Source of the DNA: Gammaproteobacteria bacterium
GTDB lineage: Bacteria > Pseudomonadota > Gammaproteobacteria > JAKDMP01
Direction: 5' to 3'
DNA: 64,000 nt
Assembly: GCA_027018875.1 (NCBI GenBank)
Contig: JALUYA010000047.1
Location: 1 to 64,000 of the forward strand
The notes under the pieces were generated by a model that had not been told where the DNA came from, ran no database searches, and worked only from the letters and a program-made list of their open reading frames with translations. Position 1 is the stretch's first letter, and every line of letters starts with the position of its first letter. Positions 1-64,000 of this stretch are shown piece after piece. The translations under genes were made by a program, and so were the position numbers.

Positions 1-151
1 TTCCCGCCGCCCGCTCGCGCTCCAGTTCCCCGCCCGCCGTCAACACCGCCAGCCCCGCCGAGTCGTAGCCCCGGTACTCCAGCCGCCGCAGCCCCTCGAG
101 TAAAATCGGAACAACGTCTCGCTCGGCTAAAGCGCCAACTATGCCACACAT
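1..151 (-). CDS. glmS: Glucosamine-fructose-6-phosphate aminotransferase, N-terminal fragment
   Basis: Only the first 50 codons lie in the window; the rest runs off the left edge. The start ATG is at 151-149 and the protein begins [20 protein letters not shown], followed by [16 protein letters not shown]. This is the hallmark N-terminus of GlmS. The Cys after the initiator Met is the glutaminase nucleophile of the class II amidotransferase domain. GlmS makes glucosamine-6-phosphate, the first committed step to UDP-GlcNAc. It is the last gene of the minus-strand polysaccharide locus, 55 nt after the WbpM-like gene whose substrate is normally UDP-GlcNAc. The placement makes metabolic sense, though glmS is also an essential cell-wall gene and may have its own promoter. 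Confidence 0.93.
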
Positions 152-205
152 ATCCCGAAGCCATCTCCAATTTTCAAAAAAAACCGGCTTCCGCTACCCG
201 GGAAA

Positions 206-2239
206 TCAACCCCGGCGCTCGCCTCCTGCTCCCGTTAGCGGTATTATTGATTTTTTTTGTTCGAGTGATTTGTATCCATCTTGCTCAATCAACTCAGCCG
301 GTTTGACAGTGCGAAAAGTGGGAGCTACTTTGCCTAGAGCTATATCCGGAGTCATCCACTCTGGAACAATCTGGTGCAAAAAACTTACAGCACTATCTAG
401 ATTTCCGACCCGACAAGCCTTAATGCAGTCATCTATTAAATGTTTTATACGTTTACGATCGGAAAAATTGGTAGATGCCGCCATAAAAAGTTTTGGATGC
501 TCGGTTCCCAATCGCCGCTCCTGCCGATACAGCAGTTCCTCATACAATTTTTCTCCAGGACGTAACCCAGTGTAGACAATCTGAATATCACGACCCGGTT
601 CCAGGCCGCTCAAGCGGATGAGCTGTTCAGCAAGAGCTTTGATTTGTACCGGCTCTCCCATATCCAGTACAAAAACCCCATCCTGCACCGAAGCCCCCGC
701 TTCCATTACCAAAGCCACCGCTTCGGGAATCAGCATAAAATAACGCATAATCGATTCGTGGGTAACTGTCACCGGCCCTCCCGCGGCAATCTGCTTTTGA
801 AAATGCGGGATTACTGAACCAGAGGAACCCAGTACGTTGCCAAAGCGAGTTACCACAAACCGAGTTGATGACTGGCCATTTGCACACAGGCAGATCAGTT
901 CCGCAACCCGCTTGGTCGCACCCATAACATTGGCCGGATAAACCGCCTTATCGGTAGAAACCATCACGAACCGCTCAACTCGGTGCCGAATCGTCGTCTC
1001 AACAACAACCTGTGTTCCTTCCACATTGGCTAAGATACCCGCCAAGGGATTTTGTTCAACAAGGGGAACATGCTTATAAGCCGCAGCATGAAACACCACC
1101 TGGGGATGAAAATCAACAAATAATTGTTCCAATCGACACGCATCCCGGACATCAGCAAGAATGCACGTTACCCGCTTCCCATACTCCTTGCACAATTCCA
1201 TCTGAATCCGGTAGAGGTTATATTCCCCATTGTCGATAATCATTAGCCGCACCCCCGGATGGGCGCGCATGATCTGGCGGCAAAGTTCCGACCCGATTGA
1301 GCCACCTCCGCCGGTTACGATCACCCGTTTATCGGCCAACCAGATGGAGACGTTTTCGCTGCCGATTTGAATTGGCTCACGTCCAAGCAAATCGTCGAAC
1401 AAAACCGGCCGCAGAGCGGATAACGCGACTTGACCTTGGGGTAAATCGGCCAAGGAAGGAAGGGTAAGACAGGCAATTTTCGCAGCTTCGCAAATCCCCA
1501 ATACCCGGCGCAATACCTGACGTGACACCGAAGGCATCGCATAGAGCACAATATCGGCATCGACACGGCGGATAACACGCGCCAGATCTTCGATCCGTCC
1601 ACGCACCCGCACACCCTGAACTTCCCGCCCCTGTTTCTGTGGATCATCATCGACCAGCGCCATCGGTACATATCTTGGGTGACGCACCAGATCCCTCACC
1701 AAGGCTTCACCCGCCTGACCACTTCCCACGATCACCGCCCGTTTACCGCCACTAAACGTGCTACGCAGAGTGCGATCCCTCCATACGCGATAAAGTAACC
1801 GCCCGGAAGCAAGCCCTCCGAAAAGAATAAAGGGATAGATCACAAGAATCAAACGGGGAAAGCCGGTCAGCCGATCACTGACGAATGCCGCCGCCATCGT
1901 AAGCAATGCCCCGACAATCACGGCTTGCACCAAACGGATCAGATCCGGTATAGACGCAAAGCGCCATAATCCCCGGTAGCAACCTCGCCACCATAACGTG
2001 ATACTGTGGCAAATAAGGGCGAGTATTGCGAATTCCGCCACTCTGCGAAGATCCAGAAGATGAGCCGGGGTATAACCGCCAAACCGTACCCAGAACCCCA
2101 GGGCCAAGCTACCGGGAATCCAGAGCAAATCATGCACGAAAACAAACAGGCGACGAAGCCGCAAGACTACCGGAGTCTGCCCTTTTGGCACCAACTGCAC
2201 CTGGTTGGGTTCACCTCTCTTCAGCCCCTGCTTCCTCAC
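206..2239 (-). CDS. WbpM/CapD-type membrane UDP-sugar 4,6-dehydratase
   Basis: 677 residues with a GTG start. The first ~150 residues contain about four hydrophobic helices. A first Rossmann motif (VIVGSGQAGEALV, near residue 170) belongs to the regulatory-like domain. A second, catalytic SDR domain begins at VIVTGGGGSIGSE (near residue 310). The active-site stretch STDKAVYPANVMGATKR has Met where most SDRs have the catalytic Tyr (MxxxK), as is typical of the WbpM/FlaA1 group. Size and layout match the long WbpM/PglF/CapD proteins, which convert UDP-GlcNAc to a UDP-4-keto-6-deoxy sugar at the inner membrane. A DegT aminotransferase and a PglC-like priming transferase directly upstream suggest that the keto-sugar is aminated and used as the first sugar on undecaprenyl phosphate. 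The exact stereochemistry of the product cannot be read from sequence. Confidence 0.92.
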   Translation of the reverse strand: MRKQGLKRGEPNQVQLVPKGQTPVVLRLRRLFVFVHDLLWIPGSLALGFWVRFGGYTPAHLLDLRRVAEFAILALICHSITLWWRGCYRGLWRFASIPDLIRLVQAVIVGALLTMAAAFVSDRLTGFPRLILVIYPFILFGGLASGRLLYRVWRDRTLRSTFSGGKRAVIVGSGQAGEALVRDLVRHPRYVPMALVDDDPQKQGREVQGVRVRGRIEDLARVIRRVDADIVLYAMPSVSRQVLRRVLGICEAAKIACLTLPSLADLPQGQVALSALRPVLFDDLLGREPIQIGSENVSIWLADKRVIVTGGGGSIGSELCRQIMRAHPGVRLMIIDNGEYNLYRIQMELCKEYGKRVTCILADVRDACRLEQLFVDFHPQVVFHAAAYKHVPLVEQNPLAGILANVEGTQVVVETTIRHRVERFVMVSTDKAVYPANVMGATKRVAELICLCANGQSSTRFVVTRFGNVLGSSGSVIPHFQKQIAAGGPVTVTHESIMRYFMLIPEAVALVMEAGASVQDGVFVLDMGEPVQIKALAEQLIRLSGLEPGRDIQIVYTGLRPGEKLYEELLYRQERRLGTEHPKLFMAASTNFSDRKRIKHLIDDCIKACRVGNLDSAVSFLHQIVPEWMTPDIALGKVAPTFRTVKPAELIEQDGYKSLEQKKSIIPLTGAGGERRG

Positions 2240-2271
2240 GACATCACCCCCATTTTGCGACAGCCTCTATT

Positions 2272-2883
2272 TTACCCCCCGCGACGCAAATACCCCAGCA
2301 CGCCCAAGGTTTTCAGGATCACGCCGATATCCCGCCACAGGGTGGCGTACCTGGCATACTCCAGATTGAGTCGGATTTTCTCCGGCATGATCTCCTGAAC
2401 ATAGGCCGCCTCCCGATCGTCAAAATGCGCCAATACCACTTCCTCGTCGCGAAATGCGACCGAGGCGGGATCGGTAATACCGGGCATGAGATTCAGCACC
2501 CGTCGCTGCCCTTCGGAGTATTGCTCGACGTAGTAGGGAACCTCGGGCCGCGGCCCTACCATGCTCATATTTCCCATAACAACATTCATTAGCTGCGGCA
2601 ACTCGTCGAGCTTGGCTCGCCGCAACCAACGCCCCACTCGCGTCACCCGGGGATCGCCTGCTGCAGTTATCAGCCCACCTCCTTGCCCGGCATCTACCCG
2701 CATGGTGCGGAATTTCCAGATCCTGAATGGCTTCCCATGGTGACCAACACGAACTTGTCGGAAGAAAGCAGGGCCACCATCGTCCAGCCTGATCAAAATA
2801 ATCACTAACACAAACCATGGCAGCAACATCACCAGCCCAACACTGGCAACCACCAAGTCAAATATCCGTTTCGGCTTACTCAC
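2272..2883 (-). CDS. PglC/WcaJ-type undecaprenyl-phosphate sugar-1-phosphate transferase
   Basis: 203 residues, the size of a minimal monotopic phosphoglycosyl transferase. One N-terminal hydrophobic segment (residues ~8-33) is followed by the bacterial sugar transferase domain with [20 protein letters not shown], the charged [22 protein letters not shown] block and PGITDP. The family transfers a sugar-1-phosphate from a UDP-sugar to undecaprenyl phosphate, priming repeat-unit assembly on the cytoplasmic face of the inner membrane. The GTG start overlaps the aminotransferase stop by 4 nt (GTGA), so the two are translationally coupled. The short PglC-like form, plus the 4,6-dehydratase and aminotransferase neighbours, points to a bacillosamine- or QuiNAc4N-like first sugar. 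No PglD-type N-acetyltransferase is seen. Confidence 0.93.
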
Positions 2884-4055
2884 AGAGCAAACCTTTCGAG
2901 CACATTATTCACCGCCCCAACGACATCCTCGACATCGCCAGCGGACAGACCAGGATGCAACGGCAGGCTAACCAGGCGTCGGTAAGCATCCTCAGCGACC
3001 GGAAACGCCTGGGGACGATAGCCATAGCGATCACGATAGTAGGGATGGCGATGCAACGGGATAAAATGCACCGAAGTACCAATATTGCGCCGCGAGAGCT
3101 CTTCAATGAACCGATTACGGTTGATACTCAATCTCTCGATAACCAACCGCACCGGATACAGATGGCGTGCACTTACAACCTCCTTGCGTACCACGGGAAT
3201 CCGCACCAATCCACTTCCGCTCCAGGCCGAATCGTAAATATCTGCTACCTCTTCACGCCGCGCTTGCATCGCTTCCAGCTTGGCCAGTTGCACCAAACCC
3301 ATTGCCGCTGCAGGGTCGGTGAGATTGTACTTGTATCCCGGCTCGACAATTTCATAAAACCAGCTCTCCCCCTTGTTGTAGCGGCGCCAGGCATCGCGGC
3401 TCATGCCATGCAAGGCAAGCGGGCGTACCCTCTCAATCAACTCGGGTGCGCCGGTCAACATGCCGCCTTCTCCGGTCGTGAGATTCTTCGTCGCATAGAA
3501 GCTGAACGCAGCCATGTTTTCTCCCGAACCGACCGGCTTGCCTTTCCATGCCGAAGCTACGGCATGGGCGGCATCTTCGATCAGCTCCACCCGGTGCTGA
3601 TTGCATAGGGAACGGAAACCATCCAGATCCACCGGATGACCTGCGTAATGCACGACCATGACCGCTCGGGTATGAGTCGTGATTGCCCGGCTCACAGCCT
3701 CCACCGACAGATTCAATGTATCCGCATCCACGTCTACCAATACCGGGCGAGCACCCACGTGCTCCACCACATTTGCGCTTGCCGCGAAGGTCATAGTGGG
3801 AACGATTACCTCATCGCCAGGCCCAATGCCATGTGCGCATAGCGCCAAATGAAGCGCCGCTGTACAGGAAGACACTGCAAGCGCTGCGGGCGCCCCCACC
3901 CGTTCGGCGAACACCTGTTCGAATTCCCTGACCCGTGGCCCGGCGGTAATCCACCCGGAACGTAACGCTTCCGTTACGGCAGCGACTTCTTCCTCGCCGA
4001 TTGCAGGGGGCGAAAAGGCAAGAAAATCCTCACGCCTACACGTTTTTTCAACCAT
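2880..4055 (-). CDS. DegT/DnrJ/EryC1/StrS sugar aminotransferase
   Basis: 391 residues from the ATG at 4055, chosen because GAGG lies 8 nt upstream; a longer reading frame begins at 4139 but would overlap the preceding gene more deeply. The fold-type I PLP enzyme shows AVSSCTAALHLAL, IEDAAHAVAS, and the PLP-lysine motif SFYATKNLTTGEGG. The C-terminal SLPLHPGLSAGDVEDVV is typical. These enzymes aminate UDP-4-keto-6-deoxyhexoses using glutamate. The start lies 8 nt inside the end of the frameshifted methyltransferase, and the stop overlaps the next gene. With the WbpM-like dehydratase two genes downstream it completes a route to a 4-amino-4,6-dideoxy sugar nucleotide, a PglE-like role. Confidence 0.92.
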   Translation of the reverse strand: MVEKTCRREDFLAFSPPAIGEEEVAAVTEALRSGWITAGPRVREFEQVFAERVGAPAALAVSSCTAALHLALCAHGIGPGDEVIVPTMTFAASANVVEHVGARPVLVDVDADTLNLSVEAVSRAITTHTRAVMVVHYAGHPVDLDGFRSLCNQHRVELIEDAAHAVASAWKGKPVGSGENMAAFSFYATKNLTTGEGGMLTGAPELIERVRPLALHGMSRDAWRRYNKGESWFYEIVEPGYKYNLTDPAAAMGLVQLAKLEAMQARREEVADIYDSAWSGSGLVRIPVVRKEVVSARHLYPVRLVIERLSINRNRFIEELSRRNIGTSVHFIPLHRHPYYRDRYGYRPQAFPVAEDAYRRLVSLPLHPGLSAGDVEDVVGAVNNVLERFAL

Positions 4056-4736
4056 GATTTTCCTCATAACTAAATACTGCATAAGCATCGCCGAAAACTG
4101 TTCCTGTATAGGTTTTCCGCCACTCTGGTCGAGATCCAATCAGCGATCCAAACACTGGGTTACGATATACGATACGGCATCGGTGTGGCGTATTCTCAAT
4201 CGACTGTAAAAGATTTTTTACAAGCTTAGTTACCGTATTAGCCCCAAATGGATTAAAAAGAAAAATTACTGTCTCGTCACCCATGAACTTATACTCTGCC
4301 GCATCCTCGTTTACCACTTCGAACGGCTTGCCTTCGAGCCGAAGGCTCATACATAACTTATTTAAATTTCTTAGCGCACACCCACACAGAACCGACGATG
4401 TATCTATACCCCGCACATAACCGCATTGCATCGCCAATGCCAGTGCTAGTATCCGTCCCTTGCCACACCCAATATCGATCAGTACGTCAGCAGACGAAAG
4501 GCTGATATCCTGGAACACCCGTCTCACCGACAGTACATGTGTTGCCTGATAACCGCGGCTATCACGGCATCTGCCCCCCCCAATTTTTCGATTGAAATCC
4601 TTCCTCGCGTATCAACGCCAAACCGGAAATCAAAATATACATCATGAACTTTAAAAAAACCCTGGAACAGTGCATACTGCAAACCTAGTTTTCGAACACG
4701 GCCTAGTACCAGAACCATCCAAGTCAATAATTTCAT
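4048..4736 (-). pseudogene. SAM-dependent methyltransferase split by a frameshift at a G8 tract
   Basis: Two adjacent reading frames together make one class I methyltransferase of about 229 residues. The N-terminal part starts at the ATG at 4736 (in-frame GTG at 4739) and ends at 4524 after ISIEKLGGADAVIAAVIRQ. The second frame reads GYQATHVLSVRRVF, then the SAM-binding DVLIDIGCGKGRILALAL, to the stop at 4048. Reading FRFGVDTRGRISIEKLG straight into GYQATHV restores the usual layout of this family, in which a 'GVDTxG' motif precedes a 'YQxT' motif. The frames separate right after a run of eight C on the plus strand (4574-4581). A ninth base would join them. This could be an assembly error, a true mutation or phase variation. 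The substrate is unknown. Confidence 0.78.
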
Positions 4737-4758
4737 CACAGTTACTACGCCCCTTCCA

Positions 4759-5922
4759 CTATTTGTATGCCGTTACCTTTCTTGCCCTAAGCAGCAAAAT
4801 TAATGCCACCGCAAATGCCGTATTTGCTACCACAAAACCAAGAATTCCCCGAACAAAACGAACCTTCAACGACTTATTACGAACTGTATATCCCACCAGT
4901 GAACCAATGCACATCAATACCAAAGGGGAAACTCCCAAATATCCCCACCATGTATTTTCTATCACACCCACAGTTGCACCGACAATCCAGACAATGATAA
5001 ACACCGGAGAGCACCAACGTAAAATTTTATGTGACCATAACGCCCAGGCATACCTAGGATAAGAAATTGGATTTAATAAATTTCGATACTTTAACGTGCC
5101 CTGCCAATTACGCAATGTCATACGCACCCTGGTGTGGAACTCTGCCCGCATTGCGGGCAACATACTATCTACAGCAATCGCCTGCTCCGCATAAATCACC
5201 TGTTTCCCTTGTATGATGACATCCAATGGTACTATGCAATCTTCGCCGACATATCCCGGAAGCTCGGGAATTAATTCTCTTCGTACTGCCAAGCAAGCAC
5301 CCGTCGCTACGGCAAGAAGACCGCAACGACTCTCCATAGCGCGGATGTCCGACTCAATATTCCAATATGCCTTGTGACCTTCAGATATACCCATCTCCGA
5401 GGTTTGCAGAACAAGTCTCCCAGTCACCGCACCAATCCGAGGATCCACGAATGGGCGGAGCAACTCCCTCATACAGGTCCTATTGAAGCGCGTATCTGCG
5501 TCGGTGAAAACCACCACCTCCGAAGTTATCATGTGCAATGCATGGTTTTGTGCACTGCTTTTACCGGCATGTATCGGGGTCTCAACATACACGAGCCTGT
5601 TATCTTTAAAGTTTGCCACAATATCTCGTGCAACGCTATCTGGGCCGTCAGAAACGACGACAACTTCCAGCTTTGCATCTAGCCCATCGGATTGTAATAT
5701 ATTGATCAATCGTTCTTTGAGTTGCCAGTTCTCTCTATATACCGTCAACAGCACGGTTACAGAGGAGATATATGTTCCTCCCGCTTCGAGTCTTCGCTCT
5801 TTTCGTCCTGTAATCACACAGATAATCTTCAACACGAAGAAGTAACCAAGGTAGATATAAAAACAACCCAGCATACCCACCAAAATCAGTATAATGAATA
5901 TCTCATGCACTTTATCCATCAT
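4759..5922 (-). CDS. Membrane-anchored GT2-family glycosyltransferase
   Basis: 387 residues. A hydrophobic N-terminal segment (~8-35) is followed by a GT-A domain: VTVLLTVYRE, VVVVSDGPDS, and the nucleotide-sugar/metal motif VVFTDADTRF (DxD equivalent). GEDCIVPLD and TRVRMTLRNWQGTL are the acceptor-side ED and (Q/R)xxRW-like motifs of processive or membrane GT2 enzymes. Two or three C-terminal transmembrane helices follow. It probably adds one sugar to the undecaprenyl-linked oligosaccharide, and is the only recognisable non-priming glycosyltransferase in the locus. The start at 5922 (ATG ATG) has a GAAGGGAA ribosome-binding site and overlaps the upstream stop by 11 nt. Donor and acceptor cannot be predicted. 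Confidence 0.88.
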   Translation of the reverse strand: MMDKVHEIFIILILVGMLGCFYIYLGYFFVLKIICVITGRKERRLEAGGTYISSVTVLLTVYRENWQLKERLINILQSDGLDAKLEVVVVSDGPDSVARDIVANFKDNRLVYVETPIHAGKSSAQNHALHMITSEVVVFTDADTRFNRTCMRELLRPFVDPRIGAVTGRLVLQTSEMGISEGHKAYWNIESDIRAMESRCGLLAVATGACLAVRRELIPELPGYVGEDCIVPLDVIIQGKQVIYAEQAIAVDSMLPAMRAEFHTRVRMTLRNWQGTLKYRNLLNPISYPRYAWALWSHKILRWCSPVFIIVWIVGATVGVIENTWWGYLGVSPLVLMCIGSLVGYTVRNKSLKVRFVRGILGFVVANTAFAVALILLLRARKVTAYK

Positions 5923-6826
5923 TTCCCTTCAGCTGTAACTCACAAACCGCCTGCAAGCCGTTAAGTTTTCTGAGCATCTCCGACGATACACCAATTCGCA
6001 GAAGCGACCTTACAGCCAGCCTGGAGATAGGCCATAGAATAAAACTCAATCGTGAGCCTACAGATACACGCTCCTCTATATATTCCCTACGAAATCCCAT
6101 ACCCTCCTTGAATCTCTTTAGTCCAGACAACTCACCTTGAATCGGCTTGAAGCCGATAGATATCTCAGCTTCCTGAACTTTTGAAAGTGACCACATGGCA
6201 TAATTATAGATAAGTGCATTATTAGGATATGCATTTAGATATTTCGGATCTGATCTGACAATAAGAATATTGCGTGTGACACCAATTCTGAACGCCAAGA
6301 GGAAGGCCGCAAGATCGCAGCCCACCCAAGCACCCCAATACTCAGCTTGATCAAACTTCAATGCCGCCTCGAAGTAACGCTTCCAATAACGTCTCCTAGA
6401 TATTGTCAAACGTCTCCCCTGTCTGCTAAACGTAAGCGCATTCAACTTTCCCGTCTCTGCTAATACCTCTCCCGGTGAAAGGGGCGCGGTACGACAGCGT
6501 TCACATCCTCGTCGCGTTTGGTTTCTCGTCTTTCCAGATAATGAGTTCATACTATATGGTGCCTTGATAACATGACGATATGAAGGGACACCTTCCCCGT
6601 CCATGCAGCAATGCCGAACAACCCCGGCGCCATGTGCATGCACCGCTACATAATCAATAGCCGCAGCACTTATTTTATTCTCAAACGGCACAGCCTGATA
6701 CACACTTCGCGCCACTTCCACCCACAACGATCCTGCCTCATTTAACACTTTTGTACCAGTAGCCCGCATGAATTCGCTGAAAGCCAGTGCATCACGTGCT
6801 GCTTCACTTTCCATTTCTTTTAACAT
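5912..6826 (-). CDS. FemAB/GNAT-like (BioF2-type) acyltransferase-like protein
   Basis: 304 residues from the ATG at 6826, chosen for GGAG 9 nt upstream; an in-frame TTG at 6841 is a weaker alternative. The start lies 23 nt inside the upstream membrane-protein gene, so translation is probably coupled. The N-terminal half carries SLSGKTRNQTRRGCERC, which resembles the 'K(T/S)RNxIRKA' motif of FemAB-like GNAT proteins in exopolysaccharide loci. The C-terminal half has WGAWVGCDLAAFLLAFRIG and YPNNALIYNYAMWSL, matching the GNAT acceptor region. Such proteins may transfer acyl or aminoacyl groups to sugars. The call rests on motif resemblance, and the true substrate is unknown. Confidence 0.68.
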   Translation of the reverse strand: MLKEMESEAARDALAFSEFMRATGTKVLNEAGSLWVEVARSVYQAVPFENKISAAAIDYVAVHAHGAGVVRHCCMDGEGVPSYRHVIKAPYSMNSLSGKTRNQTRRGCERCRTAPLSPGEVLAETGKLNALTFSRQGRRLTISRRRYWKRYFEAALKFDQAEYWGAWVGCDLAAFLLAFRIGVTRNILIVRSDPKYLNAYPNNALIYNYAMWSLSKVQEAEISIGFKPIQGELSGLKRFKEGMGFRREYIEERVSVGSRLSFILWPISRLAVRSLLRIGVSSEMLRKLNGLQAVCELQLKGNDG

Positions 6827-8585
6827 ACAAATTTTCTCCAAATGAACCAGTGTCAGCTGCCGCCAGTGACACCACTGTTGCCAACACTATGATCAGACTC
6901 GAGTTGAACAATGCATGAACAAAGAGCGCCTCGGTAAGGCCACCAAGAAAAATTCCAAAAGCGATGCCCCCCCCTATACTGGGATAGAGTTTATAGTTTA
7001 TTGTAGCAGCGGAACGCCCATACCTACAGGCGAATACCATCGACAATAACAAGATGACATATGCAATGCTGCCCCATACCCCCCCCCAAGACGCAGCCCA
7101 GAGTAGATCGTTGTGTGGATGAGCATGCGTGCCTCCAAGGTACACGGGGATTTGTCCCTCAGAAGACAGTGTCATCGCCTGTTCCCGATAGCCTCCGAGT
7201 CCATAGCCGATTAACGGTCGAGAAAAAAGCATAAGAAAAGCTCCACGCCACATCCAGAGTCGCTTTTCCACCGTGCCGGAGTCCCTCGGGAAAATAAATT
7301 GCCCTGGAACTATCTGAGTGGGAATAATCCAGACATCGTTTCCCGGCTTGACCACAACTGTCAGGTAACCATCTTGCTCTCCTTGGAATGGCACCTTAAC
7401 AAGTCTCCACTCACTCGAATTAACTGACACACCAGAAACCTTGGCCCCAAGAGAAAACAGTGCCGATCCTTTCACCAAGATTAATGCCGGTATATTTGAG
7501 TCCAATCGGACGGCATCTGGTATGTGAACACGATATGTGTTTTTTTTGCTATCATTAGAAATTTTTAAGTATGAATTACCGATACATTTTAACCAAGGAT
7601 ATTCCGACCAAGATTCCCGTGTACTCCTCACAACAATTATATTTCCTAGGCCACTACCACCTGTCACTGCGCGATCCGCCAACGAATGTAGTATTGAGCC
7701 CGTGTTCGGACACAGCAGCAACGATGCCGGCGACGCAGAAACACGCGGGACAGTAGGCCAGTGCAATGCCGTAATCTGCTGCCAATCTCGAAGAAATCGA
7801 ACACGTACAATACTGGAAACCAAGAACGGAGAGGCGACAATAATCCCAACCCCGCTTGCCACGAGAAAGGTACGCCGCAGTCGTTGATTGACTTTCCAAC
7901 TCTCATGCGCTACCCAATAGATACCCCATACACTTAAAACAAAGGCCACCCCAACCGCACCACGCGATCCCGAGAAGATAACTCCGGCCAGACTAACTGC
8001 ATAGAGAAGCCATAAGGCAATTTCTTTCCCTTCGCTTTTTGTCTTACCCTGAATCAGCATAAGACCGACGAAAGACTGAATAGCGAGAATCGTTCCATAA
8101 TCGATCGAAACTCCAGACGTACCCGTGGCTTGGCGGTGCAGCACAAGGCTTTGCACTATCCCATACAATGCCGCAATTGCTGCCCCACTCAGAAAAATCC
8201 AACCAAATTTATCAGGCTTTATGATCCTCCTCGCTGCCCACACAGCAGCCGCAGCCGGTATAAACAGCAACCACCTTCCCAACCTCCCGAGCATCCGAAA
8301 GCCTTCAGGAGGAGAGTCAGCCGCAACCGAAGCCACTACAGCTATTGCCACCATGAGTGCTGCGGCAACCCCGATATACCACAATGTCTTGGGCAAAAAT
8401 CGCCTACGCTCAAACCCAAATAATGCAGACACCACACCAATCAATGTAAGCAGGATAAGTGCTATCCCATCAACATGGGTTACCGTAAGTGCCCCGAATG
8501 AATAGAGTACAATCGTGGCAACAGCTGTCACACCAAGGAACCGATCAATCCCCCTGGTTCGTACTTCTTGCACCTTATCAATCAT
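6804..8585 (-). CDS. O-antigen ligase/polymerase-family membrane protein (PF04932-like)
   Basis: 593 residues from the ATG at 8585, which has GGAG 6 nt upstream; a GTG at 8606 is also in frame. Many transmembrane helices flank a long non-hydrophobic insert (roughly residues 265-430) rich in beta-like sequence, presumably periplasmic. After it comes RLWMWRGAFLMLFSRPLIGYGLGGY and then GGTHAHPHNDLLWAASWGGVWGS, the Wzy_C/WaaL signature with the H-x-x-N element. Members ligate or polymerise undecaprenyl-linked glycans at the periplasmic face. A second, smaller polymerase-like protein is encoded at 11033-12451, so one may be polymerase and the other ligase. The gene contains a G9 and a G8 tract on the coding strand (plus positions 7079-7087 and 6967-6974). 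Confidence 0.85.
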   Translation of the reverse strand: MIDKVQEVRTRGIDRFLGVTAVATIVLYSFGALTVTHVDGIALILLTLIGVVSALFGFERRRFLPKTLWYIGVAAALMVAIAVVASVAADSPPEGFRMLGRLGRWLLFIPAAAAVWAARRIIKPDKFGWIFLSGAAIAALYGIVQSLVLHRQATGTSGVSIDYGTILAIQSFVGLMLIQGKTKSEGKEIALWLLYAVSLAGVIFSGSRGAVGVAFVLSVWGIYWVAHESWKVNQRLRRTFLVASGVGIIVASPFLVSSIVRVRFLRDWQQITALHWPTVPRVSASPASLLLCPNTGSILHSLADRAVTGGSGLGNIIVVRSTRESWSEYPWLKCIGNSYLKISNDSKKNTYRVHIPDAVRLDSNIPALILVKGSALFSLGAKVSGVSVNSSEWRLVKVPFQGEQDGYLTVVVKPGNDVWIIPTQIVPGQFIFPRDSGTVEKRLWMWRGAFLMLFSRPLIGYGLGGYREQAMTLSSEGQIPVYLGGTHAHPHNDLLWAASWGGVWGSIAYVILLLSMVFACRYGRSAATINYKLYPSIGGGIAFGIFLGGLTEALFVHALFNSSLIIVLATVVSLAAADTGSFGENLYVKRNGK

Positions 8586-8664
8586 CCCATGCTCCGTGCT
8601 TTCCACACCACACGGCTATAAGCAAGCACATTTTCAAGCTGAACTTTTAGCTCAGCACACGGCA

Positions 8665-9642
8665 TTATCTAGCAACCCGCATGAAACGATGCCCCCACAG
8701 TTGCCAAAAATGCTTAAATACCGCCGCCCCACTCAAGCACAGACCCACAATCCAGATAAGCAACCTTCCGGCTTTCGGAACATAAAGCACATCGCCGCTA
8801 TAGCCCATCTGCTTCATCATCTTTCGGGTAACCGTCTCCACAATCACCCGGTTCAGCCAACCCAAGGTTCGCCGCCAAGCGTCGGCACGATGCCGCTCAG
8901 GTACCCCCCGAAGCACCAAACCATGAATTTGTTTTTCCTCCTCTGGAATTTCGTATTCTCGCCCTTCCTTCTTCCCGGATATTGCACACCCAAGATATTC
9001 CGCCAGATCCTTAATTACCGCATCAGGCCGCACAACAAATTCTTCGTAACGAACCTTAAAAAGGCTGAGATTTCCCCGAGCGGCTTCTACTTGGTGAAAT
9101 ATGAATTTCCATCTATAAGCCAACAGAAAGGCCCCAGGCCAACCCATCGTCTCCCACGGATTATACGGCCTAGGCGTATGCAGCTTCGAATTTGCAACCG
9201 CCCTCGGATCACGCACGATACAGATGATGCTGGCATCAGGAAAAACCTTAATGATTTCGCGCCAATATTTAATATGTTCTCCGCATTTAACCATGAGACA
9301 CGCACCATCTTTCGTGGTTACGATCCCTTTATGATAAGGCTCAAGAAGTGCCTGTATTATTTCCGCCCTCGTAAACGCCGGAGGATCACGTTCCCGCAAC
9401 GAATGCAGCAAGCCTTTAACATCCTCCATCTTTCCAGGCCAATTTCTCAAGTTCTGTCGATAGTTGAGTATTTTTATTAGCCTTTCTTCACTTATTTTAT
9501 ATAGCTCATCATCACGGAGCGCTAAAAGCCTTCCGGAGCTAATCTCGGGTGTTATACACATATTTACGATGGATTTGCTAAGCATTGATGCCAGCAACGT
9601 AGAGCCGCTGCGTGAATCGTACACCAGAAAAGCCAATTTCAT
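8665..9642 (-). CDS. PAPS-dependent sulfotransferase
   Basis: 325 residues. The N-terminus MKLAFLVYDSRSGSTLLASML is the 5'-phosphosulfate-binding loop of the sulfotransferase fold, and IICIVRDPRAVANSKL is the 3'-phosphate-binding motif (R and S). Both are at canonical positions (about 10-20 and 140-155). The domain also has FKVRYEEFVVRPDAVIKDLAEYLGC. This is the Sulfotransfer_3-like group that moves sulfuryl from PAPS to a hydroxyl or amine of glycans and small molecules. AAGGAA precedes the ATG at 9642. It lies between the flippase and the ligase-like gene, so a polysaccharide intermediate or its lipid-linked precursor is the most likely acceptor. Together with the sulfoquinovose module at 12.6-15.6 kb it gives the locus a second, chemically different use for PAPS. 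Confidence 0.9.
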   Translation of the reverse strand: MKLAFLVYDSRSGSTLLASMLSKSIVNMCITPEISSGRLLALRDDELYKISEERLIKILNYRQNLRNWPGKMEDVKGLLHSLRERDPPAFTRAEIIQALLEPYHKGIVTTKDGACLMVKCGEHIKYWREIIKVFPDASIICIVRDPRAVANSKLHTPRPYNPWETMGWPGAFLLAYRWKFIFHQVEAARGNLSLFKVRYEEFVVRPDAVIKDLAEYLGCAISGKKEGREYEIPEEEKQIHGLVLRGVPERHRADAWRRTLGWLNRVIVETVTRKMMKQMGYSGDVLYVPKAGRLLIWIVGLCLSGAAVFKHFWQLWGHRFMRVAR

Positions 9643-9699
9643 GTCCCGTTCCTTCTGCTCCAGATATTAGATCGTGTCAAAACCAGTCTCACAATGGAG

Positions 9700-11055
9700 T
9701 TAAAAATGTAGCATGTTAGCGGTCATAGCAAACAAGTGCCCACTCCAGGGAGTGACAATATAGCTAGCAACTACCACGACTAAACCCCAAGCCCACCATG
9801 TTAAAAAAACCCTCCCCAATCGAGGGGAACGTATACCGATCAAATACGCTCGAAGTCCGACCATTATGATTTCACTGGCACTCCACGCGATCACCGCAGC
9901 CTTTGCACCCCTTCCGGACTGTGCATAAAAGATTCCGACAAAACTCAATATCCCCAGGACCAAGACTACTGTGTCTCCCCAATCCAACCGCATCGCATTA
10001 GATACGTACTTTTGCCAATAAGCAACGCCAGAATAATAATAGGCAGGCATAGCCAACACCATCACCTCCGCATAGCCACCAAATCGCCTACCCAAATATA
10101 AGGCGATCATCCCGGGTCCCACAGCGACCCCGACAACAGCCGCCATGAGCATGATCCCCGCGATCCAGCAGGTTTTTCGCGCCACCATGCCTTCGAACAC
10201 AGCAGTTTCTCCCGCATGATAGGCGCGCGACATACCGGGGAACGCGGCTGCAGTCATCGCAGTGACGATCAGTCCCCCCGCCCCAACCAACGCTACGATC
10301 GGACCAAAACCTGCTAGTTGTTGTTTCGCGCCACTAACGCCGATAAGAATGACCCCTAGACGCTGAGAAAGGCTTAGTATGAACAAAGAGATTCCCGCTG
10401 GAAAGGACAGTCGAATTAGCCGCCAAGTCTTCGCCAAGGAGAGAGATATCGGTTCGACGTGAAACCATTCTGTACCTATTTCCGCCGTCTCTCTCCTCCA
10501 ACGCCTTCCTTCAACGGCCCACCTTACTACACCTACGGTTAACCAAATGATAAGCAGTGCTGTCAGGCCTAACCCCAGGAATGCGCCTAGGCCCAGGGCC
10601 ACCGCCACAAGAATTCGCCCCCCCGCCCTGAAGGCGGCTTCGACATCCAAACGCTCCCTACCCCTCCACCACCAGAGAAACGGATCCGTATAGGTCTCGA
10701 AAAAACCCGCCGCTCCACATAGGGCCTTTTCCACCGGTGACAATCCTCCCAGCGGGAGCATAACGTAAAAACCAATCAATATTCCCGTGAAAAAAATCTT
10801 TTGGCCAAAGGGGGCAACCACTCCATGCCGACACCGTTGCTGGCGGCGTGCGACGTCCCGCGTGACCTCGATGCGAGCCCCAAAATCGGATATCACTTCA
10901 GAAACCCGTACCAGCATCAACGCAAACACGAAGTCAGCCATGTAACCCGACGATAAAAAGCGGGCAAGAAATCCCAAGAGAAGCACCTGGGCGATCCCCA
11001 TCGCCACCGACCCCACTACCGCCGCAGAAACGTTACGAATGTATTGTCTTGCCAC
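9700..11055 (-). CDS. Wzx-like lipid-linked oligosaccharide flippase (MOP superfamily)
   Basis: 451 residues, GTG start, about twelve predicted transmembrane helices spaced as in MOP/PST flippases. The N-terminus reads RNVSAAVVGSVAMGIAQVLLLGFLARFLSSGYMADFVFALMLVRV, with Arg and Asp residues in the helix 1-3 region. Such proteins translocate undecaprenyl-diphosphate-linked repeat units across the inner membrane. The start lies 23 nt inside the end of the Wzy-like gene, implying coupled expression. Membrane proteins of this family diverge quickly, so the call rests on topology and locus context. Confidence 0.82.
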   Translation of the reverse strand: MARQYIRNVSAAVVGSVAMGIAQVLLLGFLARFLSSGYMADFVFALMLVRVSEVISDFGARIEVTRDVARRQQRCRHGVVAPFGQKIFFTGILIGFYVMLPLGGLSPVEKALCGAAGFFETYTDPFLWWWRGRERLDVEAAFRAGGRILVAVALGLGAFLGLGLTALLIIWLTVGVVRWAVEGRRWRRETAEIGTEWFHVEPISLSLAKTWRLIRLSFPAGISLFILSLSQRLGVILIGVSGAKQQLAGFGPIVALVGAGGLIVTAMTAAAFPGMSRAYHAGETAVFEGMVARKTCWIAGIMLMAAVVGVAVGPGMIALYLGRRFGGYAEVMVLAMPAYYYSGVAYWQKYVSNAMRLDWGDTVVLVLGILSFVGIFYAQSGRGAKAAVIAWSASEIIMVGLRAYLIGIRSPRLGRVFLTWWAWGLVVVVASYIVTPWSGHLFAMTANMLHF

Positions 11056-12451
11056 TAGCCAGTCTCGTCCGCCTACCGGGCAAATACCTCATTGCAGCCA
11101 TCATCCCAATAGCCAGCCACACCAAGTAGCTGAGCGGCGTATGGCCAAGCAAGAGGTTGATGCTAGCCAAACCGATAACGAAAACGAAGACCAACATGAC
11201 CTGGGCGAGCGGACTTCCGGCGGCCCTATGCCGTGCCTGATAACCCAGATACACCGCAAACACCGCATAGGCCAGAACCCCCAGTACTCCATATGTACCC
11301 GGAACAAAAAGTATCGCCGTATGAGGTGATGCGAGTCCACCCTTCGCATATTGCTGCAAAAATACAGGCCAGTAAGACAGCCCCGTGCCAATAAACCAGT
11401 CCCAAAGTCCAAAATTAGTCACCACGGCATGCCAAGCGCTAAATCTATATGCCCCCCCAGTTTGCACCCTGAAAACATGCATTAATTGGGCTATGTTCAA
11501 CACCAGCCATGTACTTGCCACGATAACAAGCGGTGAAGATAACACAAGCAAATTCAATCGTCGCTTCAAACCCCAGCCGCACAGCGCGAATAGCGTCCAC
11601 GCCGCCACAAAAAAAAGCAAAACATTCTTTGATAACGTTGCGAGTGATACTGTTACTCCAATAATTAGAAAAACCGCCATCCATCCGACGCCCAGTGAAC
11701 CGCGCCTTGCATACTTGACAGCACTAACAAGAACCAGGAGCAATATGATACAAAACCCGAATCCGTCCGGCGTTACATAGGTGCCTGTCAATCTAAGCGC
11801 CTCCCCCCCTAATCCAGTAAGCTGCGCACTCGTATGGAGCGACTCCAGCCCACCTACTGACCGGTAGACCCCTATGCCTAACAGCGCCTGGAGAACAAGG
11901 GCAAGCATTGCGTTTCCAACCGCAGTCAAACACGTAACCACCAGCTTATGAGTTCCATCGCGATCGCTCGCGATGAGCGCCGCCCCCACATATCCCACAG
12001 CTAAAATAGTTAAGATCAACCCCCCTGTGATAAAAGGTGGTCTACGTACCGAAATCGGATAACCGCCAAAATAGCTCCGAACCAAGGTGATGACAAGTCC
12101 ATATATCACAACGGCACCCATCAGCATGACCACCCACATGTGCCGACTTCCCAACACCGGGCGAAACGAGCCCTGCCGCGTAGCGTGTATCACTCTCGGT
12201 AACGCATAATGCAATAGCACCACCCCGGCTACAAACGCGAACGCCGGATACCACAAACGGTTCGGCAATCCCGGCGCATCCTGAATAGACGCGATCACGA
12301 TAAGCAAGTAGGGGCCATACGCAGGAATCATGACTACTACAGCTGCAAGTGCTACCAAGCCTGAATAACCGCCTAAACCGCCCCACCAAGTGCTGGCATA
12401 AACACCCATAAGCACGATAAGCAGTCTAGGCAGGCTAACCCGAGTTAACAC
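11033..12451 (-). CDS. Wzy/O-antigen-ligase-like polytopic membrane protein
   Basis: 472 residues, GTG start, about eleven to twelve hydrophobic segments across the whole length. Near residue 350 the sequence WDWFIGTGLSYWPVFLQQYAKGGLASPHTAILFVPGTYG has the 'G-hG.. (H/S)-N/T' pattern of the Wzy_C periplasmic loop, here SPHTAIL. This fits an O-antigen or EPS polymerase better than a transporter. It lies 3' of the sulfoquinovose-synthase gene after a gap of 161 nt, and overlaps the flippase by 23 nt. With the WaaL-like protein at 6.8-8.6 kb it gives the locus a complete Wzx/Wzy-type machinery. The polymerase and ligase roles of the two proteins could be swapped. Confidence 0.78.
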   Translation of the reverse strand: MLTRVSLPRLLIVLMGVYASTWWGGLGGYSGLVALAAVVVMIPAYGPYLLIVIASIQDAPGLPNRLWYPAFAFVAGVVLLHYALPRVIHATRQGSFRPVLGSRHMWVVMLMGAVVIYGLVITLVRSYFGGYPISVRRPPFITGGLILTILAVGYVGAALIASDRDGTHKLVVTCLTAVGNAMLALVLQALLGIGVYRSVGGLESLHTSAQLTGLGGEALRLTGTYVTPDGFGFCIILLLVLVSAVKYARRGSLGVGWMAVFLIIGVTVSLATLSKNVLLFFVAAWTLFALCGWGLKRRLNLLVLSSPLVIVASTWLVLNIAQLMHVFRVQTGGAYRFSAWHAVVTNFGLWDWFIGTGLSYWPVFLQQYAKGGLASPHTAILFVPGTYGVLGVLAYAVFAVYLGYQARHRAAGSPLAQVMLVFVFVIGLASINLLLGHTPLSYLVWLAIGMMAAMRYLPGRRTRLASGKTIHS

Positions 12452-12612
12452 AATATTAAACTGCGGAAGTTATAACCTACTATACAATTCTCGGAATCTC
12501 GCTTTATATCTCTTTTATGCATCGCTGTGAAATCCCTAATAGAGGGCAGAAAAATACTCTCGCGATTATTCTCGATATACCAAAACCTAATGGATTCTAC
12601 CCGGCCAACACT

Positions 12613-13785
12613 TTAATTCAGTTCTCCACTGCGGTGACAACCCCATGTCACCCGGGGTTGCACAATGCACGTATCAATGCGGGCCTTATATTGCTCAATG
12701 GTTCTAAGCATATCCATTACCACTTCGTCAGTCAATTTCTGGGGCTTGAAACCAAGCTCCACAAGTCCATGCCGCATAGGATTGTAGTAATGATCTTCGG
12801 CTTCCTTGCGTGGATTCGACACATGAGAAATCGCAACCTGAATATCAAGCCGCTGAGCAGCGCATACTACCCGCTCAGCCAACTCATTTACGGTAAAGGT
12901 CTCTGTAAATTGGTTAAATATACGCAAATCACCAGCTTGGGCAGGTTCTTCCAAAGCCAAGGTTACACATTGCAGTGTATCATTCAGATTAAGATATCCT
13001 CGTACCTGATCACCTTTCCCATATACAGTAAGCGGAATACCGGCAACAGCCTGCACCAGAAAACGGTTAATCACAGTGCCAAAAATATCATCGTAATGAA
13101 AACTCGGCATTAGTTCATTATCGAGTTCCGCCTCAGGTGTAGTTAATCCGTAAACCGGCCCTTGCATCAAATCGGTTACACGTAGGTTTGCCATACGCAC
13201 ATAAAACCATAATAGGTCGGTATCCATTATTTTCGTAGTATGGTAAAGACTGCCTGCTTGCCTTGGGAAGAGGAAACGATCCTTTCGCCCCTTGTGTTCA
13301 AGATCAATCCAACCTTCCTCAATATCAATGTTAGGCGTTCCGTACTCTCCCATCGTTCCAAGTTTTACAATCTGGCAACCTGGACGTTCTTGCATGACAG
13401 CCCAAACCACATTTAGGGTTGTCATTAAATTGTTCTTCAAGGTCAATGCCGCCTCTCCATGGCCGCGCATCGAGTAAGGGGCAGAAGGCTGCTCCGCATA
13501 ATGCACGAGGCCATCAGGACAAAAATCCGCAACGAGTGTACGGAGAAACTCGTAGTCGGTAATATCCCCAATGCATACATCAATTTTGTGTCCCGTCTTT
13601 TTCTCGAATAGGTCGGCTCGCTGTTCTAGGTTAGGGTTGGGCAAAAGCGACTCGGACCGGGTTTGAAACGCCAGCGTGCGACGCAGATAGTTGTCCACCA
13701 CCATCACTTCATGCTTCCGGGCTGCAAGATGCATGGCCGTAGGCCAACCCAGATATCCATCCCCTCCAAGAATCAATACTTTCAT
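12613..13785 (-). CDS. sqdB: UDP-sulfoquinovose synthase (SQD1/SqdB/Agl3 type)
   Basis: 390 residues; an extended SDR with N-terminal VLILGGDGYLGWPTAMHL, where the W after GYxG is typical of SQD1. Long stretches match the SQD1 family as I know it: HYAEQPSAPYSM, the near-invariant LGTMGEYGTPNIDIEEG, the catalytic YHTTK (YxxxK), VTDLMQGPVYG, LTVYGKGDQVRGYLNLNDTLQCV and RIFNQFTETFTVNELA. SQD1 oxidises UDP-glucose at C4, dehydrates it to a 5,6-ene and adds sulfite at C6 to give UDP-sulfoquinovose. It needs free or channelled sulfite. In this operon the gene two places upstream encodes a CysH-like reductase, an obvious sulfite source. No SqdX/SqdD-type lipid glycosyltransferase is seen nearby, so the sugar is probably destined for the polysaccharide rather than sulfolipid. 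Confidence 0.92.
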   Translation of the reverse strand: MKVLILGGDGYLGWPTAMHLAARKHEVMVVDNYLRRTLAFQTRSESLLPNPNLEQRADLFEKKTGHKIDVCIGDITDYEFLRTLVADFCPDGLVHYAEQPSAPYSMRGHGEAALTLKNNLMTTLNVVWAVMQERPGCQIVKLGTMGEYGTPNIDIEEGWIDLEHKGRKDRFLFPRQAGSLYHTTKIMDTDLLWFYVRMANLRVTDLMQGPVYGLTTPEAELDNELMPSFHYDDIFGTVINRFLVQAVAGIPLTVYGKGDQVRGYLNLNDTLQCVTLALEEPAQAGDLRIFNQFTETFTVNELAERVVCAAQRLDIQVAISHVSNPRKEAEDHYYNPMRHGLVELGFKPQKLTDEVVMDMLRTIEQYKARIDTCIVQPRVTWGCHRSGELN

Positions 13786-13804
13786 ATTTTCCTCCTCCTA
13801 CCAA

Positions 13805-14854
13805 TCAAGCCAATAACTTAGTACGAATCAACAGTTCGCAAAGCGCCTCCTGGGAAAGCGGCCTCTCTTCCCGAGAAGCATAAGCCTTAGTTACCGGCTG
13901 CGAGGATGCCCGGGGATATTCATACACAATGCGATCATACAAAGGCCGGAATGCCGGCAACACCACGAAATAATCCGGTAGCTCCAGTGCCCGGCGAGTT
14001 TCTTCCTCTGTCATAAGTTCTTCATACATTTTTTCCCCGGGGCGAGGGCCAGTCACCACGATCTCGATCTCCTCCGGATTGCGATGAAACCGTGGCGCCA
14101 ATTCCTTAATCATCACCTCAGCCAAATCACTGATCCTGGCCACCTCCATCTTGGTGATGAACACCTCGCCGCCACGGGCAAGAACCGCCGAGCCGATGAC
14201 AAGAGAAATCGCCTCATCTATGTCCATGATGAAACGGGACATTTCAGAGCTGGTGAGGGTCACTGGCCCACCATGTTCTATTTGCTTGCGGAAAATGTTT
14301 ATTACGGAACCGCTTGACCCCAACACGTTACCGAACCGGGTCGAGGCAAACACCGTTCTGCCATTTCCCGCCGTATTCGCCGCCGTGATAAGTCGCTCCC
14401 CCATCAACTTGCTGGTCCCCATAACGCTGGTTGGATTCACCGCCTTGTCGGAACTGGTGAAAATTACACGTTCCACGCCATACCGCAAAGCACCACTTAT
14501 CACTGCTTCCACGCCGATAATATTGGTTTTAAGCGCCTCCATAGGCGCCTTCTCACACTGGTATACGTGCTTAAGGGCAGCACAGTGAAAAACTATATCC
14601 ACCCCGTTCATGGATCGTTCTAGTCCGAGCCGATCGCGCACGTCCCCGACCATGAGCCTTACCTGCGTAAATTCTTCATATTCTTGTTCAAGATCGAAAA
14701 TTCCGTTTTCGCTAATATCTAATCCCCGAATGGTGATTCCTTCCACTTTTTCCATCCGTATTAAGTGCCGTAACAACCGGGATCCTACAGTTCCGCAAAC
14801 CCCCGTAATCAGGATGCACTTCCCTTTCAAGCATGTTTTCCAATCCTCCGTCAC
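13805..14854 (-). CDS. FlaA1/CapD-like soluble SDR, UDP-sugar 4,6-dehydratase/epimerase
   Basis: 349 residues without the membrane domain of the WbpM-like protein, so of the short FlaA1/PseB/CapE size. It shows CILITGVCGTVGSRLL (Rossmann), GDVRDRLGL, HCAALKHVYQCEKAPMEA, the active-site block SSDKAVNPTSVMGTSKL (Met in place of Tyr, then K), RFGNVLGSSGSV and TGPRPGEKMYEELM. These enzymes dehydrate, and sometimes 5-epimerise, UDP-GlcNAc-type substrates. It lies between the CysH-like gene (18 nt upstream) and sqdB (19 nt downstream) in one tight operon. Its product may be a second 6-deoxy amino sugar, or it may take part in the same sulfosugar route. The sequence does not decide between these. 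Confidence 0.88.
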   Translation of the reverse strand: MTEDWKTCLKGKCILITGVCGTVGSRLLRHLIRMEKVEGITIRGLDISENGIFDLEQEYEEFTQVRLMVGDVRDRLGLERSMNGVDIVFHCAALKHVYQCEKAPMEALKTNIIGVEAVISGALRYGVERVIFTSSDKAVNPTSVMGTSKLMGERLITAANTAGNGRTVFASTRFGNVLGSSGSVINIFRKQIEHGGPVTLTSSEMSRFIMDIDEAISLVIGSAVLARGGEVFITKMEVARISDLAEVMIKELAPRFHRNPEEIEIVVTGPRPGEKMYEELMTEEETRRALELPDYFVVLPAFRPLYDRIVYEYPRASSQPVTKAYASREERPLSQEALCELLIRTKLLA

Positions 14855-14872
14855 GCTTCCGCCTCCTTATAT

Positions 14873-15628
14873 TTAACTTTCATTAAAATGAATTCCACAT
14901 TCCAAATTTTGGCCCGGTCCCTTACAGGGATCATAGTAATCTTCGTTCACATGTATCTCCCGCTGGAGACAATAAGAAAGCGCATCCTCCTGCCTCCAAT
15001 CCAGGATAGGATACGCAGCAAGGATACCATAGCGCAGCCTGACAAGTGGAAGTGCAGAGCGTGCTCGACTTTCATCATGCATGAGCCCAGAAATCCACAC
15101 CCGCGCCTGCATGTCGCGTAAGGCTCGGCGCAAAGGTAAAACCTTAACCCGCCGACAATAGCTGGAAAATGCAGCGCTTCCTACAGGTGGAACAGGCTCC
15201 CGTCCCTGTTCATAGACATACAGATTCAACCCCAAAGTACGCGTGAAGTGCGTGGCAAGCTCAAGCGTCCTACGTGTCTCATGCCCATGTCGGATCGTGA
15301 CCACGCGCATCTGCGGAAACACCTCCGCCGCAATCGTGAGAAGCGCACCGGAGACAGGACCGAAACTCGTGGTCAGCACCACACCCTGTCCAAACCACTC
15401 TACTATCCGGCGTACCCTTTCTCGCGCACCCAGAGGCGCGAGCACCGCGGTGATACGCCGCGCCGTTTCGTCAGTAGGGGCATCACTGATCCCAAAATGC
15501 CGAACTTGGCAATCGTCCTCGCACATCATCTGTTCCACGCGGACAGCACAGCAGGAGAATACCAATGCCGTAAAAGGATCCTTTCTAACCCGAAGACATC
15601 CGACCGGCTCCGTGTTCGTCGCTGCCAT
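14873..15628 (-). CDS. CysH-like (P)APS reductase family protein
   Basis: 251 residues from the ATG at 15628 (GGAAG 6 nt upstream); a TTG at 15670 and an ATG at 15529 are alternatives. It shows the PP-loop VVLTTSFGPVSGALLTIA, VWISGLMHDESRARSALPLV, YPILDWRQEDALSYCL and the C-terminal ECGIH carrying the catalytic Cys of CysH (EC-G-[LI]-H). It lacks the paired CC and CxxC cysteines that bind 4Fe-4S in APS reductases: the first site reads SYCRRVKVLPLRRAL. That leaves a PAPS-type, cluster-free reductase or a divergent paralogue. CysH converts PAPS and thioredoxin to sulfite and PAP. It is the first gene of the reductase-dehydratase-sqdB operon, so I infer that it supplies sulfite for sulfoquinovose rather than for cysteine. 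Confidence 0.84.
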   Translation of the reverse strand: MAATNTEPVGCLRVRKDPFTALVFSCCAVRVEQMMCEDDCQVRHFGISDAPTDETARRITAVLAPLGARERVRRIVEWFGQGVVLTTSFGPVSGALLTIAAEVFPQMRVVTIRHGHETRRTLELATHFTRTLGLNLYVYEQGREPVPPVGSAAFSSYCRRVKVLPLRRALRDMQARVWISGLMHDESRARSALPLVRLRYGILAAYPILDWRQEDALSYCLQREIHVNEDYYDPCKGPGQNLECGIHFNES

Positions 15629-15698
15629 TCCTTTCTTCCGAGTGTAGCGGCCAATCCAAGCGCCTCCCAACAGATAACCATGCCGTCGAAACCCCCGC

Positions 15699-16020
15699 TC
15701 ATTTCACTGGCCGTAACGTAGCGCCGAGAATTGTCAGTAGCACCCCGACGATGACGCTGACCCAGTGAACAAATCGGTGCGGGATTTTCCCTTGAGGTAT
15801 CCGGCTTCCCAAAGGCATCAAAAGAGCCGCGGCGAGGAAGCCCGAAAGGATCGAGAGATCCCCGAAGGTGATGGGGGTACCGGCAACCCCGTGGGGCGTG
15901 GGCGCCGACTAAGGCTGGTGCTACAGTAACGCTATGATCAGTGCGCCGACCACGAATGCCCAGCCGACATGGCGCAGGTTGGGCCGGGTCCAGCGAATAG
16001 CAATGCATCTCAACGGTTTT
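15699..16020 (-). pseudogene. Remnants of an unidentified membrane-protein gene
   Basis: This 400-nt stretch between the CysH-like gene and the first MNT remnant has no intact gene. In two different minus-strand frames it reads like pieces of a polytopic membrane protein: RHVGWAFVVGALIIALL ending at a stop (about 16020-15921), and GDLSILSGFLAAALLMPLGS plus HWVSVIVGVLLTILGATLRP ending at a TGA (15699-15701). The pieces are in different frames, with degenerate sequence between them, so the gene is probably dead. I do not recognise the family. A GTG at 16038 overlaps the stop of the MNT remnant in the way a toxin partner start would, but it leads into this unrelated sequence. Confidence 0.35.
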
Positions 16021-16034
16021 CACCGTTTCCACGA

Positions 16035-16324
16035 TCACAACCTCACCCCCGTCTTTTTTGCAGTTTGAAAAATCGGCCGCTCCGGTGAGTTCGGAGTGCG
16101 GATAATTAAATCAATTTTCCGAAATCCAAGTGCACGCTGGAGTTTGCTCATTAACCGCAGTTGCTCCATCATTTGAATCTCGGTTCCCGTTTCGATATAA
16201 AGATCGATATCCTCCCCTTTCTGCGATCATCAACCCGACTTCCCAAAAGCCAAACCTTCGCATCTTCACGCGTCCGGCTTACGATGTGTCGGCTCAAACT
16301 CGCAGCATCCTTTGTCAATCGCAT
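16035..16324 (-). pseudogene. MNT-type nucleotidyltransferase (antitoxin) remnant, frameshifted
   Basis: From the ATG at 16324 the frame reads MRLTKDAASLSRHIVSRTRE, then DAKVWLLGSRVDDRRKG. It then shifts by one base at AAAGGGGAGGATATCGAT; the other frame continues DIDLYIETGTEIQ, LGFRKIDLIIRTPNSPERP and KKTGVRL to a TGA at 16037-16035. Joined, this is a full MNT nucleotidyltransferase of about 96 residues with the GSRVDD..GxDIDL active site. It is the same family as the intact copies at 18410-18727 and 19013-19312. Its leader and first nine codons (MRLTKDAAS) recur at 17961. The frameshift and the lack of a recognisable toxin after it indicate decay. Confidence 0.75.
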
Positions 16325-16422
16325 GGAACTTATCCGGTTTATGGCATATATCTTAAATGAGAAGCCAAAAAAGCGGGGATCCTGCCGGGTCCCGGGTTTC
16401 CGTTGCGTTGCGCCCGGAATGA
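16296..16422. repeat. Leader repeat, copy 1 (upstream of the MNT remnant)
   Basis: About 125 bp spanning the start and upstream region of the MNT remnant. It recurs at 17935-18064 with around 85% identity by eye. Shared landmarks on the plus strand are CATCCTTTGTCAATCGCATG, GAAGCCAAAAAAGCGG and CGTTGCGTTGCGCCCGG. On the minus strand it gives a TTGGCT / AT-rich block that may be a promoter, followed by ATGCGATTGACAAAGGATGC. The two copies lead into different MNT genes, so this looks like a fixed leader with exchangeable downstream coding sequence. Confidence 0.75.
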
Positions 16423-16435
16423 CGGGAGTCGCCGC

Positions 16436-16570
16436 CTACGCGAGCCTGGTGAAAGGCAGGCATTCATTCGGGGAACCTCGTAAAGTATGGGCGCACACCG
16501 GTCGGGCGAACGCGGTGAAGTCGCCCGGATGCGTTCGCGCAGTAGTGTACACGATCTGCCAGTCGATGGC
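16436..16570 (-). pseudogene. HEPN-toxin 3' fragment, copy 1
   Basis: Minus-strand translation AIDWQIVYTTARTHPGDFTA, followed by FARPVCAHTLRGSP, is clearly related to the C-terminus of the intact HEPN protein at 17072-17503 (AIDWHIVHAIAQTHLDDFTAFARQIHVHILRGP). No HEPN catalytic motif or start is present upstream, so only the tail survives. It lies directly before leader copy 1. The order tail-then-leader is repeated at 18.0-18.1 kb, as if a toxin-antitoxin operon once ended where the next began. Confidence 0.7.
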
Positions 16571-16632
16571 GCGCGGCTGCCTCATGCCGTGACGCCCATG
16601 CTCGAACCCCGGCGCCAAGCGCCTTACCGATG

Positions 16633-16657
16633 GGTAACACCGCAGAGCGGTGTTACC
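16633..16657. repeat. Perfect 10-bp dyad, copy 1
   Basis: GGTAACACCG - CAGAG - CGGTGTTACC: a perfect 10-bp inverted repeat with a 5-nt loop, immediately before the 120-bp repeats. The identical dyad recurs at 18188-18212, again just before a 120-bp repeat copy, so dyad and repeat travel together. There is no T-run on either strand, so it is not an obvious terminator. A related dyad (GTGACACC..GGTGTCAC) is at 18121-18143. Confidence 0.8.
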
Positions 16658-16660
16658 AGG

Positions 16661-16870
16661 GAAGACCGTATCGGGGAGCGCCTGGTTGTACAGTGTGAAT
16701 TCCTCGCCACGTTGGGGTTCGCAGAGCTCACCACCAACCTACCCGGGGCTTCGTCACCTCGTAGGTTGCAAATGATTCGGGAAGACCATATCGGGGAGCG
16801 CCGAGTTGTACAGCGTGAGTTCCTCGCCACGTTGCGGTTCGCAAGGCTCACCGGCAACCTACCCGCGCCC
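16661..16870. repeat. 120-bp tandem repeat, two copies
   Basis: Unit 1 begins GAAGACCGTATCGGGGAGCG at 16661 and unit 2 begins GAAGACCATATCGGGGAGCG at 16781, a period of 120 bp. The second copy is cut short near 16870. Shared blocks include TTGTACAG.GTGA.TTCCTC, CGCCACGTTG.GGTTCGCA and CAACCTACCCG. A third copy lies at 18214-18335. Open frames through it on both strands have no family resemblance and are probably by-products of the repeat. I see no function. Confidence 0.8.
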
Positions 16871-16967
16871 TGGTCTCTCTACCGTGAACCACGACAGGAT
16901 CTGCGTAACCCTGCTCATCATCGCGTCAGGGCGGGAGATACGGAAGGCTCCTGACTTCTTGACCTGG

Positions 16968-16999
16968 ATCCCGGGTCTCCACTGCGTTCCGCCCGGGAT
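16968..16999. repeat. Palindromic ATCCCGGG...CCCGGGAT element
   Basis: ATCCCGGG and CCCGGGAT flank a 16-nt loop containing ACTGCGTTCCG, followed by GACGAAAAC. Decayed relatives lie at 16385-16426 and 18020-18064 (GTTGCGTTGCGCCCGG). It resembles the short dispersed palindromes found between genes in many proteobacteria. The 16871-17071 interval holds nothing else that I recognise. Confidence 0.6.
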
Positions 17000-17071
17000 G
17001 ACGAAAACAAAAGGCTGCGCTGCACCCGGGATACCGGCAACGGCCACGTACCATGGTTTGGTGAAACGCGG

Positions 17072-17503
17072 TTATTCACCGGCCGGCCCTCGCAAAATGT
17101 GGACGTGTATCTGCCGGGCGAACGCAGTGAAGTCATCCAAATGGGTCTGGGCAATGGCATGCACGATGTGCCAGTCGATAGCGAGGTAGTTGTGTATCGC
17201 AATATTACGGAAGCCAACAGCCTTTTTTAGGCGATCGGCCAACGCCCGGTCGATACAGTCGATCTCGGCGAGGGCATCGAAAATGTGCCCCATGGTGTCG
17301 GGTGGGGCAAAATCGCGGTCCGCAACGAGGTAAGCGCCAATATCCACGCAGAGCTGGACAGCGCGGGTCAGGTTGAGTGAAACAATGTCCTGGGCATCGA
17401 GATCACGTGCCAGTGCGTCGGCTTGCGCAGGGCACTTTTGCTGAATACGCTGCACACAGTGCCGCAAGGATTCCAGTTTCTGTTCGATCACTTCCCGATC
17501 CAT
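17072..17503 (-). CDS. hepT: HepT-like HEPN-domain ribonuclease toxin
   Basis: 143 residues, all-helical by composition. The HEPN motif is intact: RNIAIHNYLAID (near residue 107) supplies the R-x4-H and the downstream Tyr of HepT toxins. The start ATG at 17503 has GGAGG 5 nt upstream and lies 16 nt inside the upstream MNT gene, the standard antitoxin-toxin overlap. HepT proteins are tRNA- or mRNA-directed toxins that the cognate MntA antitoxin AMPylates on the Tyr (type VII toxin-antitoxin). It is the only complete HEPN gene in this island; tail fragments of homologues are at 16436-16570 and 18062-18115. Confidence 0.9.
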   Translation of the reverse strand: MDREVIEQKLESLRHCVQRIQQKCPAQADALARDLDAQDIVSLNLTRAVQLCVDIGAYLVADRDFAPPDTMGHIFDALAEIDCIDRALADRLKKAVGFRNIAIHNYLAIDWHIVHAIAQTHLDDFTAFARQIHVHILRGPAGE

Positions 17504-17886
17504 GACCGCCTCCGCTCGGCAAGAATTCTACGCTGATAGGGCATGAAATCGGCTTCTTCGAATAGATGCCGCTTGAGGAGTTCGGCATAGTGGTGATCGC
17601 TGCCCAGAATACGCCTCCCATGCTGGAGAATCTGGCCTAGCAGCGGTTCACCCACGGTATTGAGATCGACCAGATCCACAGCCCGCCCCGTCACCTCGGC
17701 CAGTTCCCCGATGAGGTTGATCCTTGCCACGCTCGTCAGCAGGTGTCCGGCATCGACCGCCAGGTCGAGGTCGCTGTCCGCATGGGAACGGCCCGCTGCG
17801 AGGGAACCGAACAGTACGGCCAGGCGGATATCCGGGTGACGGGCAAGGACGCCGTGTAGCCGTTTTAGCAGGTTTTTATTCGGCAT
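17488..17886 (-). CDS. mntA: MntA-like nucleotidyltransferase antitoxin
   Basis: 132 residues from the ATG at 17886 (MPNKNLLKRLHGVLARHPDI); a frame open to 17961 would add MRLTKDAAS-type leader codons shared with the remnant at 16324. The minimal nucleotidyltransferase motif is intact: AVLFGSLAAGRSHADSDLDLAV (GSx10DxD), followed by RAVDLVDLNTVGEPLLGQIL. This matches MntA antitoxins, which neutralise HepT by AMPylation. No strong ribosome-binding site precedes 17886, so the longer form starting at 17961 inside the leader repeat is possible. It pairs with the overlapping hepT downstream. Confidence 0.88.
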   Translation of the reverse strand: MPNKNLLKRLHGVLARHPDIRLAVLFGSLAAGRSHADSDLDLAVDAGHLLTSVARINLIGELAEVTGRAVDLVDLNTVGEPLLGQILQHGRRILGSDHHYAELLKRHLFEEADFMPYQRRILAERRRSWIGK

Positions 17887-17934
17887 ATCGACCCGAGAGG
17901 AAGACGTCTGAAAGACCGTGTGAATTATATTCGA

Positions 17935-18064
17935 ACTCGCGGCATCCTTTGTCAATCGCATGGAACTTACCCGATTTTTATAGTATATTTCTTATAATGA
18001 GAAGCCAAAAAAGCGGTAATCCTGCCAGGTTCCAGGTTCCAGGTTTCCGTTGCGTTGCGCCCGG
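17935..18064. repeat. Leader repeat, copy 2 (upstream of mntA)
   Basis: Matches 16296-16422 across CATCCTTTGTCAATCGCATG, the AT-rich block, GAAGCCAAAAAAGCGG and CGTTGCGTTGCGCCCGGA. On the minus strand a TTGGCT and TATACT/TACTAT pair lies about 35 nt before the ATG at 17961 and could be a promoter. Compared with copy 1, this copy jumps at CGCCCGGA directly to the HEPN tail, missing about 100 bp present in copy 1. The jump is between two short CGCCCGGA direct repeats (copy 1 positions near 16412 and 16519), which suggests deletion by recombination. Confidence 0.75.
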
Positions 18065-18115
18065 ATGCGTTCGCGCAATGGTGTACACGATCTGCCAGTC
18101 GATAGCGAGGTAGAT
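18062..18115 (-). pseudogene. HEPN-toxin 3' fragment, copy 2
   Basis: Minus-strand reading IYLAIDWQIVYTIARTHP, close to the intact HepT segment NYLAIDWHIVHAIAQTHL and to fragment 1 at 16436-16570. Only about 18 codons remain, truncated on both sides. It abuts leader copy 2, the same order as in copy 1. Confidence 0.65.
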
Positions 18116-18120
18116 CCCTC

Positions 18121-18143
18121 GTGACACCGCTCCGTGGTGTCAC
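18121..18143. repeat. GTGACACC/GGTGTCAC dyad
   Basis: GTGACACC - GCTCCGT - GGTGTCAC, an 8-bp inverted repeat similar in design to the GGTAACACCG dyad 45 bp further on, but with a different sequence. It is absent from copy 1 at the equivalent place. No T-run is present. Confidence 0.6.
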
Positions 18144-18187
18144 GCTTCCAGCTCGTGCCTGATCTCGGCGCCAAGCGCCTTCCGATG

Positions 18188-18335
18188 GGTAACACCGCAG
18201 AGCGGTGTTACCAGGAAAGACCGTATCGGGGAACGCCGGGTTGTACAGTGTGAGTTCCTCGCCATGTTGCGGTTCTCTTCGCTCACCGGCAACCTACCCG
18301 GGGCTTCGTCACCTCGTAGGTTGCGAATGATTCGG
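18188..18335. repeat. Dyad copy 2 plus third copy of the 120-bp repeat
   Basis: The perfect dyad GGTAACACCG..CGGTGTTACC at 18188-18212 is followed at 18214 by AAAGACCGTATCGGGGAACG, the third copy of the repeat described at 16661-16870. It ends near 18335 at GCGAATGATTCGG, the junction at which unit 1 passes to unit 2 in the first block. Here only one unit is present, so copy number differs between the two blocks (2 versus 1). Confidence 0.75.
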
Positions 18336-18409
18336 ATATTCGTGCGCCAACCGGACACGGCCGCGGTCGGCTTCCCAAAGCACGGCAGCGAGCTTGTCTG
18401 TGGTGGGCA

Positions 18410-18727
18410 TCATGTTTGGGTAAGCAGAATGCCGGTGCGTTTTGCCTCCGCCACCACCGCCCTCGGATCCGGTTCACCAGGCGTCGTGATGAGAACGTCG
18501 ATACGCTGTTCCTCGAGTGCGCGGTACAGGCGGGCGACGTAGCGGGTCCGGCGTTCGACCTGTTCGGCCGGGCTCAAGGCTTGAGGGGTTTCGATGAGAA
18601 GATCGATATCACCGCCACGCGTGGCGTCGTCCACACGGGAGCCGAACAGGAATACCGCGGCACCCGGTGCAAACACCTCACGGGTGGCTCGGGCGATGGC
18701 GTCACGCTCTTGCTGTTTCAACCTCAT
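18410..18727 (-). CDS. MNT-family nucleotidyltransferase, orphan antitoxin-like
   Basis: 105 residues from the ATG at 18727 (GAGG 8 nt upstream); an open frame extends to 18799 without a good start. MRLKQQERDAIARATREVFA leads into AVFLFGSRVDDATRGGDIDLLIE, the GSx9-10DxD nucleotidyltransferase site, and RIDVLITTPGEPDPRAVVAEAKRTGILL. This is the same subfamily as the copies at 16035 and 19013, and differs from mntA at 17488. No toxin partner overlaps its 3' end: 75 bp downstream the 120-bp repeat begins. The partner is lost, or the protein acts alone. Confidence 0.83.
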   Translation of the reverse strand: MRLKQQERDAIARATREVFAPGAAVFLFGSRVDDATRGGDIDLLIETPQALSPAEQVERRTRYVARLYRALEEQRIDVLITTPGEPDPRAVVAEAKRTGILLTQT

Positions 18728-18804
18728 AGTGAATACCTCAGACTTTGCTCTGCCGACCGGCCTGCGGTCGGGAAAAGCCGAATCGGGGCGTTGTTGCAAG
18801 CGGG

Positions 18805-18862
18805 ATCATCGTGTTTATGGGTTCTCCGGGGCGAGTCGGCAACTTACCGCCGCCACATCGCA
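18805..18862 (-). repeat. Degenerate copy of the wzz 3' end
   Basis: Plus-strand GATCAT..TTATGGG.TCTCCGGG followed by AGTCGGC and GC.GC.ACAT matches 19534-19590, which spans the stop codon and last codons of the Wzz-like gene. In minus-strand translation this copy reads VAAVSCRLAPENP before a stop, against YVAAVRRRLSPESP in the real gene. The short region after each copy also begins alike (MIPLATTPR versus MIIVPATLAR). It marks a tandem duplication of the wzz tail plus the nucleotidyltransferase module that follows. Confidence 0.6.
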
Positions 18863-18866
18863 GAGG

Positions 18867-19016
18867 CTATTCGGGTCGGACATGCAGATGGCCCTCCGCG
18901 TAGTGTCGAATGCGCAGGTAGTCGGCGTGCAGGCTCTGCGTAAACCGACAGGCACGGGCCAGCGCCTGGGCAAGATCGGCGGGCCGTTCGGCCTCTTCCC
19001 GTATCGGCCCGCTCAC
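18867..19016 (-). CDS. Short partner protein of the upstream nucleotidyltransferase, possibly truncated
   Basis: 49 residues. The GTG at 19016 overlaps the nucleotidyltransferase TGA (GTGA), the coupling expected of a MNT-toxin pair. The product reads SGPIREEAERPADLAQALAR then ACRFTQSLHADYLRIRHYAE and ends at a TAG at 18867. It is helical and charged, but has no R-x4-H HEPN motif and is much shorter than HepT. It may be the N-terminal rest of a partner cut by the wzz-tail duplication that begins 4 bp later. Family uncertain. Confidence 0.5.
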   Translation of the reverse strand: MSGPIREEAERPADLAQALARACRFTQSLHADYLRIRHYAEGHLHVRPE

Positions 19017-19312
19017 AGCACGACCCCCGTGCGGATGGCCTGCACATCGATGGGGCGCAGCGCCTGGCCGCGCGGGTGCAGCACGATGTCGATGCGTCGG
19101 TCCCCCAACCTGCGGATCAGGCGTGCGTAGAGCTTGAGTTCGAGATCGAGCAGGGCGCCGGCGCTGCCCTCCGCCTCGATGTGCAGATCGATATCGCCGC
19201 CGCGCAGGGCGTCGTCGACGCGGGAGCCGAACAGGCGCACGGTGGCATGCGGCCCGAAGACACGGGCTGCTTCCGTCACGATCGCGCGTTGCTGGGCTTC
19301 GGTCAGGCGCAT
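19013..19312 (-). CDS. MNT-family nucleotidyltransferase, antitoxin-like
   Basis: 99 residues. MRLTEAQQRAIVTEAARVFG precedes the active site ATVRLFGSRVDDALRGGDIDLHIE, then LGDRRIDIVLHPRGQALRPIDVQAIRTGVVL. The nucleotidyltransferase site (GS, DxD) is intact. It is most similar to the gene at 18410-18727. The stop overlaps the start of the short gene at 18867-19016, as in MNT-HEPN pairs. It lies 232 nt after wzz. That interval (19313-19544) holds only a small open frame from 19542 with no recognisable family. Confidence 0.84.
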   Translation of the reverse strand: MRLTEAQQRAIVTEAARVFGPHATVRLFGSRVDDALRGGDIDLHIEAEGSAGALLDLELKLYARLIRRLGDRRIDIVLHPRGQALRPIDVQAIRTGVVL

Positions 19313-19544
19313 GATATGCAGGCTCCACGTTTGATGGTTTCACGCTGCCGGAACGCGTGGGGGAAACCGATTATAGAGGCTCCTTTGCACTTACCGGCGG
19401 CATGACGGGAGCACCACGGACGATTGAACGGGGTCAGGGCGCGCCCGTCTTCGCAGGCGGGCGGCAGTGCGGCAAAACACCGTTCGAGCCGGTCGGGGTA
19501 TTCGTGCGTCGACCGAGCGAGCGTGGCCGGCACAATGATCATGG

Positions 19545-20945
19545 TTATGGGCTCTCCGGGCTAAGTCGGCGGCGCACGGCGGCTACATAGTTGACCAGTG
19601 CCGCAGCGAGAAGTGCCAGGAACACCCCGATGACGGCGCCGAGGATGGCTATGACCTTCCTACCCAGCCCGACCGGATTAATCGAAATACCGGGTTGGGC
19701 CGCAAGCTTGGTCGCGTTGAGGTTTGCCAGCCGGACATTTAATACCTGAATCGCGGCTTTCTGGTCGGCAATTTGCGTGGCTTGTTTGGACTGAAAGGAA
19801 GTAATCGCAACCTGGGTGGCGTGCACGGAGGCGGATGCCTGCTTCAATTTGCGCTGATGGGAAGCCAGAAAGCTGGCCAGGGCCTGTTTATATTGATCTA
19901 CAGCCCGGTTGGCAATCACCAATTCGCGTTGGGTCGCGGTGATCTTATTCTCCACGGCTTTAAACTGTTGCGGCAAATTGACCAAAAGATTTCTTTCTGC
20001 AAGGTTTACCTGGTTGATCGTACGCTGCTCCTCGGTGCTGAGCAGGAGAACTGCCGTTGCCTGCGTCGGCGTTTGTGGCCTCTCTGAGGCGGTAAGAACC
20101 GCTTTTTGTACCTGTACCAGGTGTCCCTTCAGCTGTTTTGTTTCCGCTTGGTACAGTTTGCGGGCCGCATCAAGAGAGGACTTCCTTACCCCAAGGGCCT
20201 GGAGTTCTGCCTGCAGGTTCTTTACCTTGGCCTCGGCCGTAGCGATTGCCTGCTTACGGGTCAAAACTTGCTGCTGATAGGCAGCCTTATCCTTTAAACC
20301 TTGCAGCTTGAGCTGAGACTTCAGAAGCCTTAGGCGCAATGGGGTAAGATTGGCTTGAACGACCGTTTGATTTTGGAGCAAGGCCAACCGGTTTTGCGCT
20401 TGCGCCAGGGAGTGCTCGAGATTGCCCCGCAAGATCCGAATGCTCGGCGCATCCCGCGCTACCAATGCATTGACCGCTTCGAGTTCCACCTGCTTATAGG
20501 CGGCGGCAAGTTTCAGAGTCCCCTTGCCGGTAAGCACCACGAGATTGGTTTTCGGCGGATTCTCCACTTTGATCCGGATGCTCCGGCGCTTAATTCCCTG
20601 GCTGGCGGCAACCCGGTGTATGGCCTCGGGCAGGAACGCCTTCTCGATCACGGTGACTGCCGATTCAGGCGCTTCGATGGGGATTACGTCCCCTTTGGGC
20701 GTTGTGTAGTGACCCAGCCCCACCACGGCGGTATAGCGATAGGTACGCGGCAGAGCGAAGGCAAGCGCCAGCCCAAGGCCGGTGCAGAGCAGAAAGATGG
20801 TGAGCATCAGTTTCCAGCGCCGCCACAGACGGACCCCGAGATCGACCAGGTCGATCTCATCGTTGGGACTGGAATAGGGGATCAGCGCCCGGGGGTCGGG
20901 TGGCGCCGGGTCAGGCGGCGCCGTGGGGCGGTTATCTTCGGCCAT
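19545..20945 (-). CDS. Wzz-type polysaccharide co-polymerase (chain-length determinant)
   Basis: 466 residues from the ATG at 20945; an open frame reaches 20978. A cytoplasmic Pro-rich N-terminus (PTAPPDPAPPDPRALIPYSS) is followed by EIDLVDLGVRLWRRWKLMLTIF, the Wzz/FepE/Etk entry into the first transmembrane helix. A periplasmic domain holds long Gln/Ala/Leu-rich coiled coils. A second helix near the C-terminus (VIAILGAVIGVFLALLAAALVNYVAAV) completes the two-helix PCP architecture. It lacks a C-terminal tyrosine kinase. The family sets O-antigen or EPS chain length together with Wzy. As the first gene of the minus-strand locus it is separated from the rest by the MNT island. Confidence 0.9.
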   Translation of the reverse strand: MAEDNRPTAPPDPAPPDPRALIPYSSPNDEIDLVDLGVRLWRRWKLMLTIFLLCTGLGLALAFALPRTYRYTAVVGLGHYTTPKGDVIPIEAPESAVTVIEKAFLPEAIHRVAASQGIKRRSIRIKVENPPKTNLVVLTGKGTLKLAAAYKQVELEAVNALVARDAPSIRILRGNLEHSLAQAQNRLALLQNQTVVQANLTPLRLRLLKSQLKLQGLKDKAAYQQQVLTRKQAIATAEAKVKNLQAELQALGVRKSSLDAARKLYQAETKQLKGHLVQVQKAVLTASERPQTPTQATAVLLLSTEEQRTINQVNLAERNLLVNLPQQFKAVENKITATQRELVIANRAVDQYKQALASFLASHQRKLKQASASVHATQVAITSFQSKQATQIADQKAAIQVLNVRLANLNATKLAAQPGISINPVGLGRKVIAILGAVIGVFLALLAAALVNYVAAVRRRLSPESP

Positions 20946-21016
20946 CTTGATCGGGTTCCTCCTTGCCAAGCCGCACATTATAGGGGATCATCACCCGAAT
21001 TAAAGGATCAACCCTT

Positions 21017-21146
21017 AAAGGGGACAGATTTATTTATTGCTACTACCGACTTGATTAGCCCGTCCCTGGGCTTGGCATCACCAGCCTCCTTGCTATTCGA
21101 GGAATAGTTCACTTTACCCCACAAGAGAGAAAATAAATCTGTCCCC
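21017..21146. mobile_element. Internally deleted RAYT element (ends only)
   Basis: 130 bp. The left part (AAAGGGGACAGATTTATTTA, then TTGCTACTACCGACTTGATTAG) and the right part (CTTGGCATCACCAGCCTCCTT ... AAATAAATCTGTCCCC) match the two ends of the full RAYT element at 21792-22579. The middle, most of the transposase, is missing; the joint lies near CCGTCCCTGGG. The ends form a 16-bp inverted repeat, GGGGACAGATTTATTT. This is a MITE-like, non-autonomous derivative in the same orientation as the full copy, 645 bp away. Confidence 0.82.
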
Positions 21147-21214
21147 ATTTCTCCTGAGATCGACCAGGAGTTACCTTCTGAAGGAAGAGCCTTCAATTAT
21201 TAGTCGCCCGGTGC

Positions 21215-21790
21215 CTATTTCCATTTATATCGCACCTTGCATTTGTTTAATAAAGCCCATGATAAGTAACCCTCTTTTTGCATTCGTCCCACAACAATAG
21301 CGGATGCGACATCGGCCTCTACAGCAAATTGCTTCACCGCCGCGTATGTTTTTTCTAGTGTTGGTAGTTGTTTCGCATAAGCCGGAGGGATGAGTAAATT
21401 ACAAGCAAATTTATCTGCTTGCTGCTCCTGTTTACCATCCAGACCTTTTGTTTCCAGAAACATCATTTTCTTGCCATGCAGCAGTAAATGCCCGGCCTCA
21501 TGAAAAAAGGCAAACCATAAGTGATCATTCGTCGCATGACGAAGACTTAACATAAGCAAGGCCTTGTCGGAAGAAAGCCAGCGTGTTGCCCCACTAACGG
21601 GGCAGCCTTTTGGCGTGGGTGCAAATACCACGGCAACACCCGCTTGCGCACAGGTCCCAACCAGTTGGGGAATAAAAACGTCCGGCTCAATTTCATTTGT
21701 CAAAGCACGCAGCTCAGATAACACTCGCCTGAAATGCTCCTTGTCAAAAGCTTGACAAGCAATTTTATCTGCACAACGCTCACCCTGAGA
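21215..21790 (-). pseudogene. ImmA/IrrE-family metallopeptidase, 5' end lost
   Basis: The frame is open from the element boundary at 21791 (ERCADKIACQAFDKEHFRRV) and continues LSELRALTNEIEPDVFIPQL to a stop at 21215. The only in-frame initiator is a GTG at 21724, giving 169 residues. The zinc protease motif FHEAGHLLLHG (HExxH) and QEQQADKFACNLLIPP are intact. In HigA-type antitoxins of this family an XRE helix-turn-helix precedes this sequence; here it is absent and a RAYT element sits exactly where it should continue. The residual protease domain could still be made, but regulation through DNA binding is lost. Confidence 0.72.
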
Positions 21791-21791
21791 T

Positions 21792-22579
21792 AAAGGGGAC
21801 AGATTTATTTATTGCCACTACCGGCCTGATTAGGCCGTCCCCGGGCCCGGAATTCTATTCTGCGGCCTAGAATCTTCTCAACCTCATTAACAAACCTGTC
21901 ATTTCCGGTCAGTTGTCCTCGCTGCAGTGCCTGGCGTATCAGACCCAGCTCCCGCTCGGGTATGGCTTCATGGATAATGCGACTGTACTGCCGACGCCGT
22001 TCTGCTTCTGTTGAACCAAGCCCAAGATAACTGGGATCACGATCAATCCATTCATCCATTTCAATTCCCACCCGCCGGCGGTAACTCGACCACAAATACT
22101 CATCCGGCCTACAGACCATACGCGCACGCACCGGGTTAAGTTCGATATACCGGCAGCATGCCAGCAAGTATCGATCGGTCTGTACCGGACTCGATTTGTA
22201 ACGGCTTTCCCACAATGTGCCAGACCGCCCTTCCCGCTTATTGCGCCGGCGGGTCGCCCGTGCTGCCAGCGCCTTCATCAGCCGCCCCATCGCTTCAGGT
22301 GACTCCCCCGGAGCCAACAAAAGATGCACATGGTTTGTCATCAGGCAGTACGCATATACACGTACATCAAACAATTCCTTCAGCTCTCGCAGGTCATTCA
22401 GATAACGACGAAAATCCGCTTCATCCGCAAATACAACTTGGCGGTTGTGCCCCCGCTGGAGCACGTGGTGCGGGTAATTCGGCAATACAACCCGGCCTAC
22501 CCTTGGCATCGCCGGCCTCCTTGGTATTCCGATGTAGGTCAACTTTAACCCACAAGAGGCAAAAAATAAATCTGTCCCC
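21792..22579 (-). mobile_element. REP-associated tyrosine transposase (RAYT) element with 16-bp inverted ends
   Basis: 788 bp bounded by GGGGACAGATTTATTT at the left and its exact reverse complement AAATAAATCTGTCCCC at the right, enclosing one transposase gene on the minus strand. The left boundary coincides with the truncation point of the ImmA/IrrE gene. An internally deleted copy lies at 21017-21146. Confidence 0.82.
21805..22509 (-). CDS. REP-associated tyrosine transposase (TnpA_REP, IS200-like Y1 family)
   Basis: 234 residues from the ATG at 22509 (GGAGG 6 nt upstream). The N-terminus MPRVGRVVLPNYPHHVLQRG is typical of RAYTs. The HUH motif is MTNHVHLLLAP and the catalytic-Tyr region is YLLACCRYIELNPVRARMV. 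GTLWESRYKSSPVQT and EYLWSSYRRR follow. Family members excise and join single-stranded REP/BIME sequences and are usually domesticated, single-copy genes. All landmarks look intact, so the protein is probably functional. Confidence 0.9.
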   Translation of the reverse strand: MPRVGRVVLPNYPHHVLQRGHNRQVVFADEADFRRYLNDLRELKELFDVRVYAYCLMTNHVHLLLAPGESPEAMGRLMKALAARATRRRNKREGRSGTLWESRYKSSPVQTDRYLLACCRYIELNPVRARMVCRPDEYLWSSYRRRVGIEMDEWIDRDPSYLGLGSTEAERRRQYSRIIHEAIPERELGLIRQALQRGQLTGNDRFVNEVEKILGRRIEFRARGRPNQAGSGNK

Positions 22580-22755
22580 TTTTCTCCCCCTTTTCTCCCG
22601 AACCCCGTGAGCCACACCCCCGCCAAGAAACTACTTTAGCAAGGGCGCTTGATCTCCGCTACCATGCAAAATCTAATGGTAGACCCCGTGGTGGAGTCAA
22701 CCGGGGAGGCGGCTGGCCGTTATTGGTTTTTGTGTGGGTTCTTTTGCGGTGAGAT

Positions 22756-23187
22756 ATGAAACGAATCGGCTGGAGGCAACCGCTGCTTGCGTTGGCGCTG
22801 TTGCTGTTCCTTGCTCCGGCGGCGAGTGCCGGAGCCTCCTGGTCGCTGTGGCTGTGGCTGCCCCCGGTGGGGGTGCGGATCGCCACCCCGGCGGTTCGAG
22901 TGTGGCTGCCGGGGCGTTGGGTGTGGCGTAATGCCTGGGTATGGGCCCCCGGCTACTGGGCCTGGCGGCCTTATCCCCGGTGGCGCGGCTATGCCCGCTG
23001 GAGGCTGCACCCGTATCCGCTGTGGCGCGAGCGCGATCATTGGCGCCGGTGGCATAATCGCGGCCACTGGCGGAGATCCGAATGGCGCGAAAACCACGCC
23101 TATCCGAGAGTCCGGAATCATTGGCCGCGTTCCCGGATGAATCCCCGGATGATGCGCGGCCGCCACTCTCGCCCACCACCCGGCTAG
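22756..23187 (+). CDS. Exported Trp/Arg-rich small protein (WxxGxW-type repeats)
   Basis: 143 residues. The Sec signal peptide MKRIGWRQPLLALALLLFLA has a likely cleavage after SAGA (near 26). The mature part is extraordinarily rich in Trp, Arg, Pro and His, with VWLPGRWVWRNAWVWAPGYWAWRP. The 'V-W-x-PG-x-W' pattern recalls BcpO-related WXXGXW repeat proteins of unknown function. There is no transmembrane segment after the signal, so it should be periplasmic or outer-membrane associated. It has no operon partner: the next gene starts 215 nt later. The initiation region (GGTGAGAT then ATG) is plausible. Confidence 0.72.
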   Translation: MKRIGWRQPLLALALLLFLAPAASAGASWSLWLWLPPVGVRIATPAVRVWLPGRWVWRNAWVWAPGYWAWRPYPRWRGYARWRLHPYPLWRERDHWRRWHNRGHWRRSEWRENHAYPRVRNHWPRSRMNPRMMRGRHSRPPPG

Positions 23188-23402
23188 GCCCGCCGCGCGT
23201 AATTCAAGCCGAACCCGCGGCATCTGCGAATCCGCCGACCGATCTCATTTTCGCCGGGCGGGGTTTGTCGGCGCATCGCGACACGGGCGGCAGCGGTGAA
23301 TCGCTGCCGCCCGACGAATAAACATAACCGGGCGGATCCGGACTAGAATGAATCGGGACGGCGGGCACTGTCGTCGCCGTTTTCGATAGTTAAAGGTGTT
23401 TT

Positions 23403-24218
23403 ATGGCCGCAACCGATTCCACTCGCAGTATCGCCCTGTTTTGTGATTTTGAAAACGTGGCGCTCGGGGTGCGGGATGCGAAATTTGCCGCCTTTGATAT
23501 CCGCAAGGTTCTGGAACGGCTGCTGCTTAAGGGGAATATAGTCGTCAAGAAGGCCTACTGCGACTGGGAACGCTACAAGGAGTTCAAACCGGCGATGCAC
23601 GAGGCAGCTTTCGAGTTGATCGAAATCCCGCATGTCCGCATGTCGGGCAAGAACTCGGCTGATATTCGTATGGTGGTCGATGCGCTGGATCTTTGCTATA
23701 CCAAGTCGCATGTCGATACGTTCGTCATCATCAGCGGCGATTCGGATTTTTCCCCGCTGGTGAGCAAGTTACGCGAAAATAATAAATTGGTAATCGGTGT
23801 CGGCGTGAAAAGCTCCAGCTCCGATCTGCTGGTTTCGAACTGTGACGAGTTCATCTTCTACGATGATTTGGTCCGGGAAGCGGACAAGTCCCGGCGGCGC
23901 AAGCGCAAGCCTGCCCCCAAGGGCAGCGGCGGCAAAAAATCTCCCTCTCAAACCGAAGATGCCAAGCGCCAGGAGGCGTTCGACCTGGTCCTGGAAACCG
24001 TGGATGATCTGTTCAAGGAACGCGGCGATGAAGACAAGGTCTGGGGCTCGATGGTCAAACAGGCGATCAAACGCAGGAAACCCGGCTTCAACGAAAGTTA
24101 CCACGGTTTCCACAGCTTCGGCGAGCTGCTCGAAGAAGCCCGCGATAATGGCCTGCTGGAGCTGCACCCGGACGAGAAGTCCGGCGGCTATATCATTCGC
24201 TCCTACCACCGCGAATAA
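23403..24218 (+). CDS. NYN/PIN-like ribonuclease-domain protein with LOTUS (OST-HTH) tail
   Basis: 271 residues. The N-terminal NYN domain has its acidic metal-site residues: IALFCDFENVALG (D), NSADIRMVVDALDL (D) and FVIISGDSDFSPLV (D). A basic, low-complexity linker (SRRRKRKPAPKGSGGKK, near 162-180) leads to a C-terminal winged-helix segment, WGSMVKQAIKRRKPGFNESYHGFHSFGELLEEA, with the layout of OST-HTH/LOTUS domains. LabA/MARF1-type proteins of this layout bind and probably cut RNA. The RNA target in bacteria is unknown. The gene stands alone. Confidence 0.87.
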   Translation: MAATDSTRSIALFCDFENVALGVRDAKFAAFDIRKVLERLLLKGNIVVKKAYCDWERYKEFKPAMHEAAFELIEIPHVRMSGKNSADIRMVVDALDLCYTKSHVDTFVIISGDSDFSPLVSKLRENNKLVIGVGVKSSSSDLLVSNCDEFIFYDDLVREADKSRRRKRKPAPKGSGGKKSPSQTEDAKRQEAFDLVLETVDDLFKERGDEDKVWGSMVKQAIKRRKPGFNESYHGFHSFGELLEEARDNGLLELHPDEKSGGYIIRSYHRE

Positions 24219-24370
24219 CCGCCCCCCGACCCGGTTCGGCACGAAAATACGGGGGTAGCGTACGGCGCCCGGCCGGCGATACCGGCAAGGCGGCCGCCGT
24301 CGAGCGCACCGGAGAGCTGCCCACTCTCGAAAAGAAAATACTGATGAATGTAGCAAGATGGTTTTCGGTT

Positions 24371-24946
24371 CTATCCGAGAAATTCCACCGTCCCCGAATC
24401 CAGGTGGTAAAAAGCGCCTTCGATCCGCAGGATCCCCTCCCGGAATTTCGGGGCAAGAATCGGTGCCGCCGCTTTTAATTGCACCACTCCGCGCTTGATA
24501 TTTTCCCTGACGGCATTGTCAACCTTGTCGCCGGGCCGATCCGCCGCTTGTTCCACCGCCGGGCGGATGGCCTTGACCAGGGATTCGATCTTCCCCGGCG
24601 CCGTACCTCCCTGCACGGCGGCAGTGACGGCGCCACAGCGTTGGTGACCCAGGACAACGATCAATTGCACCCCCAGGTATGCCACGGCGTATTCGAGGCT
24701 CCCCACGATCATGTCGTTGACCAGGTTCCCCGCAACCCGCAGGACAAACAGGTCGCCCAGCCCCTGGTCAAAAATAATTTCCGGTGCGACTCTCGAATCG
24801 GCACAGCCGAGTATGCACGCAACGGGTTCCTGGCCCTGCGCTAACTTATTTCGCCGATCGGAGAATCGATTCGGGTTGCGGGAGCGTCCTTCCACGAACC
24901 GCTGATTTCCCGATACCAAGGCTCCGATAGCCTCTTTTGCGTACAT
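24371..24946 (-). CDS. Beta-class carbonic anhydrase
   Basis: 191 residues from the ATG at 24946 (AGAGGG upstream); the open frame extends to 25087 but the extra N-terminus is not family-like. The Zn ligands and dyad are in place: ILGCADSRVAPE (Cys, Asp-Arg) and VVLGHQRCGAVTAA (His, Cys). MYAKEAIGALVSGNQRFVEG is a typical N-terminus. It interconverts CO2 and bicarbonate in the cytoplasm, as required by autotrophs and by many heterotrophs for carboxylases. No signal peptide. A 50-bp motif shared with the clpB upstream region lies just upstream (24981-25033). Confidence 0.93.
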   Translation of the reverse strand: MYAKEAIGALVSGNQRFVEGRSRNPNRFSDRRNKLAQGQEPVACILGCADSRVAPEIIFDQGLGDLFVLRVAGNLVNDMIVGSLEYAVAYLGVQLIVVLGHQRCGAVTAAVQGGTAPGKIESLVKAIRPAVEQAADRPGDKVDNAVRENIKRGVVQLKAAAPILAPKFREGILRIEGAFYHLDSGTVEFLG

Positions 24947-24980
24947 ATCCCTCTCTGTTTCAAAAGAGCTGGGAAATAGT

Positions 24981-25033
24981 ATCAGAAATATTTTGTGCAC
25001 TTCCGCCGTACTCGTCGCGATTGTCCAAGCCCG
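24981..25033. repeat. Upstream motif shared with the clpB leader, copy 1
   Basis: TCAGAAATATTTTG, then GTACTCG and CGATTG..C....GCCCG at nearly the same spacing, occur here (35 nt upstream of the carbonic anhydrase start) and at 63121-63177 (upstream of clpB). Both genes are on the minus strand, so the shared orientation is CAAAATATTTCTGA proximal to the gene. It may be a promoter or leader element, or a small dispersed repeat. Confidence 0.5.
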
Positions 25034-25186
25034 GCAGGCTCCCGGAGATTTTTTGGCGGGAAGAGTTTTATTTTCTATCGGCTGCACCTATATGATCCGC
25101 TTGAATCCGATAGTGCTTCCCGCTTCCCGGAAAATTTCCCGGGTATGGCCCCCGGTATTTCCCGTTGTGAGCTCGGTGCCCCGGGA

Positions 25187-28063
25187 TTACACCGACATCA
25201 GCCGTCGACGCTCCAACTCGCCGCAATGGGCGAGAATCCAGGCCCGCGACTGTTCACTCAGATGCATTGCGGCCCGCAAGAGGTCGCTGGCATCACGCGG
25301 CGGCGATATCGGCGCGCCGATGCGCATGCCAATGGCTCCGGGGCGCGGCAGCCAATGGTGGGCCCGGAGTATCTCCCGCGTGCCGTGCACCGCGACCGGC
25401 ACGACCTGCAAATTCGCCCGCACGGCCGCAACGAAGGCCCCAAGGTGGAAGGGCAACAGCCCCGGAGCGGCGGTGAAAGTGCCTTCGGGAAAGAACACCA
25501 ACGTGCGCCCAGCCTGCGCGGCCTGCACGATTCGTTGCGCGTCCTGCACGCTTTCCCGGATCGCAAAACGCTCGACGAACTCACAGCCCAATCGGCGCAG
25601 AAGAACGCGCGGCACCAGCCGGTTCAGCAGCTCGCGCTTGGCAACAAACCCGTAGGGTCCGGGCAATGCGGCCAGCAGCGCCACCCCATCCAGGTAGCTG
25701 GAGTGGTTGACCACCATCACGAACGGCGTGTCGCGAGGCAGGTTATCCAGTCCCCGGACCACCAGCGACATGCCGCTCAGGCGCAGGAACAGTCGTGCCG
25801 CACGCCGATTGATCCACCACGCCTGCACCGGGCGACGTGTCAGCGCGGTCGCCAACCAGACCGGGGGGGCCATCAGCAGGGCCAACGACCAAGCGTACGC
25901 CGCGTAGCCCCCCTCGCGGAAGGCGCGTAGCCGGCGTTTCAACAGCGGCCACAACGCGCCACCCACAAGCCGCACCATCTGCCAACCAAACGCGGGAGGC
26001 CGCGTGCCGACTCGCCCGGCCTCGTAGAGGTCGCGGGTCGCCGAGCGCCGCAGCTTGCCACTGGAAGTCTTGAGTACGGTGCGCGGCGGAGCCAACACAA
26101 CTTCATCCGGGGGTTCGCCGAGCAGCTCGACCGTCACCCGGGTAATCTCCCCCCGCAAGCGGGCTCGGGTCTGCGCCCGGGTTTCACGCGTTTCGGCCAG
26201 TACCACCAGTCGCTCGGTGCCGTTCCTGCGATCCAGGCAGCCGAATGCGGCGACACAGCCGCGGCGAATTCCCGCCAGCCGTCCAACTACCTCTTCGATC
26301 TCGTGGGGATAGAGGTTCCGTCCGCCCCGCTGGATGATGTCTTTGACCCGTCCGGTGAGGTAGAATTCCTCGCCGACACGGTAGGCGCGATCGCCGGAAT
26401 CCAGCCAGTCGCCGGTGAACAGCTTCCGAGTTTGCTGCGGATCACGGTAATAGCCCTGGGTCGCCGACGGCCCCTTGAACTGCAACCGCCCCTCGATCCG
26501 TTCCCCGACTTCAGCTCCCGCGGCATCGACCAGGCGTACGGAATGCCCCGGCAACACCCGGCCGCAGTTGGCGAACTGTAATGTGGCGGGCTCATCCGCC
26601 GCTGCCGGCCGCGCCCGGCCGGTGCATAAAAACGGCTGCCGCTGTATTCGGTCGATTACCGGTTCCCGCCCCGGCGGCGGCGCCAGCAGGCCGACCGAGG
26701 CCTCGGCCAGGCCATACACCGGGGTCATCGCCGTGCGGCGGAATCCATAACGGCCGAAACGGGCCTGGAACCGTTCCAGGGTTTCGGGGACGACCGCCTC
26801 GGAGCCGTTCGCCGCCAGGCGCATCGAGGACAGGTCCAGGCCGTCCAGTTCCGACTCATCGATCCGCTTGGTGCACAGCTCATAGGCGAAATTAGGAGCC
26901 GCGGTAATGGTGCCCCGGTAGTGATGAATCGCCCACAGCCACCGCGACGGGCGGGCCAGGAAGGCCAGCGGAGGCATCACCACCAGTTGCGAGCCGAAGT
27001 ACAGGCTCCCCAGCCAGGCGGCGATCAGACCCATATCGTGATACAGCGGCAGCCAGCTGACGAACACATCTTGCGAGCTGATGTGTACCCCCGCGCCGAT
27101 CGCGCGCACATTGGCCAGCAGGTTGGCATGCGTCAGGACCACTCCCTTGGGATTTCCGGTGCTGCCCGAGGTGTACTGGATAAAGGCAATATCACTTCCC
27201 CGGGCCGGTATGCGGGCTGGGAGCCCGACGGATTCGCCCAGCATCGCGGGGGTGACGATGTGGCGTAACCCCGGCACATGCGCTTCCAGCAGGTGAGCAA
27301 CGACTATCGCCTCGGGGATCGTCACCAGGATTTGCGCTTCGGCATTGGCCAAAATGCGGGCGTGCCGGCGGATATGTTCTTGCAACTGCGAGCGCCGGGC
27401 CGGCGGATAGATCGGCACCGGCACACAGCCGGCCATCAACGCTCCGAAATAGGTGTAAAAATAGTCGCTCCCGGTAGGCAACATGATCGCCACCGTCTGC
27501 CCGTGCCCCAACCCCCGGGCCTGGAGACCGACGGCAAAGCTGGCCGCGCGTTCGTGCAGGCGCCGGTAGCTGATGCGCTCGACGCGCCCATCCTGTGGAT
27601 CGTCACCATAAATCAGCTGGATTCGATCGGGGTGGCGCTCGACGTGCCAGTCCAACACCTCCAGCAATGTCGCCAGGTTTTCCGGTGGCGGCGCGATTGC
27701 CGCCGCCGTGGCCGGAGCCTCGTCCCGGGCCACGACCGGCAACGAGGGCACCTCCACCCGACCCACCCGCTGCAGCGCCTGCACCAGGTCTGTCGGCCTC
27801 TCCGCAGTTTCGAGAACACCGGGGGGCATCCGGATGGAAAACATTCGCTCCAGGCGCAACAATAACTCCACCCGCGCCAGGCTGTCGAAACCCCAGTCGC
27901 GATCCAGGCTGCTGTTGAGTGTTAATGTGCCCGCCGCCGCACCACCCGGGTGCAGATCGGCATAGGTTCGACGCACTACCGCGAGTACCGCTTCGGCGAG
28001 ATCGGCCGGGGGCGACTCTACGGATTGCGCCGATTCCCGGGACCGCTTCGGATCCGGCGTCAC
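25187..28063 (-). CDS. ACP - fatty acyl-AMP ligase (FAAL) - PlsC acyltransferase fusion
   Basis: 958 residues, GTG start with GAGGG upstream. Domain 1 (~20-95) is an acyl carrier protein with DRDWGFDSLARVELLL (Ser61 phosphopantetheine site). Domain 2 (~125-690) is an adenylating enzyme of the FAAL/long-chain acyl-CoA-synthetase group: FIQYTSGSTGNPKGVVLTH, YGLAEASVG, DWLDSGDRAY, KDIIQRGGRNLYPHEIE and LKTSSGKLRR. Domain 3 (~770-958) is a PlsC/LPLAT acyltransferase with NHSSYLD and FFPEGTFTAAPG. By logic, a fatty acid is activated as acyl-AMP, loaded onto the fused ACP and handed to a lysophosphatidate-type or other acceptor. The ACP at the N-terminus is unusual. No polyketide genes are adjacent. 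The physiological acceptor is unknown. Confidence 0.9.
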   Translation of the reverse strand: MTPDPKRSRESAQSVESPPADLAEAVLAVVRRTYADLHPGGAAAGTLTLNSSLDRDWGFDSLARVELLLRLERMFSIRMPPGVLETAERPTDLVQALQRVGRVEVPSLPVVARDEAPATAAAIAPPPENLATLLEVLDWHVERHPDRIQLIYGDDPQDGRVERISYRRLHERAASFAVGLQARGLGHGQTVAIMLPTGSDYFYTYFGALMAGCVPVPIYPPARRSQLQEHIRRHARILANAEAQILVTIPEAIVVAHLLEAHVPGLRHIVTPAMLGESVGLPARIPARGSDIAFIQYTSGSTGNPKGVVLTHANLLANVRAIGAGVHISSQDVFVSWLPLYHDMGLIAAWLGSLYFGSQLVVMPPLAFLARPSRWLWAIHHYRGTITAAPNFAYELCTKRIDESELDGLDLSSMRLAANGSEAVVPETLERFQARFGRYGFRRTAMTPVYGLAEASVGLLAPPPGREPVIDRIQRQPFLCTGRARPAAADEPATLQFANCGRVLPGHSVRLVDAAGAEVGERIEGRLQFKGPSATQGYYRDPQQTRKLFTGDWLDSGDRAYRVGEEFYLTGRVKDIIQRGGRNLYPHEIEEVVGRLAGIRRGCVAAFGCLDRRNGTERLVVLAETRETRAQTRARLRGEITRVTVELLGEPPDEVVLAPPRTVLKTSSGKLRRSATRDLYEAGRVGTRPPAFGWQMVRLVGGALWPLLKRRLRAFREGGYAAYAWSLALLMAPPVWLATALTRRPVQAWWINRRAARLFLRLSGMSLVVRGLDNLPRDTPFVMVVNHSSYLDGVALLAALPGPYGFVAKRELLNRLVPRVLLRRLGCEFVERFAIRESVQDAQRIVQAAQAGRTLVFFPEGTFTAAPGLLPFHLGAFVAAVRANLQVVPVAVHGTREILRAHHWLPRPGAIGMRIGAPISPPRDASDLLRAAMHLSEQSRAWILAHCGELERRRLMSV

Positions 28064-28311
28064 TGCGGCAGCCCTCGCAATTGAGTCATGGTAATCAATT
28101 TTAGGCGCCTGGTTCTCCTGCCAATTTGAGATAAGTCAAATGCCGGAAACCGGCAAATGCGAAAAGCATCACCCAGGATGGCGGCCCGGCGCAGCCCGAT
28201 CCCGCTATCCACGTTAAGCCGCCTCAAGGTTACGCTGCGCTTGGCTGCTCATAATCCGGGCTGTCCAGGGCAATTCAGACAACGATTTTCCTCTCCGGTA
28301 AGTTCGATCGC

Positions 28312-30222
28312 CTATGGGATATTTTTCTTTTCTATCGCAATATCGGCACGCTTTCTTAGCCAGGATAAATAACTTGCCGTCAAGGTTTGGGCGTTGATTT
28401 GCGCAATTTGTGTCTGGTAAATCTCGGCCTCCGGTTTCTTCAAGTCGTTTATCCGGCCCGGCTCTACCTTGGTCAGTTCATAGATGAGCGGGGTGCCGTT
28501 ACCCAGCTCTACCAGTCCGAACTGCGGCTTGCCTCGAGGATTCGGTGCGAGGGAGAAAACGGCGGCAACCAGCTCAGGCGGTAATTTAGCGGCCCCCCGA
28601 GATACGATTTTCGGGCCCACGAGCTTCAGCCGCAGAGATTTCATGACATTTTCAATAGGTTCGCCGGCTTCAATCTTGGTTAACGCCTGTTTCGCGGCAC
28701 GGTGGGCATTCGCGATCGTTTCCTGTCGCAACAACAGGGCGATTATTTTGGATTTCACCCGGGCCAGCGGTTTGACCCGGCTCTTGTGTACCTGGGCAAC
28801 TCGCAGAACCACGGCGTTTTGCGGTCCCATTTTCACCGGAGCGCTATTCATGCCCTGGTCTAGCACCAAGGGACTAAAGGCGGCTTTCCTGATCGCCTTG
28901 GAGCCCGCGATTCCGCTACCGGAATTGCGCGTGACCCCGGAAATGGAATGCACCTTGAGCCCCAGTTCCTTGGTTATCGGTACAAGCGATCCCGGGTGCT
29001 CATAGGCCAGGTTGGCGAGTTTATCGCCCAACTGGTAATAAAGTTTTTTTGTCTGCTCGGCACGATAGGCTGCAATCACCTTGTTTTTTACCGCGGCGAA
29101 CGGTTGCACGGATCCCGGGCGTATTCCCAGCAACCGGATCAAGCTCCAGCCACTCGCCGTCTTTACGGGTCCCGCCACCTGGCCCTTCTTAGCGATCGAG
29201 AAAAGGGCCTTCCCAAAGCCGTTATTTACCTGCCCCCGGGCGATCCACCCCATGGACCCCCCATTGCGACGGGAGATAAGATCATCCGAATATTTCCGCG
29301 CTAATTCTGCGAACCGCTTTTCGCCGGGAGTTTTCTCATGATAAATCTCCAGGATATGCTCCGCCTTTTCCCTGGCTTCGGCCCAGCCCTGGGGTGAGTC
29401 GTTCTTGGGTTTGATTAAAATCTGTGCCGCTTTTCGTGCCGCGGGAATACCGTAGAGAATTTGATTGGTCTCATAAAACGATTGCAACTCCTGCGGCGTT
29501 ATCTTGACTCTTTTTTCAAGTTCCGTTTTGTCAAGCTGCACATAATTCAGGGTTACGGTTTCCGGAAGAACAAAACTCTGTTGATGTGCTCGATAATAAG
29601 CGGAAATCATTTTCGCATCGGGAGCCGCGCCCGGGTATCGGGAAAGAGGGAATGCGCCCCACAGTGCCGTCCTCTTTTCCTTGAGCAGGGAAATCATGGA
29701 TGTAAATTCCACCGGCGTTACGAATACGGTGGCGGCGAGCCCGCCCTGCAATTGCCGGACAAGCAATTGCCGTGCGACACGCGCCTCGAACGCATCCGGA
29801 CTCAGGCCATTGGACGCAAGCACCGCTTGGTACTGCGCCAAGTTGAATTTTCCGTTGGACTGGAAGGCGGAAATTTGATCGATCTCAGCCCTAATCTCGG
29901 GTTTCAATGTCACCATGTGATCGGCTTGCGCCTGTTGCAAGAGTAAAGTTTGATTGATCAGTTGCTGCAGCACCTGCTGCTTGAGTGTTTTCTCCTGTGC
30001 GGGGGAGAGATCCCCGTCGGGGGATGCTTGCTGGTAGGCCTGCCGATAAGCATCCTGAAAGACATTCGGCATGATTTTCTCGCCATTGACCTTGGCGACG
30101 TAGTTGGCTATCACCAAGCTGCTGAATTGGCCGACACCAAAGAAAACAAAGGGAATGGAAACGAGTATCACAAAGGCCCAGGCAATCAGGCCCTTGGTAT
30201 GTTTACGAAAAACAGCCAGCAT
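28312..30222 (-). CDS. ppiD: PpiD-type periplasmic folding chaperone / peptidyl-prolyl isomerase
   Basis: 636 residues. A short cytoplasmic start (MLAVFRKHTKGL), one N-terminal transmembrane helix (13-35), a SurA_N-like chaperone region, then a parvulin rotamase domain around 250-355 (ARKAAQILIKPKN ... GGSMGWIARGQVNNGFGKALF) and a second, degenerate half. The architecture equals PpiD, the inner-membrane-anchored chaperone at the Sec translocon exit. The position downstream of lon and hupB on the same strand is the conserved gammaproteobacterial order, here interrupted by two tRNA genes and a terminator. AGGAG lies 11 nt before the ATG. Confidence 0.93.
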   Translation of the reverse strand: MLAVFRKHTKGLIAWAFVILVSIPFVFFGVGQFSSLVIANYVAKVNGEKIMPNVFQDAYRQAYQQASPDGDLSPAQEKTLKQQVLQQLINQTLLLQQAQADHMVTLKPEIRAEIDQISAFQSNGKFNLAQYQAVLASNGLSPDAFEARVARQLLVRQLQGGLAATVFVTPVEFTSMISLLKEKRTALWGAFPLSRYPGAAPDAKMISAYYRAHQQSFVLPETVTLNYVQLDKTELEKRVKITPQELQSFYETNQILYGIPAARKAAQILIKPKNDSPQGWAEAREKAEHILEIYHEKTPGEKRFAELARKYSDDLISRRNGGSMGWIARGQVNNGFGKALFSIAKKGQVAGPVKTASGWSLIRLLGIRPGSVQPFAAVKNKVIAAYRAEQTKKLYYQLGDKLANLAYEHPGSLVPITKELGLKVHSISGVTRNSGSGIAGSKAIRKAAFSPLVLDQGMNSAPVKMGPQNAVVLRVAQVHKSRVKPLARVKSKIIALLLRQETIANAHRAAKQALTKIEAGEPIENVMKSLRLKLVGPKIVSRGAAKLPPELVAAVFSLAPNPRGKPQFGLVELGNGTPLIYELTKVEPGRINDLKKPEAEIYQTQIAQINAQTLTASYLSWLRKRADIAIEKKNIP

Positions 30223-30362
30223 ACAGTCCAGAACTCCTGTTGAACGGTTCGGGCGCCGGGGGTGACATCCGCACCTTGCGGATGGCGTCGCCTTGCAAAA
30301 ACCATTGGTTCATGCCGGAATTTTCGGGCGCCAAATCCCGAGCGTATTTACAGTTAATCGAC

Positions 30363-30393
30363 ATAAAACCAAAGAGGGTGCCACGGCACCCTC
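30363..30393 (-). terminator. Rho-independent terminator after hupB-tRNA-Val-tRNA-Asp
   Basis: On the minus strand GAGGGTGC-CGTG-GCACCCTC is followed by TTTGGTTTTAT. The 8-bp perfect stem with a 4-nt loop and a T-rich tail lies 9 nt after tRNA-Asp. Confidence 0.85.
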
Positions 30394-30401
30394 AACAGCT
30401 A

Positions 30402-30478
30402 TGGCGGAGTGGACGGGACTCGAACCCGCGACCCCCGGCGTGACAGGCCGGTATTCTAACCAACTGAACTACCACTCC
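30402..30478 (-). tRNA. tRNA-Asp (GTC)
   Basis: 77 nt including an encoded CCA. The minus strand reads GGAGTGGTAGTTCAGTTGG at the 5' end, the anticodon loop CCTGTCACG (GTC) and the T-arm GGTTCGAGTCC, and ends GTCCACTCCGCCA. The acceptor stem pairs fully. Confidence 0.97.
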
Positions 30479-30488
30479 GTTTTTTTCG

Positions 30489-30563
30489 TGGTGGGTGCTG
30501 AGGGATTTGAACCCCCGACCCTCGCCTTGTAAGGGCGATGCTCTTCCACTGAGCTAAGCACCC
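30489..30563 (-). tRNA. tRNA-Val (TAC)
   Basis: 75 nt including CCA. The minus strand begins GGGTGCTTAGCTCAG, with anticodon loop CCTTACAAG (TAC) and T-arm GGTTCAAATCC, and ends CAGCACCCACCA. It lies 15 nt after the hupB stop and 10 nt before tRNA-Asp, so the three are probably co-transcribed. Confidence 0.97.
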
Positions 30564-30578
30564 TCGCCTTACTGGCAG

Positions 30579-30851
30579 TTAGTTTACGGCATCTTTAAGT
30601 GCCTTGCCGGCCTTGAAGGCAGGTGCCTTGCTGGCCGGAATCTGTAAAGTCGCCCCGGTCTGGGGGTTTCTCCCGGAACGGGCGGCTCTATCTCGAACCC
30701 GAAAAGTTCCAAAACCTGCCAAAGTGACCTGATCGCCTCCTGCAAGCGCCCGGGTAATTCCATCGAAAGTGGCTTCCACAGCGCGCCCCGATTCCGCCTT
30801 GGACAGGCCCGTATCCTCAGCAACCCTATCAATCAACTCTGCTTTATTCAT
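30579..30851 (-). CDS. hupB: DNA-binding protein HU (beta type)
   Basis: 90 residues from the ATG at 30851 (GGAG 10 nt upstream); an ATG at 30860 is too close to the ribosome-binding site. [20 protein letters not shown], the [21 protein letters not shown] beta-arm with the DNA-intercalating RNPQTG tip, and the C-terminal [16 protein letters not shown] are classic HU. It is a nucleoid-associated homo- or heterodimer. The location directly 3' of lon on the same strand is the expected one for hupB. Confidence 0.96.
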
Positions 30852-30989
30852 GTGCAACATTCTCCGGTTATGTGAATCAAATCAATAAGCCAATCCTGCG
30901 ATTGCGCCTCATTACCCTTTGACCGCCTCGAATATCGAGCAACGCCCCTTGTTTTATACCAGCGACAAGGAAACCCTGTCAAATCTTTA

Positions 30990-33404
30990 TTAGTGCGCAG
31001 GCAGCAAGTCGGAGTACGATTTTACCTGATGCGAGTCGCCGGGGGGGTAATCGGATGCAGGCGGCTCTTTGACATAAGGTGAACGCACCAGGGCCTGCTC
31101 CAGCACCGCATCTATCCAGCGGACGGGCTCAATCTCCATCCCGGATTTTACGGTATCCGGCATTTCAACTAGGTTCTTGGCATTTTCCTCTGGAATCAAT
31201 ACCTTGGAAATCCCACCCCGCTGGGCGGCCAGCAGTTTCTCTTTCAGCCCGCCGATAGGGAGAACCTCTCCCCGCAGGGTGATCTCACCCGTCATCGCCA
31301 CATCGGCCCGAACGGGAATGCCCCGCAGCGCGGATACCAGCGCAACCACCATGCCGATGCCGGCGCTGGGGCCGTCTTTCGGGGTGGCGCCTTCGGGAAC
31401 ATGAATATGAAAATCATGCTTTTGAAAAACGCCTTGCGCAAGTCCCATGTCGGCCCCCCGACTCCGAACCACGGTAAGTGCCGCCTGCACGGACTCTTTC
31501 ATGACCTCCCCCAATTGCCCGGTATGCGTTAAATGGCCCTTTCCGGGAATGACGGCCGCCTCGATCCTGAGCAGTTCTCCCCCCACCTCGGTCCAGGCGA
31601 GCCCGACTACCTGCCCGACTTGATCCCGGGCCTCGGCCCGGCCATAACGATACCGCTCGACACCCAGTAGATCCGCCAACTGCGCCTGACCGACACGAAT
31701 GGGCGTGGCAATATTCGGATCCAGCGTCAGGCTCTTAACCGTCTTACGGCAAATTTTGGCGATCTCCCGTTCCAGGTTCCTCACCCCCGCTTCCCGCGTA
31801 TAAAGCCGGATAATGCCTTTAATGGCATCGTCTTCGACTTCAAGCTCCGTGCCTTTGAGGCCATTCAATTTCAGTTGCTTGGGCACCAGGTGGCGCCGGG
31901 CGATGACCCGTTTTTCCTCCTCGGTGTAGCCCGGAATCCGAATGACTTCCATCCTGTCGCGCAAGGCAGGCGGTATGTCCAACGTGTTGGCCGTGGCGAT
32001 AAAAAGAATTTCGGAAAGATCGAAATCCACCTCCAGGTAGTGATCGCTAAAGGCGTGGTTTTGCTCCGGATCCAGCACCTCCAGCAGCGCGGAAGAGGGA
32101 TCTCCCCGAAAGTCCATCGCCATTTTATCCACTTCATCTAGCAGAAAAAGCGGATTGTGCGTGCCCACCCGGGCCAATTTCTGAATGATCTTCCCGGGCA
32201 TGGAACCGATATAGGTGCGCCGATGGCCGCGGATTTCGGCCTCATCGCGCACCCCACCGAGAGAGATCCGCGTGAATTTTCGATGTGTGGCCCGGGCAAT
32301 ACTCTGCCCCAGGGAAGTCTTGCCGACACCCGGCGGACCAACCAGGCAGAGGATAGGGCCCCTCATTTTCCGTACCCGCTGGCCTACGGCCAGGTATTCG
32401 AGAATGCGTTCCTTGACCTTATCCAACCCGTAATGATCTTCTTCCAGAATGGCTCGGGCCCCTTCCAGGTCGCGCCGAACCCGATTCCGCCGATTCCAGG
32501 GCAGCTGAATCAACCAATCCAGGTAGTTCCTCAAAACGGTTGCCTCGGCCGACATCGGGGGCATTTGCCGCAATTTGACCAGCTCGGATTCGGCCCGGGT
32601 GCGAGCCTCCGCAGACATCCCGACCTGCTCGATCTTGTGTTTCAGTTCATCCAGATCGCTACCGCCTTCGTCGAGTTCACCCAACTCTTTTTGGATGGCC
32701 TTGATTTGCTCATTCAAATAATATTCTCGTTGGCTCTTCTCCATCTGCTGTTTGACCCGTCCGCGTATGCGGCGCTCGATCTGCAGAACATCTATTTCCC
32801 CTCCGGCAAATGCCATTACCTTTTCCAGGCGCTTACAGGCATCGAATTGCGCCAACAGATTCTGCTTGTCCTCCAGGCGCAGGTTCATGTGCGCGGCCAT
32901 GGTGTCCGCAAGCCGACTCAAGTCATGGATCTGACCCAGAGAGGTCAGGATCTCGCTGGGAACCTTGTTGCTCAGCTTCACGTACTGCTCGAAGATAGAC
33001 AGTGCGGCCCGCTGAAGTGCGATCGCATTTTCCGCAGCCACATCGGACTCGCCCACGACTTCCCTCACCACGGCACTGAAATAGTCGGTTTCCATTAAAT
33101 CTTCGATGGCGATACGGGCCAAGCCCTCAACGAGTACCTTGACCGTTCCGTCCGGCAATTTAAGCATCTGCAGGATATTGGCCATCGTGCCCACGCGATA
33201 CAAATCGTCACCGCTGGGTTCATCCAATTCAGCCTGTTTTTGAGCCAGCAAGACAATACGGCTGTCCCCCCCGGCACTGATGTCCAGGGCCTTAATGGAG
33301 GTTGGTCTGCCCACAAACAGGGGCATAACCATATGCGGGTACACCACGACATCACGTAGCGGCAAGACGGGTAGATTTTTTGGGGGCACGCCGGAGTCAC
33401 TCAT
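30990..33404 (-). CDS. lon: ATP-dependent protease Lon
   Basis: 804 residues, full length for LonA. The N-terminal substrate-binding domain (LPVLPLRDVVVYPHMVMPLFVGR) and coiled coil are followed by the AAA+ module (GPPGVGKTSLGQSIA, FLLDEVDKM) and the protease domain with the Ser-Lys dyad (GATPKDGPSAGIGM and GGLKEKLLAAQRGG). It is a cytoplasmic quality-control protease. It lies between clpX and hupB. The 118-nt clpX-lon gap leaves room for its own promoter, but I see no clear heat-shock promoter there. Confidence 0.98.
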   Translation of the reverse strand: MSDSGVPPKNLPVLPLRDVVVYPHMVMPLFVGRPTSIKALDISAGGDSRIVLLAQKQAELDEPSGDDLYRVGTMANILQMLKLPDGTVKVLVEGLARIAIEDLMETDYFSAVVREVVGESDVAAENAIALQRAALSIFEQYVKLSNKVPSEILTSLGQIHDLSRLADTMAAHMNLRLEDKQNLLAQFDACKRLEKVMAFAGGEIDVLQIERRIRGRVKQQMEKSQREYYLNEQIKAIQKELGELDEGGSDLDELKHKIEQVGMSAEARTRAESELVKLRQMPPMSAEATVLRNYLDWLIQLPWNRRNRVRRDLEGARAILEEDHYGLDKVKERILEYLAVGQRVRKMRGPILCLVGPPGVGKTSLGQSIARATHRKFTRISLGGVRDEAEIRGHRRTYIGSMPGKIIQKLARVGTHNPLFLLDEVDKMAMDFRGDPSSALLEVLDPEQNHAFSDHYLEVDFDLSEILFIATANTLDIPPALRDRMEVIRIPGYTEEEKRVIARRHLVPKQLKLNGLKGTELEVEDDAIKGIIRLYTREAGVRNLEREIAKICRKTVKSLTLDPNIATPIRVGQAQLADLLGVERYRYGRAEARDQVGQVVGLAWTEVGGELLRIEAAVIPGKGHLTHTGQLGEVMKESVQAALTVVRSRGADMGLAQGVFQKHDFHIHVPEGATPKDGPSAGIGMVVALVSALRGIPVRADVAMTGEITLRGEVLPIGGLKEKLLAAQRGGISKVLIPEENAKNLVEMPDTVKSGMEIEPVRWIDAVLEQALVRSPYVKEPPASDYPPGDSHQVKSYSDLLPAH

Positions 33405-33522
33405 GAACGCTTAACACCTGTTTACACAAACAATATATTGCAACCAGAATGGAGGCTGCGGTGACACCTTTCAAGTCGGAGTTCACCGATTCTTCAGGAG
33501 GCGGGTGGTTACCGCCGCATGA

Positions 33523-34803
33523 TCATTCCTCACTGGCGACCAAGCCTCGATCAGCCTGCTCGTACACAATATAGGGTTGTGTCTCGCCGCGAATGACTTT
33601 TTCATCAACTACCACCTTGGAAACTCCTTCCAGGGCCGGAAGCTCGTACATGCAGTCAAGCAATGCCCGCTCGAGAATGGTTCGCAGACCCCGGGCTCCG
33701 GTTTTTCGGGCCAGTGCCTGGCTGGCACACTCGTACAGCGATTCATTCCTAAACTCCAGGCCGGCACCTTCCATTTCAAAAAGGCGCTTGTACTGTTTCG
33801 TAAGGGCGTTTTTGGGCTCCACCAGGATGCGTACCAATGCCGCCTCATCGAGGGAGTCCAATATGGCGGTAACCGGAAGCCGACCGACAAATTCAGGGAT
33901 CAGCCCGTAGCGGATCAGATCCTCCGGTTCGACCCGACGTAAAACCCGGCTTTCCTCTTCGGCCTGGGCCTTGCCGGTTTTCACCTCGGCAACAAAACCG
34001 ATACCGGACTTTTCGGTACGAGCCCGAATCAACTTGTCAAGCCCGGCGAAAGCCCCCCCGGCAATGAACAGGATGTTGCGGCTGTCCACCTGCAGAAATT
34101 CCTGTTGCGGATGCTTGCGCCCCCCCTGAGGCGGCACCGAGGCCACCGTCCCCTCAATGAGCTTCAAAAGCGCCTGCTGCACTCCTTCCCCGGAAACATC
34201 CCGGGTAATCGACGGATTATCCGTCTTGCGTGAAAGCTTGTCTATCTCATCTATGTAAACAATTCCCTTCTGCGCTCTTTCCACATCGTAATCGCATCTT
34301 TGCAACAACTTCTGAATAATATTTTCAACGTCCTCTCCCACATAACCGGCCTCGGTCAACGTAGTGGCATCGGCAATGGTGAAGGGAACATTCAGAATCC
34401 GTGCCAAGGTCTCGGCAAGCAAGGTTTTGCCCGACCCCGTGGGACCGATCAAAAGAATGTTACTCTTGGAAAGTTCTACGTCATCCTTGCTGTTCTTGCT
34501 GTTTATGCGCTTGTAATGGTTATAGACCGCAACGGACAAAACCTTTTTTGCGTTCTCTTGCCCAATCACGTATTGATCAAGTATCGCCTTAATCTCCTGG
34601 GGTTTCGGAAGGCCCGGATCCCCCTCATCCGATCGGTTCTGCAGCTCCTCGCGAATAATTTCATTACACAGTTCCACGCATTCATTGCAAATATAAACCG
34701 ATGGACCGGCAATGAGTTTCTCAACCTCATGTTGGCTTTTGTTGCAAAACGAGCAAAAAAGCACCTTGCCGCCATCGCTCGCTCCACGCTTGTCTTCGCT
34801 CAT
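33523..34803 (-). CDS. clpX: ClpX, ATPase/unfoldase subunit of ClpXP
   Basis: 426 residues from the ATG at 34803 with GAGG 7 nt upstream (a GTG lies just before it). The N-terminal zinc-binding domain has [11 protein letters not shown]...[10 protein letters not shown] (four Cys). The AAA+ domain has [32 protein letters not shown] and the IGF-like loop region [11 protein letters not shown]. The sensor and C-terminal region [16 protein letters not shown] is intact. It unfolds ssrA-tagged and other substrates for ClpP. It lies 122 nt after clpP. Confidence 0.98.
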
Positions 34804-34925
34804 CACCTCACCTCATTTCGAGTGCATAGAGCCTCGTGCCTACTTTTAGCGCAGATGGCGGCCACAAAACAAGTCCCCCGGAAATACCCGCGGGATCGAA
34901 GGCGACGTGCTGCCTGCGTAAGATC

Positions 34926-35552
34926 TTATGCACCTCCGGCTCCCGGAAGTTCCGCCCGGTTCTCCAAAATAATATCGATCAACCCATACTCCAGTGCCTC
35001 ATCCGCCGCCATAAACCGGTCACGATCCGTATCTTCCCGCACCTGCTCGATCGACTTCCCGGTGTGGCGGGATAGAATCTTGTTCAATCGTTCACGAATC
35101 GCCAGGATTTCACGAGCATGAATCTCAAAATCGGCTGCCTGCCCCTGAAACCCGCCCAAGGGTTGGTGGATCATTATCCGCGAATGGGGCAAGCTGTACC
35201 TTTTATTCGCGGCGCCACCGGCAAGGAGCAAGGCTCCCATGCTGGCAGCCTGGCCCAGGCAGATCGTGGAGACATCTGATTTGACAAACTGCATGGTGTC
35301 GTAAATCGACAGGCCCGCCGTCACCGAGCCCCCGGGGGAATTGATATACAGGCTGATATCCTTGTCCGGGTTTTCCGATTCCAGGAACAGTAACTGGGCC
35401 ACAACCAGGTTAGCCAAATGGTCCTCGATGGCGCCGACGACAAAAATCACCCGCTCCTTCAGCAGCCGCGAATAAATATCGTAGGCCCGTTCTCCCCGGG
35501 CGGTTTGCTCGACAACGATGGGAACCAGCCCCTGGGCGGAAATATCACTCAT
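34926..35552 (-). CDS. clpP: ClpP, proteolytic subunit
   Basis: 208 residues from the ATG at 35552 (AGAGG 9 nt upstream, overlapping the tig stop by 8 nt). The open frame reaches 35621, but this start gives a normal N-terminus, [20 protein letters not shown]. The catalytic triad is visible: Ser in [11 protein letters not shown], His in [13 protein letters not shown], Asp in DTDRDRFM. It forms the tetradecameric serine protease with ClpX or ClpA. Confidence 0.97.
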
Positions 35553-36876
35553 TTGCGGCATCCTCTTCTTGCTGTGCTGATGGTTCCATAAAGTCAAAAA
35601 ACTTTTGGGGTTGATCTTCAAAAGTAGCCTGCTCCAGTAGCTGGTCGTAAACCATATCCTCGAGGATCATCGCCTCGATACCGCGCATGGCCTCCTTGTC
35701 CCCGCGCATGGCCCGGGCCCGTGCCTGCGGGTTTTCCGACTGGGCACTGAGTTCGGCGATACGGCTCTCGACCCGGGCGGGATCGGGCCGAAGCGCCCTG
35801 CGTTCAATCAGTCGCGACAGGATCAAGCCCAGCCGCACCCGTCTTTCGGCCTCTTCCTGGTAGGGTTCCCGGGGCAATTGGGGCGTTTGCGCGGCATCGG
35901 GCGCAATCCCCAGCCGCCGCAGGGTACTCCGCTGCTGGCGCGTGATCTCCTGCTCCACCAGGGCCTTGGGAACGGCGATAGGGTTGGCGGCGATAAGTTG
36001 CTCCCCAATCTGCTTAACCAGATCCGAGCGGACGCGCTCGTCCAGCTCGGCAGCCATATTTTCGCGCACCTTCTCGCGCAGCGTATCGAGGCCTCCCTCG
36101 GTCACGCCGAAGCTCCGAGCAAACTCATCGTCCAGTTCGGGCAACACGCGTTCCTCGACCCGCTGCGCCGTGATATCGAAATGTACCGGACGCCCCGCCA
36201 ACTCGGGTTTGTGATAATCTTTCGGAAATTCAAGATCCAACGTACGCTTCTCGGCGGCACGAATGCCCTCGAGCCCCTGTTCGAACCCCGGAATCAGCTC
36301 GCCGGCACCCAAGGTAACGGCCATTCCGGTGGCGGCATTCCCATCGAAGGGCTCGTTGTCTATTGTCCCCTCAAAGTCAATAATGACCTGATCGCCTTGG
36401 CGTGCGGGCCGCTCCACCGGTTTCCATTCACCCCGCTGTTGGCGTAGCCTCTCGATAACGACGGCCACATCGTCCGGGGTGATCTCCACCTGGGGCCGTA
36501 GCAAACGGATGGAGTCTTCATCCGCGAGCTCGAATTCGGGAAATATTTCGAACTCCGCGGTAAAGGTGTAATCGCCGCCGGCACCCGTTTCACCACCGAT
36601 CAACCGCGGCAGATCGACTGGAGACAGTTTTTCCTGGGTGATGGCTTCCGCGTAATGAATGCGCATCAACTCGTCGACGACCTCCTCCTTGACGGAAGCT
36701 CCATAGCGTTGCCGGACCACCCTGGCGGGCGCTTTTCCCGGCCTGAATCCCTTGATCCTCGATTTTTTTCCCAGATCTTCCAGGCGTCGGTTCATCTCGA
36801 CCGAGATGCGCTCGGCCGGGATCGTAACCACGATGCGACGCTCCAGGGCGCCTTTTTCTTCAACTGTTACTTGCAT
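35545..36876 (-). CDS. tig: Trigger factor, ribosome-associated chaperone
   Basis: 443 residues. The ribosome-binding signature [17 protein letters not shown] lies near residues 44-60. A central FKBP-like PPIase domain ([19 protein letters not shown]..., near 155-240) and a helical C-terminal chaperone domain follow. The size matches the family. It is first in the tig-clpP-clpX-lon-hupB-ppiD series, and its stop overlaps clpP. Confidence 0.97.
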
Positions 36877-36910
36877 GTTTCCCCTTTGGCTGACGGGCGA
36901 GAATCTTTTC

Positions 36911-36999
36911 TGGTGCGAAAGGAGAGACTCGAACTCTCACGGGGGGATGCCCCACCGGCTCCTAAGGCCGACGCGTCTACCGGTTCCGCCACTTTCGCT
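36911..36999 (-). tRNA. tRNA-Leu (TAG)
   Basis: 89 nt including CCA, with the long variable arm of a class II tRNA (GGTGGGGCATCCCCCCG). The minus strand starts GCGAAAGTGGCGGAACCGG, with anticodon loop CTTAGGA (TAG), T-arm AGTTCGAGTCT and end CTTTCGCACCA. It lies 34 nt upstream of tig. Confidence 0.97.
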
Positions 37000-37025
37000 A
37001 TCCGCATATACGAACCCAGTACACT

Positions 37026-37031
37026 ATTATA
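37026..37031 (-). promoter_or_regulatory. Perfect -10 box for tRNA-Leu
   Basis: TATAAT on the minus strand, 27 nt before the tRNA-Leu 5' end. No good -35 hexamer lies at the right distance. tRNA-Leu and possibly tig would be served by it. Confidence 0.55.
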
Positions 37032-37048
37032 CTGAGATCAGGTTAATT

Positions 37049-37077
37049 GGTTAGCGCGCCTACAAGGCGCGCTAACC
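37049..37077. repeat. Perfect 12-bp hairpin upstream of tRNA-Leu
   Basis: GGTTAGCGCGCC - TACAA - GGCGCGCTAACC, 12 perfect pairs with a 5-nt loop and no T-run on either strand. It lies 18 nt upstream of the -10 box. It could block read-through from the aminotransferase gene or be an operator-like palindrome. Confidence 0.75.
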
Positions 37078-37264
37078 CCCATGCCGATTGCGCAGGGTGA
37101 AGGTAAAAACAAATGCCCGCGCCATCACCCGGAAAGGTTATCTCCATTCTTCAGTACCCTGTTCGCGAGTTCCGCTCTGCATCGAGAAAAGAGGACACCC
37201 GCTCCGCTACGAACCCGCGAGTGGGGATCCCGCAACCCCTCCGGGTTTGGGGATGCAATACGGG

Positions 37265-37295
37265 AAAAGGGCACCGCTCACGGGATCCGGTGCCC
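37265..37295 (-). terminator. Candidate terminator of the class III aminotransferase gene
   Basis: On the minus strand GGGCACCG - 11 nt - CGGTGCCC is followed by TTTT, 54 nt after the gene's stop. The rest of the 37081-37348 interval holds no gene I can support. Confidence 0.6.
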
Positions 37296-37348
37296 ACGGG
37301 AAGATCCGTGCAGCCCGCTTCCCGGCGGCGGCCGGAATACAAGAAGGG

Positions 37349-38836
37349 CTATCCCGCTATCCGCGGGCCATTCAGAACCGCATCCCGGGTCGCCTCGACG
37401 AGCAGATCCACCTCGTCCGAGGTGACGCCGAAGTGCGGCGTATAACGCAGCGAATGCCTCCCGCCGTGGATGATTCCGATGCCATGCCGACGCAAATAAT
37501 CCTCGATGGAATTCGCTCCGAAAACCTTGAACTCCGGTGCCAACTCGCAGCTGAACAACAACCCGGTTCCCTGTACCCGGCGAACGAGACCGTTTGTCGC
37601 GGCAACCAGGGTCGACAGTTTGCGCACGAACTCGCGGCCCCGTTGCCGGATGTTTTCCCGCAGCTCGGGCGTTACGGCATCCAGTACCGCCACGGCAACA
37701 TCCATGGCCCGGGGATTGGCGGTCATGGTATTCCCATAGATGCCTTTCCGATACAAGCCGGCCGCGCGCTCCCCCAGGGCCAACACGGAAAGAGGGTATT
37801 GCCCGGCATTGAGGGCCTTGGAGTAGGTCTCCATATCCGGGGCTTCCTCTTTTTCGAACCCGGGATAATCGACGATCGACAATACTCCCTGGGCACGCAA
37901 TCCCGCCTGGATGGAATCGACCAGAAGCAAGCCGCCATGGTCCCGCGTCAATTCCCGGGCCAGGCGATAGAACTCGGGCGTAATCGCCTGGCCGGGGTTG
38001 CCCTCCCCCATCACCGGCTCCAGGAAGAAGGCCTCCAGAAACACCCCCTCGCTCGCGGCCCGATTGAACACGGCCCGCAGCCCGGCAAGGTCATTGGGCG
38101 CGACGGACCATAAATCGTCCGCATCCCGAAAACTGGCAAGATACTTACGATAGGTATCCCGGCTCGAATCGGAAAACCGCGCCGGGCGGGCGGTGCGCCC
38201 ATGGAAACTTCCGGCCAGGGAAAGATGCTTGATTTGGCGGCCGGCATAGCGGGCGCCCGGATCGGTTAGCAGCTTGGCATTGACATCCGAGATTCGTGCG
38301 GCGACGGTCACCGCCTCCGAACCACTGTTCATGGCCACAAAGCGGGCAAACGGGCAGCCCCCCAGCGTGTGACCGATCTCCCGCTGCAGTGCCCGGACCA
38401 GCCGCAACTGGGAATAGTTGGCCGTCATGATATTGGCCATGACGTGGGGGCGGCTCATCGCCGTGATTACGGATTCGGGCACATGCCCCAGACCCAGCAT
38501 GCCGTAGCCCTCATTATCATGGATCACGGCCCCGGCAACCGTCACCATCCAAGTCCCACGAGCCGCCAGCGGCACGTACGGGTTGACCGCATCATCGGGA
38601 TAGAAATTCACGAACCCGGCCTGTATCGCCGCAATCTGCTCGCTTTCATCCTTGCCGATCAAATCGGGAAAATCCGCTTCGAGCACGGCCAGCTGACGTT
38701 CCGCGGCGGCCACGGCCTTGCCGAGATTCGGGTCGCGCTGCGCAAACCGCTCGATAACGGCATCGGACAAGCCCTGGGCACAGGGCCGTCCCGTACGGGA
38801 GCGGATACGCTCAAGCGCGGCGAGAATGTCACTCAT
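37349..38836 (-). CDS. Class III PLP-dependent aminotransferase (lysine/ornithine-type fold)
   Basis: 495 residues, longer than a standard ornithine or acetylornithine aminotransferase (~400) because of a ~90-residue N-terminal extension. ARFVAMNSGSEAVTVAARI is the substrate/PLP phosphate motif, SLAGSFHGRTARPARFSDSS the pyridine-stacking region, LLLVDSIQAGLRAQG the Asp that contacts PLP nitrogen, and METYSKALNAGQYPLSVLAL carries the PLP-lysine. Substrate unknown; lysine 6-aminotransferase-like enzymes are of similar size. Monocistronic, with a terminator downstream. Confidence 0.85.
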   Translation of the reverse strand: MSDILAALERIRSRTGRPCAQGLSDAVIERFAQRDPNLGKAVAAAERQLAVLEADFPDLIGKDESEQIAAIQAGFVNFYPDDAVNPYVPLAARGTWMVTVAGAVIHDNEGYGMLGLGHVPESVITAMSRPHVMANIMTANYSQLRLVRALQREIGHTLGGCPFARFVAMNSGSEAVTVAARISDVNAKLLTDPGARYAGRQIKHLSLAGSFHGRTARPARFSDSSRDTYRKYLASFRDADDLWSVAPNDLAGLRAVFNRAASEGVFLEAFFLEPVMGEGNPGQAITPEFYRLARELTRDHGGLLLVDSIQAGLRAQGVLSIVDYPGFEKEEAPDMETYSKALNAGQYPLSVLALGERAAGLYRKGIYGNTMTANPRAMDVAVAVLDAVTPELRENIRQRGREFVRKLSTLVAATNGLVRRVQGTGLLFSCELAPEFKVFGANSIEDYLRRHGIGIIHGGRHSLRYTPHFGVTSDEVDLLVEATRDAVLNGPRIAG

Positions 38837-39022
38837 GGCAGACCTCCAGGATTACCACGCCAGGCGAGCCATATACGCAATGACGTGAATCGATTATTGA
38901 ATTGATCATTTTACCAGCTAAACCCTTGCCGCAGGATTGGAACGGTGGCCGGGGTAAATTCAGCGTGTCCGAGTGATCCGGTGCCTGAACTGCGCAAGAT
39001 GGGTGGCCTGAGGCCGGCGGGC

Positions 39023-39634
39023 CTATTCCCCTGAATCGCGGAACCGGCCTGCCGATAAACCGGAATAGTCCGGTTCGTTACCCCGCCGCCACTTGATGTT
39101 ACATCCCAGGCTTGGGCGCTGCTGCGCCGGCGGCGGCTCCCCGGCGAGAAGCGCATCCGCCGCGCCGCGCAGGCTATTGCCGCTCACGGGAACGCCGTTG
39201 CCGGGCCTCGCCCCGTCGAACTCTCCCCGGTAAAACAGCTTCCCACTCGCATCGAACAGAAACAGATCCGGGGTACAGGCCGCGGAAAACGCCCGCGCCA
39301 CCGCCTGGGTTTCGTCGTAGAGGTAGGGAAAATCGAAGCCCTGGCGGCGCACGACCGCCCGCATATGCTCCGGGGCATCCTCCGGATAGGCGGCCACATC
39401 ATTCGACATGATCGCCACCACGCCGATGCCCCGGGGAAGGTAGGCCCGGGCAAAGTCGGCGAAAGCACCCCGCATCAGCTTGACATACGGACAATGGTTG
39501 CTCAGAAAGGCTACCACCAGACCTTTGTCACCCATCAATTCCGCCACGGAACAGATCCGGCCATCGCGTGAATCCGGCAGGGTAAATTCCGGTATCGGTG
39601 TGCCGATCCGGATCATGGTTGAAGCAGTTTCCAT
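39023..39634 (-). CDS. Thioredoxin-fold (AhpC/TSA-like, PRX-like 1) protein
   Basis: 203 residues from the ATG at 39634 (AGGGGG upstream); the open frame to 39796 adds an Arg/Ala-rich stretch unlike the family. IPEFTLPDSRDGRICSVAEL and GLVVAFLSNHCPYVKLMRGAF are typical of the peroxiredoxin-like group with a single 'NHCPYVK' Cys. ACTPDLFLFDASGKLFYRGEFD follows. It has one conserved Cys rather than CxxC, so it is not a classical thioredoxin. No signal peptide, so cytoplasmic. Redox partner unknown. The 186 nt between this gene and 38836 hold no feature I recognise. Confidence 0.83.
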   Translation of the reverse strand: METASTMIRIGTPIPEFTLPDSRDGRICSVAELMGDKGLVVAFLSNHCPYVKLMRGAFADFARAYLPRGIGVVAIMSNDVAAYPEDAPEHMRAVVRRQGFDFPYLYDETQAVARAFSAACTPDLFLFDASGKLFYRGEFDGARPGNGVPVSGNSLRGAADALLAGEPPPAQQRPSLGCNIKWRRGNEPDYSGLSAGRFRDSGE

Positions 39635-39834
39635 GCCGCGAAGACCCCCTTTCCCAAAGCCCCTACCATAGTACCAAGCCTGCGGGGCAGCGCGCGGCCG
39701 CCCCCGCCGGATGATATTTCCCATTCTCCGGGCCGCGCCGAGCGCCGCGTCCCGAGCAGGCCCCGACTCCAGCGCCGCCGCGAGCGACGGCGTCACCTTC
39801 CAGGGTAACCGCAGATTGGTATCGGAGACAAGGG

Positions 39835-41637
39835 ATGAGGCCCCGAACTGAAGTACAATTCAGGTCTCTTCGCCGGGCAATGACACAGGCTGACCTAATG
39901 AGCGACAAACCTCTCGATCCGGCATACCTGCGGCAACAGATCGTCGGCGTGGACTCGACCTTCAAGACCCCCTTTGGCGAGCGGCTCTTGTTTTATTGCG
40001 ATTACACGGCATCGGGACGCTGCCTGCGCTTCATCGAGACCTACCTGCAAGACCTGCAACGGATCTACGCCAACACCCACACGGAGGATGACATCACCGG
40101 GCGAAGCATGAGCCGGTTGCTGCGCGCGGCCGAAGCCGGCATCAAGCGCTCGGTGAACGCCGGCCCGAACGGGTGCATTGTCGCCTGCGGCACCGGCGCA
40201 ACCGGGGCAATCGACAAGTTGCAGCAAATCGTCGGGGTCGCGCTGGCACCGGCGACCCGCAAGAATATCCAGGCCCTGATGAGGGCGGCGAACCCGGATC
40301 TGCAGGATGAGGATATCGACGCACTCTTCGCGAAGCGGCAACCGGTGGTATTCATCGGTCCCTATGAACATCACTCGAACGAGCTGTCCTGGCGCGAATC
40401 GCTGGCGACCACGGTCAGGGTCCGCATGGATGCCGACGGCGGTATCGACCTGGATCATCTCGAGGAGCTGTTGCGCCAGCCCGCGTACCAGAATCGACTG
40501 CGCATCGGGTCTTTTTCCGCGGCCTCGAATGTGACCGGCATGCGCACCGAGGTACACCGCATTGCCAGCCTATTGCATCGCTACGGCGCGATCGCCTGCT
40601 TCGACTATGCCGCCTGCGCGCCCTACGTCACAATCGACATGAATCCCGAGCCGTCGGGCGAGGAGGATGATCCTTCGATCGACGCGATTTTCATCTCGCC
40701 CCACAAGTTTCTCGGCGGCCCCGGCGCCAGCGGAATTCTCGTCTTCAACCAACGCATCTACCACCGCGAGCTGCCGCCCAGCGTGAGCGGAGGAGGAACG
40801 GTCGATTACGTGAGTCCGGACAGCCAGGATTTCATCCGCGATATCGAGGAGCGGGAAAAGGCCGGTACGCCCGGGGTGCTGCAAACGCTCAAGGCGGGGC
40901 TGGTGTTCCAAGTCAAGGATCGGGTCGGCGTCGAGCGTATCGAGCGCAGGGAGAACGAACTGACCCGGCGCGCCCTGGAAAGCTGGGGAAAGAACGAGCG
41001 CATAGAGATACTCGGAAATCCCGACCCGGCGCGGCGAATCGGTATCATTTCATTTAATATAAAAAGTCCGAAGGGCGGCTACCTGCATCACAAGTTCGTT
41101 ACGGCGCTACTGAACGACCTGTTCGGCATCCAGTCCCGGGCCGGCTGTTCCTGCGCCGGGCCCTACGGTCACAGATTGCTGCGGATCAACCGCGGCACCT
41201 CGGAGCGTTTCCGCGAAGTGGTCCAGGATGGCCACTGCGGCATGAAGCCGGGCTGGTGCCGGGTGGGGCTGCACTGGGTGATGGATGACGCCGAGGCCGA
41301 GTACGTGATCGCTGCCGTGCACCTGGTCGCGCACCAGGGTTACTTGTTTCTACGCTTATACGACTTCGACCTGCACAGCGGTACATGGACGCATCGAAGC
41401 GCGGTGGATACCTTGCCCAGCTTCTCGCTGGAGGCGGCGCTCGGCGGCCCCGCCGCAGAACCCGAGGTGGTGCCGCTTGCAACCCGCAGGCACCTCTACG
41501 ATCACTACCTGGCCGAGGCGAAACGCTGGGCCGAGCGGCTGCAAAACGAGCCTCCCGGTTCGTCGGCGACCCTGGCGGGCGAGCTTGGCGACCTGCAGTT
41601 CTTCCCGTTGCCGGGCGCCGCCTCGCAGCAACACTAG
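39835..41637 (+). CDS. Class V aminotransferase-fold PLP enzyme, SufS/CsdA-related, with C-terminal extension
   Basis: 600 residues, against about 400 for SufS. The ATG at 39835 has GGAG 7 nt upstream; ATGs at 39880 and 39898 are alternatives. The PLP fold shows CGTGATGAIDKLQQIVG, IGPYEHHSNELSWRES, FSAASNVTGMRTEV, CFDYAACAPYV and the PLP-lysine motif IFISPHKFLGGPGASGIL. FGIQSRAGCSCAGPYGHRLL places two Cys at the position of the mobile persulfide-loop Cys of SufS. About 150 further residues have no recognised domain. Desulfurase, selenocysteine lyase or another beta-lyase activity is possible. The lack of suf or isc neighbours argues against a housekeeping Fe-S role. Confidence 0.82.
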   Translation: MRPRTEVQFRSLRRAMTQADLMSDKPLDPAYLRQQIVGVDSTFKTPFGERLLFYCDYTASGRCLRFIETYLQDLQRIYANTHTEDDITGRSMSRLLRAAEAGIKRSVNAGPNGCIVACGTGATGAIDKLQQIVGVALAPATRKNIQALMRAANPDLQDEDIDALFAKRQPVVFIGPYEHHSNELSWRESLATTVRVRMDADGGIDLDHLEELLRQPAYQNRLRIGSFSAASNVTGMRTEVHRIASLLHRYGAIACFDYAACAPYVTIDMNPEPSGEEDDPSIDAIFISPHKFLGGPGASGILVFNQRIYHRELPPSVSGGGTVDYVSPDSQDFIRDIEEREKAGTPGVLQTLKAGLVFQVKDRVGVERIERRENELTRRALESWGKNERIEILGNPDPARRIGIISFNIKSPKGGYLHHKFVTALLNDLFGIQSRAGCSCAGPYGHRLLRINRGTSERFREVVQDGHCGMKPGWCRVGLHWVMDDAEAEYVIAAVHLVAHQGYLFLRLYDFDLHSGTWTHRSAVDTLPSFSLEAALGGPAAEPEVVPLATRRHLYDHYLAEAKRWAERLQNEPPGSSATLAGELGDLQFFPLPGAASQQH

Positions 41638-41664
41638 CAGCCTCCGTCGGGGGCGGGCCCGGAC

Positions 41665-42879
41665 CTACTCAAAGCTCACGGCCGTCTTGATGGCATTGTG
41701 GGCCGCCTTGTTCCGGTTGATCTCGATCATCTTGCGGTAGTCGCGGAGGGGGAATTTGTGGGTCAACATGTCGGCTACATGAATCTTGCCGCAAGCCATC
41801 ATCTGCAGGGCCATCCGAAAGGCATGTTTCGGCCCTTCCCGGGTTTTGTTGTAGCCGTAGGCATACGACCCCTTGATGGTCTGGATCTTGAGCCAGAGCG
41901 GCGTGAGATCCAGTTTTACCTCCTTCCCGATCCCCACGACGCTTATGGTGCCGCCGGCGGTCGTGACCCGGAGCGCGGTGTTCAGCGTCGGGGTACGGGC
42001 CACTATGTCGTAGACCCGGTCGAAGCCGCCCATCAGGAGTTTCTCCCCCAGCAGCGGCTTGTAGGCCCGGGCCCCGGTGATATTAACGCCGGCCTCCATG
42101 ATGCCGCCGTTAATGACCCGATCGGCGCCGCAGTCCTTGATATACCCGGCATGGAACGGGGAAGGTTCAACCACGGTGATGTCACAGCCGATATCCAGTG
42201 CCCGGATTACCTTGACCACCAGGGAACCGATAACCCCGCCGCCGATCACCAGCACTTTTTCCCGGTTGGAGGGAAGATTGTCCAGCACCGCCTGGAGGGC
42301 CACCGCCAAGGGCTCGGTGAGGGTCGCCGCCTCCGGGCTCACGCGCGAGGGAACGCGGTATACCTGGCTCCGATGAGCCACCAGGTATGGCGCGAATCCC
42401 CCGTTGATATCCCGGCACAGGCCCGCGAACATCCCCGGGGAGAAGTTTCCCCGGGCAAAATTCTCGCAACTGGCCGGCCGGCCTTCCCGGCAACTGCAGC
42501 ATTCCGGGGCGATGCCCCGGGTGGTACAGTTGAGCATGGGCGCGATGGTTACGAAGTCCCCTTCTTCGAGGTCTCCCGCCTCCGCGCCGGTTTCCACGAT
42601 CCAGCCGCAGACCTCATGGCCGGGCACGCAGGGAAAAGAGGTGAAGGGAGAGGCCGTGGGAGAATCGCGCATGAGAATGAGGCTGAGATCACTCCCGCAG
42701 AAACCGCAGAGCCGGGTTTTGATCTTTACCCACTGGGGGGAAGGCAGGGAGGGTTGCGGAACGTCGGCCAGCCCGATCGCGGCAAAAGGCCCCTGGTAAC
42801 AGAACCGGGGGCTGATCGGGCGAAGCAACCGCAGGGCGAGAAACCGGGGGGTGTTCACGCGCAGCAGCAGTGCCTCCAT
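41665..42879 (-). CDS. Zinc-dependent medium-chain alcohol dehydrogenase
   Basis: 404 residues. The catalytic zinc site (CGFCGSDLSLIL, PGHEVCGWIVE) and a structural-zinc-like cysteine cluster (APECCSCREGRPASCENF) are present. The NAD(P) Rossmann motif is VLVIGGGVIGSLVVKVIRAL. The cofactor region gives no clear NAD/NADP preference. It lies 4 nt after the ThDP-enzyme gene on the minus strand and is third in the SCP2-ThDP-dehydrogenase operon. It probably reduces or oxidises the ketol or aldehyde formed or consumed by the ThDP enzyme. The length is somewhat greater than typical (~350). Confidence 0.88.
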   Translation of the reverse strand: MEALLLRVNTPRFLALRLLRPISPRFCYQGPFAAIGLADVPQPSLPSPQWVKIKTRLCGFCGSDLSLILMRDSPTASPFTSFPCVPGHEVCGWIVETGAEAGDLEEGDFVTIAPMLNCTTRGIAPECCSCREGRPASCENFARGNFSPGMFAGLCRDINGGFAPYLVAHRSQVYRVPSRVSPEAATLTEPLAVALQAVLDNLPSNREKVLVIGGGVIGSLVVKVIRALDIGCDITVVEPSPFHAGYIKDCGADRVINGGIMEAGVNITGARAYKPLLGEKLLMGGFDRVYDIVARTPTLNTALRVTTAGGTISVVGIGKEVKLDLTPLWLKIQTIKGSYAYGYNKTREGPKHAFRMALQMMACGKIHVADMLTHKFPLRDYRKMIEINRNKAAHNAIKTAVSFE

Positions 42880-42883
42880 TGCC

Positions 42884-44551
42884 TTACTCCACCTTGAGAG
42901 CCTGTTCGAACATGATGGTTGCCGGACTGGTCACGGTGGGATCGGTCAGCACATTGATACAGGAGGGTTTGTTGGCGGCCATGGCCCGCTTCAGCGCGGG
43001 GACGATCTGCTCGTCCCGGGTCACAAATTCGCCGTATCCCCCCAGCCCCTCGACCATCTTTTCGTAGTGCCGCCGGCCAAGTTCCGAACACTGGAGCCGC
43101 TCTTTGCCCAGGGTCAACTCCTGGCCGTGCTTGATCATCCCCCAGGCACAGTCGTTGTTGATCACGCACACGAAGGGAATGTTGTGGCGGACCGCCGTAT
43201 CGAATTCCATGGCATTGAAGCCGAAGGATCCATCCCCGTTGAGCACCACCACCTGCTTGTCCGGCCGGGCCAGCTTGGCCGCTATCGCGTAAGGGATCCC
43301 GGTGCCCAGGCACCCGAACAGGTTGCCCGTGGGGGTGAGGACCCCGGCCCGCTCCCGCGAGCGCAGACCCACCAGGCCAAAATAGGTGGTGTCGCCGCCA
43401 TCGACCACATAGAGCGCCTCCTCCCCGGCCGCTTCCTGGACCTGCGCCACCAGCCGGATGGGATGTATCGGCTCGGATGGGCTCTCCCGTTGCCTGAGTT
43501 CCGAATCCATGAATGCCCGGGAGGCGTTGCGAAGATCGGTGATCCAGCCCGTATGATCCCGCTGCTCCACGTGGGGCAGCATATGCTCCAGAACCGATGC
43601 CACGTCTCCCGGCAGCCCCACATCGGCGCTGCGGTTGCGGTCTATCTCATGGGGATCCACATCGATCCGCACCACCTTCGCCTCCGGAAAAATCCCCCCG
43701 AACTGGAGGGTCCAGTTGAATCGGATCCCGGCGGCGATGATCACATCGGCGCGGGAAAGCCCCAGGGTCATCCCCGCAAACCCGGTGTCGATAACACACA
43801 GGGGATGGGAATCCGGCAACACCCCCCGGCCGTTGTTGAGCAGCAGGAAGGGTATTCCCGCCTTTTCCACGAAGGCCCGCAGATCCTGGTCCGAGCGGCT
43901 GAATCCCACCCCGCTACCGCCTAGGAAAATGGGCTTTTTCGCCCCGTTGATCAGTTCCGCCGCCCTTTTCAAGGCACGGTCACCGGGATGGCAGGTGAAT
44001 TTCCGCGTACCTCCGGCCAACCCCGGGGCAATTTCCCCCGGAACCTTCGCGTTGAGTATATCGGGCGGGAGTTCCAGGAAAACCGGTCCCGGCCTGCCCT
44101 GCATGGCATGGCGAAAGGCGGTGGCCAGGTACTCGGGGATGCGCGCGGGATCGTGGCAGGTGGCGGCCCACTTGACCACCGGCTTGACCATATCCATCTG
44201 GTTCATCTCCTGCAACGCTCCGCGGAGGTCGTCCCGGATCGGGGACCGGCCGCAAAGCACCAGGAGGGGGGCATTGTCCAGGTGGGCGTTTACGATTCCG
44301 GTAAGGGCGTTGGTGAATCCGGGGCCGGCCGTGACCAGGCATACCCCGGGGTTTCCCGTGTAGATGGACCAGGCGTGAGCCATCATGGCCGCGGCCTGTT
44401 CGTGGCGCACGTCTATGGCCCTGATTCCGTATTCGGTGAACCCATCGAGGATCTGTTCTATGTGCCCCCCGGAAAGGCCGAATGCCATCTCGACCCGTTC
44501 CACCTCCTTCAGGTATTTCGCTACCAGGTGACCCCCATAAATTCGTGCCAT
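42884..44551 (-). CDS. ThDP-dependent enzyme of the acetolactate synthase / hydroxyacyl-CoA lyase family
   Basis: 555 residues; strong AGGAGG 5 nt before the ATG. The N-terminal PYR domain has GIRAIDVRHEQAAAMMAHA with the catalytic Glu that activates ThDP, then GVCLVTAGPGFTNALTGI. The central domain is present (PIFLGGSGVGFS). The C-terminal PP domain carries the ThDP motif VVLNGDGSFGFNAMEFDTAV ... VCVINND. No ilvN regulatory subunit and no other branched-chain amino acid genes are adjacent. It may be a carboligase, a 2-hydroxyacyl-CoA lyase-like enzyme or a decarboxylase. The downstream dehydrogenase and upstream SCP2-like protein argue for a role with hydrophobic or acyl substrates. Confidence 0.88.
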   Translation of the reverse strand: MARIYGGHLVAKYLKEVERVEMAFGLSGGHIEQILDGFTEYGIRAIDVRHEQAAAMMAHAWSIYTGNPGVCLVTAGPGFTNALTGIVNAHLDNAPLLVLCGRSPIRDDLRGALQEMNQMDMVKPVVKWAATCHDPARIPEYLATAFRHAMQGRPGPVFLELPPDILNAKVPGEIAPGLAGGTRKFTCHPGDRALKRAAELINGAKKPIFLGGSGVGFSRSDQDLRAFVEKAGIPFLLLNNGRGVLPDSHPLCVIDTGFAGMTLGLSRADVIIAAGIRFNWTLQFGGIFPEAKVVRIDVDPHEIDRNRSADVGLPGDVASVLEHMLPHVEQRDHTGWITDLRNASRAFMDSELRQRESPSEPIHPIRLVAQVQEAAGEEALYVVDGGDTTYFGLVGLRSRERAGVLTPTGNLFGCLGTGIPYAIAAKLARPDKQVVVLNGDGSFGFNAMEFDTAVRHNIPFVCVINNDCAWGMIKHGQELTLGKERLQCSELGRRHYEKMVEGLGGYGEFVTRDEQIVPALKRAMAANKPSCINVLTDPTVTSPATIMFEQALKVE

Positions 44552-44624
44552 GACATCCTCCTGCTCAGCAGATCAACGGAGCGGTGCCGGGGAGCAGACC
44601 CCGACCGGCGATTTTTATGGCCGG

Positions 44625-44984
44625 TCAGAGGATCAGTTTCACCCCGTCAGTAAACCATTGCGCAAAATAGGCCATCCCCTCCACCTTCAGTTTCCCCCCG
44701 GCCGCGGCCAGGAAGGATGCTTCGTCGCTTGCGGCGGACATTACCCTGAAGGCGGTACCGGCATCGGACCAGACGAGTGCCACATCGAAGCCGGCATGAT
44801 CGCCTCCACCCCGTGACGATATTCGCCCCCGGTCGAACAGGAAAAGCCGACCCCGCCTGCCATCGGTGGTCTTTATGAGAATTCGGGCCCTCATGGTAGC
44901 GATATATTTTTTGAACCGCAGGTTTTTTTCAGAGGCCTTTTTCAATTTACGGTAAAGAACCAGGAGCAGGATGGAGAATCTCAT
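44625..44984 (-). CDS. SCP2-like (sterol-carrier fold) small protein
   Basis: 119 residues. GAGGAG precedes the ATG at 44984. After an N-terminal amphipathic stretch (MRFSILLLVLYRKLKKASEK) it shows RILIKTTDGRRGRLFLFDRGRI, DVALVWSDAGTAFRVMSAAS and GKLKVEGMAYFAQWFTDGVKLIL. This is the pattern of SCP2 proteins ('D..l.f.d...a...l..G...G...gd...l..f'). It would bind a hydrophobic ligand in the cytoplasm. It is first in the three-gene minus-strand operon with the ThDP enzyme and the alcohol dehydrogenase, so it could present a lipid-like substrate to them. This is inference from context. Confidence 0.7.
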   Translation of the reverse strand: MRFSILLLVLYRKLKKASEKNLRFKKYIATMRARILIKTTDGRRGRLFLFDRGRISSRGGGDHAGFDVALVWSDAGTAFRVMSAASDEASFLAAAGGKLKVEGMAYFAQWFTDGVKLIL

Positions 44985-45181
44985 AGGATTTTCTCCTCAG
45001 TCCCTGTTATAAGCCAAGTATTGCATTGGAGCGCTCAAGCTTTGCACGGGTTTTCGTGGCAAGACGACGGCGAGATTTCGAGTATAAGCCGAGCGCGGAA
45101 AAATAGCCAGGGAAAGGTTCCGGCAGCGCATTCCGGGTTCAATACAAGAGCACCCCGGCACGCACCCGAGGCGGGAGCGCC

Positions 45182-46195
45182 TCATTCCTTTCCGGACGCA
45201 CCCCGCCGCCCGGGCGCGAGCAGCCCGCACCGCCGCAGGCGGGAGCGGAACTGGTGATACCCCAGCCCCAGGCTCTCGGCGGCATGCCCCTGATGTCCGC
45301 CCGCGCGCTCAAGCGCCCGCGCCAAGAGGGTCCGCTCGCTTGCGCCCAGCCACTCATCCAGTTTGAGCGGCGGCTCCGGAAGCGCCGCGGGAAGCGGCGC
45401 AAAGGCCCCGGCAAAGGGATCCAGGCACAGCCGTTCGACCGGTTCGCCCGCGGCCACGTGAAACAACGAGCGTTCGACCGCGTTGCGCAACTCCCGCACG
45501 TTGCCCGGCCACGAATGGCTCCGCAACGCGGCCAGCGCAATCTCGCCAAAGCCCGGAAACAGGCTGCGGCCAAACTCGCGGGCGGCCCGAACCGCAAAAT
45601 GTTCCGCCAACAGAATCACGTCATCGCCCCGCTCGCGTAGCGGCGGCACGGCAATCACGTCGAAGGCGAGCCGATCGAGCAGGTCCGCGCGAAACCGCCC
45701 CGCATCGACCTCGGTGCGTAAATCGATATTCGCCGCCCCGATTATGCGCACATCGACCCGGCGGAGGCCGGTTCCGCCGACCCGCTCGAACTCGCCGTAC
45801 TCGATGGCGCGCAGCAATTTTTCCTGCAGCCGCGGCGACATGGTAGCCACTTCGTCGAGGAACAGAGTGCCGCCATCGGCGCGTTCGAAGCGCCCGCTGC
45901 GCGCCCCCCGGGCGCCGGTAAAGGCCCCTCCCTCGTGACCGAACAGCTCACTGTCGAGCAGGGTCTCGGTCAGGGCCGCGCAGTTCACCTTGACCAGCGG
46001 CCCCTGCCACCGTGGAGAAAGATAGTGCAGCCGGGCGGCAATCAACTCCTTGCCCGTACCCCGTTCACCCAGAACCAGCACGGGACGGTTGATTCCGGCC
46101 AGGCACGAGGTCTGCTCGACGGCCTTGAGGAAGCGGGGATGTTCACCGATAAGTGGCGGCAGCGTATCGGGCTCCAGCGCCATGAATCTAGCCAT
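45182..46195 (-). CDS. pspF: PspF, sigma-54-dependent activator of the phage-shock operon
   Basis: 337 residues (an in-frame ATG at 46183 is an alternative start). It is one AAA+ domain without a receiver domain, as in PspF: LVLGERGTGKELIAARLH (Walker A), ELFGHEGGAFTGARGAR (GAFTGA loop contacting sigma-54), GGTLFLDEVATMSP (Walker B), and RERGDDVILLAEHF. The C-terminal helix-turn-helix is GHQGHAAESLGLGYHQFRSRLRRCGL. It is divergent from pspA across a 154-nt intergenic region holding the sigma-54 promoter. In the known system PspA binds PspF and holds it inactive until membrane stress. Confidence 0.96.
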   Translation of the reverse strand: MARFMALEPDTLPPLIGEHPRFLKAVEQTSCLAGINRPVLVLGERGTGKELIAARLHYLSPRWQGPLVKVNCAALTETLLDSELFGHEGGAFTGARGARSGRFERADGGTLFLDEVATMSPRLQEKLLRAIEYGEFERVGGTGLRRVDVRIIGAANIDLRTEVDAGRFRADLLDRLAFDVIAVPPLRERGDDVILLAEHFAVRAAREFGRSLFPGFGEIALAALRSHSWPGNVRELRNAVERSLFHVAAGEPVERLCLDPFAGAFAPLPAALPEPPLKLDEWLGASERTLLARALERAGGHQGHAAESLGLGYHQFRSRLRRCGLLAPGRRGASGKE

Positions 46196-46300
46196 ATAAA
46201 CTAAACATATAGTCTATTTGACCATATATTTGAATTCTATGGGGGGGTACCTTCTGAATAATATTGCGGAATTCCGGGATTTTTCCGCTTATTGGGACTT

Positions 46301-46316
46301 TGGCACGCTGCTTGCT
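46301..46316 (+). promoter_or_regulatory. Sigma-54 (-24/-12) promoter of pspA
   Basis: TGGCACGCTGCTTGCT matches the consensus TGGCAC-N5-TTGC(A/T) perfectly and ends 33 nt before the pspA ATG. The AT-rich stretch at 46196-46250 between the divergent genes is the likely PspF binding region. PspF is encoded immediately upstream. Confidence 0.93.
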
Positions 46317-46349
46317 TTACTTTCAGCACACACATCGAGAAGTGACCTC

Positions 46350-47039
46350 ATGAGCATCTTTTCGCGTATGGGCGATATCGTCAATGCCAACCTCAATGCC
46401 ATGCTGGACCGGGCGGAAGACCCCGAGAAGGTGATTCGACTGGTTATTCAGGAGATGGAAGATACGCTGGTCGAGGTGCGCTCGGGCGCCGCCCGCCTGA
46501 TCGCCGAGCGCAAGCGACTCGAACGGCGCCTTGCCGAGACCCGGCGCGAGGTCGAGGACTGGGCCGGGAAGGCCGAACTCGCGGTGACTCATGATCGCGA
46601 GGATCTGGCCATCGCCGCCCTGGAGGAAAAGCGCCAGGCCGAGCATGACCTTGCCATACTGGAACAAGAAAATAGCGCCATCACCACGGAACTGGCCGCG
46701 CTGGACGAAGATATCGGCCACCTGCAGGTCAAGCTGGATGAGGCCAAGACCCGGCAAAAGACGTTGCTGCTGCGCCAACGCACCGCCTCCCAGCGGTTGC
46801 GGACCCGCCAGAGTCTCTATGATGGTCGCCTCGATCGGGCGCTGGATCGCTTCGAACATTACGAGCAACGGGTGCAGCAGTTGCAGGCCAAGGTCGAATC
46901 CTATGACCTGGGCCGTAACCCCGACCTGCGGAGCCGATTCCACGATCTCGAGATGAGCACGGAGGTGGCTTCCGAACTCGAAAGCCTGCGCCGTAAACTA
47001 GGCAAGGCGGCGGCGGACGATCATTCCACGGAGGCCTGA
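46350..47039 (+). CDS. pspA: PspA, membrane-stress effector (ESCRT-III fold)
   Basis: 229 residues from the ATG at 46350; the frame is open from 46218, but that part covers the promoter. MSIFSRMGDIVNANLNAMLD is the amphipathic N-terminal helix that binds stressed membranes. The rest is a long coiled coil (residues ~25-190), then RNPDLRSRFHDLEMSTEVASELESLRR. It binds and inhibits PspF, and on the membrane preserves proton-motive force. First gene of the operon, 2 nt before pspB. Confidence 0.97.
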   Translation: MSIFSRMGDIVNANLNAMLDRAEDPEKVIRLVIQEMEDTLVEVRSGAARLIAERKRLERRLAETRREVEDWAGKAELAVTHDREDLAIAALEEKRQAEHDLAILEQENSAITTELAALDEDIGHLQVKLDEAKTRQKTLLLRQRTASQRLRTRQSLYDGRLDRALDRFEHYEQRVQQLQAKVESYDLGRNPDLRSRFHDLEMSTEVASELESLRRKLGKAAADDHSTEA

Positions 47040-47041
47040 AG

Positions 47042-47281
47042 ATGAATGTCATCGGCATCATTGCCGTTACTTTTGTTGCCTTGTTCTTGACCATCGTGGT
47101 GCCGTTGTGGCTGATCCTGCACTACAGCACCCGCTGGCGCCAGGGCCGGGGGCTCGGACGCGCCGATCGCGAGCGGTTCGAGTCCTTGTGGCTCAGCGCC
47201 CGAAAACTGCGCCAACGAATGAACGAGATTGAAGCCATCCTCGATGGCGATTCTCCCAATTGGAGGCGCGACGATGATTGA
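47042..47281 (+). CDS. pspB: PspB, inner-membrane sensor
   Basis: 79 residues: one N-terminal transmembrane helix (IGIIAVTFVALFLTIVVPLWLIL), then HYSTRWRQGRG and a leucine-rich helix FESLWLSARKLRQRMNEIEAILD with the W-x-x-A pattern of PspB. Together with PspC it relays membrane stress to PspA. The stop overlaps the next gene by 8 nt. Confidence 0.95.
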   Translation: MNVIGIIAVTFVALFLTIVVPLWLILHYSTRWRQGRGLGRADRERFESLWLSARKLRQRMNEIEAILDGDSPNWRRDDD

Positions 47282-47549
47282 TTCCACCCGCAGGGGCATC
47301 CGGGCCATATTGCGCGGACGAACCCTGCAGCGCGATCCCGACCGTGGCTGGATACTTGGCGTCTGCGCCGGATTCGCGGAGTACTTCGGCCTGCCGGTGA
47401 CCCTGGTACGGATTCTCGCCGTGGCCGGACTCCTGCTCCTCACCGTCGTCACCCTGACGGCCTACCTGAGCGCGGCACTGCTGCTGCCACGGCGTGGTTT
47501 TCGCGCCCTGCCAACCCGGCGAGGACACGGCCCGAGGCGATATTCATGA
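47274..47549 (+). CDS. pspC: PspC-domain protein, first copy
   Basis: 91 residues from the ATG at 47274 (overlapping the pspB stop). LQRDPDRGWILGVCAGFAEY then FGLPVTLVRILAVAGLLLLT is the PspC signature, followed by a transmembrane helix and AALLLPRR. The C-terminal regulatory tail of typical PspC is missing. It overlaps the second pspC by 4 nt. Confidence 0.9.
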   Translation: MIDSTRRGIRAILRGRTLQRDPDRGWILGVCAGFAEYFGLPVTLVRILAVAGLLLLTVVTLTAYLSAALLLPRRGFRALPTRRGHGPRRYS

Positions 47550-47956
47550 ACGTTCGCCACGAGGATTACCGCCTGCGACGCGACCCCGAAAACGGCTGGG
47601 TGCTGGGTGTTTGCGCCGGGCTCGCGGAGTACTTCGGCCTGCCGGTGGCCCTGGTCCGGATCCTCACCATGGCCGGGCTCGTATTCTTCTCGGTACCCAC
47701 GCTGGTACTCTACTTCGCGCTGGCCCTGTTCGTGCCCCGCCGCCAGAGCAGCCTGTCGGCGGATCCCGACACCCGTCGGTTCCATCAGCGGCTGAACCGG
47801 GGAACGCACGAGGCGCTCGATGACATCGAGGCGGACATGACGACAATCGGGACCCGGCTCGAACAGGTGGAGCGCTACCTCACCTCCCGGCGGTATCGCC
47901 TCAACGAGGAATTCCGCGACCTGGCAACCGGTAACAAGCGCGGCCCCTCCGCATGA
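47546..47956 (+). CDS. pspC: PspC, second tandem copy with full C-terminal tail
   Basis: 136 residues. LRRDPENGWVLGVCAGLAEY then FGLPVALVRILTMAGLVFFS repeats the motif of the previous gene almost word for word. It continues through one transmembrane segment into a charged helical tail (FHQRLNRGTHEALDDIEADM ... LEQVERYLTSRRYRLNEEFRDL), as in canonical PspC. Its ATG overlaps the first copy's stop (ATGA). The pair looks like a tandem duplication in which only the second copy kept the tail. Confidence 0.94.
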   Translation: MNVRHEDYRLRRDPENGWVLGVCAGLAEYFGLPVALVRILTMAGLVFFSVPTLVLYFALALFVPRRQSSLSADPDTRRFHQRLNRGTHEALDDIEADMTTIGTRLEQVERYLTSRRYRLNEEFRDLATGNKRGPSA

Positions 47957-48112
47957 GGACCGCGCGCCCCCGCCCGGGCGACACTCCCCTGCGGCTTCCA
48001 TCCGCCAGGCGGGAGCAAGGGGCACCGCACACGAACCCGGCGCTTTCTGCTATTTTGCCGGGGTAGATTCGCCCAGGAACCCCCGAGAAATGCCCTCCCC
48101 AAGCCGCATCCC

Positions 48113-49696
48113 ATGACCCGCCGCTGGAACGGCTGGGGATCGAGCCACATCGCCCCGGCGCTCTCCCCCCCGGCCATTGCGTTTCTGCACGCGCACCTGG
48201 GAGCCGCCGAGCCGCCGCCCGGACTCCGCTGGGAAGCGGCGCTCGCCACCGTCCCGGCCGCGCGGCTGCCCGAGATACGGGGTCTTTACCGCGATGCCAC
48301 CACCCGTCTCAGGCATGCCCGGGGGCAATCATTTCCCGACTGGGTGGCGCTGCGCATCGGCCCGCCGGGGCCGGTGGCGGACGGCGTGGTCTTTCCCGCC
48401 GACGAGGACGAGGTTATCCACTGGTTGCGCCTGGCCGCCGAGCACGATTGGGTGATCATTCCCCGTGGCGGCGGCACGGCGGTGCTGGGCCAGGTGAATG
48501 TGGGCGCGTCCCCGCGCCCGACCCTGGTGCTATCGACCGCGCGGCTCGTGCGCCTGCGCGAACTGGATTTAGCCAGTGGGTTGGCGCGCATCGAGGCCGG
48601 GGCCAACGGGCCCCTGGTCGAGGCCCAGCTTGCGGCGCATGGCCTGACGCTGGGGCACTTCCCCCAATCCTTTGAATACGCCACCCTCGGCGGCTGGGTC
48701 GCCTGCCGCTCGAGCGGGCAGGAGTCCTCGCGCTACGGACGCATCGAAACGCTGTTCCGCGGCGGCACGCTCCTGGCCCCGGCGGGACGCGTCAGCTACC
48801 CCCCGCATCCGGCTTCAGCCGCGGGTCCGGACCCCCGAAGCCTGCTGCTGGGTGCCGAGGGACGCCTGGGAGTACTCAGCGAGGCCTGGGTCCGGGTGCG
48901 CCCGCGTCCCCCCCGGCCGCGGGTCACGGCCTGGCTCCTGCCCGGGTGGGAAGAGGGGCTCGAGGCGCTGCGCCGAATCGCCCGGGCGCGGTTGCCGGTG
49001 CGGCTCCTGCGCCTGTCCGACCCGCTCGAAACCGACCTCCTACTGACATTCGGCGCCGGCGAACGGCGCCACTGGATCGATGCCTATGCGCGGCTTCGGA
49101 GCCTGGGTCCCGCCCCCTGCCTGCTCCTCAGCGGCTGGGCCGGTGACGAACCCGGCCCATCACGGCGGGCGCTTATCGGCATTCTTCACCGCCAGGGGGC
49201 GCGACGCGCCCCCGCCCTGATCGCCCATGCCTGGCGCCGTAACCGCTTTCGCGGCGCCTACCTGCGAAACGCCCTGTGGGAGGCCGGCTACGGCGTGGAC
49301 ACCATGGAAAGCGCCGCTCCGTGGAGCGGCCTCGCCCGGCTCGCCGCAGCAATGTGCAAGGCCGCCGTGGAACGGCCGAACCGCCTCGCCTATGGCCACG
49401 TATCGCACGTATATCCCGACGGCGCAAGCTATTACCTGACCACCCTGTTCCCACTCGCCGCCGATGCCGCAACCTGCCTCGATGCCTGGCGTCGGCTCAA
49501 GCGCGGGGTTACCGAGGCGGTACTGAACGCGGGCGGCACCCTCAGCCATCATCACGGTGTCGGCCGCGACCACCTGCCGTGGATGGCCTGCGAACAGGGC
49601 CCGGTGCCGCTTAAAGCCCTGGCCGCCGCCGCCCGGGTCTTCGATCCCGCCGGCATCATGAACCCGGGTAAGCTGTTTCCGGGAGACGGCGCATGA
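48113..49696 (+). CDS. FAD-binding oxidase of the alkyl-DHAP synthase (AGPS) type
   Basis: 527 residues. The vanillyl-alcohol-oxidase-fold FAD domain has IIPRGGGTAVLGQVN, then ARIEAGANGPLVEAQLAAHG, LGHFPQSFEYATLGGWVACRSSGQESSRYGRIE and LLLGAEGRLGVLSEAWVRV. These follow AGPS, where SSGQ(N)SxRYG is diagnostic, rather than lactate or glycolate oxidases. The C-terminal AGGTLSHHHGVGRDHLPWM is the AGPS His-rich catalytic loop. AGPS exchanges the acyl group of acyl-DHAP for a fatty alcohol to make ether lipid. The stop overlaps the next gene by 4 nt. Function as a true ether synthase or as a related carbohydrate oxidase is open. Confidence 0.87.
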   Translation: MTRRWNGWGSSHIAPALSPPAIAFLHAHLGAAEPPPGLRWEAALATVPAARLPEIRGLYRDATTRLRHARGQSFPDWVALRIGPPGPVADGVVFPADEDEVIHWLRLAAEHDWVIIPRGGGTAVLGQVNVGASPRPTLVLSTARLVRLRELDLASGLARIEAGANGPLVEAQLAAHGLTLGHFPQSFEYATLGGWVACRSSGQESSRYGRIETLFRGGTLLAPAGRVSYPPHPASAAGPDPRSLLLGAEGRLGVLSEAWVRVRPRPPRPRVTAWLLPGWEEGLEALRRIARARLPVRLLRLSDPLETDLLLTFGAGERRHWIDAYARLRSLGPAPCLLLSGWAGDEPGPSRRALIGILHRQGARRAPALIAHAWRRNRFRGAYLRNALWEAGYGVDTMESAAPWSGLARLAAAMCKAAVERPNRLAYGHVSHVYPDGASYYLTTLFPLAADAATCLDAWRRLKRGVTEAVLNAGGTLSHHHGVGRDHLPWMACEQGPVPLKALAAAARVFDPAGIMNPGKLFPGDGA

Positions 49697-51258
49697 TGTG
49701 GTCTGGCGGCTGGCGCCAACGGCTATGGGAGCGGATCCGCGACCCCTGGGACGTGATCATCCTCGGCGGCGGCATCAGCGGCGCCGGCGTATTCCGCGAG
49801 GCCTCGCGACGGGGGTTGAAGGTTCTGCTGCTCGAGCGCGACGACTTTGCCGCGGCGACCTCCAGCGCCTCGTCCAAGCTGGTGCATGGTGGCCTGCGTT
49901 ATCTCGCCCAGGGCCAGTGGCGGGTAACCCGCACGGCGGTGCGGGAGCGGGAACACCTGTTGCGGGCCGCGCCCGGGCTGGTCGAACCACTCGAGTTTCT
50001 ATTGCCGCTGCGCCGGGGCATGCACCCGCTGCTGATGGGCATCGGGCTGAGTGCCTACGACTTCCTGGCCGGGCGCTCGGCGCCACGCCACCGCCGGGTC
50101 GGCCGCGATGAGTTGGCCACGCGCTTACCGCTGCCGCTTGCCGGGGATCTGCGCGGAGCCTACCGCTTCCGCGACGCGGTCAGCGACGACGCCCGCCTGG
50201 TGTTCCGCCTGCTGGCCGAAGGCCTGGGAGAGAACTCCGCCGCCGCCAACTATATCGTGGCCGAACGCTTGCTGGCCGCCAAGGGCCGGGTGTGTGGCGT
50301 CGCGGTACGCGACCGCATACTCGGGCGCCATGCCGAACTCCACGCCCGGGTGGTTATCGACGCCACCGGCACGGCCGCGGGGAGGCTCGATCCGGCGCGG
50401 GATCCCGCGCCGCACCTGCGCCCGCTGCGCGGCAGCCACCTGGTCTTTCCCTTCTGGCGCCTGCCCCTTCCCGCCGCGATGATTCTGCGCCACCCGCGCG
50501 ACGGCCGGTTTCTGTTCGCCTTCCCCTGGCTGGGGCGAACGCTGCTCGGTACCACCGACCTGGATCACGCGTCGGGTCCGGTGGTCATGAGCCGGCAGGA
50601 GGGGGCCTATCTGATCGCCGCGCTCACGGATTATTTCCCCGGACTCGGGCTCGACACCGGCGCGGCCCTCGCCAGCTATTCCGGACTCCGGGCCATCGTC
50701 GGTTCCGGCCACGGCGCCCCCTCCTCGGCCTCGCGCGAAGAGGCCATCTGGCACCGGCCGGGACTGGTCGGCGTCGCCGGCGGCAAGCTGACCAGCTTTC
50801 GGCGCATCGCCCATGCCGTACTGCGACAGGCCGCCGCCGAACTGGGCCCCGCCGCGCCCACCGCACTGGCCCCGGCCTTCGATGCCGTCGCCCAGCCCCC
50901 GTCCGGGCGGCTTACCCCCGGGACCTGGCACCACCTGCTCGGGCGCCACGGCCGGCAGGCACCCGCCTTGCTCGCCCAGGCCCGCTCCGACGCCCTGGCG
51001 CCGGTGGCCGATACCGAAGTCCTGTGGGCCGAGCTCGGGTGGAGCGCGCAAAATGAAGCGGTGGAGCATCTCGACGACCTGCTGCTGCGCCGCACCCGCC
51101 TCGGCCTGCTGCTGCCCGCGGGCGGCTCGGCCCGGCTGAAGGAGATCGGCGCCCGAATCCGCCCGCTGATCGGCTGGGATCAAACCTGCTGGGAGAGCGA
51201 GGTCAAACGTTACCGCGCGCTCTGGTCGGCGCGGCATCGACCCGAGGGCTACCCGTGA
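49693..51258 (+). CDS. FAD-dependent glycerol-3-phosphate dehydrogenase (GlpD-like)
   Basis: 521 residues. WDVIILGGGISGAGVFREAS (dinucleotide fold), VLLLERDDFAAATSSASSKLVHGGLRYLAQ (the GlpD signature), LLGTTDLDH and GLVGVAGGKLTSFRRIA are typical. It should oxidise a glycerol-3-phosphate-like substrate at the membrane, passing electrons to quinone and forming DHAP. It overlaps both neighbours by 4 nt (ATGA upstream, GTGA downstream), so the three proteins are made in fixed ratio. DHAP is also the backbone for the AGPS-like enzyme, which makes a shared pathway plausible. Confidence 0.9.
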   Translation: MMWSGGWRQRLWERIRDPWDVIILGGGISGAGVFREASRRGLKVLLLERDDFAAATSSASSKLVHGGLRYLAQGQWRVTRTAVREREHLLRAAPGLVEPLEFLLPLRRGMHPLLMGIGLSAYDFLAGRSAPRHRRVGRDELATRLPLPLAGDLRGAYRFRDAVSDDARLVFRLLAEGLGENSAAANYIVAERLLAAKGRVCGVAVRDRILGRHAELHARVVIDATGTAAGRLDPARDPAPHLRPLRGSHLVFPFWRLPLPAAMILRHPRDGRFLFAFPWLGRTLLGTTDLDHASGPVVMSRQEGAYLIAALTDYFPGLGLDTGAALASYSGLRAIVGSGHGAPSSASREEAIWHRPGLVGVAGGKLTSFRRIAHAVLRQAAAELGPAAPTALAPAFDAVAQPPSGRLTPGTWHHLLGRHGRQAPALLAQARSDALAPVADTEVLWAELGWSAQNEAVEHLDDLLLRRTRLGLLLPAGGSARLKEIGARIRPLIGWDQTCWESEVKRYRALWSARHRPEGYP

Positions 51259-52802
51259 GCTCTCCGCTGATCCTCGGCCTCGACGCCGGCACTCAAAGTA
51301 CCCGCACGGCCTTGTTCGGTGCCGACGGGGAACTGATCGACCTGCAACGCGAGATCCTCGATCCGGCCGTCGAGGCCCCCGAGGCGGATGCCGCCGAGCA
51401 GAATCCGGAACGCTACTTCGACACTCTCGCCCGGGCCACGCAGCGCCTCGCGCAAAGACACCCTGAGGACTGGAAACGGATCGCCGGACTCGCCCTCAGT
51501 TGCCAGCGCGCCACCGTGGTATGCGTGGACCGGGATGGGCAGGCGCTGCGCCCGGCCATCGTCTGGCTCGACCGCCGCCGGGCGCTTCACCCGCCCGCCT
51601 TGCCCCTGGCGCTGCGGGCGCTGTTCGCGGCCGCCGGCGCGGGTGCCGCGGTCCGCCATTATCGCCACAACGCCGAGGTCAACTGGCTCGCCGAACATGA
51701 GCCCCGAGTCCTCGAACGCGCCTACAAGGTGCTGTATCTTTCCGGTTACCTGCACCACCGCCTAAGCGGGCGCTTTGTCGATTCCGACGCCTGCCAGGTC
51801 GGTTATCTGCCGTTCGATTTCAAGTATCGCCGCTGGGCGAAAACGACGGACTGGCGCTGGCGGGTACTGGCGCTGCGTCCCGAACAATTACCGGACCTGG
51901 TTACCTCCGCCACCAGGCTCGGCAACCTCACCCGGGAAGCGGCGCGGCGATTCGCCCTGCCGGCCGGGCTTCCCATAGTAGCCGGCGCCGCGGACCAGGC
52001 CGCCGCGCTGCTCGCCGCCGGCGGCCACTGCGCCGACATCCCGTGTATCTCGCTGGGAACGACGGCAACCGTGCTTTGGCCGCTGCAACGCTACCGCCCC
52101 CTGGAACGTTGGTTTCCCCTGTATCCAGCCGCCGGCCCCGGCGGCTGGCACGCGGAATACGAAGTCTTTCGCGGCCTGTGGCTCGCCGGCTGGTTCGCCC
52201 GCGAACTGGCGCCGAATCCGGGTGCCGACGCCATCGCCGAGCTCGATCGCGAAGCGCTGGCCGTCGCCCCCGGCGCCGCCGGCCTGATCGCCCTGCCCAC
52301 CTGGTCTCCCGGCGTCCCCCGCCCGGGCGCCGAGGCCCGCGGCGCCTTCGTGGGCCTGCGGGAATCTCACCGGCGGGCGCATCTGTACCGGGCGCTCATC
52401 GAAGGACTGGGGTTCGAACTGCGCGGCGGGCTCGAACGTATTTGTCACCGTTACCGCCTGCGTCCACCGCGTATCCGGCTCGCGGGCGCGGGGGCGCAAA
52501 GCCCCCTGGTCGTCCAGTGCCTCGCCGGGATCACCGGTCTGGCGGTCGAGCGCCCGCGGGTGGCCGAAAGCGCCGCCCTCGGTGCCGCCATTCTGGCCGC
52601 CACGGGGTTGGGACTCTATCCCGATGTGGCCGCGTCCGCCCGGGCCATGTCGCGCTACCGCCCGGCGGTGGTACCGGAGCCGACGGTTCATGCCCACTAT
52701 GAACGGCTCTACCGGGAGGTGTACCGCGGACTCTATGCCACCCTCGCCCCACGCTTCGCCCGCCTCGCGACGCTGGCCGCCGAGGCACCCCCCAAGCGCT
52801 GA
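51255..52802 (+). CDS. FGGY-family carbohydrate kinase
   Basis: 515 residues, GTG start. The N-terminal FGGY domain begins LILGLDAGTQSTRTALFGAD (phosphate-1 motif) and contains GLALSCQRATVVCVDRDGQA. The C-terminal domain has LIEGLGFELRGGLERI and RIRLAGAGAQSPLVVQCLAGITGLAV (adenosine motif). The family phosphorylates glycerol, xylulose, gluconate and other polyols. Co-translation with a GlpD-like enzyme suggests glycerol or a glycerol analogue, but it lacks the obvious GlpK signature run, so the substrate may differ. Last gene of the trio. A G/C-rich hairpin without a T-run at 52815-52843 separates it from the convergent FNR gene. Confidence 0.88.
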   Translation: MSSPLILGLDAGTQSTRTALFGADGELIDLQREILDPAVEAPEADAAEQNPERYFDTLARATQRLAQRHPEDWKRIAGLALSCQRATVVCVDRDGQALRPAIVWLDRRRALHPPALPLALRALFAAAGAGAAVRHYRHNAEVNWLAEHEPRVLERAYKVLYLSGYLHHRLSGRFVDSDACQVGYLPFDFKYRRWAKTTDWRWRVLALRPEQLPDLVTSATRLGNLTREAARRFALPAGLPIVAGAADQAAALLAAGGHCADIPCISLGTTATVLWPLQRYRPLERWFPLYPAAGPGGWHAEYEVFRGLWLAGWFARELAPNPGADAIAELDREALAVAPGAAGLIALPTWSPGVPRPGAEARGAFVGLRESHRRAHLYRALIEGLGFELRGGLERICHRYRLRPPRIRLAGAGAQSPLVVQCLAGITGLAVERPRVAESAALGAAILAATGLGLYPDVAASARAMSRYRPAVVPEPTVHAHYERLYREVYRGLYATLAPRFARLATLAAEAPPKR

Positions 52803-52848
52803 AAGGTATCCATAAGGGCCGGTCGGCGCCCTCCCGACCGGGCCGGGA

Positions 52849-53790
52849 TCAATAGACTTCGAGGAACATCCTCGGGCCGGGACGAATGTGGCGCCGCAGC
52901 GCCTCATGCCCGAGCCTCAGCGGATCCACGTTGGCTTCGAGGCCGCGCAATTCGAGATAATCGCCGAGTCCGGCGCGCAGCAGTTCCCGGTAGATCGCCG
53001 TTTCCATGTCCTTGATGCCACAAACGTAGATCAGCGTGTTGGCCCGGGCGAGCGTATCCCGAAGTGCCGGATCCACGCCTATCTGGTGATGCACATAGTG
53101 CTTGGAACCATCCGGGCGCCGATCTTCACGGGAAACCACCACCCGGTAATCCAGTCCCGGTAACTGGTCCGCGGCGGCAGTAAACAGATCGTGGTAAAGG
53201 TAATCGGTGCGATAGGGGACTCCAACGACCAGGTGGATCCGCGAACTCACCCCCGCGGCCAGCAGGTCAAGCACCATGGCGCGAAATGGCGCGACACCCG
53301 TTCCGGTGGCAAAAAAGACGTAGTGATACGCACCCGGCTCGGTGGGAAGCAGAAACCGCTTGCCCGCGGGGCCGGTCAACAGGACTTGCGCGCCCGGCTG
53401 CAGGTCGCACAGATAATTCGAGCACACCCCAAGATACAACCGGTGTGTCGCGGGATCCTCCTCGATCACCCGTTTCACCAGGGTCGAGATCAGCCGCCCG
53501 GCACCCTCCTCGCCCCGCGACGGCGAGCTGAGCGAGTACAGCCGCAGCTTGTAAGGCTTGCCGTCGGCGTCCGTTCCCGGCGGAACGACTCCGAAGCTCT
53601 GCCCGGCGATCAACTTGCCTTCCAGGGGGGTGTTGCCGACGTCAAAGCTCACGTGACGGACAAAATTAGGACTCCCCTCGCTGGTGGCTACGCGCGATTC
53701 GACCAGCGTCGCCGCCACCGGCGCATGGGGTTTGGCGAGTCCGATCCGAACCTCGGGAAACACCGGCATATTATCCATAGTTTGATTCAA
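52849..53790 (-). CDS. Plant-type ferredoxin-NADP(+) reductase
   Basis: 313 residues from a TTG at 53790, chosen because GGAGG lies 9 nt upstream; the ATG at 53778 has no ribosome-binding site. The FAD site has LRLYSLSSPSRG (RxYS) and VCSNYLCDLQPG. The NADP domain has FFATGTGVAPFRAMVLDL, VYVCGIKDMETAI and the C-terminal EVY with the stacking Tyr of plant-type FNRs. This form, not the short bacterial Fpr, is common in cyanobacteria and some chemolithotrophs. It exchanges electrons between ferredoxin and NADP(H). Monocistronic. Confidence 0.9.
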   Translation of the reverse strand: MNQTMDNMPVFPEVRIGLAKPHAPVAATLVESRVATSEGSPNFVRHVSFDVGNTPLEGKLIAGQSFGVVPPGTDADGKPYKLRLYSLSSPSRGEEGAGRLISTLVKRVIEEDPATHRLYLGVCSNYLCDLQPGAQVLLTGPAGKRFLLPTEPGAYHYVFFATGTGVAPFRAMVLDLLAAGVSSRIHLVVGVPYRTDYLYHDLFTAAADQLPGLDYRVVVSREDRRPDGSKHYVHHQIGVDPALRDTLARANTLIYVCGIKDMETAIYRELLRAGLGDYLELRGLEANVDPLRLGHEALRRHIRPGPRMFLEVY

Positions 53791-53949
53791 TGACTGATTC
53801 CTCCGGCAATAGAAACCAAAACGGTACAAGATAACCCATGCGCGTCCCGGCACGGCGCCGGATTCGATAGCATAAAATCAGAGGAACCGATCCGTCCTCC
53901 CCGATAAGGGTTCCGCGCCTTCGAACTCGGACGGGCCAATCCCTTATGT

Positions 53950-55242
53950 CTAGGCGTGCAGATAGGCGACAATACCCGTGATCGCACCGTAAACGCCCAA
54001 TACCGAGGTCAATACCACCACCGCCGTCACCATCCAGGCATAGGCGCCACGCAACCGCACGCCCGTCGGCAGGGCCTTGAACGCGAGCGCCAGCAGAAAC
54101 CCCAGCACCAACGGTAACAGCAGGGCATTCATGACCTCAACGGCAACGGAAAGCGAAACCAGATCCTTGACCGTGCCGACTACGACCGCACCGCCGACCA
54201 CCGCAAGCACATAGACGGCATAAAACCAGCGGGCATGACGCGGTCGATCCGCCAGCGAATGACGGTAGCCGGTTACCTCCCCCAACCCCCAGGCGGCGGC
54301 AAGCGAAACCACGATCGCGGCCACCATGGCGGCGCCAAGCACGCCAAGAGCAAAAATCACGCGCCCCACATTGACGCCCAACAAGGGCACCAGGGCGTGA
54401 GAGATCTCCCCGACGGTATCGAGTGAGGCCCCCGGGTTTTCCCGGCCGATCGTCGCCGCGCTGGCAACCAGTACCGCGGCCATAATGATCTGGGTGACGA
54501 TTGCACCGATCGCGGTATCCCAGCGTGAAGCGCGATAGTCGGCCGGAGCGAGCCCCTTGTCGGCAACCGCCGATTGTTGGTAAAAAACCATCCACGGCAT
54601 GATAACCGCACCGATGTTGGCGGCCACCAGGTACAGATACGCCGGGTCCCGCAAGGGGATATGCATAAACCCGGCCGCCATGCGGCTCCCGTCCGGCCGG
54701 GCATAGATCGCAACCGCAATGAAGGCCAGTTCAAAGGCCCCGATCAGCATGGCCGCGCGCTCGACCCGTGTGTGGCTACCGGTAAACACGATCGCCAACA
54801 GGGTGAATACCGCCAACAGCAGGCTCTCCCACGCCGGCATCCCGAACAGCTGACCCACCCCGACCACGCCGGCAAACTCGGTAATGATCGCTCCGATGCA
54901 GGCGATGACCAGCCCGCCGACCGAAACCCAGGCCCAAACCGGGCCGAAGGTATCGCGAATCAGTTCGCCGTGACCCTTGCCGGTGTGCACCCCGAGGCGT
55001 ACCGTCAACTCCTGCACCAGGTACAAGATCGGGATCAGGATCACCTGCAACCATAGCAACCCGTAGCCCCACTGCGCCCCGCTCTGGGCGGCGGTTATCA
55101 CGCTGCCGACATCGGTATCGGCCAGCATCACCACCAGCCCCGGGCCGAAAACCGCGAAGGCAACCAGTAACCGGTGGCGCCAGCTCTTGGGAGCGGTAAC
55201 CCTCATACCGACCCGAGTTCCCGGACTGACATTACCCTCCAT
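53950..55242 (-). CDS. NRAMP-superfamily divalent-metal transporter with altered metal-site motifs
   Basis: 430 residues, about eleven transmembrane helices. The helix 1 region reads FGPGLVVMLADTDVGSVITA where Mn/Fe NRAMPs have DPGN: the Asp is kept (DVGS) but Asn is Ser and Pro is Val. The helix 6 region reads GAVIMPWMVFYQQSAV where they have A-x-x-MPH-N: Met and Pro are kept, His is Trp. YLVQELTVRLGVHTGKGHGELI matches the helix 2-3 loop. The fold is therefore NRAMP, but the ligand set differs from transition-metal transporters. Mg2+ (NRMT-like), Al or another ion is possible. Not in an operon. Confidence 0.85.
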   Translation of the reverse strand: MEGNVSPGTRVGMRVTAPKSWRHRLLVAFAVFGPGLVVMLADTDVGSVITAAQSGAQWGYGLLWLQVILIPILYLVQELTVRLGVHTGKGHGELIRDTFGPVWAWVSVGGLVIACIGAIITEFAGVVGVGQLFGMPAWESLLLAVFTLLAIVFTGSHTRVERAAMLIGAFELAFIAVAIYARPDGSRMAAGFMHIPLRDPAYLYLVAANIGAVIMPWMVFYQQSAVADKGLAPADYRASRWDTAIGAIVTQIIMAAVLVASAATIGRENPGASLDTVGEISHALVPLLGVNVGRVIFALGVLGAAMVAAIVVSLAAAWGLGEVTGYRHSLADRPRHARWFYAVYVLAVVGGAVVVGTVKDLVSLSVAVEVMNALLLPLVLGFLLALAFKALPTGVRLRGAYAWMVTAVVVLTSVLGVYGAITGIVAYLHA

Positions 55243-55333
55243 GCCGGCTCGATAAAGTTTCGTGGAAAGCGTAAATGATAACGCAATTCATCCGCAAAAA
55301 CATATAGGCCGGTAATACTCATAATGTCCCGGT

Positions 55334-55365
55334 AAAAAAAGGAGGGCCGACTTCATGCCGGCCCT
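55334..55365 (-). terminator. Rho-independent terminator after the Tricorn-like gene
   Basis: On the minus strand AGGGCCG - 9 nt - CGGCCCT is followed by CCTTTTTTT, 22 nt after the protease stop codon. Confidence 0.87.
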
Positions 55366-55386
55366 ATGAATTCTATTCCCCGGTTG

Positions 55387-58300
55387 CTATTGACAGGTTG
55401 GAGTCGCCGGGCAAGGTGGATAGGCCGGCTGCTGCGGAAAGAACGGTATCCACGGTGGCAGCACCGGCAACTTGCGCGGCGCCGCCTTGAGCTTGCGCAG
55501 CAGCACCTGGACCGCCTTTTCCAGCTGCAAATCGTGCCCCTTGTTGAGGGCACCGAAGGAATCCATCACATGAATATCGGGTATCACCCCGATATTTTCC
55601 ACGATCCACTTGGAATGGGTGCCGTACATGGCATCCTCGCTCACCACCAGGTGGCCGCCGTCCATCAGGGTAAAGGGTGCCGAGTAACCGCGAACCCCGC
55701 CCCAGGTGCGCGTGCCGATGGTCGGCCCCAGGTGGTAGAACTTGAACATGTAGGCAAAGATGTCGCCATCGGAGGCCGAGCCATGATTGATCAGCGCCGC
55801 CATATAGCCCGGGTAGGCATTCGGCGTCGGCTGCGCAATGCCGTGGCGGTTGGTGAACATCCCCGCCACGCGGCGTGTCAGCCGGTCGAATAACACCGGA
55901 TCGATAAATCCTCCCAGGTTCCAGCGATCGTCGAAGACCAGGGCCTTCTTGGTGATCTGGCTGTAGTACTGGCGGATGAACTGGCGCATCCCGACCGTTT
56001 CCATGTCTTCCAGATAGACGTAGCCGATCTTGCCGCCGGAGAGCCGGTTCACCACCTTGCGGTTATGCCGAATCCAGGCCAGCATGCGAATCTTCTGGCT
56101 GTTGGCGATCGGGCGCACCCGGATCGTCCAGGCGTCCCGGCCCTCGGGGTTGGTGGCCAGGGTGAGGCGCACCGTCGTGCCATAGGTTCCCAGCAGCAAC
56201 CGGTAGGGGTTGGTGGGCGCCTTGAGCGTCCGGCCGTTGATCGCGATTATGTAATCTCCCCGGTGCGCCCTAAGCCCGGGCTGGGCAAGCGGGGCATAGT
56301 AACCGGGAAGCATGTTATCGCCGTGGAAGATGCGGGCGAGGTAATAGCGCCCCGCCTTCCGGTTCAATGCCAAGTTGACGCCGAGATCCGCCGAGGGAGC
56401 GAACGGGGTCTGCCAACCGTTCTTGCCCCCGAAGATATACATGTGGCTCTCTCCCAGCGAACCGACCATGTTCCCCAGGATCCAGTTGACGTCCTGGCGC
56501 GAGGCGGCATATTGAAGCAGCGGCCGGTAGGTCGCGACGATACCGGGCCATTTTTGGTTGATGTACTTGGCATTGATGAAGTAGGCCTGTACATCGCGCA
56601 CGGCCTCACCAAAAATTTCGGCCCATTCCGCCCGCGGCTCGACCCACAGCTTCATGTGCGCCAGGTTCAACGGCTTGGCATGCACTCCCTTGGCGAAGGT
56701 CGAGGGACGCAACACCCATTTACCCCGGGCACGGTACAACAGGGTTGAGCCATCGGCGGAGAGCGCAAACCCGCCTCCCACCCCGGCGGCCAGGGTCATG
56801 CTCTTGCGCTTCGCCAAATTGTAGGCGCGCAGCGCAGGGGTGTCTCCGGGAAGCGTCGCGCCGAGTACCGCGTTAGGCATAGTGGCGTAATAGACCACGC
56901 CATCGGCGGCGGCGACCTCGCCGATATTGGCCGCGGGCACCGGCACCCGAACGGCACGGGTCATCAAACCGGCCAGATCAATCCGGATCGGCTTGACCTT
57001 TTTGGCTTTCTTACCCTTCTCTTTCTTTTTACCCGGCTTCGATTTCGATGCCGCCGGACTCTGGCTCCGCGGGGCAAAAGGAGAGGGGGTATCCTTCTGC
57101 AAGGTCGTCACATACAGGCCGTCGGAGTCGAGGCCCGCCACGGTGAAATCGAAACTGGAAATCGCCGGGTTCACCAGCCGCTGCGAGACGAAATAGAGAT
57201 ATTTGCCGTTCTTCGAAAAGGCGGGGTTCGAATCCGCAAAACCGCCCCGGGAAACCTGATGCCGAGTATGGTCGGCGACGTTATAGAGAAACAGCCCGCT
57301 CAGGTAGTTCGAAAGCGTATTGGAAAAGGCGATCCAGCGGCTGTCGCCGGACCAGGCCACGGCCTGAAATTGCGGGGTCACATGATAAGGATTACGCGCC
57401 ACGCGATAACGCTTGGCGGTCTTGACGTTCTGCAGCCACAGCACCTGGTCGGAATCGACGTAGGTGATCCACTCGCTGTTGGGGCTCCAGGTAATTTGGC
57501 CGCGGTAGATCACCCTGCTGGTGTGGGTGAGAAACCGCGCCCGGCCCTTGCCGTCCCAGCGGCGCAGGGCGATCTCGCTCTGTCCGGTGGCATCGGTAAT
57601 GTAGGCGATCCATTTACCGTCCGGGGACCAGGAGGGATTGCGCTCGCGGGCGGACTGGCTGCGAGTGATATCAAGGATGGCACCGTGCTTGGAGGGCACC
57701 ACGAAGATGTCTCCCCGGGCACCGAATACGGCCAGCTTGCCGTTGGGGGCAATCGCGGCACTACGGATCATTTTCGCGGCCTGGTACCAGTGGGGCTGGG
57801 TGCGCGCGCCGTCGAGCGGAATCCGCACCGCGACCGGCACCAGTTGCGCCGACGGCAACTTGAGCACATAGAGCTTGCCGCCATCGGTAAAGGCGATCCC
57901 GCTATTGCCGAGGCGCGGCCAGTCCACGCCGAAGGTCTTGAAGTGGGTCACCTGGCGGTATTGTTTCGTCTTGAACGAATAGGCCCAGAGGTTGAGAATC
58001 CGGTTCGGCCCCCGATCCGAGGCGAAGTAGAGCGTGTCACCGCGCCACATGGGCCAGGTGTTCGCGCCCTTCCAGCCGGTCAGTTTTTCGCCTTGCCCGG
58101 TCCGAAAGTTATAGAGATAGATCTTCGGCGCCTGGCCGGCGTAGTAATACTTGCGGTGGAATGCCCTCAGGTCCGATCCCAGGCGATTGTAGGCGACCTC
58201 GGTACCGTTCGCGTTAAACGACAGGGGGCCGCTCCAGGGCAGCGGCAGCGCCCGGGGAAGCCCCCCGGCCAGAGGCACCCGGTAGGCCTGGAACATCTGC

Positions 58301-58776
58301 GGGTTGACACTGTGGCGGCGGGAGAGGAAAACGACATCCTTGCCGTCCGGCGTCCAGCCCAGAACCAGGTTATCGGTACTCGGCGCAAGCTTGCCGCCAC
58401 GCGGATTATTCATCGAGTGAAAGGTCAGCCGGCGCACGCGACCGCCGGCAACCGGGATCACATAGACGTCGGTGTTGCCTTGATACCAGCCAGTAAAGGC
58501 AATCCAGCGGCCGTTGGGTGAAAATGCCGGGGCGAAATCAAACCCGGAATCGGAGGTAAGCCGCGTTGCCACCCCCCCGGCGATGCCGATCTTCCATAGG
58601 TTGCCACCGGCCTCGAAGACAACCGTACCGCCATGGATGGTGGGATAGCGCACCAGCGCCTCGATCGGGCCGGAAACGGCGGCGGCGCTCGGCGTGGGGG
58701 ATTGAGCCAGGGCGGGAACGGCGACGAGTGAAACGAGAATCAATGAAAATGAGCGGATCCATCCATGACGCGACAT
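55387..58776 (-). CDS. Secreted Tricorn-like S41 peptidase with beta-propeller
   Basis: 1129 residues from the ATG at 58776 (AGGAGA 4 nt upstream); the open frame runs to 59001. The signal peptide is MSRHGWIRSFSLILVSLVAV followed by PALA. The first ~650 residues are WD/PD40-type propeller blades (repeats of NPSWSPDGKWIAYITD, NGRWIAFTGW, GDSRWIAFSN). A Lys-rich linker (KSKPGKKKEKGKKAKK) precedes the C1-PDZ-C2 core. The catalytic residues of Tricorn appear as the Ser-His in GESHMYIFG (near 780) and the nucleophile Ser in NHGSASDGDIF. PDZ-like GDYIIAINGRTL lies between them. It is probably a periplasmic peptide-degrading protease. The C-terminus ends in a Pro/Cys-rich tail. Confidence 0.88.
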   Translation of the reverse strand: MSRHGWIRSFSLILVSLVAVPALAQSPTPSAAAVSGPIEALVRYPTIHGGTVVFEAGGNLWKIGIAGGVATRLTSDSGFDFAPAFSPNGRWIAFTGWYQGNTDVYVIPVAGGRVRRLTFHSMNNPRGGKLAPSTDNLVLGWTPDGKDVVFLSRRHSVNPQMFQAYRVPLAGGLPRALPLPWSGPLSFNANGTEVAYNRLGSDLRAFHRKYYYAGQAPKIYLYNFRTGQGEKLTGWKGANTWPMWRGDTLYFASDRGPNRILNLWAYSFKTKQYRQVTHFKTFGVDWPRLGNSGIAFTDGGKLYVLKLPSAQLVPVAVRIPLDGARTQPHWYQAAKMIRSAAIAPNGKLAVFGARGDIFVVPSKHGAILDITRSQSARERNPSWSPDGKWIAYITDATGQSEIALRRWDGKGRARFLTHTSRVIYRGQITWSPNSEWITYVDSDQVLWLQNVKTAKRYRVARNPYHVTPQFQAVAWSGDSRWIAFSNTLSNYLSGLFLYNVADHTRHQVSRGGFADSNPAFSKNGKYLYFVSQRLVNPAISSFDFTVAGLDSDGLYVTTLQKDTPSPFAPRSQSPAASKSKPGKKKEKGKKAKKVKPIRIDLAGLMTRAVRVPVPAANIGEVAAADGVVYYATMPNAVLGATLPGDTPALRAYNLAKRKSMTLAAGVGGGFALSADGSTLLYRARGKWVLRPSTFAKGVHAKPLNLAHMKLWVEPRAEWAEIFGEAVRDVQAYFINAKYINQKWPGIVATYRPLLQYAASRQDVNWILGNMVGSLGESHMYIFGGKNGWQTPFAPSADLGVNLALNRKAGRYYLARIFHGDNMLPGYYAPLAQPGLRAHRGDYIIAINGRTLKAPTNPYRLLLGTYGTTVRLTLATNPEGRDAWTIRVRPIANSQKIRMLAWIRHNRKVVNRLSGGKIGYVYLEDMETVGMRQFIRQYYSQITKKALVFDDRWNLGGFIDPVLFDRLTRRVAGMFTNRHGIAQPTPNAYPGYMAALINHGSASDGDIFAYMFKFYHLGPTIGTRTWGGVRGYSAPFTLMDGGHLVVSEDAMYGTHSKWIVENIGVIPDIHVMDSFGALNKGHDLQLEKAVQVLLRKLKAAPRKLPVLPPWIPFFPQQPAYPPCPATPTCQ

Positions 58777-59098
58777 CTTCTCTCCTGAGAGCCGAAAATT
58801 GCCGCTAATATACTCCTTGACGCCATAATTTTCAGCCGCGGTTCCCGCACGGTTGCGCCCAGGGGTGTTTCTTGCCGCCACGGCAGGCGATTCCCGCCCT
58901 ATCCCCGGGGCGGCCCGGGAAACGAACCGGATTCCACCGAGCGCACACCACCTCCAGGATGGCCCTTGAATACCCCCGCCGGGAAGTCCGCCCGCGCCCA
59001 TCGCGCCGTCCCTTATCGGGGCCGCTCCGGCGCCACAATCCGATTCCCCGCGGCAAGCCGCCGGTCATCGCCGCCGGGGTTTGGTTACACTGCATGCC

Positions 59099-60325
59099 AT
59101 GCTCGTGTCGCAACCCCACCCGGCGTTCCTCCTGAGGCGGATCGTCCTGGGCCTCCTCGTTTTGATCGCCGTTCCGGCCTGGGGCCGGCTGCCGCGGGTG
59201 CTCGCCGTGAACTGCCGGGTAAAAAACGGCCAGACCCGGGTGCGCATTGTCCTGTCGGCCGCCCTGGGGTACCACGACTTCAGCCTGGTTCACCCCGCCC
59301 GGTTCGTGATCGATCTCGACGGCGCCAGCGTCGCGCCCGAGGCGGCGCGGGGACGCCCCGGCTGCGGTGCGGTCCGGAGTATCCGGCGCGGTCTCCACCC
59401 GGGCCACCGGGTGCGCTATGTACTGATGCTGCCGCGGCCCCTGGCGCACGAGGTCGTGCCCTATCCGGGCCCCCACGGCGGCATGAGGCTGTCCTTGCGC
59501 ATCGGCCACGAAACTCCCCCGGCGCCGGTAAGACCTCCCGTCGGACCCGTTTACCGCCTGCGACGCGGCACCGGGCCAATCGTGATCGCCATCGACCCCG
59601 GCCACGGTGGCCGCGATCCCGGCACCACCGGCCCCCACGGCCTGCGGGAAAAAACCGTGGTGTTGGAAATCGCCCGGGTGGTGGCGGCAAAAATCGATGC
59701 AACTGCCGGGTTCCGGGCCTTTCTGACCCGTACCGGCGACTATTACGTGAGTCTGCCGCGGCGGGTTTATCTTGCCCAGCGGGCCCACGCCGCCGTGTTC
59801 GTCTCGATCCATGCCAATGCCTTTGACCAGGCGCGCGCGGTTAAAGGAGGCGTGGTTTACCTGCTGTCGCTGCACGGGGCCTCGAGCGCCGAGGCCCGGC
59901 TCGAAGCCCGAGCCGAAAATGCCGCCGACCCCGGCATCGGCGGCGTCACCTTCAGCCAACTCCCGCAGGTCAACTCGGTTCTGACCCAGATGATGCAAAA
60001 CGAATCGATCGCACTGGCGCGGCTACTCGGTCGCGACATCCTGCACCGACTCGGGCGGGTCGAACCCCTCTACGAGCGCCACGTGCAGCAGGCCGACTTC
60101 GCCGTCCTGCGCGACCCGATGATCCCCTCGGTGCTGGTCGAAACCGCGTTCCTGTCCAATCCCGCCCAGGCCCGGGACTTGCATCACCGGTGGTTCATCG
60201 ACGCCCTGGCCGAAGCAATCTTCCGGGGCATCATCGGCTATGCCCGCGCCGAACATCTCACGGCCCAGAAAGTAACCCGAATCCATCCACCGGGCCGCTC
60301 CAAGAGCACCGCCGACCCGCGCTAA
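59099..60325 (+). CDS. Periplasmic N-acetylmuramoyl-L-alanine amidase (AmiB/AmiC type)
   Basis: 408 residues from the ATG at 59099 (an in-frame TTG at 59081 is possible). Signal peptide, then a small AMIN domain (VRIVLSAALGYHDFSLVHPARFVIDLDG). The amidase_3 domain has its zinc ligands: VIAIDPGHGGRDPG (His), LREKTVVLEIAR (Glu) and FVSIHANAF (His), with the catalytic Glu in SVLVETAFLSNP. An insertion around ADPGIGGVTFSQLPQVNSV corresponds to the autoinhibitory helix region of EnvC/NlpD-controlled amidases. It cleaves septal peptidoglycan during division. No LysM domain follows. Confidence 0.93.
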   Translation: MLVSQPHPAFLLRRIVLGLLVLIAVPAWGRLPRVLAVNCRVKNGQTRVRIVLSAALGYHDFSLVHPARFVIDLDGASVAPEAARGRPGCGAVRSIRRGLHPGHRVRYVLMLPRPLAHEVVPYPGPHGGMRLSLRIGHETPPAPVRPPVGPVYRLRRGTGPIVIAIDPGHGGRDPGTTGPHGLREKTVVLEIARVVAAKIDATAGFRAFLTRTGDYYVSLPRRVYLAQRAHAAVFVSIHANAFDQARAVKGGVVYLLSLHGASSAEARLEARAENAADPGIGGVTFSQLPQVNSVLTQMMQNESIALARLLGRDILHRLGRVEPLYERHVQQADFAVLRDPMIPSVLVETAFLSNPAQARDLHHRWFIDALAEAIFRGIIGYARAEHLTAQKVTRIHPPGRSKSTADPR

Positions 60326-60397
60326 ACCACCCGGATAAAAATCCCCGCCCCCGGTGACCATCCGGATCCGGGAGGAAGTGCGCCTCGCGGCCCGGAT

Positions 60398-63007
60398 TCA
60401 GGCGCTCACGGCTCCGGCAACCCGCTCGAATACCAGCCCCTGATCGTTCGCATCCACCCGGATTCCATCGCCGGGACCGAACTCACCGGCAAGCATCCGT
60501 TCGGCCAGCGGATTCTCCAGCTCGCGCTGGATCGTGCGCTTCAAGGGCCGGGCTCCATACACCGGATCGAAGCCGGCCTCGCCCAGCCGATCGAGGGCGC
60601 GCTCCCCCACCTCGAGGGAGATCTCGTGGGCCTCGAGGCGCCGGCTCAGATAACCGATCTGAATCCGGGTAATGAGGCGTAGTTGGCCATGGTCGAGCGG
60701 ATGGAACACGACCACGTCATCGACCCGGTTGATGAACTCGGGGCGGAAACGGGTGGCGACGATCTCCATCACCGCGGCGCGCATCCGCGCATAGTTTTCC
60801 TCGCCCGCCATCTGCTGGATCACGTCCGAGCCCAGGTTCGAAGTCATGATGATCACGCTGTTACGGAAATCCACGGTGCGCCCCTGCCCATCGGTCAGGC
60901 GCCCGTCATCGAGTACCTGGAGCAACACGTTGAACACGTCCGGATGCGCCTTCTCGATCTCGTCGAGCAGAATGACCGAATAGGGCCGGCGCCGCACCGC
61001 TTCGGTCAGGTACCCGCCCTCGTCGTAGCCGACGTACCCGGGCGGGGCGCCGATAAGCCGAGCCACCGAATGCTTTTCCATGAATTCACTCATGTCGATG
61101 CGCACCATCGCCTCTTCGGTAGCGAACAGGAATGCGGCCAGCGCCTTGGATAACTCGGTCTTACCGACGCCCGTCGGGCCGAGGAACAGGAACGAGCCGT
61201 TGGGACGGTTGGGGTCGGACAATCCGGCACGCGAGCGCCGGATGGCGTTGGCCACCACCCCGATCGCCTCGTCCTGACCGACCACCCGCTGGTGCAGTTC
61301 CCGCTCCAGGTGCAACAGTTTCTCCTTTTCACCCTCGAGCATCTTCGCCACCGGAATACCAGTCCAGCGCGAGACGATTTCGGCAATTTCCCCTGCCGTC
61401 ACCTTGTTGCGTAACAGCCGCGGGGCCGCGCTATCCTCGGCCTGCTCCTCGCGGGCCTGGGCCTCGGCCAGCCGGCGCTCGAGTTCCGGGATGCGTCCAT
61501 ACTGGACTTCGGACATACGTGCCAGGTCACCGGCCCGGCGGGCGGCATCAAAATCGATCCGCGCCCGCTCGAGTTCCTCCTTGATCTGTGCCGCTCCCTG
61601 CAGCACCGCCTTTTCCGCCTGCAGCACCTCCTCCATATCGGCGTACTCGTGCTCGAGCGTGCCGATCTCCTCGTCCAACGCGGCCAGGCGCCGCTTGGAG
61701 GCATCGTCTTTTTCTTTTTTCAGGGCCTCGTGCTCGATCTTGAGCTGGATCAACCGGCGCTCCAGTCGGTCCATGGCCTCCGGCTTGGAGTCGATCTCCA
61801 TGCGGATGCGGCTGGCGGCCTCGTCGATCAGGTCGATCGCCTTGTCCGGCAGTTGCCGGTCGGCGATATAGCGATGCGCCAGGGTGGCCGCGGCGACGAG
61901 GGCCGGATCGGTAATTTCGACCCCGTGATGAACCTCATAGCGTTCCTTGAGCCCGCGTAGAATGGCCACGGTGTCCTCCACGCTCGGCTCGCCGACCAGC
62001 ACCCGCTGGAAACGGCGCTCGAGCGCGGCGTCCTTCTCGATATACTTGCGATACTCATCCAGGGTGGTCGCACCAATGCAGTGCAGCTCCCCACGGGCCA
62101 GCGCGGGCTTGAGCATATTGCCCGCATCCATCGCCCCCTCGGCCTTGCCGGCACCGACCACCGTGTGAATCTCGTCGATAAACAAAATAATGCGCCCTTC
62201 CTCTTTCGAGATCTCCTGCAACACGGCCTTCAGGCGTTCTTCGAATTCACCGCGAAACTTGGCCCCGGCCAGTAGCGCCGCCATATCCAGCGCCAGCAGG
62301 CGCTTGTGCTTCAGCCCCTCGGGCACCTCGGCGTTGATGATCCGCTGCGCCAGCCCCTCGACGATCGCGGTCTTGCCCACGCCCGGCTCGCCGATCAGCA
62401 CCGGGTTGTTCTTGGTTCGCCGCTGCAGAATCTGTACCACGCGGCGAATCTCCTCGTCGCGCCCAATCACCGGATCGAGTTTGCTCGCCTCGGCTCGGGC
62501 GGTCAGATCCAGGGTGTATTTCTCCAGCGCCTGGCGCTTCTCCTCGGCATTGGGGTCATTCACCCGGGTCCCGCCACGCACCTCCTCGATGGCCCGTTCG
62601 AACGCTCCCTTGGTCGCACCGGCCTCCTTCAAGGCCTGGGCGACCTCGCCGCGATCCTCGAGCAACGCCAGCGGGAACAGTTCGGAGGAGATAAACTCAT
62701 CCCTCCGTTGCTGGGCCAGCTTGTCGGTCATATTCAGCACCCGCTGCAGGTCATTGCCGATCGGCACCTCGCCCGGCGCACCTTCCTGGCGCGGCAGCCG
62801 CTCGATCACCATGGCCAGGCGGTCGCGCAGAACATTCAGGTTTACGCCCGACTTCTCGAGCAATGGCCGGACGCCGCCGCCCTCCTGGTCGATCAGCGCC
62901 GACAGCAGGTGCACCGGTTCGATGAAGGGATGATCGCGCCCCACCGCAAGGGACTGCGCATCGGCAAGCGCCATCTGAAATTTGGTCGTCAACTTATCGA
63001 GTCGCAC
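60398..63007 (-). CDS. clpB: ClpB disaggregase
   Basis: 869 residues, GTG start with AGGAG 7 nt upstream. The Clp N-domain is followed by AAA-1 ([20 protein letters not shown]), the ClpB-specific coiled-coil M domain (~410-530) and AAA-2 ([20 protein letters not shown]). It resolves aggregates with DnaK. It lacks the ClpP-binding IGF loop of ClpA. It converges with the amidase (73-nt gap). The 277-nt upstream region holds the motif shared with the carbonic anhydrase gene. A GGTTGAAT stretch there is only weakly like a sigma-32 -35 box. Confidence 0.97.
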
Positions 63008-63120
63008 GCAAGCTCTCCTGTTAGCAGGAGCCCGCCGGAGCTGAAAACAACCTACCGCGATGCTGGAATGGCGGCCAAAATATCTCCGGTTCCTCGTCCA
63101 GGCCCGCTATGCGCCTTAAA

Positions 63121-63177
63121 GTCAGAAATATTTTGACTCGTTTTCCCATTGTACTCGCTACGATTGCCTCGGCCCGA
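63121..63177. repeat. Upstream motif shared with the carbonic-anhydrase leader, copy 2
   Basis: GTCAGAAATATTTTGACTCG, then GTACTCGCTACGATTG and CTCGGCCCG, corresponds to 24981-25033. It lies about 115 nt before the clpB start, further than in the other copy. Confidence 0.5.
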
Positions 63178-63284
63178 CCGGCCCGTGGGTAAAATCCCGC
63201 AACGGGTGTTGCCTTATATGTTGTGTACAAAGCCGCGATATTCAACCGCTCATCCGCTGCGGGCAAACCCCATGGCGCGTTTCG

Positions 63285-64000
63285 CTACCGCCGCGGCATC
63301 CGCCAGATCAGGCTTGCCATGCGCCCGGTAGCGCCATCGCGGCGATAAGAATAAAACCGCCGCGAATCGCTGAAGGTGCACTCCCCGCCGATCCCCACCC
63401 AGCCGACACCCGCCGCCCGCAGGCGCGCCCGGGCCAGCAGCGGCAGATCACAATACCAGTACCCGGGCTCGGCGGCGGCAACCAATCCCGCCGCGCTTCC
63501 CGGCGCATCCGCGAAGGCCGCGCGCACCGCTGCACCCACCCGGTAGCGGCGCACCCCGATGCCGGGGCCGATCCAGGCCTGAACCTCGGCCGCCGCCGTG
63601 CCCAGGGCCCGCAGCGTCCGTTCCAGCACCCCGGCGGCAAGCCCCCGCCAACCGGCATGGGCCAACCCCACCACGGCGCCATCGACGGAGGCAAAAAAGA
63701 CCGGCAGGCAATCGGCGCTGAGAACGGCCAGCACCTCGCCGGTTCCGCGCGCGACCGCGGCATCGGCCTCGGGCTCCGGTTCACAGGCCCCGGCCTCGAC
63801 CACCCGGGTTCCATGAACCTGGCGTAACCACAGGGGCGCGGCGGGAAGGGCCAGCGCGGCGGCGAGGCGGCGCCGGTTATCCGCCACCGCCTCGGGCCGA
63901 TCGCCGACTCGGGTGCCAAGGTTGAGCCCGGCCCAGACGCCGCTACTCACCCCCCCCACGCGTGTCGTGGTCACCGCCCGTACCCCCGGGACCGGACGCC
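63285..64000 (-). CDS. pgeF: PgeF (YfiH/DUF152, laccase-domain) peptidoglycan-editing factor, 5' end off window
   Basis: The frame is open to the right edge (RPVPGVRAVTTTRVGGVSSG), so the true start lies outside. LWLRQVHGTRVV supplies the first zinc/copper His, VLSADCLPVFF the Cys and VGLAHAGWRGLAAGV the second His, the conserved HC-H metal site. IGPGIGVRRYRVG and DSRRFYSYRRDGATGRMASLIW complete the family. PgeF proteins act as purine nucleoside phosphorylase-like enzymes in vitro and prevent misincorporation of L-Ser for L-Ala in peptidoglycan precursors. Confidence 0.93.
   Translation of the reverse strand, partial: RPVPGVRAVTTTRVGGVSSGVWAGLNLGTRVGDRPEAVADNRRRLAAALALPAAPLWLRQVHGTRVVEAGACEPEPEADAAVARGTGEVLAVLSADCLPVFFASVDGAVVGLAHAGWRGLAAGVLERTLRALGTAAAEVQAWIGPGIGVRRYRVGAAVRAAFADAPGSAAGLVAAAEPGYWYCDLPLLARARLRAAGVGWVGIGGECTFSDSRRFYSYRRDGATGRMASLIWRMPRR

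Follow-up and report, generated by a model that had tools for sequence, protein, structure and literature searches.

A CysH-like protein as probable sulfite source for an SqdB-like sugar nucleotide synthase in a gammaproteobacterial polysaccharide locus

Introduction

Among the closest described relatives of the locus reported here are the sulfite-adding synthases SQD1, Agl3 and SqdB. In Sulfolobus, the Agl3 pathway supplies N-glycans, so that the sulfonated sugar nucleotide goes to a surface glycan and not to a lipid, and an NDP-glucose-5,6-ene is the sulfite-accepting intermediate (PMC4388408). A comparable intermediate, UDP-GlcNAc-5,6-ene, is made by Pen, the UDP-GlcNAc 5,6-dehydratase of Bacillus thuringiensis (PMC8987622). 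Judged by title and abstract, the publications found to combine sulfoquinovose with cysH concern other subjects. Sulfite is a toxic, reactive ion and, to our knowledge, the route by which it is delivered to sulfonated-sugar synthases has not been settled.

Here, we describe a three-gene operon in a 64,000-nt stretch of gammaproteobacterial DNA (contig JALUYA010000047.1, positions 1 to 64,000; hereafter the window) that probably supplies a surface polysaccharide with a sugar nucleotide sulfonated at C6 (C-S bond), drawing on sulfite generated by one of its own gene products. As in the Agl3 pathway, the product, to judge from the genes, would serve a surface glycan; the window's locus is instead bacterial, apparently of Wzx/Wzy type, and has both a CysH and a Pen-like dehydratase of its own.

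Results

The three genes are spaced 18 and 19 nt apart (gaps 14855-14872 and 13786-13804), as described in the first-pass annotation, and its assignment of them to a CysH-like protein, a dehydratase and an SQD1-type synthase is borne out by profile searches (PF01507, 2.1e-23; Polysacc_synt_2, 4.1e-89; NF041015, 3.7e-136). AGGAGG-type ribosome-binding sites lie immediately upstream of the dehydratase and sqdB-like genes. The operon and its surroundings comprise:

14873..15628, minus strand: CysH-like protein with PAPS/APS reductase fold (PF01507, 2.1e-23, above the cut-off)
13805..14854, minus strand: soluble CapD/Pen/FlaA1-like UDP-sugar dehydratase with SDK..MxxxK active-site motif (PF02719, 4e-89)
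12613..13785, minus strand: SqdB/SQD1-like sulfite-adding sugar nucleotide synthase, Pro101 clade (NF041015, 3.7e-136)
11033..12451, minus strand: multi-spanning protein, probable Wzy polymerase (11 predicted TM segments)
9700..11055, minus strand: multi-spanning protein, probable Wzx flippase (8 predicted TM segments)
8665..9642, minus strand: sulfotransferase family protein (PF13469, 1.1e-18)
6804..8606, minus strand: O-antigen ligase/polymerase-like membrane protein (PF04932, 7.9e-6, under the gathering cut-off)
4759..5922, minus strand: family 2 glycosyltransferase (PF00535, 5e-16)
2880..4139, minus strand: DegT-type sugar aminotransferase (PF01041, 5e-123)
2272..2883, minus strand: initiating sugar-phosphate transferase, PglC/WbaP-like (PF02397, 1.3e-59)
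206..2239, minus strand: membrane UDP-GlcNAc 4,6-dehydratase, PglF/WbpM-like (PF02719, 2e-110, and CoA_binding_3)
19545..20978, minus strand: Wzz chain-length determinant (PF02706, 7e-9; 2 TM segments)

Pfam thus places Wzz, bacterial sugar transferase, GT2, DegT and sulfotransferase genes around the operon. For the two multi-spanning proteins at 9700-12451 there was no Pfam match; they are probably Wzx and Wzy, and neither matched its counterpart in the related locus L049 of genome G234 by BLASTP. The operon appears to sit in a polysaccharide locus of Wzx/Wzy type, whose flippase and polymerase are predicted from topology. The sulfotransferase would likewise use PAPS, and sulfotransferases are also present in three related loci.

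An AlphaFold model of the CysH-like protein (pLDDT 84.5) matches the PAPS reductases of V. vulnificus and E. coli (E 6e-15). A relative at 17286-17972 of L049 is 43% identical (43-45%). Residues 1-45 of the window protein are modelled with low pLDDT and lack an equivalent in this relative; hence, a start near M34/M35 (~15529) is likelier than the one at 15628, which probably lies too far upstream. In an alignment of 28 CysH proteins, in which ECG is invariant, the catalytic C-terminal ECGxH is kept as ECGIH, with the cysteine encoded at:

14897..14899, minus strand: codon of Cys244, the ECGIH catalytic cysteine

Two near-invariant residues are replaced in both the window protein and its L049 relative, namely Asp113 of DxGY by Arg (IRHGHE/VRHGHE) and Arg183 of GxRR by Met/Ile (GLMH/GLIH), so PAPS/APS binding may be altered in this pair. 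The [4Fe-4S] cysteines of APS reductases, CC and CxxC, are lacking, which is also the case in compact PAPS-type CysH; single cysteines, C158 and C235, stand where APS reductases have CC and CxxC, and these two and C220 are extra cysteines common to the pair. It is conceivable, but unlikely, that the protein has no PAPS reductase activity and is another PP-loop superfamily enzyme, such as a sulfurtransferase or adenylating enzyme, that acts on the sugar pathway. The replaced residues and extra cysteines fit this, as does the presence of the sulfurtransferases TtuA and LarE further down the fold-match list, but the top matches are all PAPS/APS reductases (6vpu, 1sur, 7lhs), ECGxH is intact, and APS reductases with the usual motifs stand at this position in further SqdB loci, as also in a fusion protein (below).

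A CysH tree, proposed earlier as a check, does separate this copy from assimilatory CysH: the window protein and its relative form a clade (support 100/99) on a long branch, whose nearest outgroup is compact CysH adjoining DUF934 and sulfite reductase, or CysB. This compact assimilatory type, its sister group in the tree and present in other Gammaproteobacteria, has the same short C-terminal region, lack of the APS-reductase CxxC loop and ECGxH; the window protein differs from it in Asp113, Arg183, the extra cysteines, the long branch and the sulfite reductase that was not found. A tblastn search of plasmids returned only assimilatory-type CysH at ~27-30%, and a contig scan with two narrow patterns derived from the pair matched only the known relative (DAHXNI01).

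The operon CysH is the sole CysH/CysD-family (PF01507) protein of the window genome, which has a single SqdB and encodes, on the same contig, a Sat-CysC fusion by which PAPS can be made. Neither PF01077 nor TIGR02041, both of which recovered positive controls, found a sulfite reductase; the genome is 95% complete and such absences, being based on targeted searches, are not proof. Therefore, unless the gene lies in the missing ~5%, the sulfite is not destined for ordinary cysteine synthesis. As the only CysH of the genome, with compact CysH as its nearest outgroup, the protein could be the organism's assimilatory PAPS reductase, placed in a polysaccharide locus by chance. We consider this quite improbable given that no consumer of its sulfite was found, the long, well-supported branch, the same arrangement in G234, which also lacks a detectable sulfite reductase, and independent linkages and a fusion in other genomes.

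The search for cysH-like genes beside sqd1 showed that the pairing recurs. G234 has the same cysH-dehydratase-sqdB order, its CysH is the only one there, and a profile search found no sulfite reductase. In G232, CysH, two epimerases, the dehydratase and sqdB run on one strand, and G202 has one assimilatory CysH and one within its SqdB cluster; the SqdB-locus CysH of G232 and G202 form a separate clade, in another subfamily than that of the window and G234. In G139 (locus L115), an APS reductase (TIGR02055, 238 bits, above the cut-off) and a UDP-sulfoquinovose synthase are encoded by one 678-aa ORF, next to a flippase and a NusG/RfaH-like gene. This fusion physically joins the same two predicted activities in a polysaccharide locus, although its APS reductase is canonical, with CC and CAPC cysteines, and its SqdB is of the Arg101 type. 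A CysH lies within 10 kb of SqdB in 4 loci, where 0.066 would be expected (Poisson 8e-7, or 3e-5 with the window left out). No CysH is nearby in 22/26 related SqdB loci, several on short contigs, and none is annotated in the plasmid SqdB loci of Marinovum (which includes a glycogenin-like GT), Rhodococcus, Pseudonocardia and Rhizobium. Two genomes first included as further cases of CysH without sulfite reductase, G119 and G330, had been missed by PF01077; CysI C-terminal sequence lies just upstream of the G119 CysH in the same frame, and both were dropped.

The SqdB-like protein matches UDP-sulfoquinovose synthase NF041015, its best-scoring family, over the full length at 454 bits, under the equivalog cut-off of 575. 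The closest solved structure is SQD1 (6e-120; 48% identity in the fold alignment; TM-score of the predicted model 0.94). With SQD1, Agl3 and SqdB it shares the fold, the NAD site, Tyr-xxx-Lys and the catalytic Thr145, Tyr182, His183 and Lys186, as well as the Met, Glu and Tyr after Thr145 (listed as Met145, Glu147 and Tyr148). It differs at the position of Arg101, encoded at:

13486..13488, minus strand: codon of Pro100, which aligns with SQD1/Agl3 Arg101 (Pro in 26/26 Pro101-clade loci)

The role of Arg101 is known from Agl3 mutants, R101A being inactive. The position presumably lines the sugar C2 pocket, like its counterpart in UDP-GlcNAc 4-epimerases. It is Pro throughout the clade of 26 loci to which the window SqdB belongs (support 100/96) and Arg in 35/35 of the other clade plus SQD1. 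A CapD/Pen-like dehydratase adjoins SqdB in 20/26 loci of the Pro101 clade and in 0/33 of the other. NeuB is absent from the window itself but occurs in 9/26 Pro101-clade loci; in L053, L061 and L063, the immediate neighbours of SqdB are NeuB, a UDP-GlcNAc 2-epimerase and a CMP-transferase. In the tree, the clade is separate from the SqdB proteins encoded by SQDG-type loci of alphaproteobacteria, such as that of Marinovum with its glycogenin-like GT; with that separation, and with glycan genes surrounding SqdB in the loci read, it is very improbable that SqdB serves the sulfolipid SQDG from an accidental position in a glycan locus, even with only one SqdB in the genome.

Pen (6bwc), with CapE/FlaA1/PseB, is the closest solved relative of the dehydratase (247 bits over residues 9-348; next best 187). 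Pen's [ST]DKxnYx3K triad is altered, with Met in place of the catalytic Tyr, and the motif DKA..VMGxxK is found in every dehydratase homologue where it is readable. Met instead of Tyr is what the 4,6-dehydratases PglF/WbpM show (PMC8987622).

Discussion

From the genes, their order, predicted folds, families and comparative linkage, all observed directly, we infer every reaction of the following pathway. Sulfate would be converted to PAPS by the Sat-CysC fusion, and the CysH-like protein would form sulfite by reduction of PAPS or APS, with thioredoxin as its probable partner. The dehydratase and/or the SqdB-like enzyme would form the 5,6-ene of a UDP-sugar, to which the latter would add sulfite at C6, and glycosyltransferases, flippase and polymerase would build the sulfonated sugar into a glycan.

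The first-pass annotation had proposed a sulfite generator dedicated to the SQD1-type synthase, and the sole CysH, the undetected sulfite reductase, the repeated independent linkage and the natural APS reductase-SqdB fusion all agree with it. It had further proposed a surface glycan containing sulfoquinovose or another 6-sulfonate sugar. The supply of sulfite from CysH to SqdB in a surface-glycan locus is well supported; the identity of the sugar as sulfoquinovose is not secured, given the missing Arg101, the dehydratase and NeuB.

The SqdB-like enzyme could be an ordinary UDP-sulfoquinovose synthase acting on UDP-Glc, with the dehydratase contributing a deoxy-amino sugar, unrelated to this one, to the same repeat unit. 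Its best family, its nearest structure and the retention of every catalytic residue other than Arg101 fit this reading, which we nevertheless regard as rather doubtful, because the clade-wide Pro replaces a residue whose loss inactivates Agl3, the family score falls short of the equivalog cut-off and the dehydratase is tied to the Pro101 clade. At about even odds, we favour UDP-GlcNAc or another HexNAc as the substrate, giving a 2-acetamido-2,6-dideoxy-6-sulfo-hexose (UDP-6-sulfo-GlcNAc type); the invariant Pro, the dehydratase partner, NeuB and the kinship of the dehydratase to Pen favour HexNAc chemistry.

In weighing the preferred explanation, a sulfonated sugar nucleotide made with dedicated sulfite, we counted against it the Asp113/Arg183 changes in CysH, the 22/26 loci without CysH, an SqdB without Arg101, Met for Pen's Tyr in the dehydratase, the lack of NeuB in the window and the 95% genome completeness.

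More tentatively, the Pro101 clade could represent a new class of enzyme, one that joins CysH-derived sulfite to UDP-N-acetylhexosamine, using a 5,6-ene from the Pen-like dehydratase, to give UDP-2-acetamido-2,6-dideoxy-6-sulfo-sugars for surface glycans, leading on in L053, L061 and L063 to C9-sulfonated sialic-acid-like sugars, of which we know none from nature.

The dedicated CysH and the naturally occurring fusion of CysH to SqdB open sulfite delivery to direct tests that need no more than two or three soluble proteins. Should the clade act on UDP-GlcNAc, its product would be a new sugar nucleotide and would provide a new source of surface glycans of strong acidity and perhaps of sulfonated nonulosonic acids, and many 'UDP-sulfoquinovose synthase' annotations in bacterial glycan loci would be misnamed. 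Bacteria of the window's kind join the likely producers of sulfonated sugars, and both the carriers of the operon and that of the fusion are probably coated in unusual sulfonated sugars, whose type may be undescribed as yet.

Results

The three-gene operon proposed in the first-pass annotation is borne out, with open reading frames separated by gaps of 18 and 19 nt and strong ribosome-binding sites preceding genes 2 and 3. Profile and structure searches assign the genes as follows:

14873-15628, minus strand, CysH-like protein, PAPS_reduct family
13805-14854, minus strand, dehydratase, CapD/PseB-type Polysacc_synt_2 family
12613-13785, minus strand, SqdB-like protein, UDP-sulfoquinovose synthase family

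The SqdB-like protein has plant SQD1 as its nearest match (E 6e-120), and an AlphaFold model of it superposes on SQD1 at a TM-score of 0.94. The CysH-like protein has a PAPS reductase fold and best matches the CysH proteins of Vibrio vulnificus and E. coli (E about 1e-14). Its residues 1-45 have no defined structure in the model and no counterpart in the relative G234, so the true start is probably near 15529, not 15628.

SqdB was searched in genomes of the class (369) and of the phylum (399), and 5-20 kb around each locus was read, with genes marked by profile. In the SqdB tree the window falls within a 26-locus clade (100/96), and 33 other loci form a group centred on the Rhodobacter/Rhizobium sulfolipid type. 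Four loci of the former clade contain CysH (the window, G234, G232 and G202), against 0.066 linkages expected by chance (Poisson 8e-7; 3e-5 without the window). G234 (contig DAHXNI01, 'Proteobacteria bacterium') has the gene order of the window and a CysH 43-45% identical to it; neither another PF01507 protein nor sulfite reductase was found in this draft genome. G232 carries a CysH-epimerase-epimerase-dehydratase-SqdB run on one strand, and in G202 the CysH of the SqdB cluster is a second copy besides the assimilatory one. The CysH tree, which the first-pass annotation had named as a check, contains two distinct SqdB-associated subfamilies, both apart from assimilatory CysH: the window with G234 (100/99), and G232 with G202 (99/92), the latter grouping being less secure in a tree with long branches.

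In the 33-locus group, genome G139 encodes both functions in a single uninterrupted frame of 678 aa:

L115:607-2643, genome G139, contig C53, APS reductase-SqdB fusion

A thioredoxin-type APS reductase makes up the first third, scoring above the TIGR02055 cut-off and carrying the CC, CAPC and ECGIH motifs; the rest of the frame is a UDP-sulfoquinovose synthase. The fusion adjoins flippase and NusG/RfaH-like genes, and G139 also encodes a separate assimilatory-type CysH. In the sister locus, a polysaccharide locus from another genome of the class, an APS kinase lies two genes away from SqdB, the order being APS kinase, UDP-glucose dehydrogenase-like gene, SqdB (L116:7471-10771). Since at least two different CysH subfamilies have been recruited and one fusion has formed, there is strong comparative evidence that CysH supplies sulfite to SqdB.

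The window CysH-like protein retains the ECGIH motif and shares a compact C-terminus with the CysH type found beside DUF934 and sulfite reductase, or CysB. In the window and G234 proteins the near-invariant Asp and Arg are both replaced, and extra cysteines are held in common. PAPS is a likely, though not an assured, substrate; the protein may use APS or show altered kinetics.

The window genome (G000; the window is on contig C47) is a 2.2-Mb, 95% complete draft in which the operon's CysH is the sole PF01507 protein, hence neither a second CysH nor CysD is encoded. Sulfite reductase was not found in this draft assembly with PF01077 and TIGR02041, both of which detect control genomes expected to have it, and no enzyme for the step from sulfite to sulfide was detected; sulfite reductase was likewise undetected in the relative G001, and the organism may depend on reduced or organic sulfur sources. 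A 573-aa ATP-sulfurylase/APS-kinase fusion further along the window's contig should allow PAPS to be made, which, given the sole PF01507 protein, would be reducible by the operon's CysH alone. The sulfotransferase of the locus is likely a second user of PAPS.

The operon lies in a surface-polysaccharide locus encoding Wzz, a PglC/WbaP-type transferase, GT2, a DegT aminotransferase, a PglF/WbpM-type dehydratase and a sulfotransferase, along with three multi-spanning proteins. Where Wzx and Wzy would be expected, at 9700-12451, two overlapping multi-spanning proteins lack any Pfam match, which suggests a very divergent flippase and polymerase. Sulfotransferase-family genes occur in four loci of the window's clade and in 0/33 other SqdB loci:

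window 8665-9642
L049:5143-6069 (G234)
L051:5859-6884
L054:6191-7111

C-sulfonation and O-sulfation may thus meet in one and the same glycan. Upstream of the operon, the stretch 16294-18335 holds scattered direct repeats (43-154 nt long, with up to 94% similarity) interleaved with a HepT/MNT-type pair (17072-17961); a REP-associated transposase-like ORF occupies 21805-22626.

Discussion

The first-pass annotation named sulfoquinovose, or another 6-sulfonate sugar, as the glycan component, and plain sulfoquinovose is treated here as the main rival reading. At SQD1/Agl3 position 101, Pro is found in 26/26 sequences of the window's clade, whereas Arg is found in SQD1, in 35/35 members of the other group and in both actinobacterial sequences; the Agl3 R101A mutant is inactive (PMC4388408). 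Because the remaining catalytic residues are intact, the clade lacks one tested feature of a canonical UDP-sulfoquinovose synthase and keeps the machinery. A CapD-like dehydratase is part of the SqdB cluster, mostly as immediate neighbour, in 20/26 loci of this clade versus 0/33 others, and NeuB lies within about 10 kb of SqdB in 9/26 versus 0/33. These two associations are suggestive of the substrate. The nearest solved structure to the dehydratase is Pen, a UDP-GlcNAc 5,6-dehydratase (PMC8987622), and in Agl3 sulfite is taken up by the 5,6-ene of UDP-glucose (PMC4388408). Met replaces the catalytic Tyr, as in PglF/WbpM (PMC8987622), so the protein could equally be a 4,6-dehydratase. Three loci of the Pro101 clade hold compact clusters of SqdB, NeuB, a UDP-GlcNAc 2-epimerase family protein and a CMP-transferase-type protein, with part of the latter two assignments based on N-terminal sequence:

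L053:9284-13691
L061:1-3869
L063:9155-14299

Such clusters are possibly a pathway to a sulfonated nonulosonic acid. On these grounds we give a sulfonated N-acetylhexosamine and other sulfonated sugars about equal weight. A sulfonated surface sugar is retained from the original proposal.

The proposed dedicated sulfite generator for such a sugar now has, from gene linkages, two subfamilies and a fusion, more backing than the first-pass annotation could know. The G139 fusion is a good candidate for biochemistry in its own right, and the sugar made by the operon may be new.

Follow-up and report, generated by a model that had tools for sequence, protein, structure and literature searches.

Within the window, the 64,000-nucleotide stretch of gammaproteobacterial DNA analysed here, one gene encodes a protein in which a carrier domain, a fatty acyl-AMP ligase (FAAL) and a PlsC-type acyltransferase follow each other on a single chain. 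With modest confidence, it is considered probable that this protein is a CoA-independent acyl-activating acyltransferase, which salvages fatty acids and repairs lysophospholipids like Aas of E. coli, using an ACP of its own. The order of the reaction, adenylation followed by carrier loading and acyl transfer, is derived from the domain content. Here, the FAAL domain would adenylate a free fatty acid with ATP to yield acyl-AMP, and the acyl group would then be passed in cis to the phosphopantetheine arm that Ser61 bears in the protein's own N-terminal carrier. The loaded carrier would swing to the C-terminal PlsC domain, presumably bound to the membrane, which would then esterify (O-acylate) a lyso-lipid. 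As acceptor, a lysophospholipid is most likely, as we infer from the considerations below. An earlier, sequence-only reading of this DNA had suggested an Aas-like recycling of fatty acids with an ACP at the N-terminus, which we infer to be the best-supported role.

The features of the locus, in positions of the window, are the following.

25187..28063, minus strand: whole gene, 958 amino acids, GTG start at 28063
27773..27934, minus strand: carrier (PP-binding) domain, residues 44-97 (PF00550)
27881-27883, minus strand: phosphopantetheine Ser61 within GFDSL, invariant in 53/53 aligned proteins
25994..27691, minus strand: FAAL-type acyl-AMP ligase, residues about 125-690 (PF00501, with FAALs as best PDB matches)
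26951..26971, minus strand: FAAL-specific helix, residues 365-371, aligned to T252-R258 of the E. coli FAAL
25775..25990, minus strand: two-helix linker of the predicted model, residues 692-740 and 745-763, partly hydrophobic
25187..25768, minus strand: PlsC/LPLAT domain, residues 766-958 (PF01553; TmPlsC 5KYM, E 5e-20), with the motifs NHSSYLD (786-792), AKRE (808-811), R832 and FPEG (858-861)
24371-25087: beta carbonic anhydrase, downstream neighbour of the fused gene
28312-30222: PpiD/SurA-like PPIase, upstream neighbour of the fused gene

The minus strand of 25187-28063 is a single open reading frame, whereas the plus strand contains six in-frame stops. Upstream of the GTG at 28063 the frame stays open for 24 more codons without an ATG, GTG or TTG, and the start codon is putative; whatever the true start, the carrier domain lies well inside the frame. 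All three Pfam hits exceed the Pfam cut-offs (PP-binding at 44-97, E 8.5e-7; AMP-binding at 138-539, 5e-73; Acyltransferase at 768-892, 8e-26). Thus, the reading frame and the Pfam hits confirm the fusion of carrier (Ser61), ligase and PlsC domain that had been noticed from the sequence. Each of the three domains retains its catalytic residues. An AlphaFold2 model, built with 53 sequences in the alignment, has a mean pLDDT of 87.5 and a pTM of 0.77 and displays two long helices (692-740 and 745-763) before the PlsC domain. A two-helix membrane motif is also known in PlsC. Judged from the model, the linker 692-763 is probably associated with the membrane, on its surface or within it.

The gene had been described as standing alone, which is borne out by its neighbours, a carbonic anhydrase and a PPIase; no lipid gene is present among its neighbours in the window. 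Farther upstream follow genes that we take, from their translations, to be lon, clpX, clpP and trigger factor. Signals of promoters or terminators did not rise above chance. Next to the carbonic anhydrase gene, an NYN-domain protein is encoded (23403-24218, plus strand), which weakly matches TIGR00288.

The fusion is not restricted to this genome. A survey of domain fusions, as suggested before, revealed the full architecture in 64 of the 369 genomes covered from this class, in 66 full-length places that all score at least 1128 bits (one of these, G088, starts at the edge of a contig). The next-best places reach no more than 724 bits and are either partial or confined to the ligase. Within the set of 37 genomes comprising the window's own and its nearest ones, a full-length relative is present in 5 of the 36 others and is absent from the only other genome of the same family. 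At least 80 loci from a named scan, which is not a census and in which many records are metagenome bins with possible mislabelling, carry the labels Pseudomonadota, Thermodesulfobacteriota, Nitrospirota, Acidobacteriota, Actinomycetota and Candidatus Tectimicrobiota. Together with 60 loci fetched by place and the window, the 80 named loci give 141, which are not all independent (L027 and L138 probably represent one contig). In 133 of the 141, the window included, one BLAST segment runs from query residue 70 or before to residue 900 or beyond; the remaining eight are cut by contig ends or, in L046, broken in frame. Some frames are longer (L193, L097, L052 and L195), which seems due to read-through of the open frame in the upstream direction. 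Plasmid records carry the gene as well (10 records, 9 of them covering at least 80%). In databases, the protein is named only "AMP-binding protein".

Since the three-domain order recurs at 42-57% identity, near full length and in many genomes, chance and an artefact of assembly can both be dismissed. Among 48 ligase domains placed in a tree, whose outer rows sit on long branches, the 37 fused ones lie on one side of a branch with a support of 89/95. A single origin of the fusion, followed by later spread between phyla, fits these data. From the 64 of 369 genomes and the 37 fused ligases on one side of this branch, selection seems to keep the three parts on one chain. A stand-alone PlsC of 252 amino acids (L208:6730-7488, minus strand) is 46% identical to the fused PlsC domain and represents either a fusion reduced to its last domain or an unfused form. 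It adjoins frames that we take to be xerD- and dsbC-like, and presumably xerD-like frames also lie near the fused loci L141, L164, L176 and L194.

Within the PlsC domain, the HX4D (NHxSxxD) and FPEG motifs characteristic of the LPLAT/PlsC superfamily are present. H787, D792, R832, E860 and G861 are invariant in 53/53 aligned proteins, and Lys809 is found in 51/53. The catalytic motifs of the domain are thus kept. Its sole match among PDB sequences is TmPlsC 5KYM, which presumably stems from Thermotoga. The cut-offs of the specific family models are not reached: the LPAAT models give 83.4 of 102.95 bits (TIGR00530) and 29.9 of 501 (PRK15018), the Aas models 159 of 1221 (PRK08633) and 141 of 1349 (PRK06814), and the OlsA models 57.2 and 49.3 of 300 bits. 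As a control, Aas of E. coli scores 1527 bits against an Aas cut-off of 886. By these model scores, the fused protein falls outside the Aas, PlsC and OlsA families.

The third motif reads FPEGTFT here, in comparison to FPEGTRS in PlsC and FPEGRIT in Aas, a difference that counts against the Aas-like reading. The arginine of FPEGTRS probably helps in binding the phosphate of LPA; at this position, phenylalanine is present in the fused protein and in 43/53 aligned proteins. The exchange also bears on a rather unlikely alternative, namely that LPA is the acceptor and that free fatty acids are fed straight into phosphatidic acid, the fused protein serving as another PlsC in the second step of phospholipid synthesis. 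It would fit to this that the best model of the PlsC domain is the LPAAT model TIGR00530 (83 bits) and that the domain matches TmPlsC with an E value of 5e-20. However, the score lies below the cut-off of 103 bits, the arginine is replaced, and the genome holds other LPAAT candidates.

These candidates belong to a larger set of lipid genes in the window's genome, which comprises PlsY, a YihG-type LPAAT (352 bits against a cut-off of 260), a GmhB-PlsC fusion and an OlsB-OlsA-like pair scoring under the OlsA and OlsB cut-offs. In addition, one AcpS-type PPTase is present, a candidate for loading Ser61. No match to Aas was obtained in this genome at E<=1e-70. PldA gave no match there either, which was counted against the lysophospholipid-repair reading. 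Due to the separate PlsY, YihG, GmhB-PlsC and OlsB/OlsA-like genes, de novo and aminolipid acylation look covered by other genes. Together with the missing match to Aas, this would leave fatty-acid salvage and repair of lyso-lipids as the open niche and as the most plausible job of the fused protein. On contig C5 of the same genome, a further PlsC-like protein (L200:1231-2166, minus strand) is encoded beside glycosyltransferase-like and LpxL-like frames, in what looks to us like part of an aryl-polyene type cluster.

It is improbable that the protein makes a special lipid, by transferring the acyl group onto a lyso-aminolipid, a glycolipid or another head. The OlsA model is indeed the second-best match of the PlsC part, and FAALs as a rule channel fatty acids into special products, as a passage of Patil et al. 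(PMC8460268) describes. On the contrary, the OlsA match of 57 bits stands against a cut-off of 300, the genome's own OlsB-OlsA-like pair lies elsewhere, and biosynthetic neighbours are not conserved in the 141 loci. The earlier suggestion of an "unusual lipid" therefore found no support, since no lipid cluster adjoins the gene and the OlsB-OlsA-like pair is separate.

In the proposed reaction, the ligase would work without CoA. The best PDB sequence matches of the ligase are FAALs, namely the cyanobacterial olefin synthase FAAL, the E. coli FAAL (3PBK) and the Legionella FAAL. Also on the fold level, 3PBK is the best match of the AlphaFold2 model (TM 0.91 on target), and among the best 50 fold matches the ranks 1-41 are FAAL, FadD or NRPS adenylation domains, the first CoA-synthetase entry following at rank 42. 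According to passages of Patil et al. (2021; PMC8460268), FAALs exclude CoA via bulky residues and a FAAL-specific helix, and holo-ACP is admitted by a proline- and threonine-lined pocket. By alignment, the residues plugging the CoA pocket of EcFAAL (W224, M231 and F279) map to W337, M344 and F392 here, and those of the alternative pocket (P226, P107 and T83) to P339, P221 and T197. All 53 aligned proteins share W337, P339 and F392, 51 have M344, and 48 have a threonine at the position of T197; the catalytic Lys670 is invariant in 53/53. The FAAL-specific helix at the pocket entrance is present at 365-371 by alignment and at 365-370 in the AlphaFold2 model, with a proline (P365) at the position of T252 of EcFAAL. 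In the region of the FAAL-specific insertion of the N-terminal part, whose ends are set only approximately, the comparison was made to a FAAL, 3PBK, to which residues 364-569 align without gaps.

By its nearest structures and its putative CoA-rejecting residues, the ligase is of the FAAL type. As far as the sequence tells, this agrees with the bypass of CoA proposed before. An ordinary acyl-CoA synthetase, with the carrier and PlsC domains being incidental, is very improbable. In its favour, the best NCBIfam match of the ligase is a subfamily named long-chain-fatty-acid--CoA ligase (PRK07768; 391 bits, under a cut-off of 572). Against it, the FAAL-type pocket residues and helix are present and conserved, the nearest structures are FAALs and the carrier Ser61 is invariant in 53/53.

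The closest functional comparison for the proposed salvage enzyme is Aas (acyl-ACP synthetase / 2-acyl-GPE acyltransferase, E. coli b2836), which likewise combines an ATP-dependent, acyl-ACP-forming ligase and a PlsC-like acyltransferase in one chain; the fused protein would also re-acylate lysophospholipids with free fatty acid. In contrast, the order in Aas is PlsC followed by ligase, which is reversed in the fused protein with its own ACP. Further, the Aas ligase lies outside the FAAL group in the tree, on a long branch, and the fused protein fails the Aas models. A mutual exclusion, in which the fused protein replaces Aas, was considered and rejected. After 14 partial Aas places (ligase part only) had been set aside, Aas with both domains was found in 17/64 carriers of the fused gene and 90/305 non-carriers (odds ratio 0.86, p 0.76). 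The presence of the fused protein is thus independent of Aas, so that it is not a simple replacement, and about a quarter of the carriers hold both. In passages of the literature, Aas is described as binding ACP without a carrier domain of its own and as being paired with the transporter LplT in E. coli (PMC13170283).

In E. coli, the gene of LplT, itself an MFS protein, adjoins aas, and the fused gene, too, sometimes has an MFS gene next to it. No conserved operon surrounds the fused gene in the 141 loci, and the protein most often encoded close by is an ATG22/UMF1-family MFS protein, in nine loci of Beta- and Gammaproteobacteria and Desulfobacterota (eight within 100 bases by the frames used). 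In the tree, from which L213 was dropped (a frame of only 236 amino acids) and in whose second run L231 (290 amino acids) was left out, eight of the nine group together, apart from the UMF1 proteins beside Aas. One MFS subfamily serving both Aas and the fused protein is not supported by these separate branches.

The close MFS subfamily (at least 518 bits) occurs in 11/64 carriers and 23/305 non-carriers (p 0.03, uncorrected for kinship); thus, the fused gene occurs in 11 of the 34 genomes with this subfamily, in comparison to 53 of the other 335. In none of these 11 carriers is it adjacent to the fused gene. PF11700 was found in 42/64 carriers and 127/305 non-carriers (p 5e-4, also uncorrected for kinship), and, among the matches listed, 3 of the 38 carriers that have an MFS place show it next to the fused gene. 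The window's genome lacks the close subfamily; its UMF1 protein adjoins a gene that we take to be thiI. Taken together, the UMF1 protein beside the fused gene is a lead to a partner flippase and no more, the link being weak.

Two further observations concern gene neighbourhoods. Among the matches listed, 7 of 37 genomes with both encode a UMF1/ATG22-family MFS protein no more than 2.5 kb away from Aas (L213, L214, L215, L216, L217, L218 and L219), at the place where LplT would be expected; this MFS protein is a candidate alternative lysophospholipid flippase. Furthermore, an AMP-binding acyl ligase of about 600 amino acids is encoded within 2.5 kb of the fused gene in 8/141 loci (for example L143, L145, L147, L157 and L158), one member of which, L057, was domain-scanned.

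Other known systems share parts of this architecture. The FAAL-ACP didomains of PKS and NRPS systems (FadD32, the olefin synthase FAAL, EcFAAL) have the same ligase fold and CoA-rejecting features. They feed a PKS or NRPS, whereas the fused protein has its carrier on the N-terminal side of the ligase and a PlsC acyltransferase as partner. PlsC, OlsA and YihG of the LPLAT family share the HX4D and FPEG motifs as well as two helices preceding the domain; these enzymes stand alone and depend on other enzymes for their acyl-ACP or acyl-CoA. In a single sentence, Patil et al. (2021; PMC8460268) list a fusion of FAAL and lysophospholipid acyltransferase as a unique bacterial domain organisation, which is probably of the same kind as the fused protein; that passage gives neither a function nor a carrier domain. 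A functional study of the fused protein was not found in a literature search, most subscription journals being outside its reach. By sequence, the fused protein is a widespread, uncharacterised relative of a known kind of enzyme, and the fusion has already been mentioned in print.

Tentatively, the fused protein may represent a second, independently built bacterial system for lysophospholipid repair, which would be self-contained, would need neither CoA nor the free ACP of the cell and would be accompanied in some lineages by a UMF1/ATG22 MFS flippase, in parallel to LplT-Aas and sometimes in the same cell. If the salvage reading is true, a widespread "AMP-binding protein" would be a one-chain enzyme for fatty-acid salvage and membrane repair. 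It would further offer a simple system for studying how an acyl chain travels on a carrier domain from a ligase to an acyltransferase of the membrane, and it would explain the re-use of fatty acids without CoA in some bacteria without Aas.
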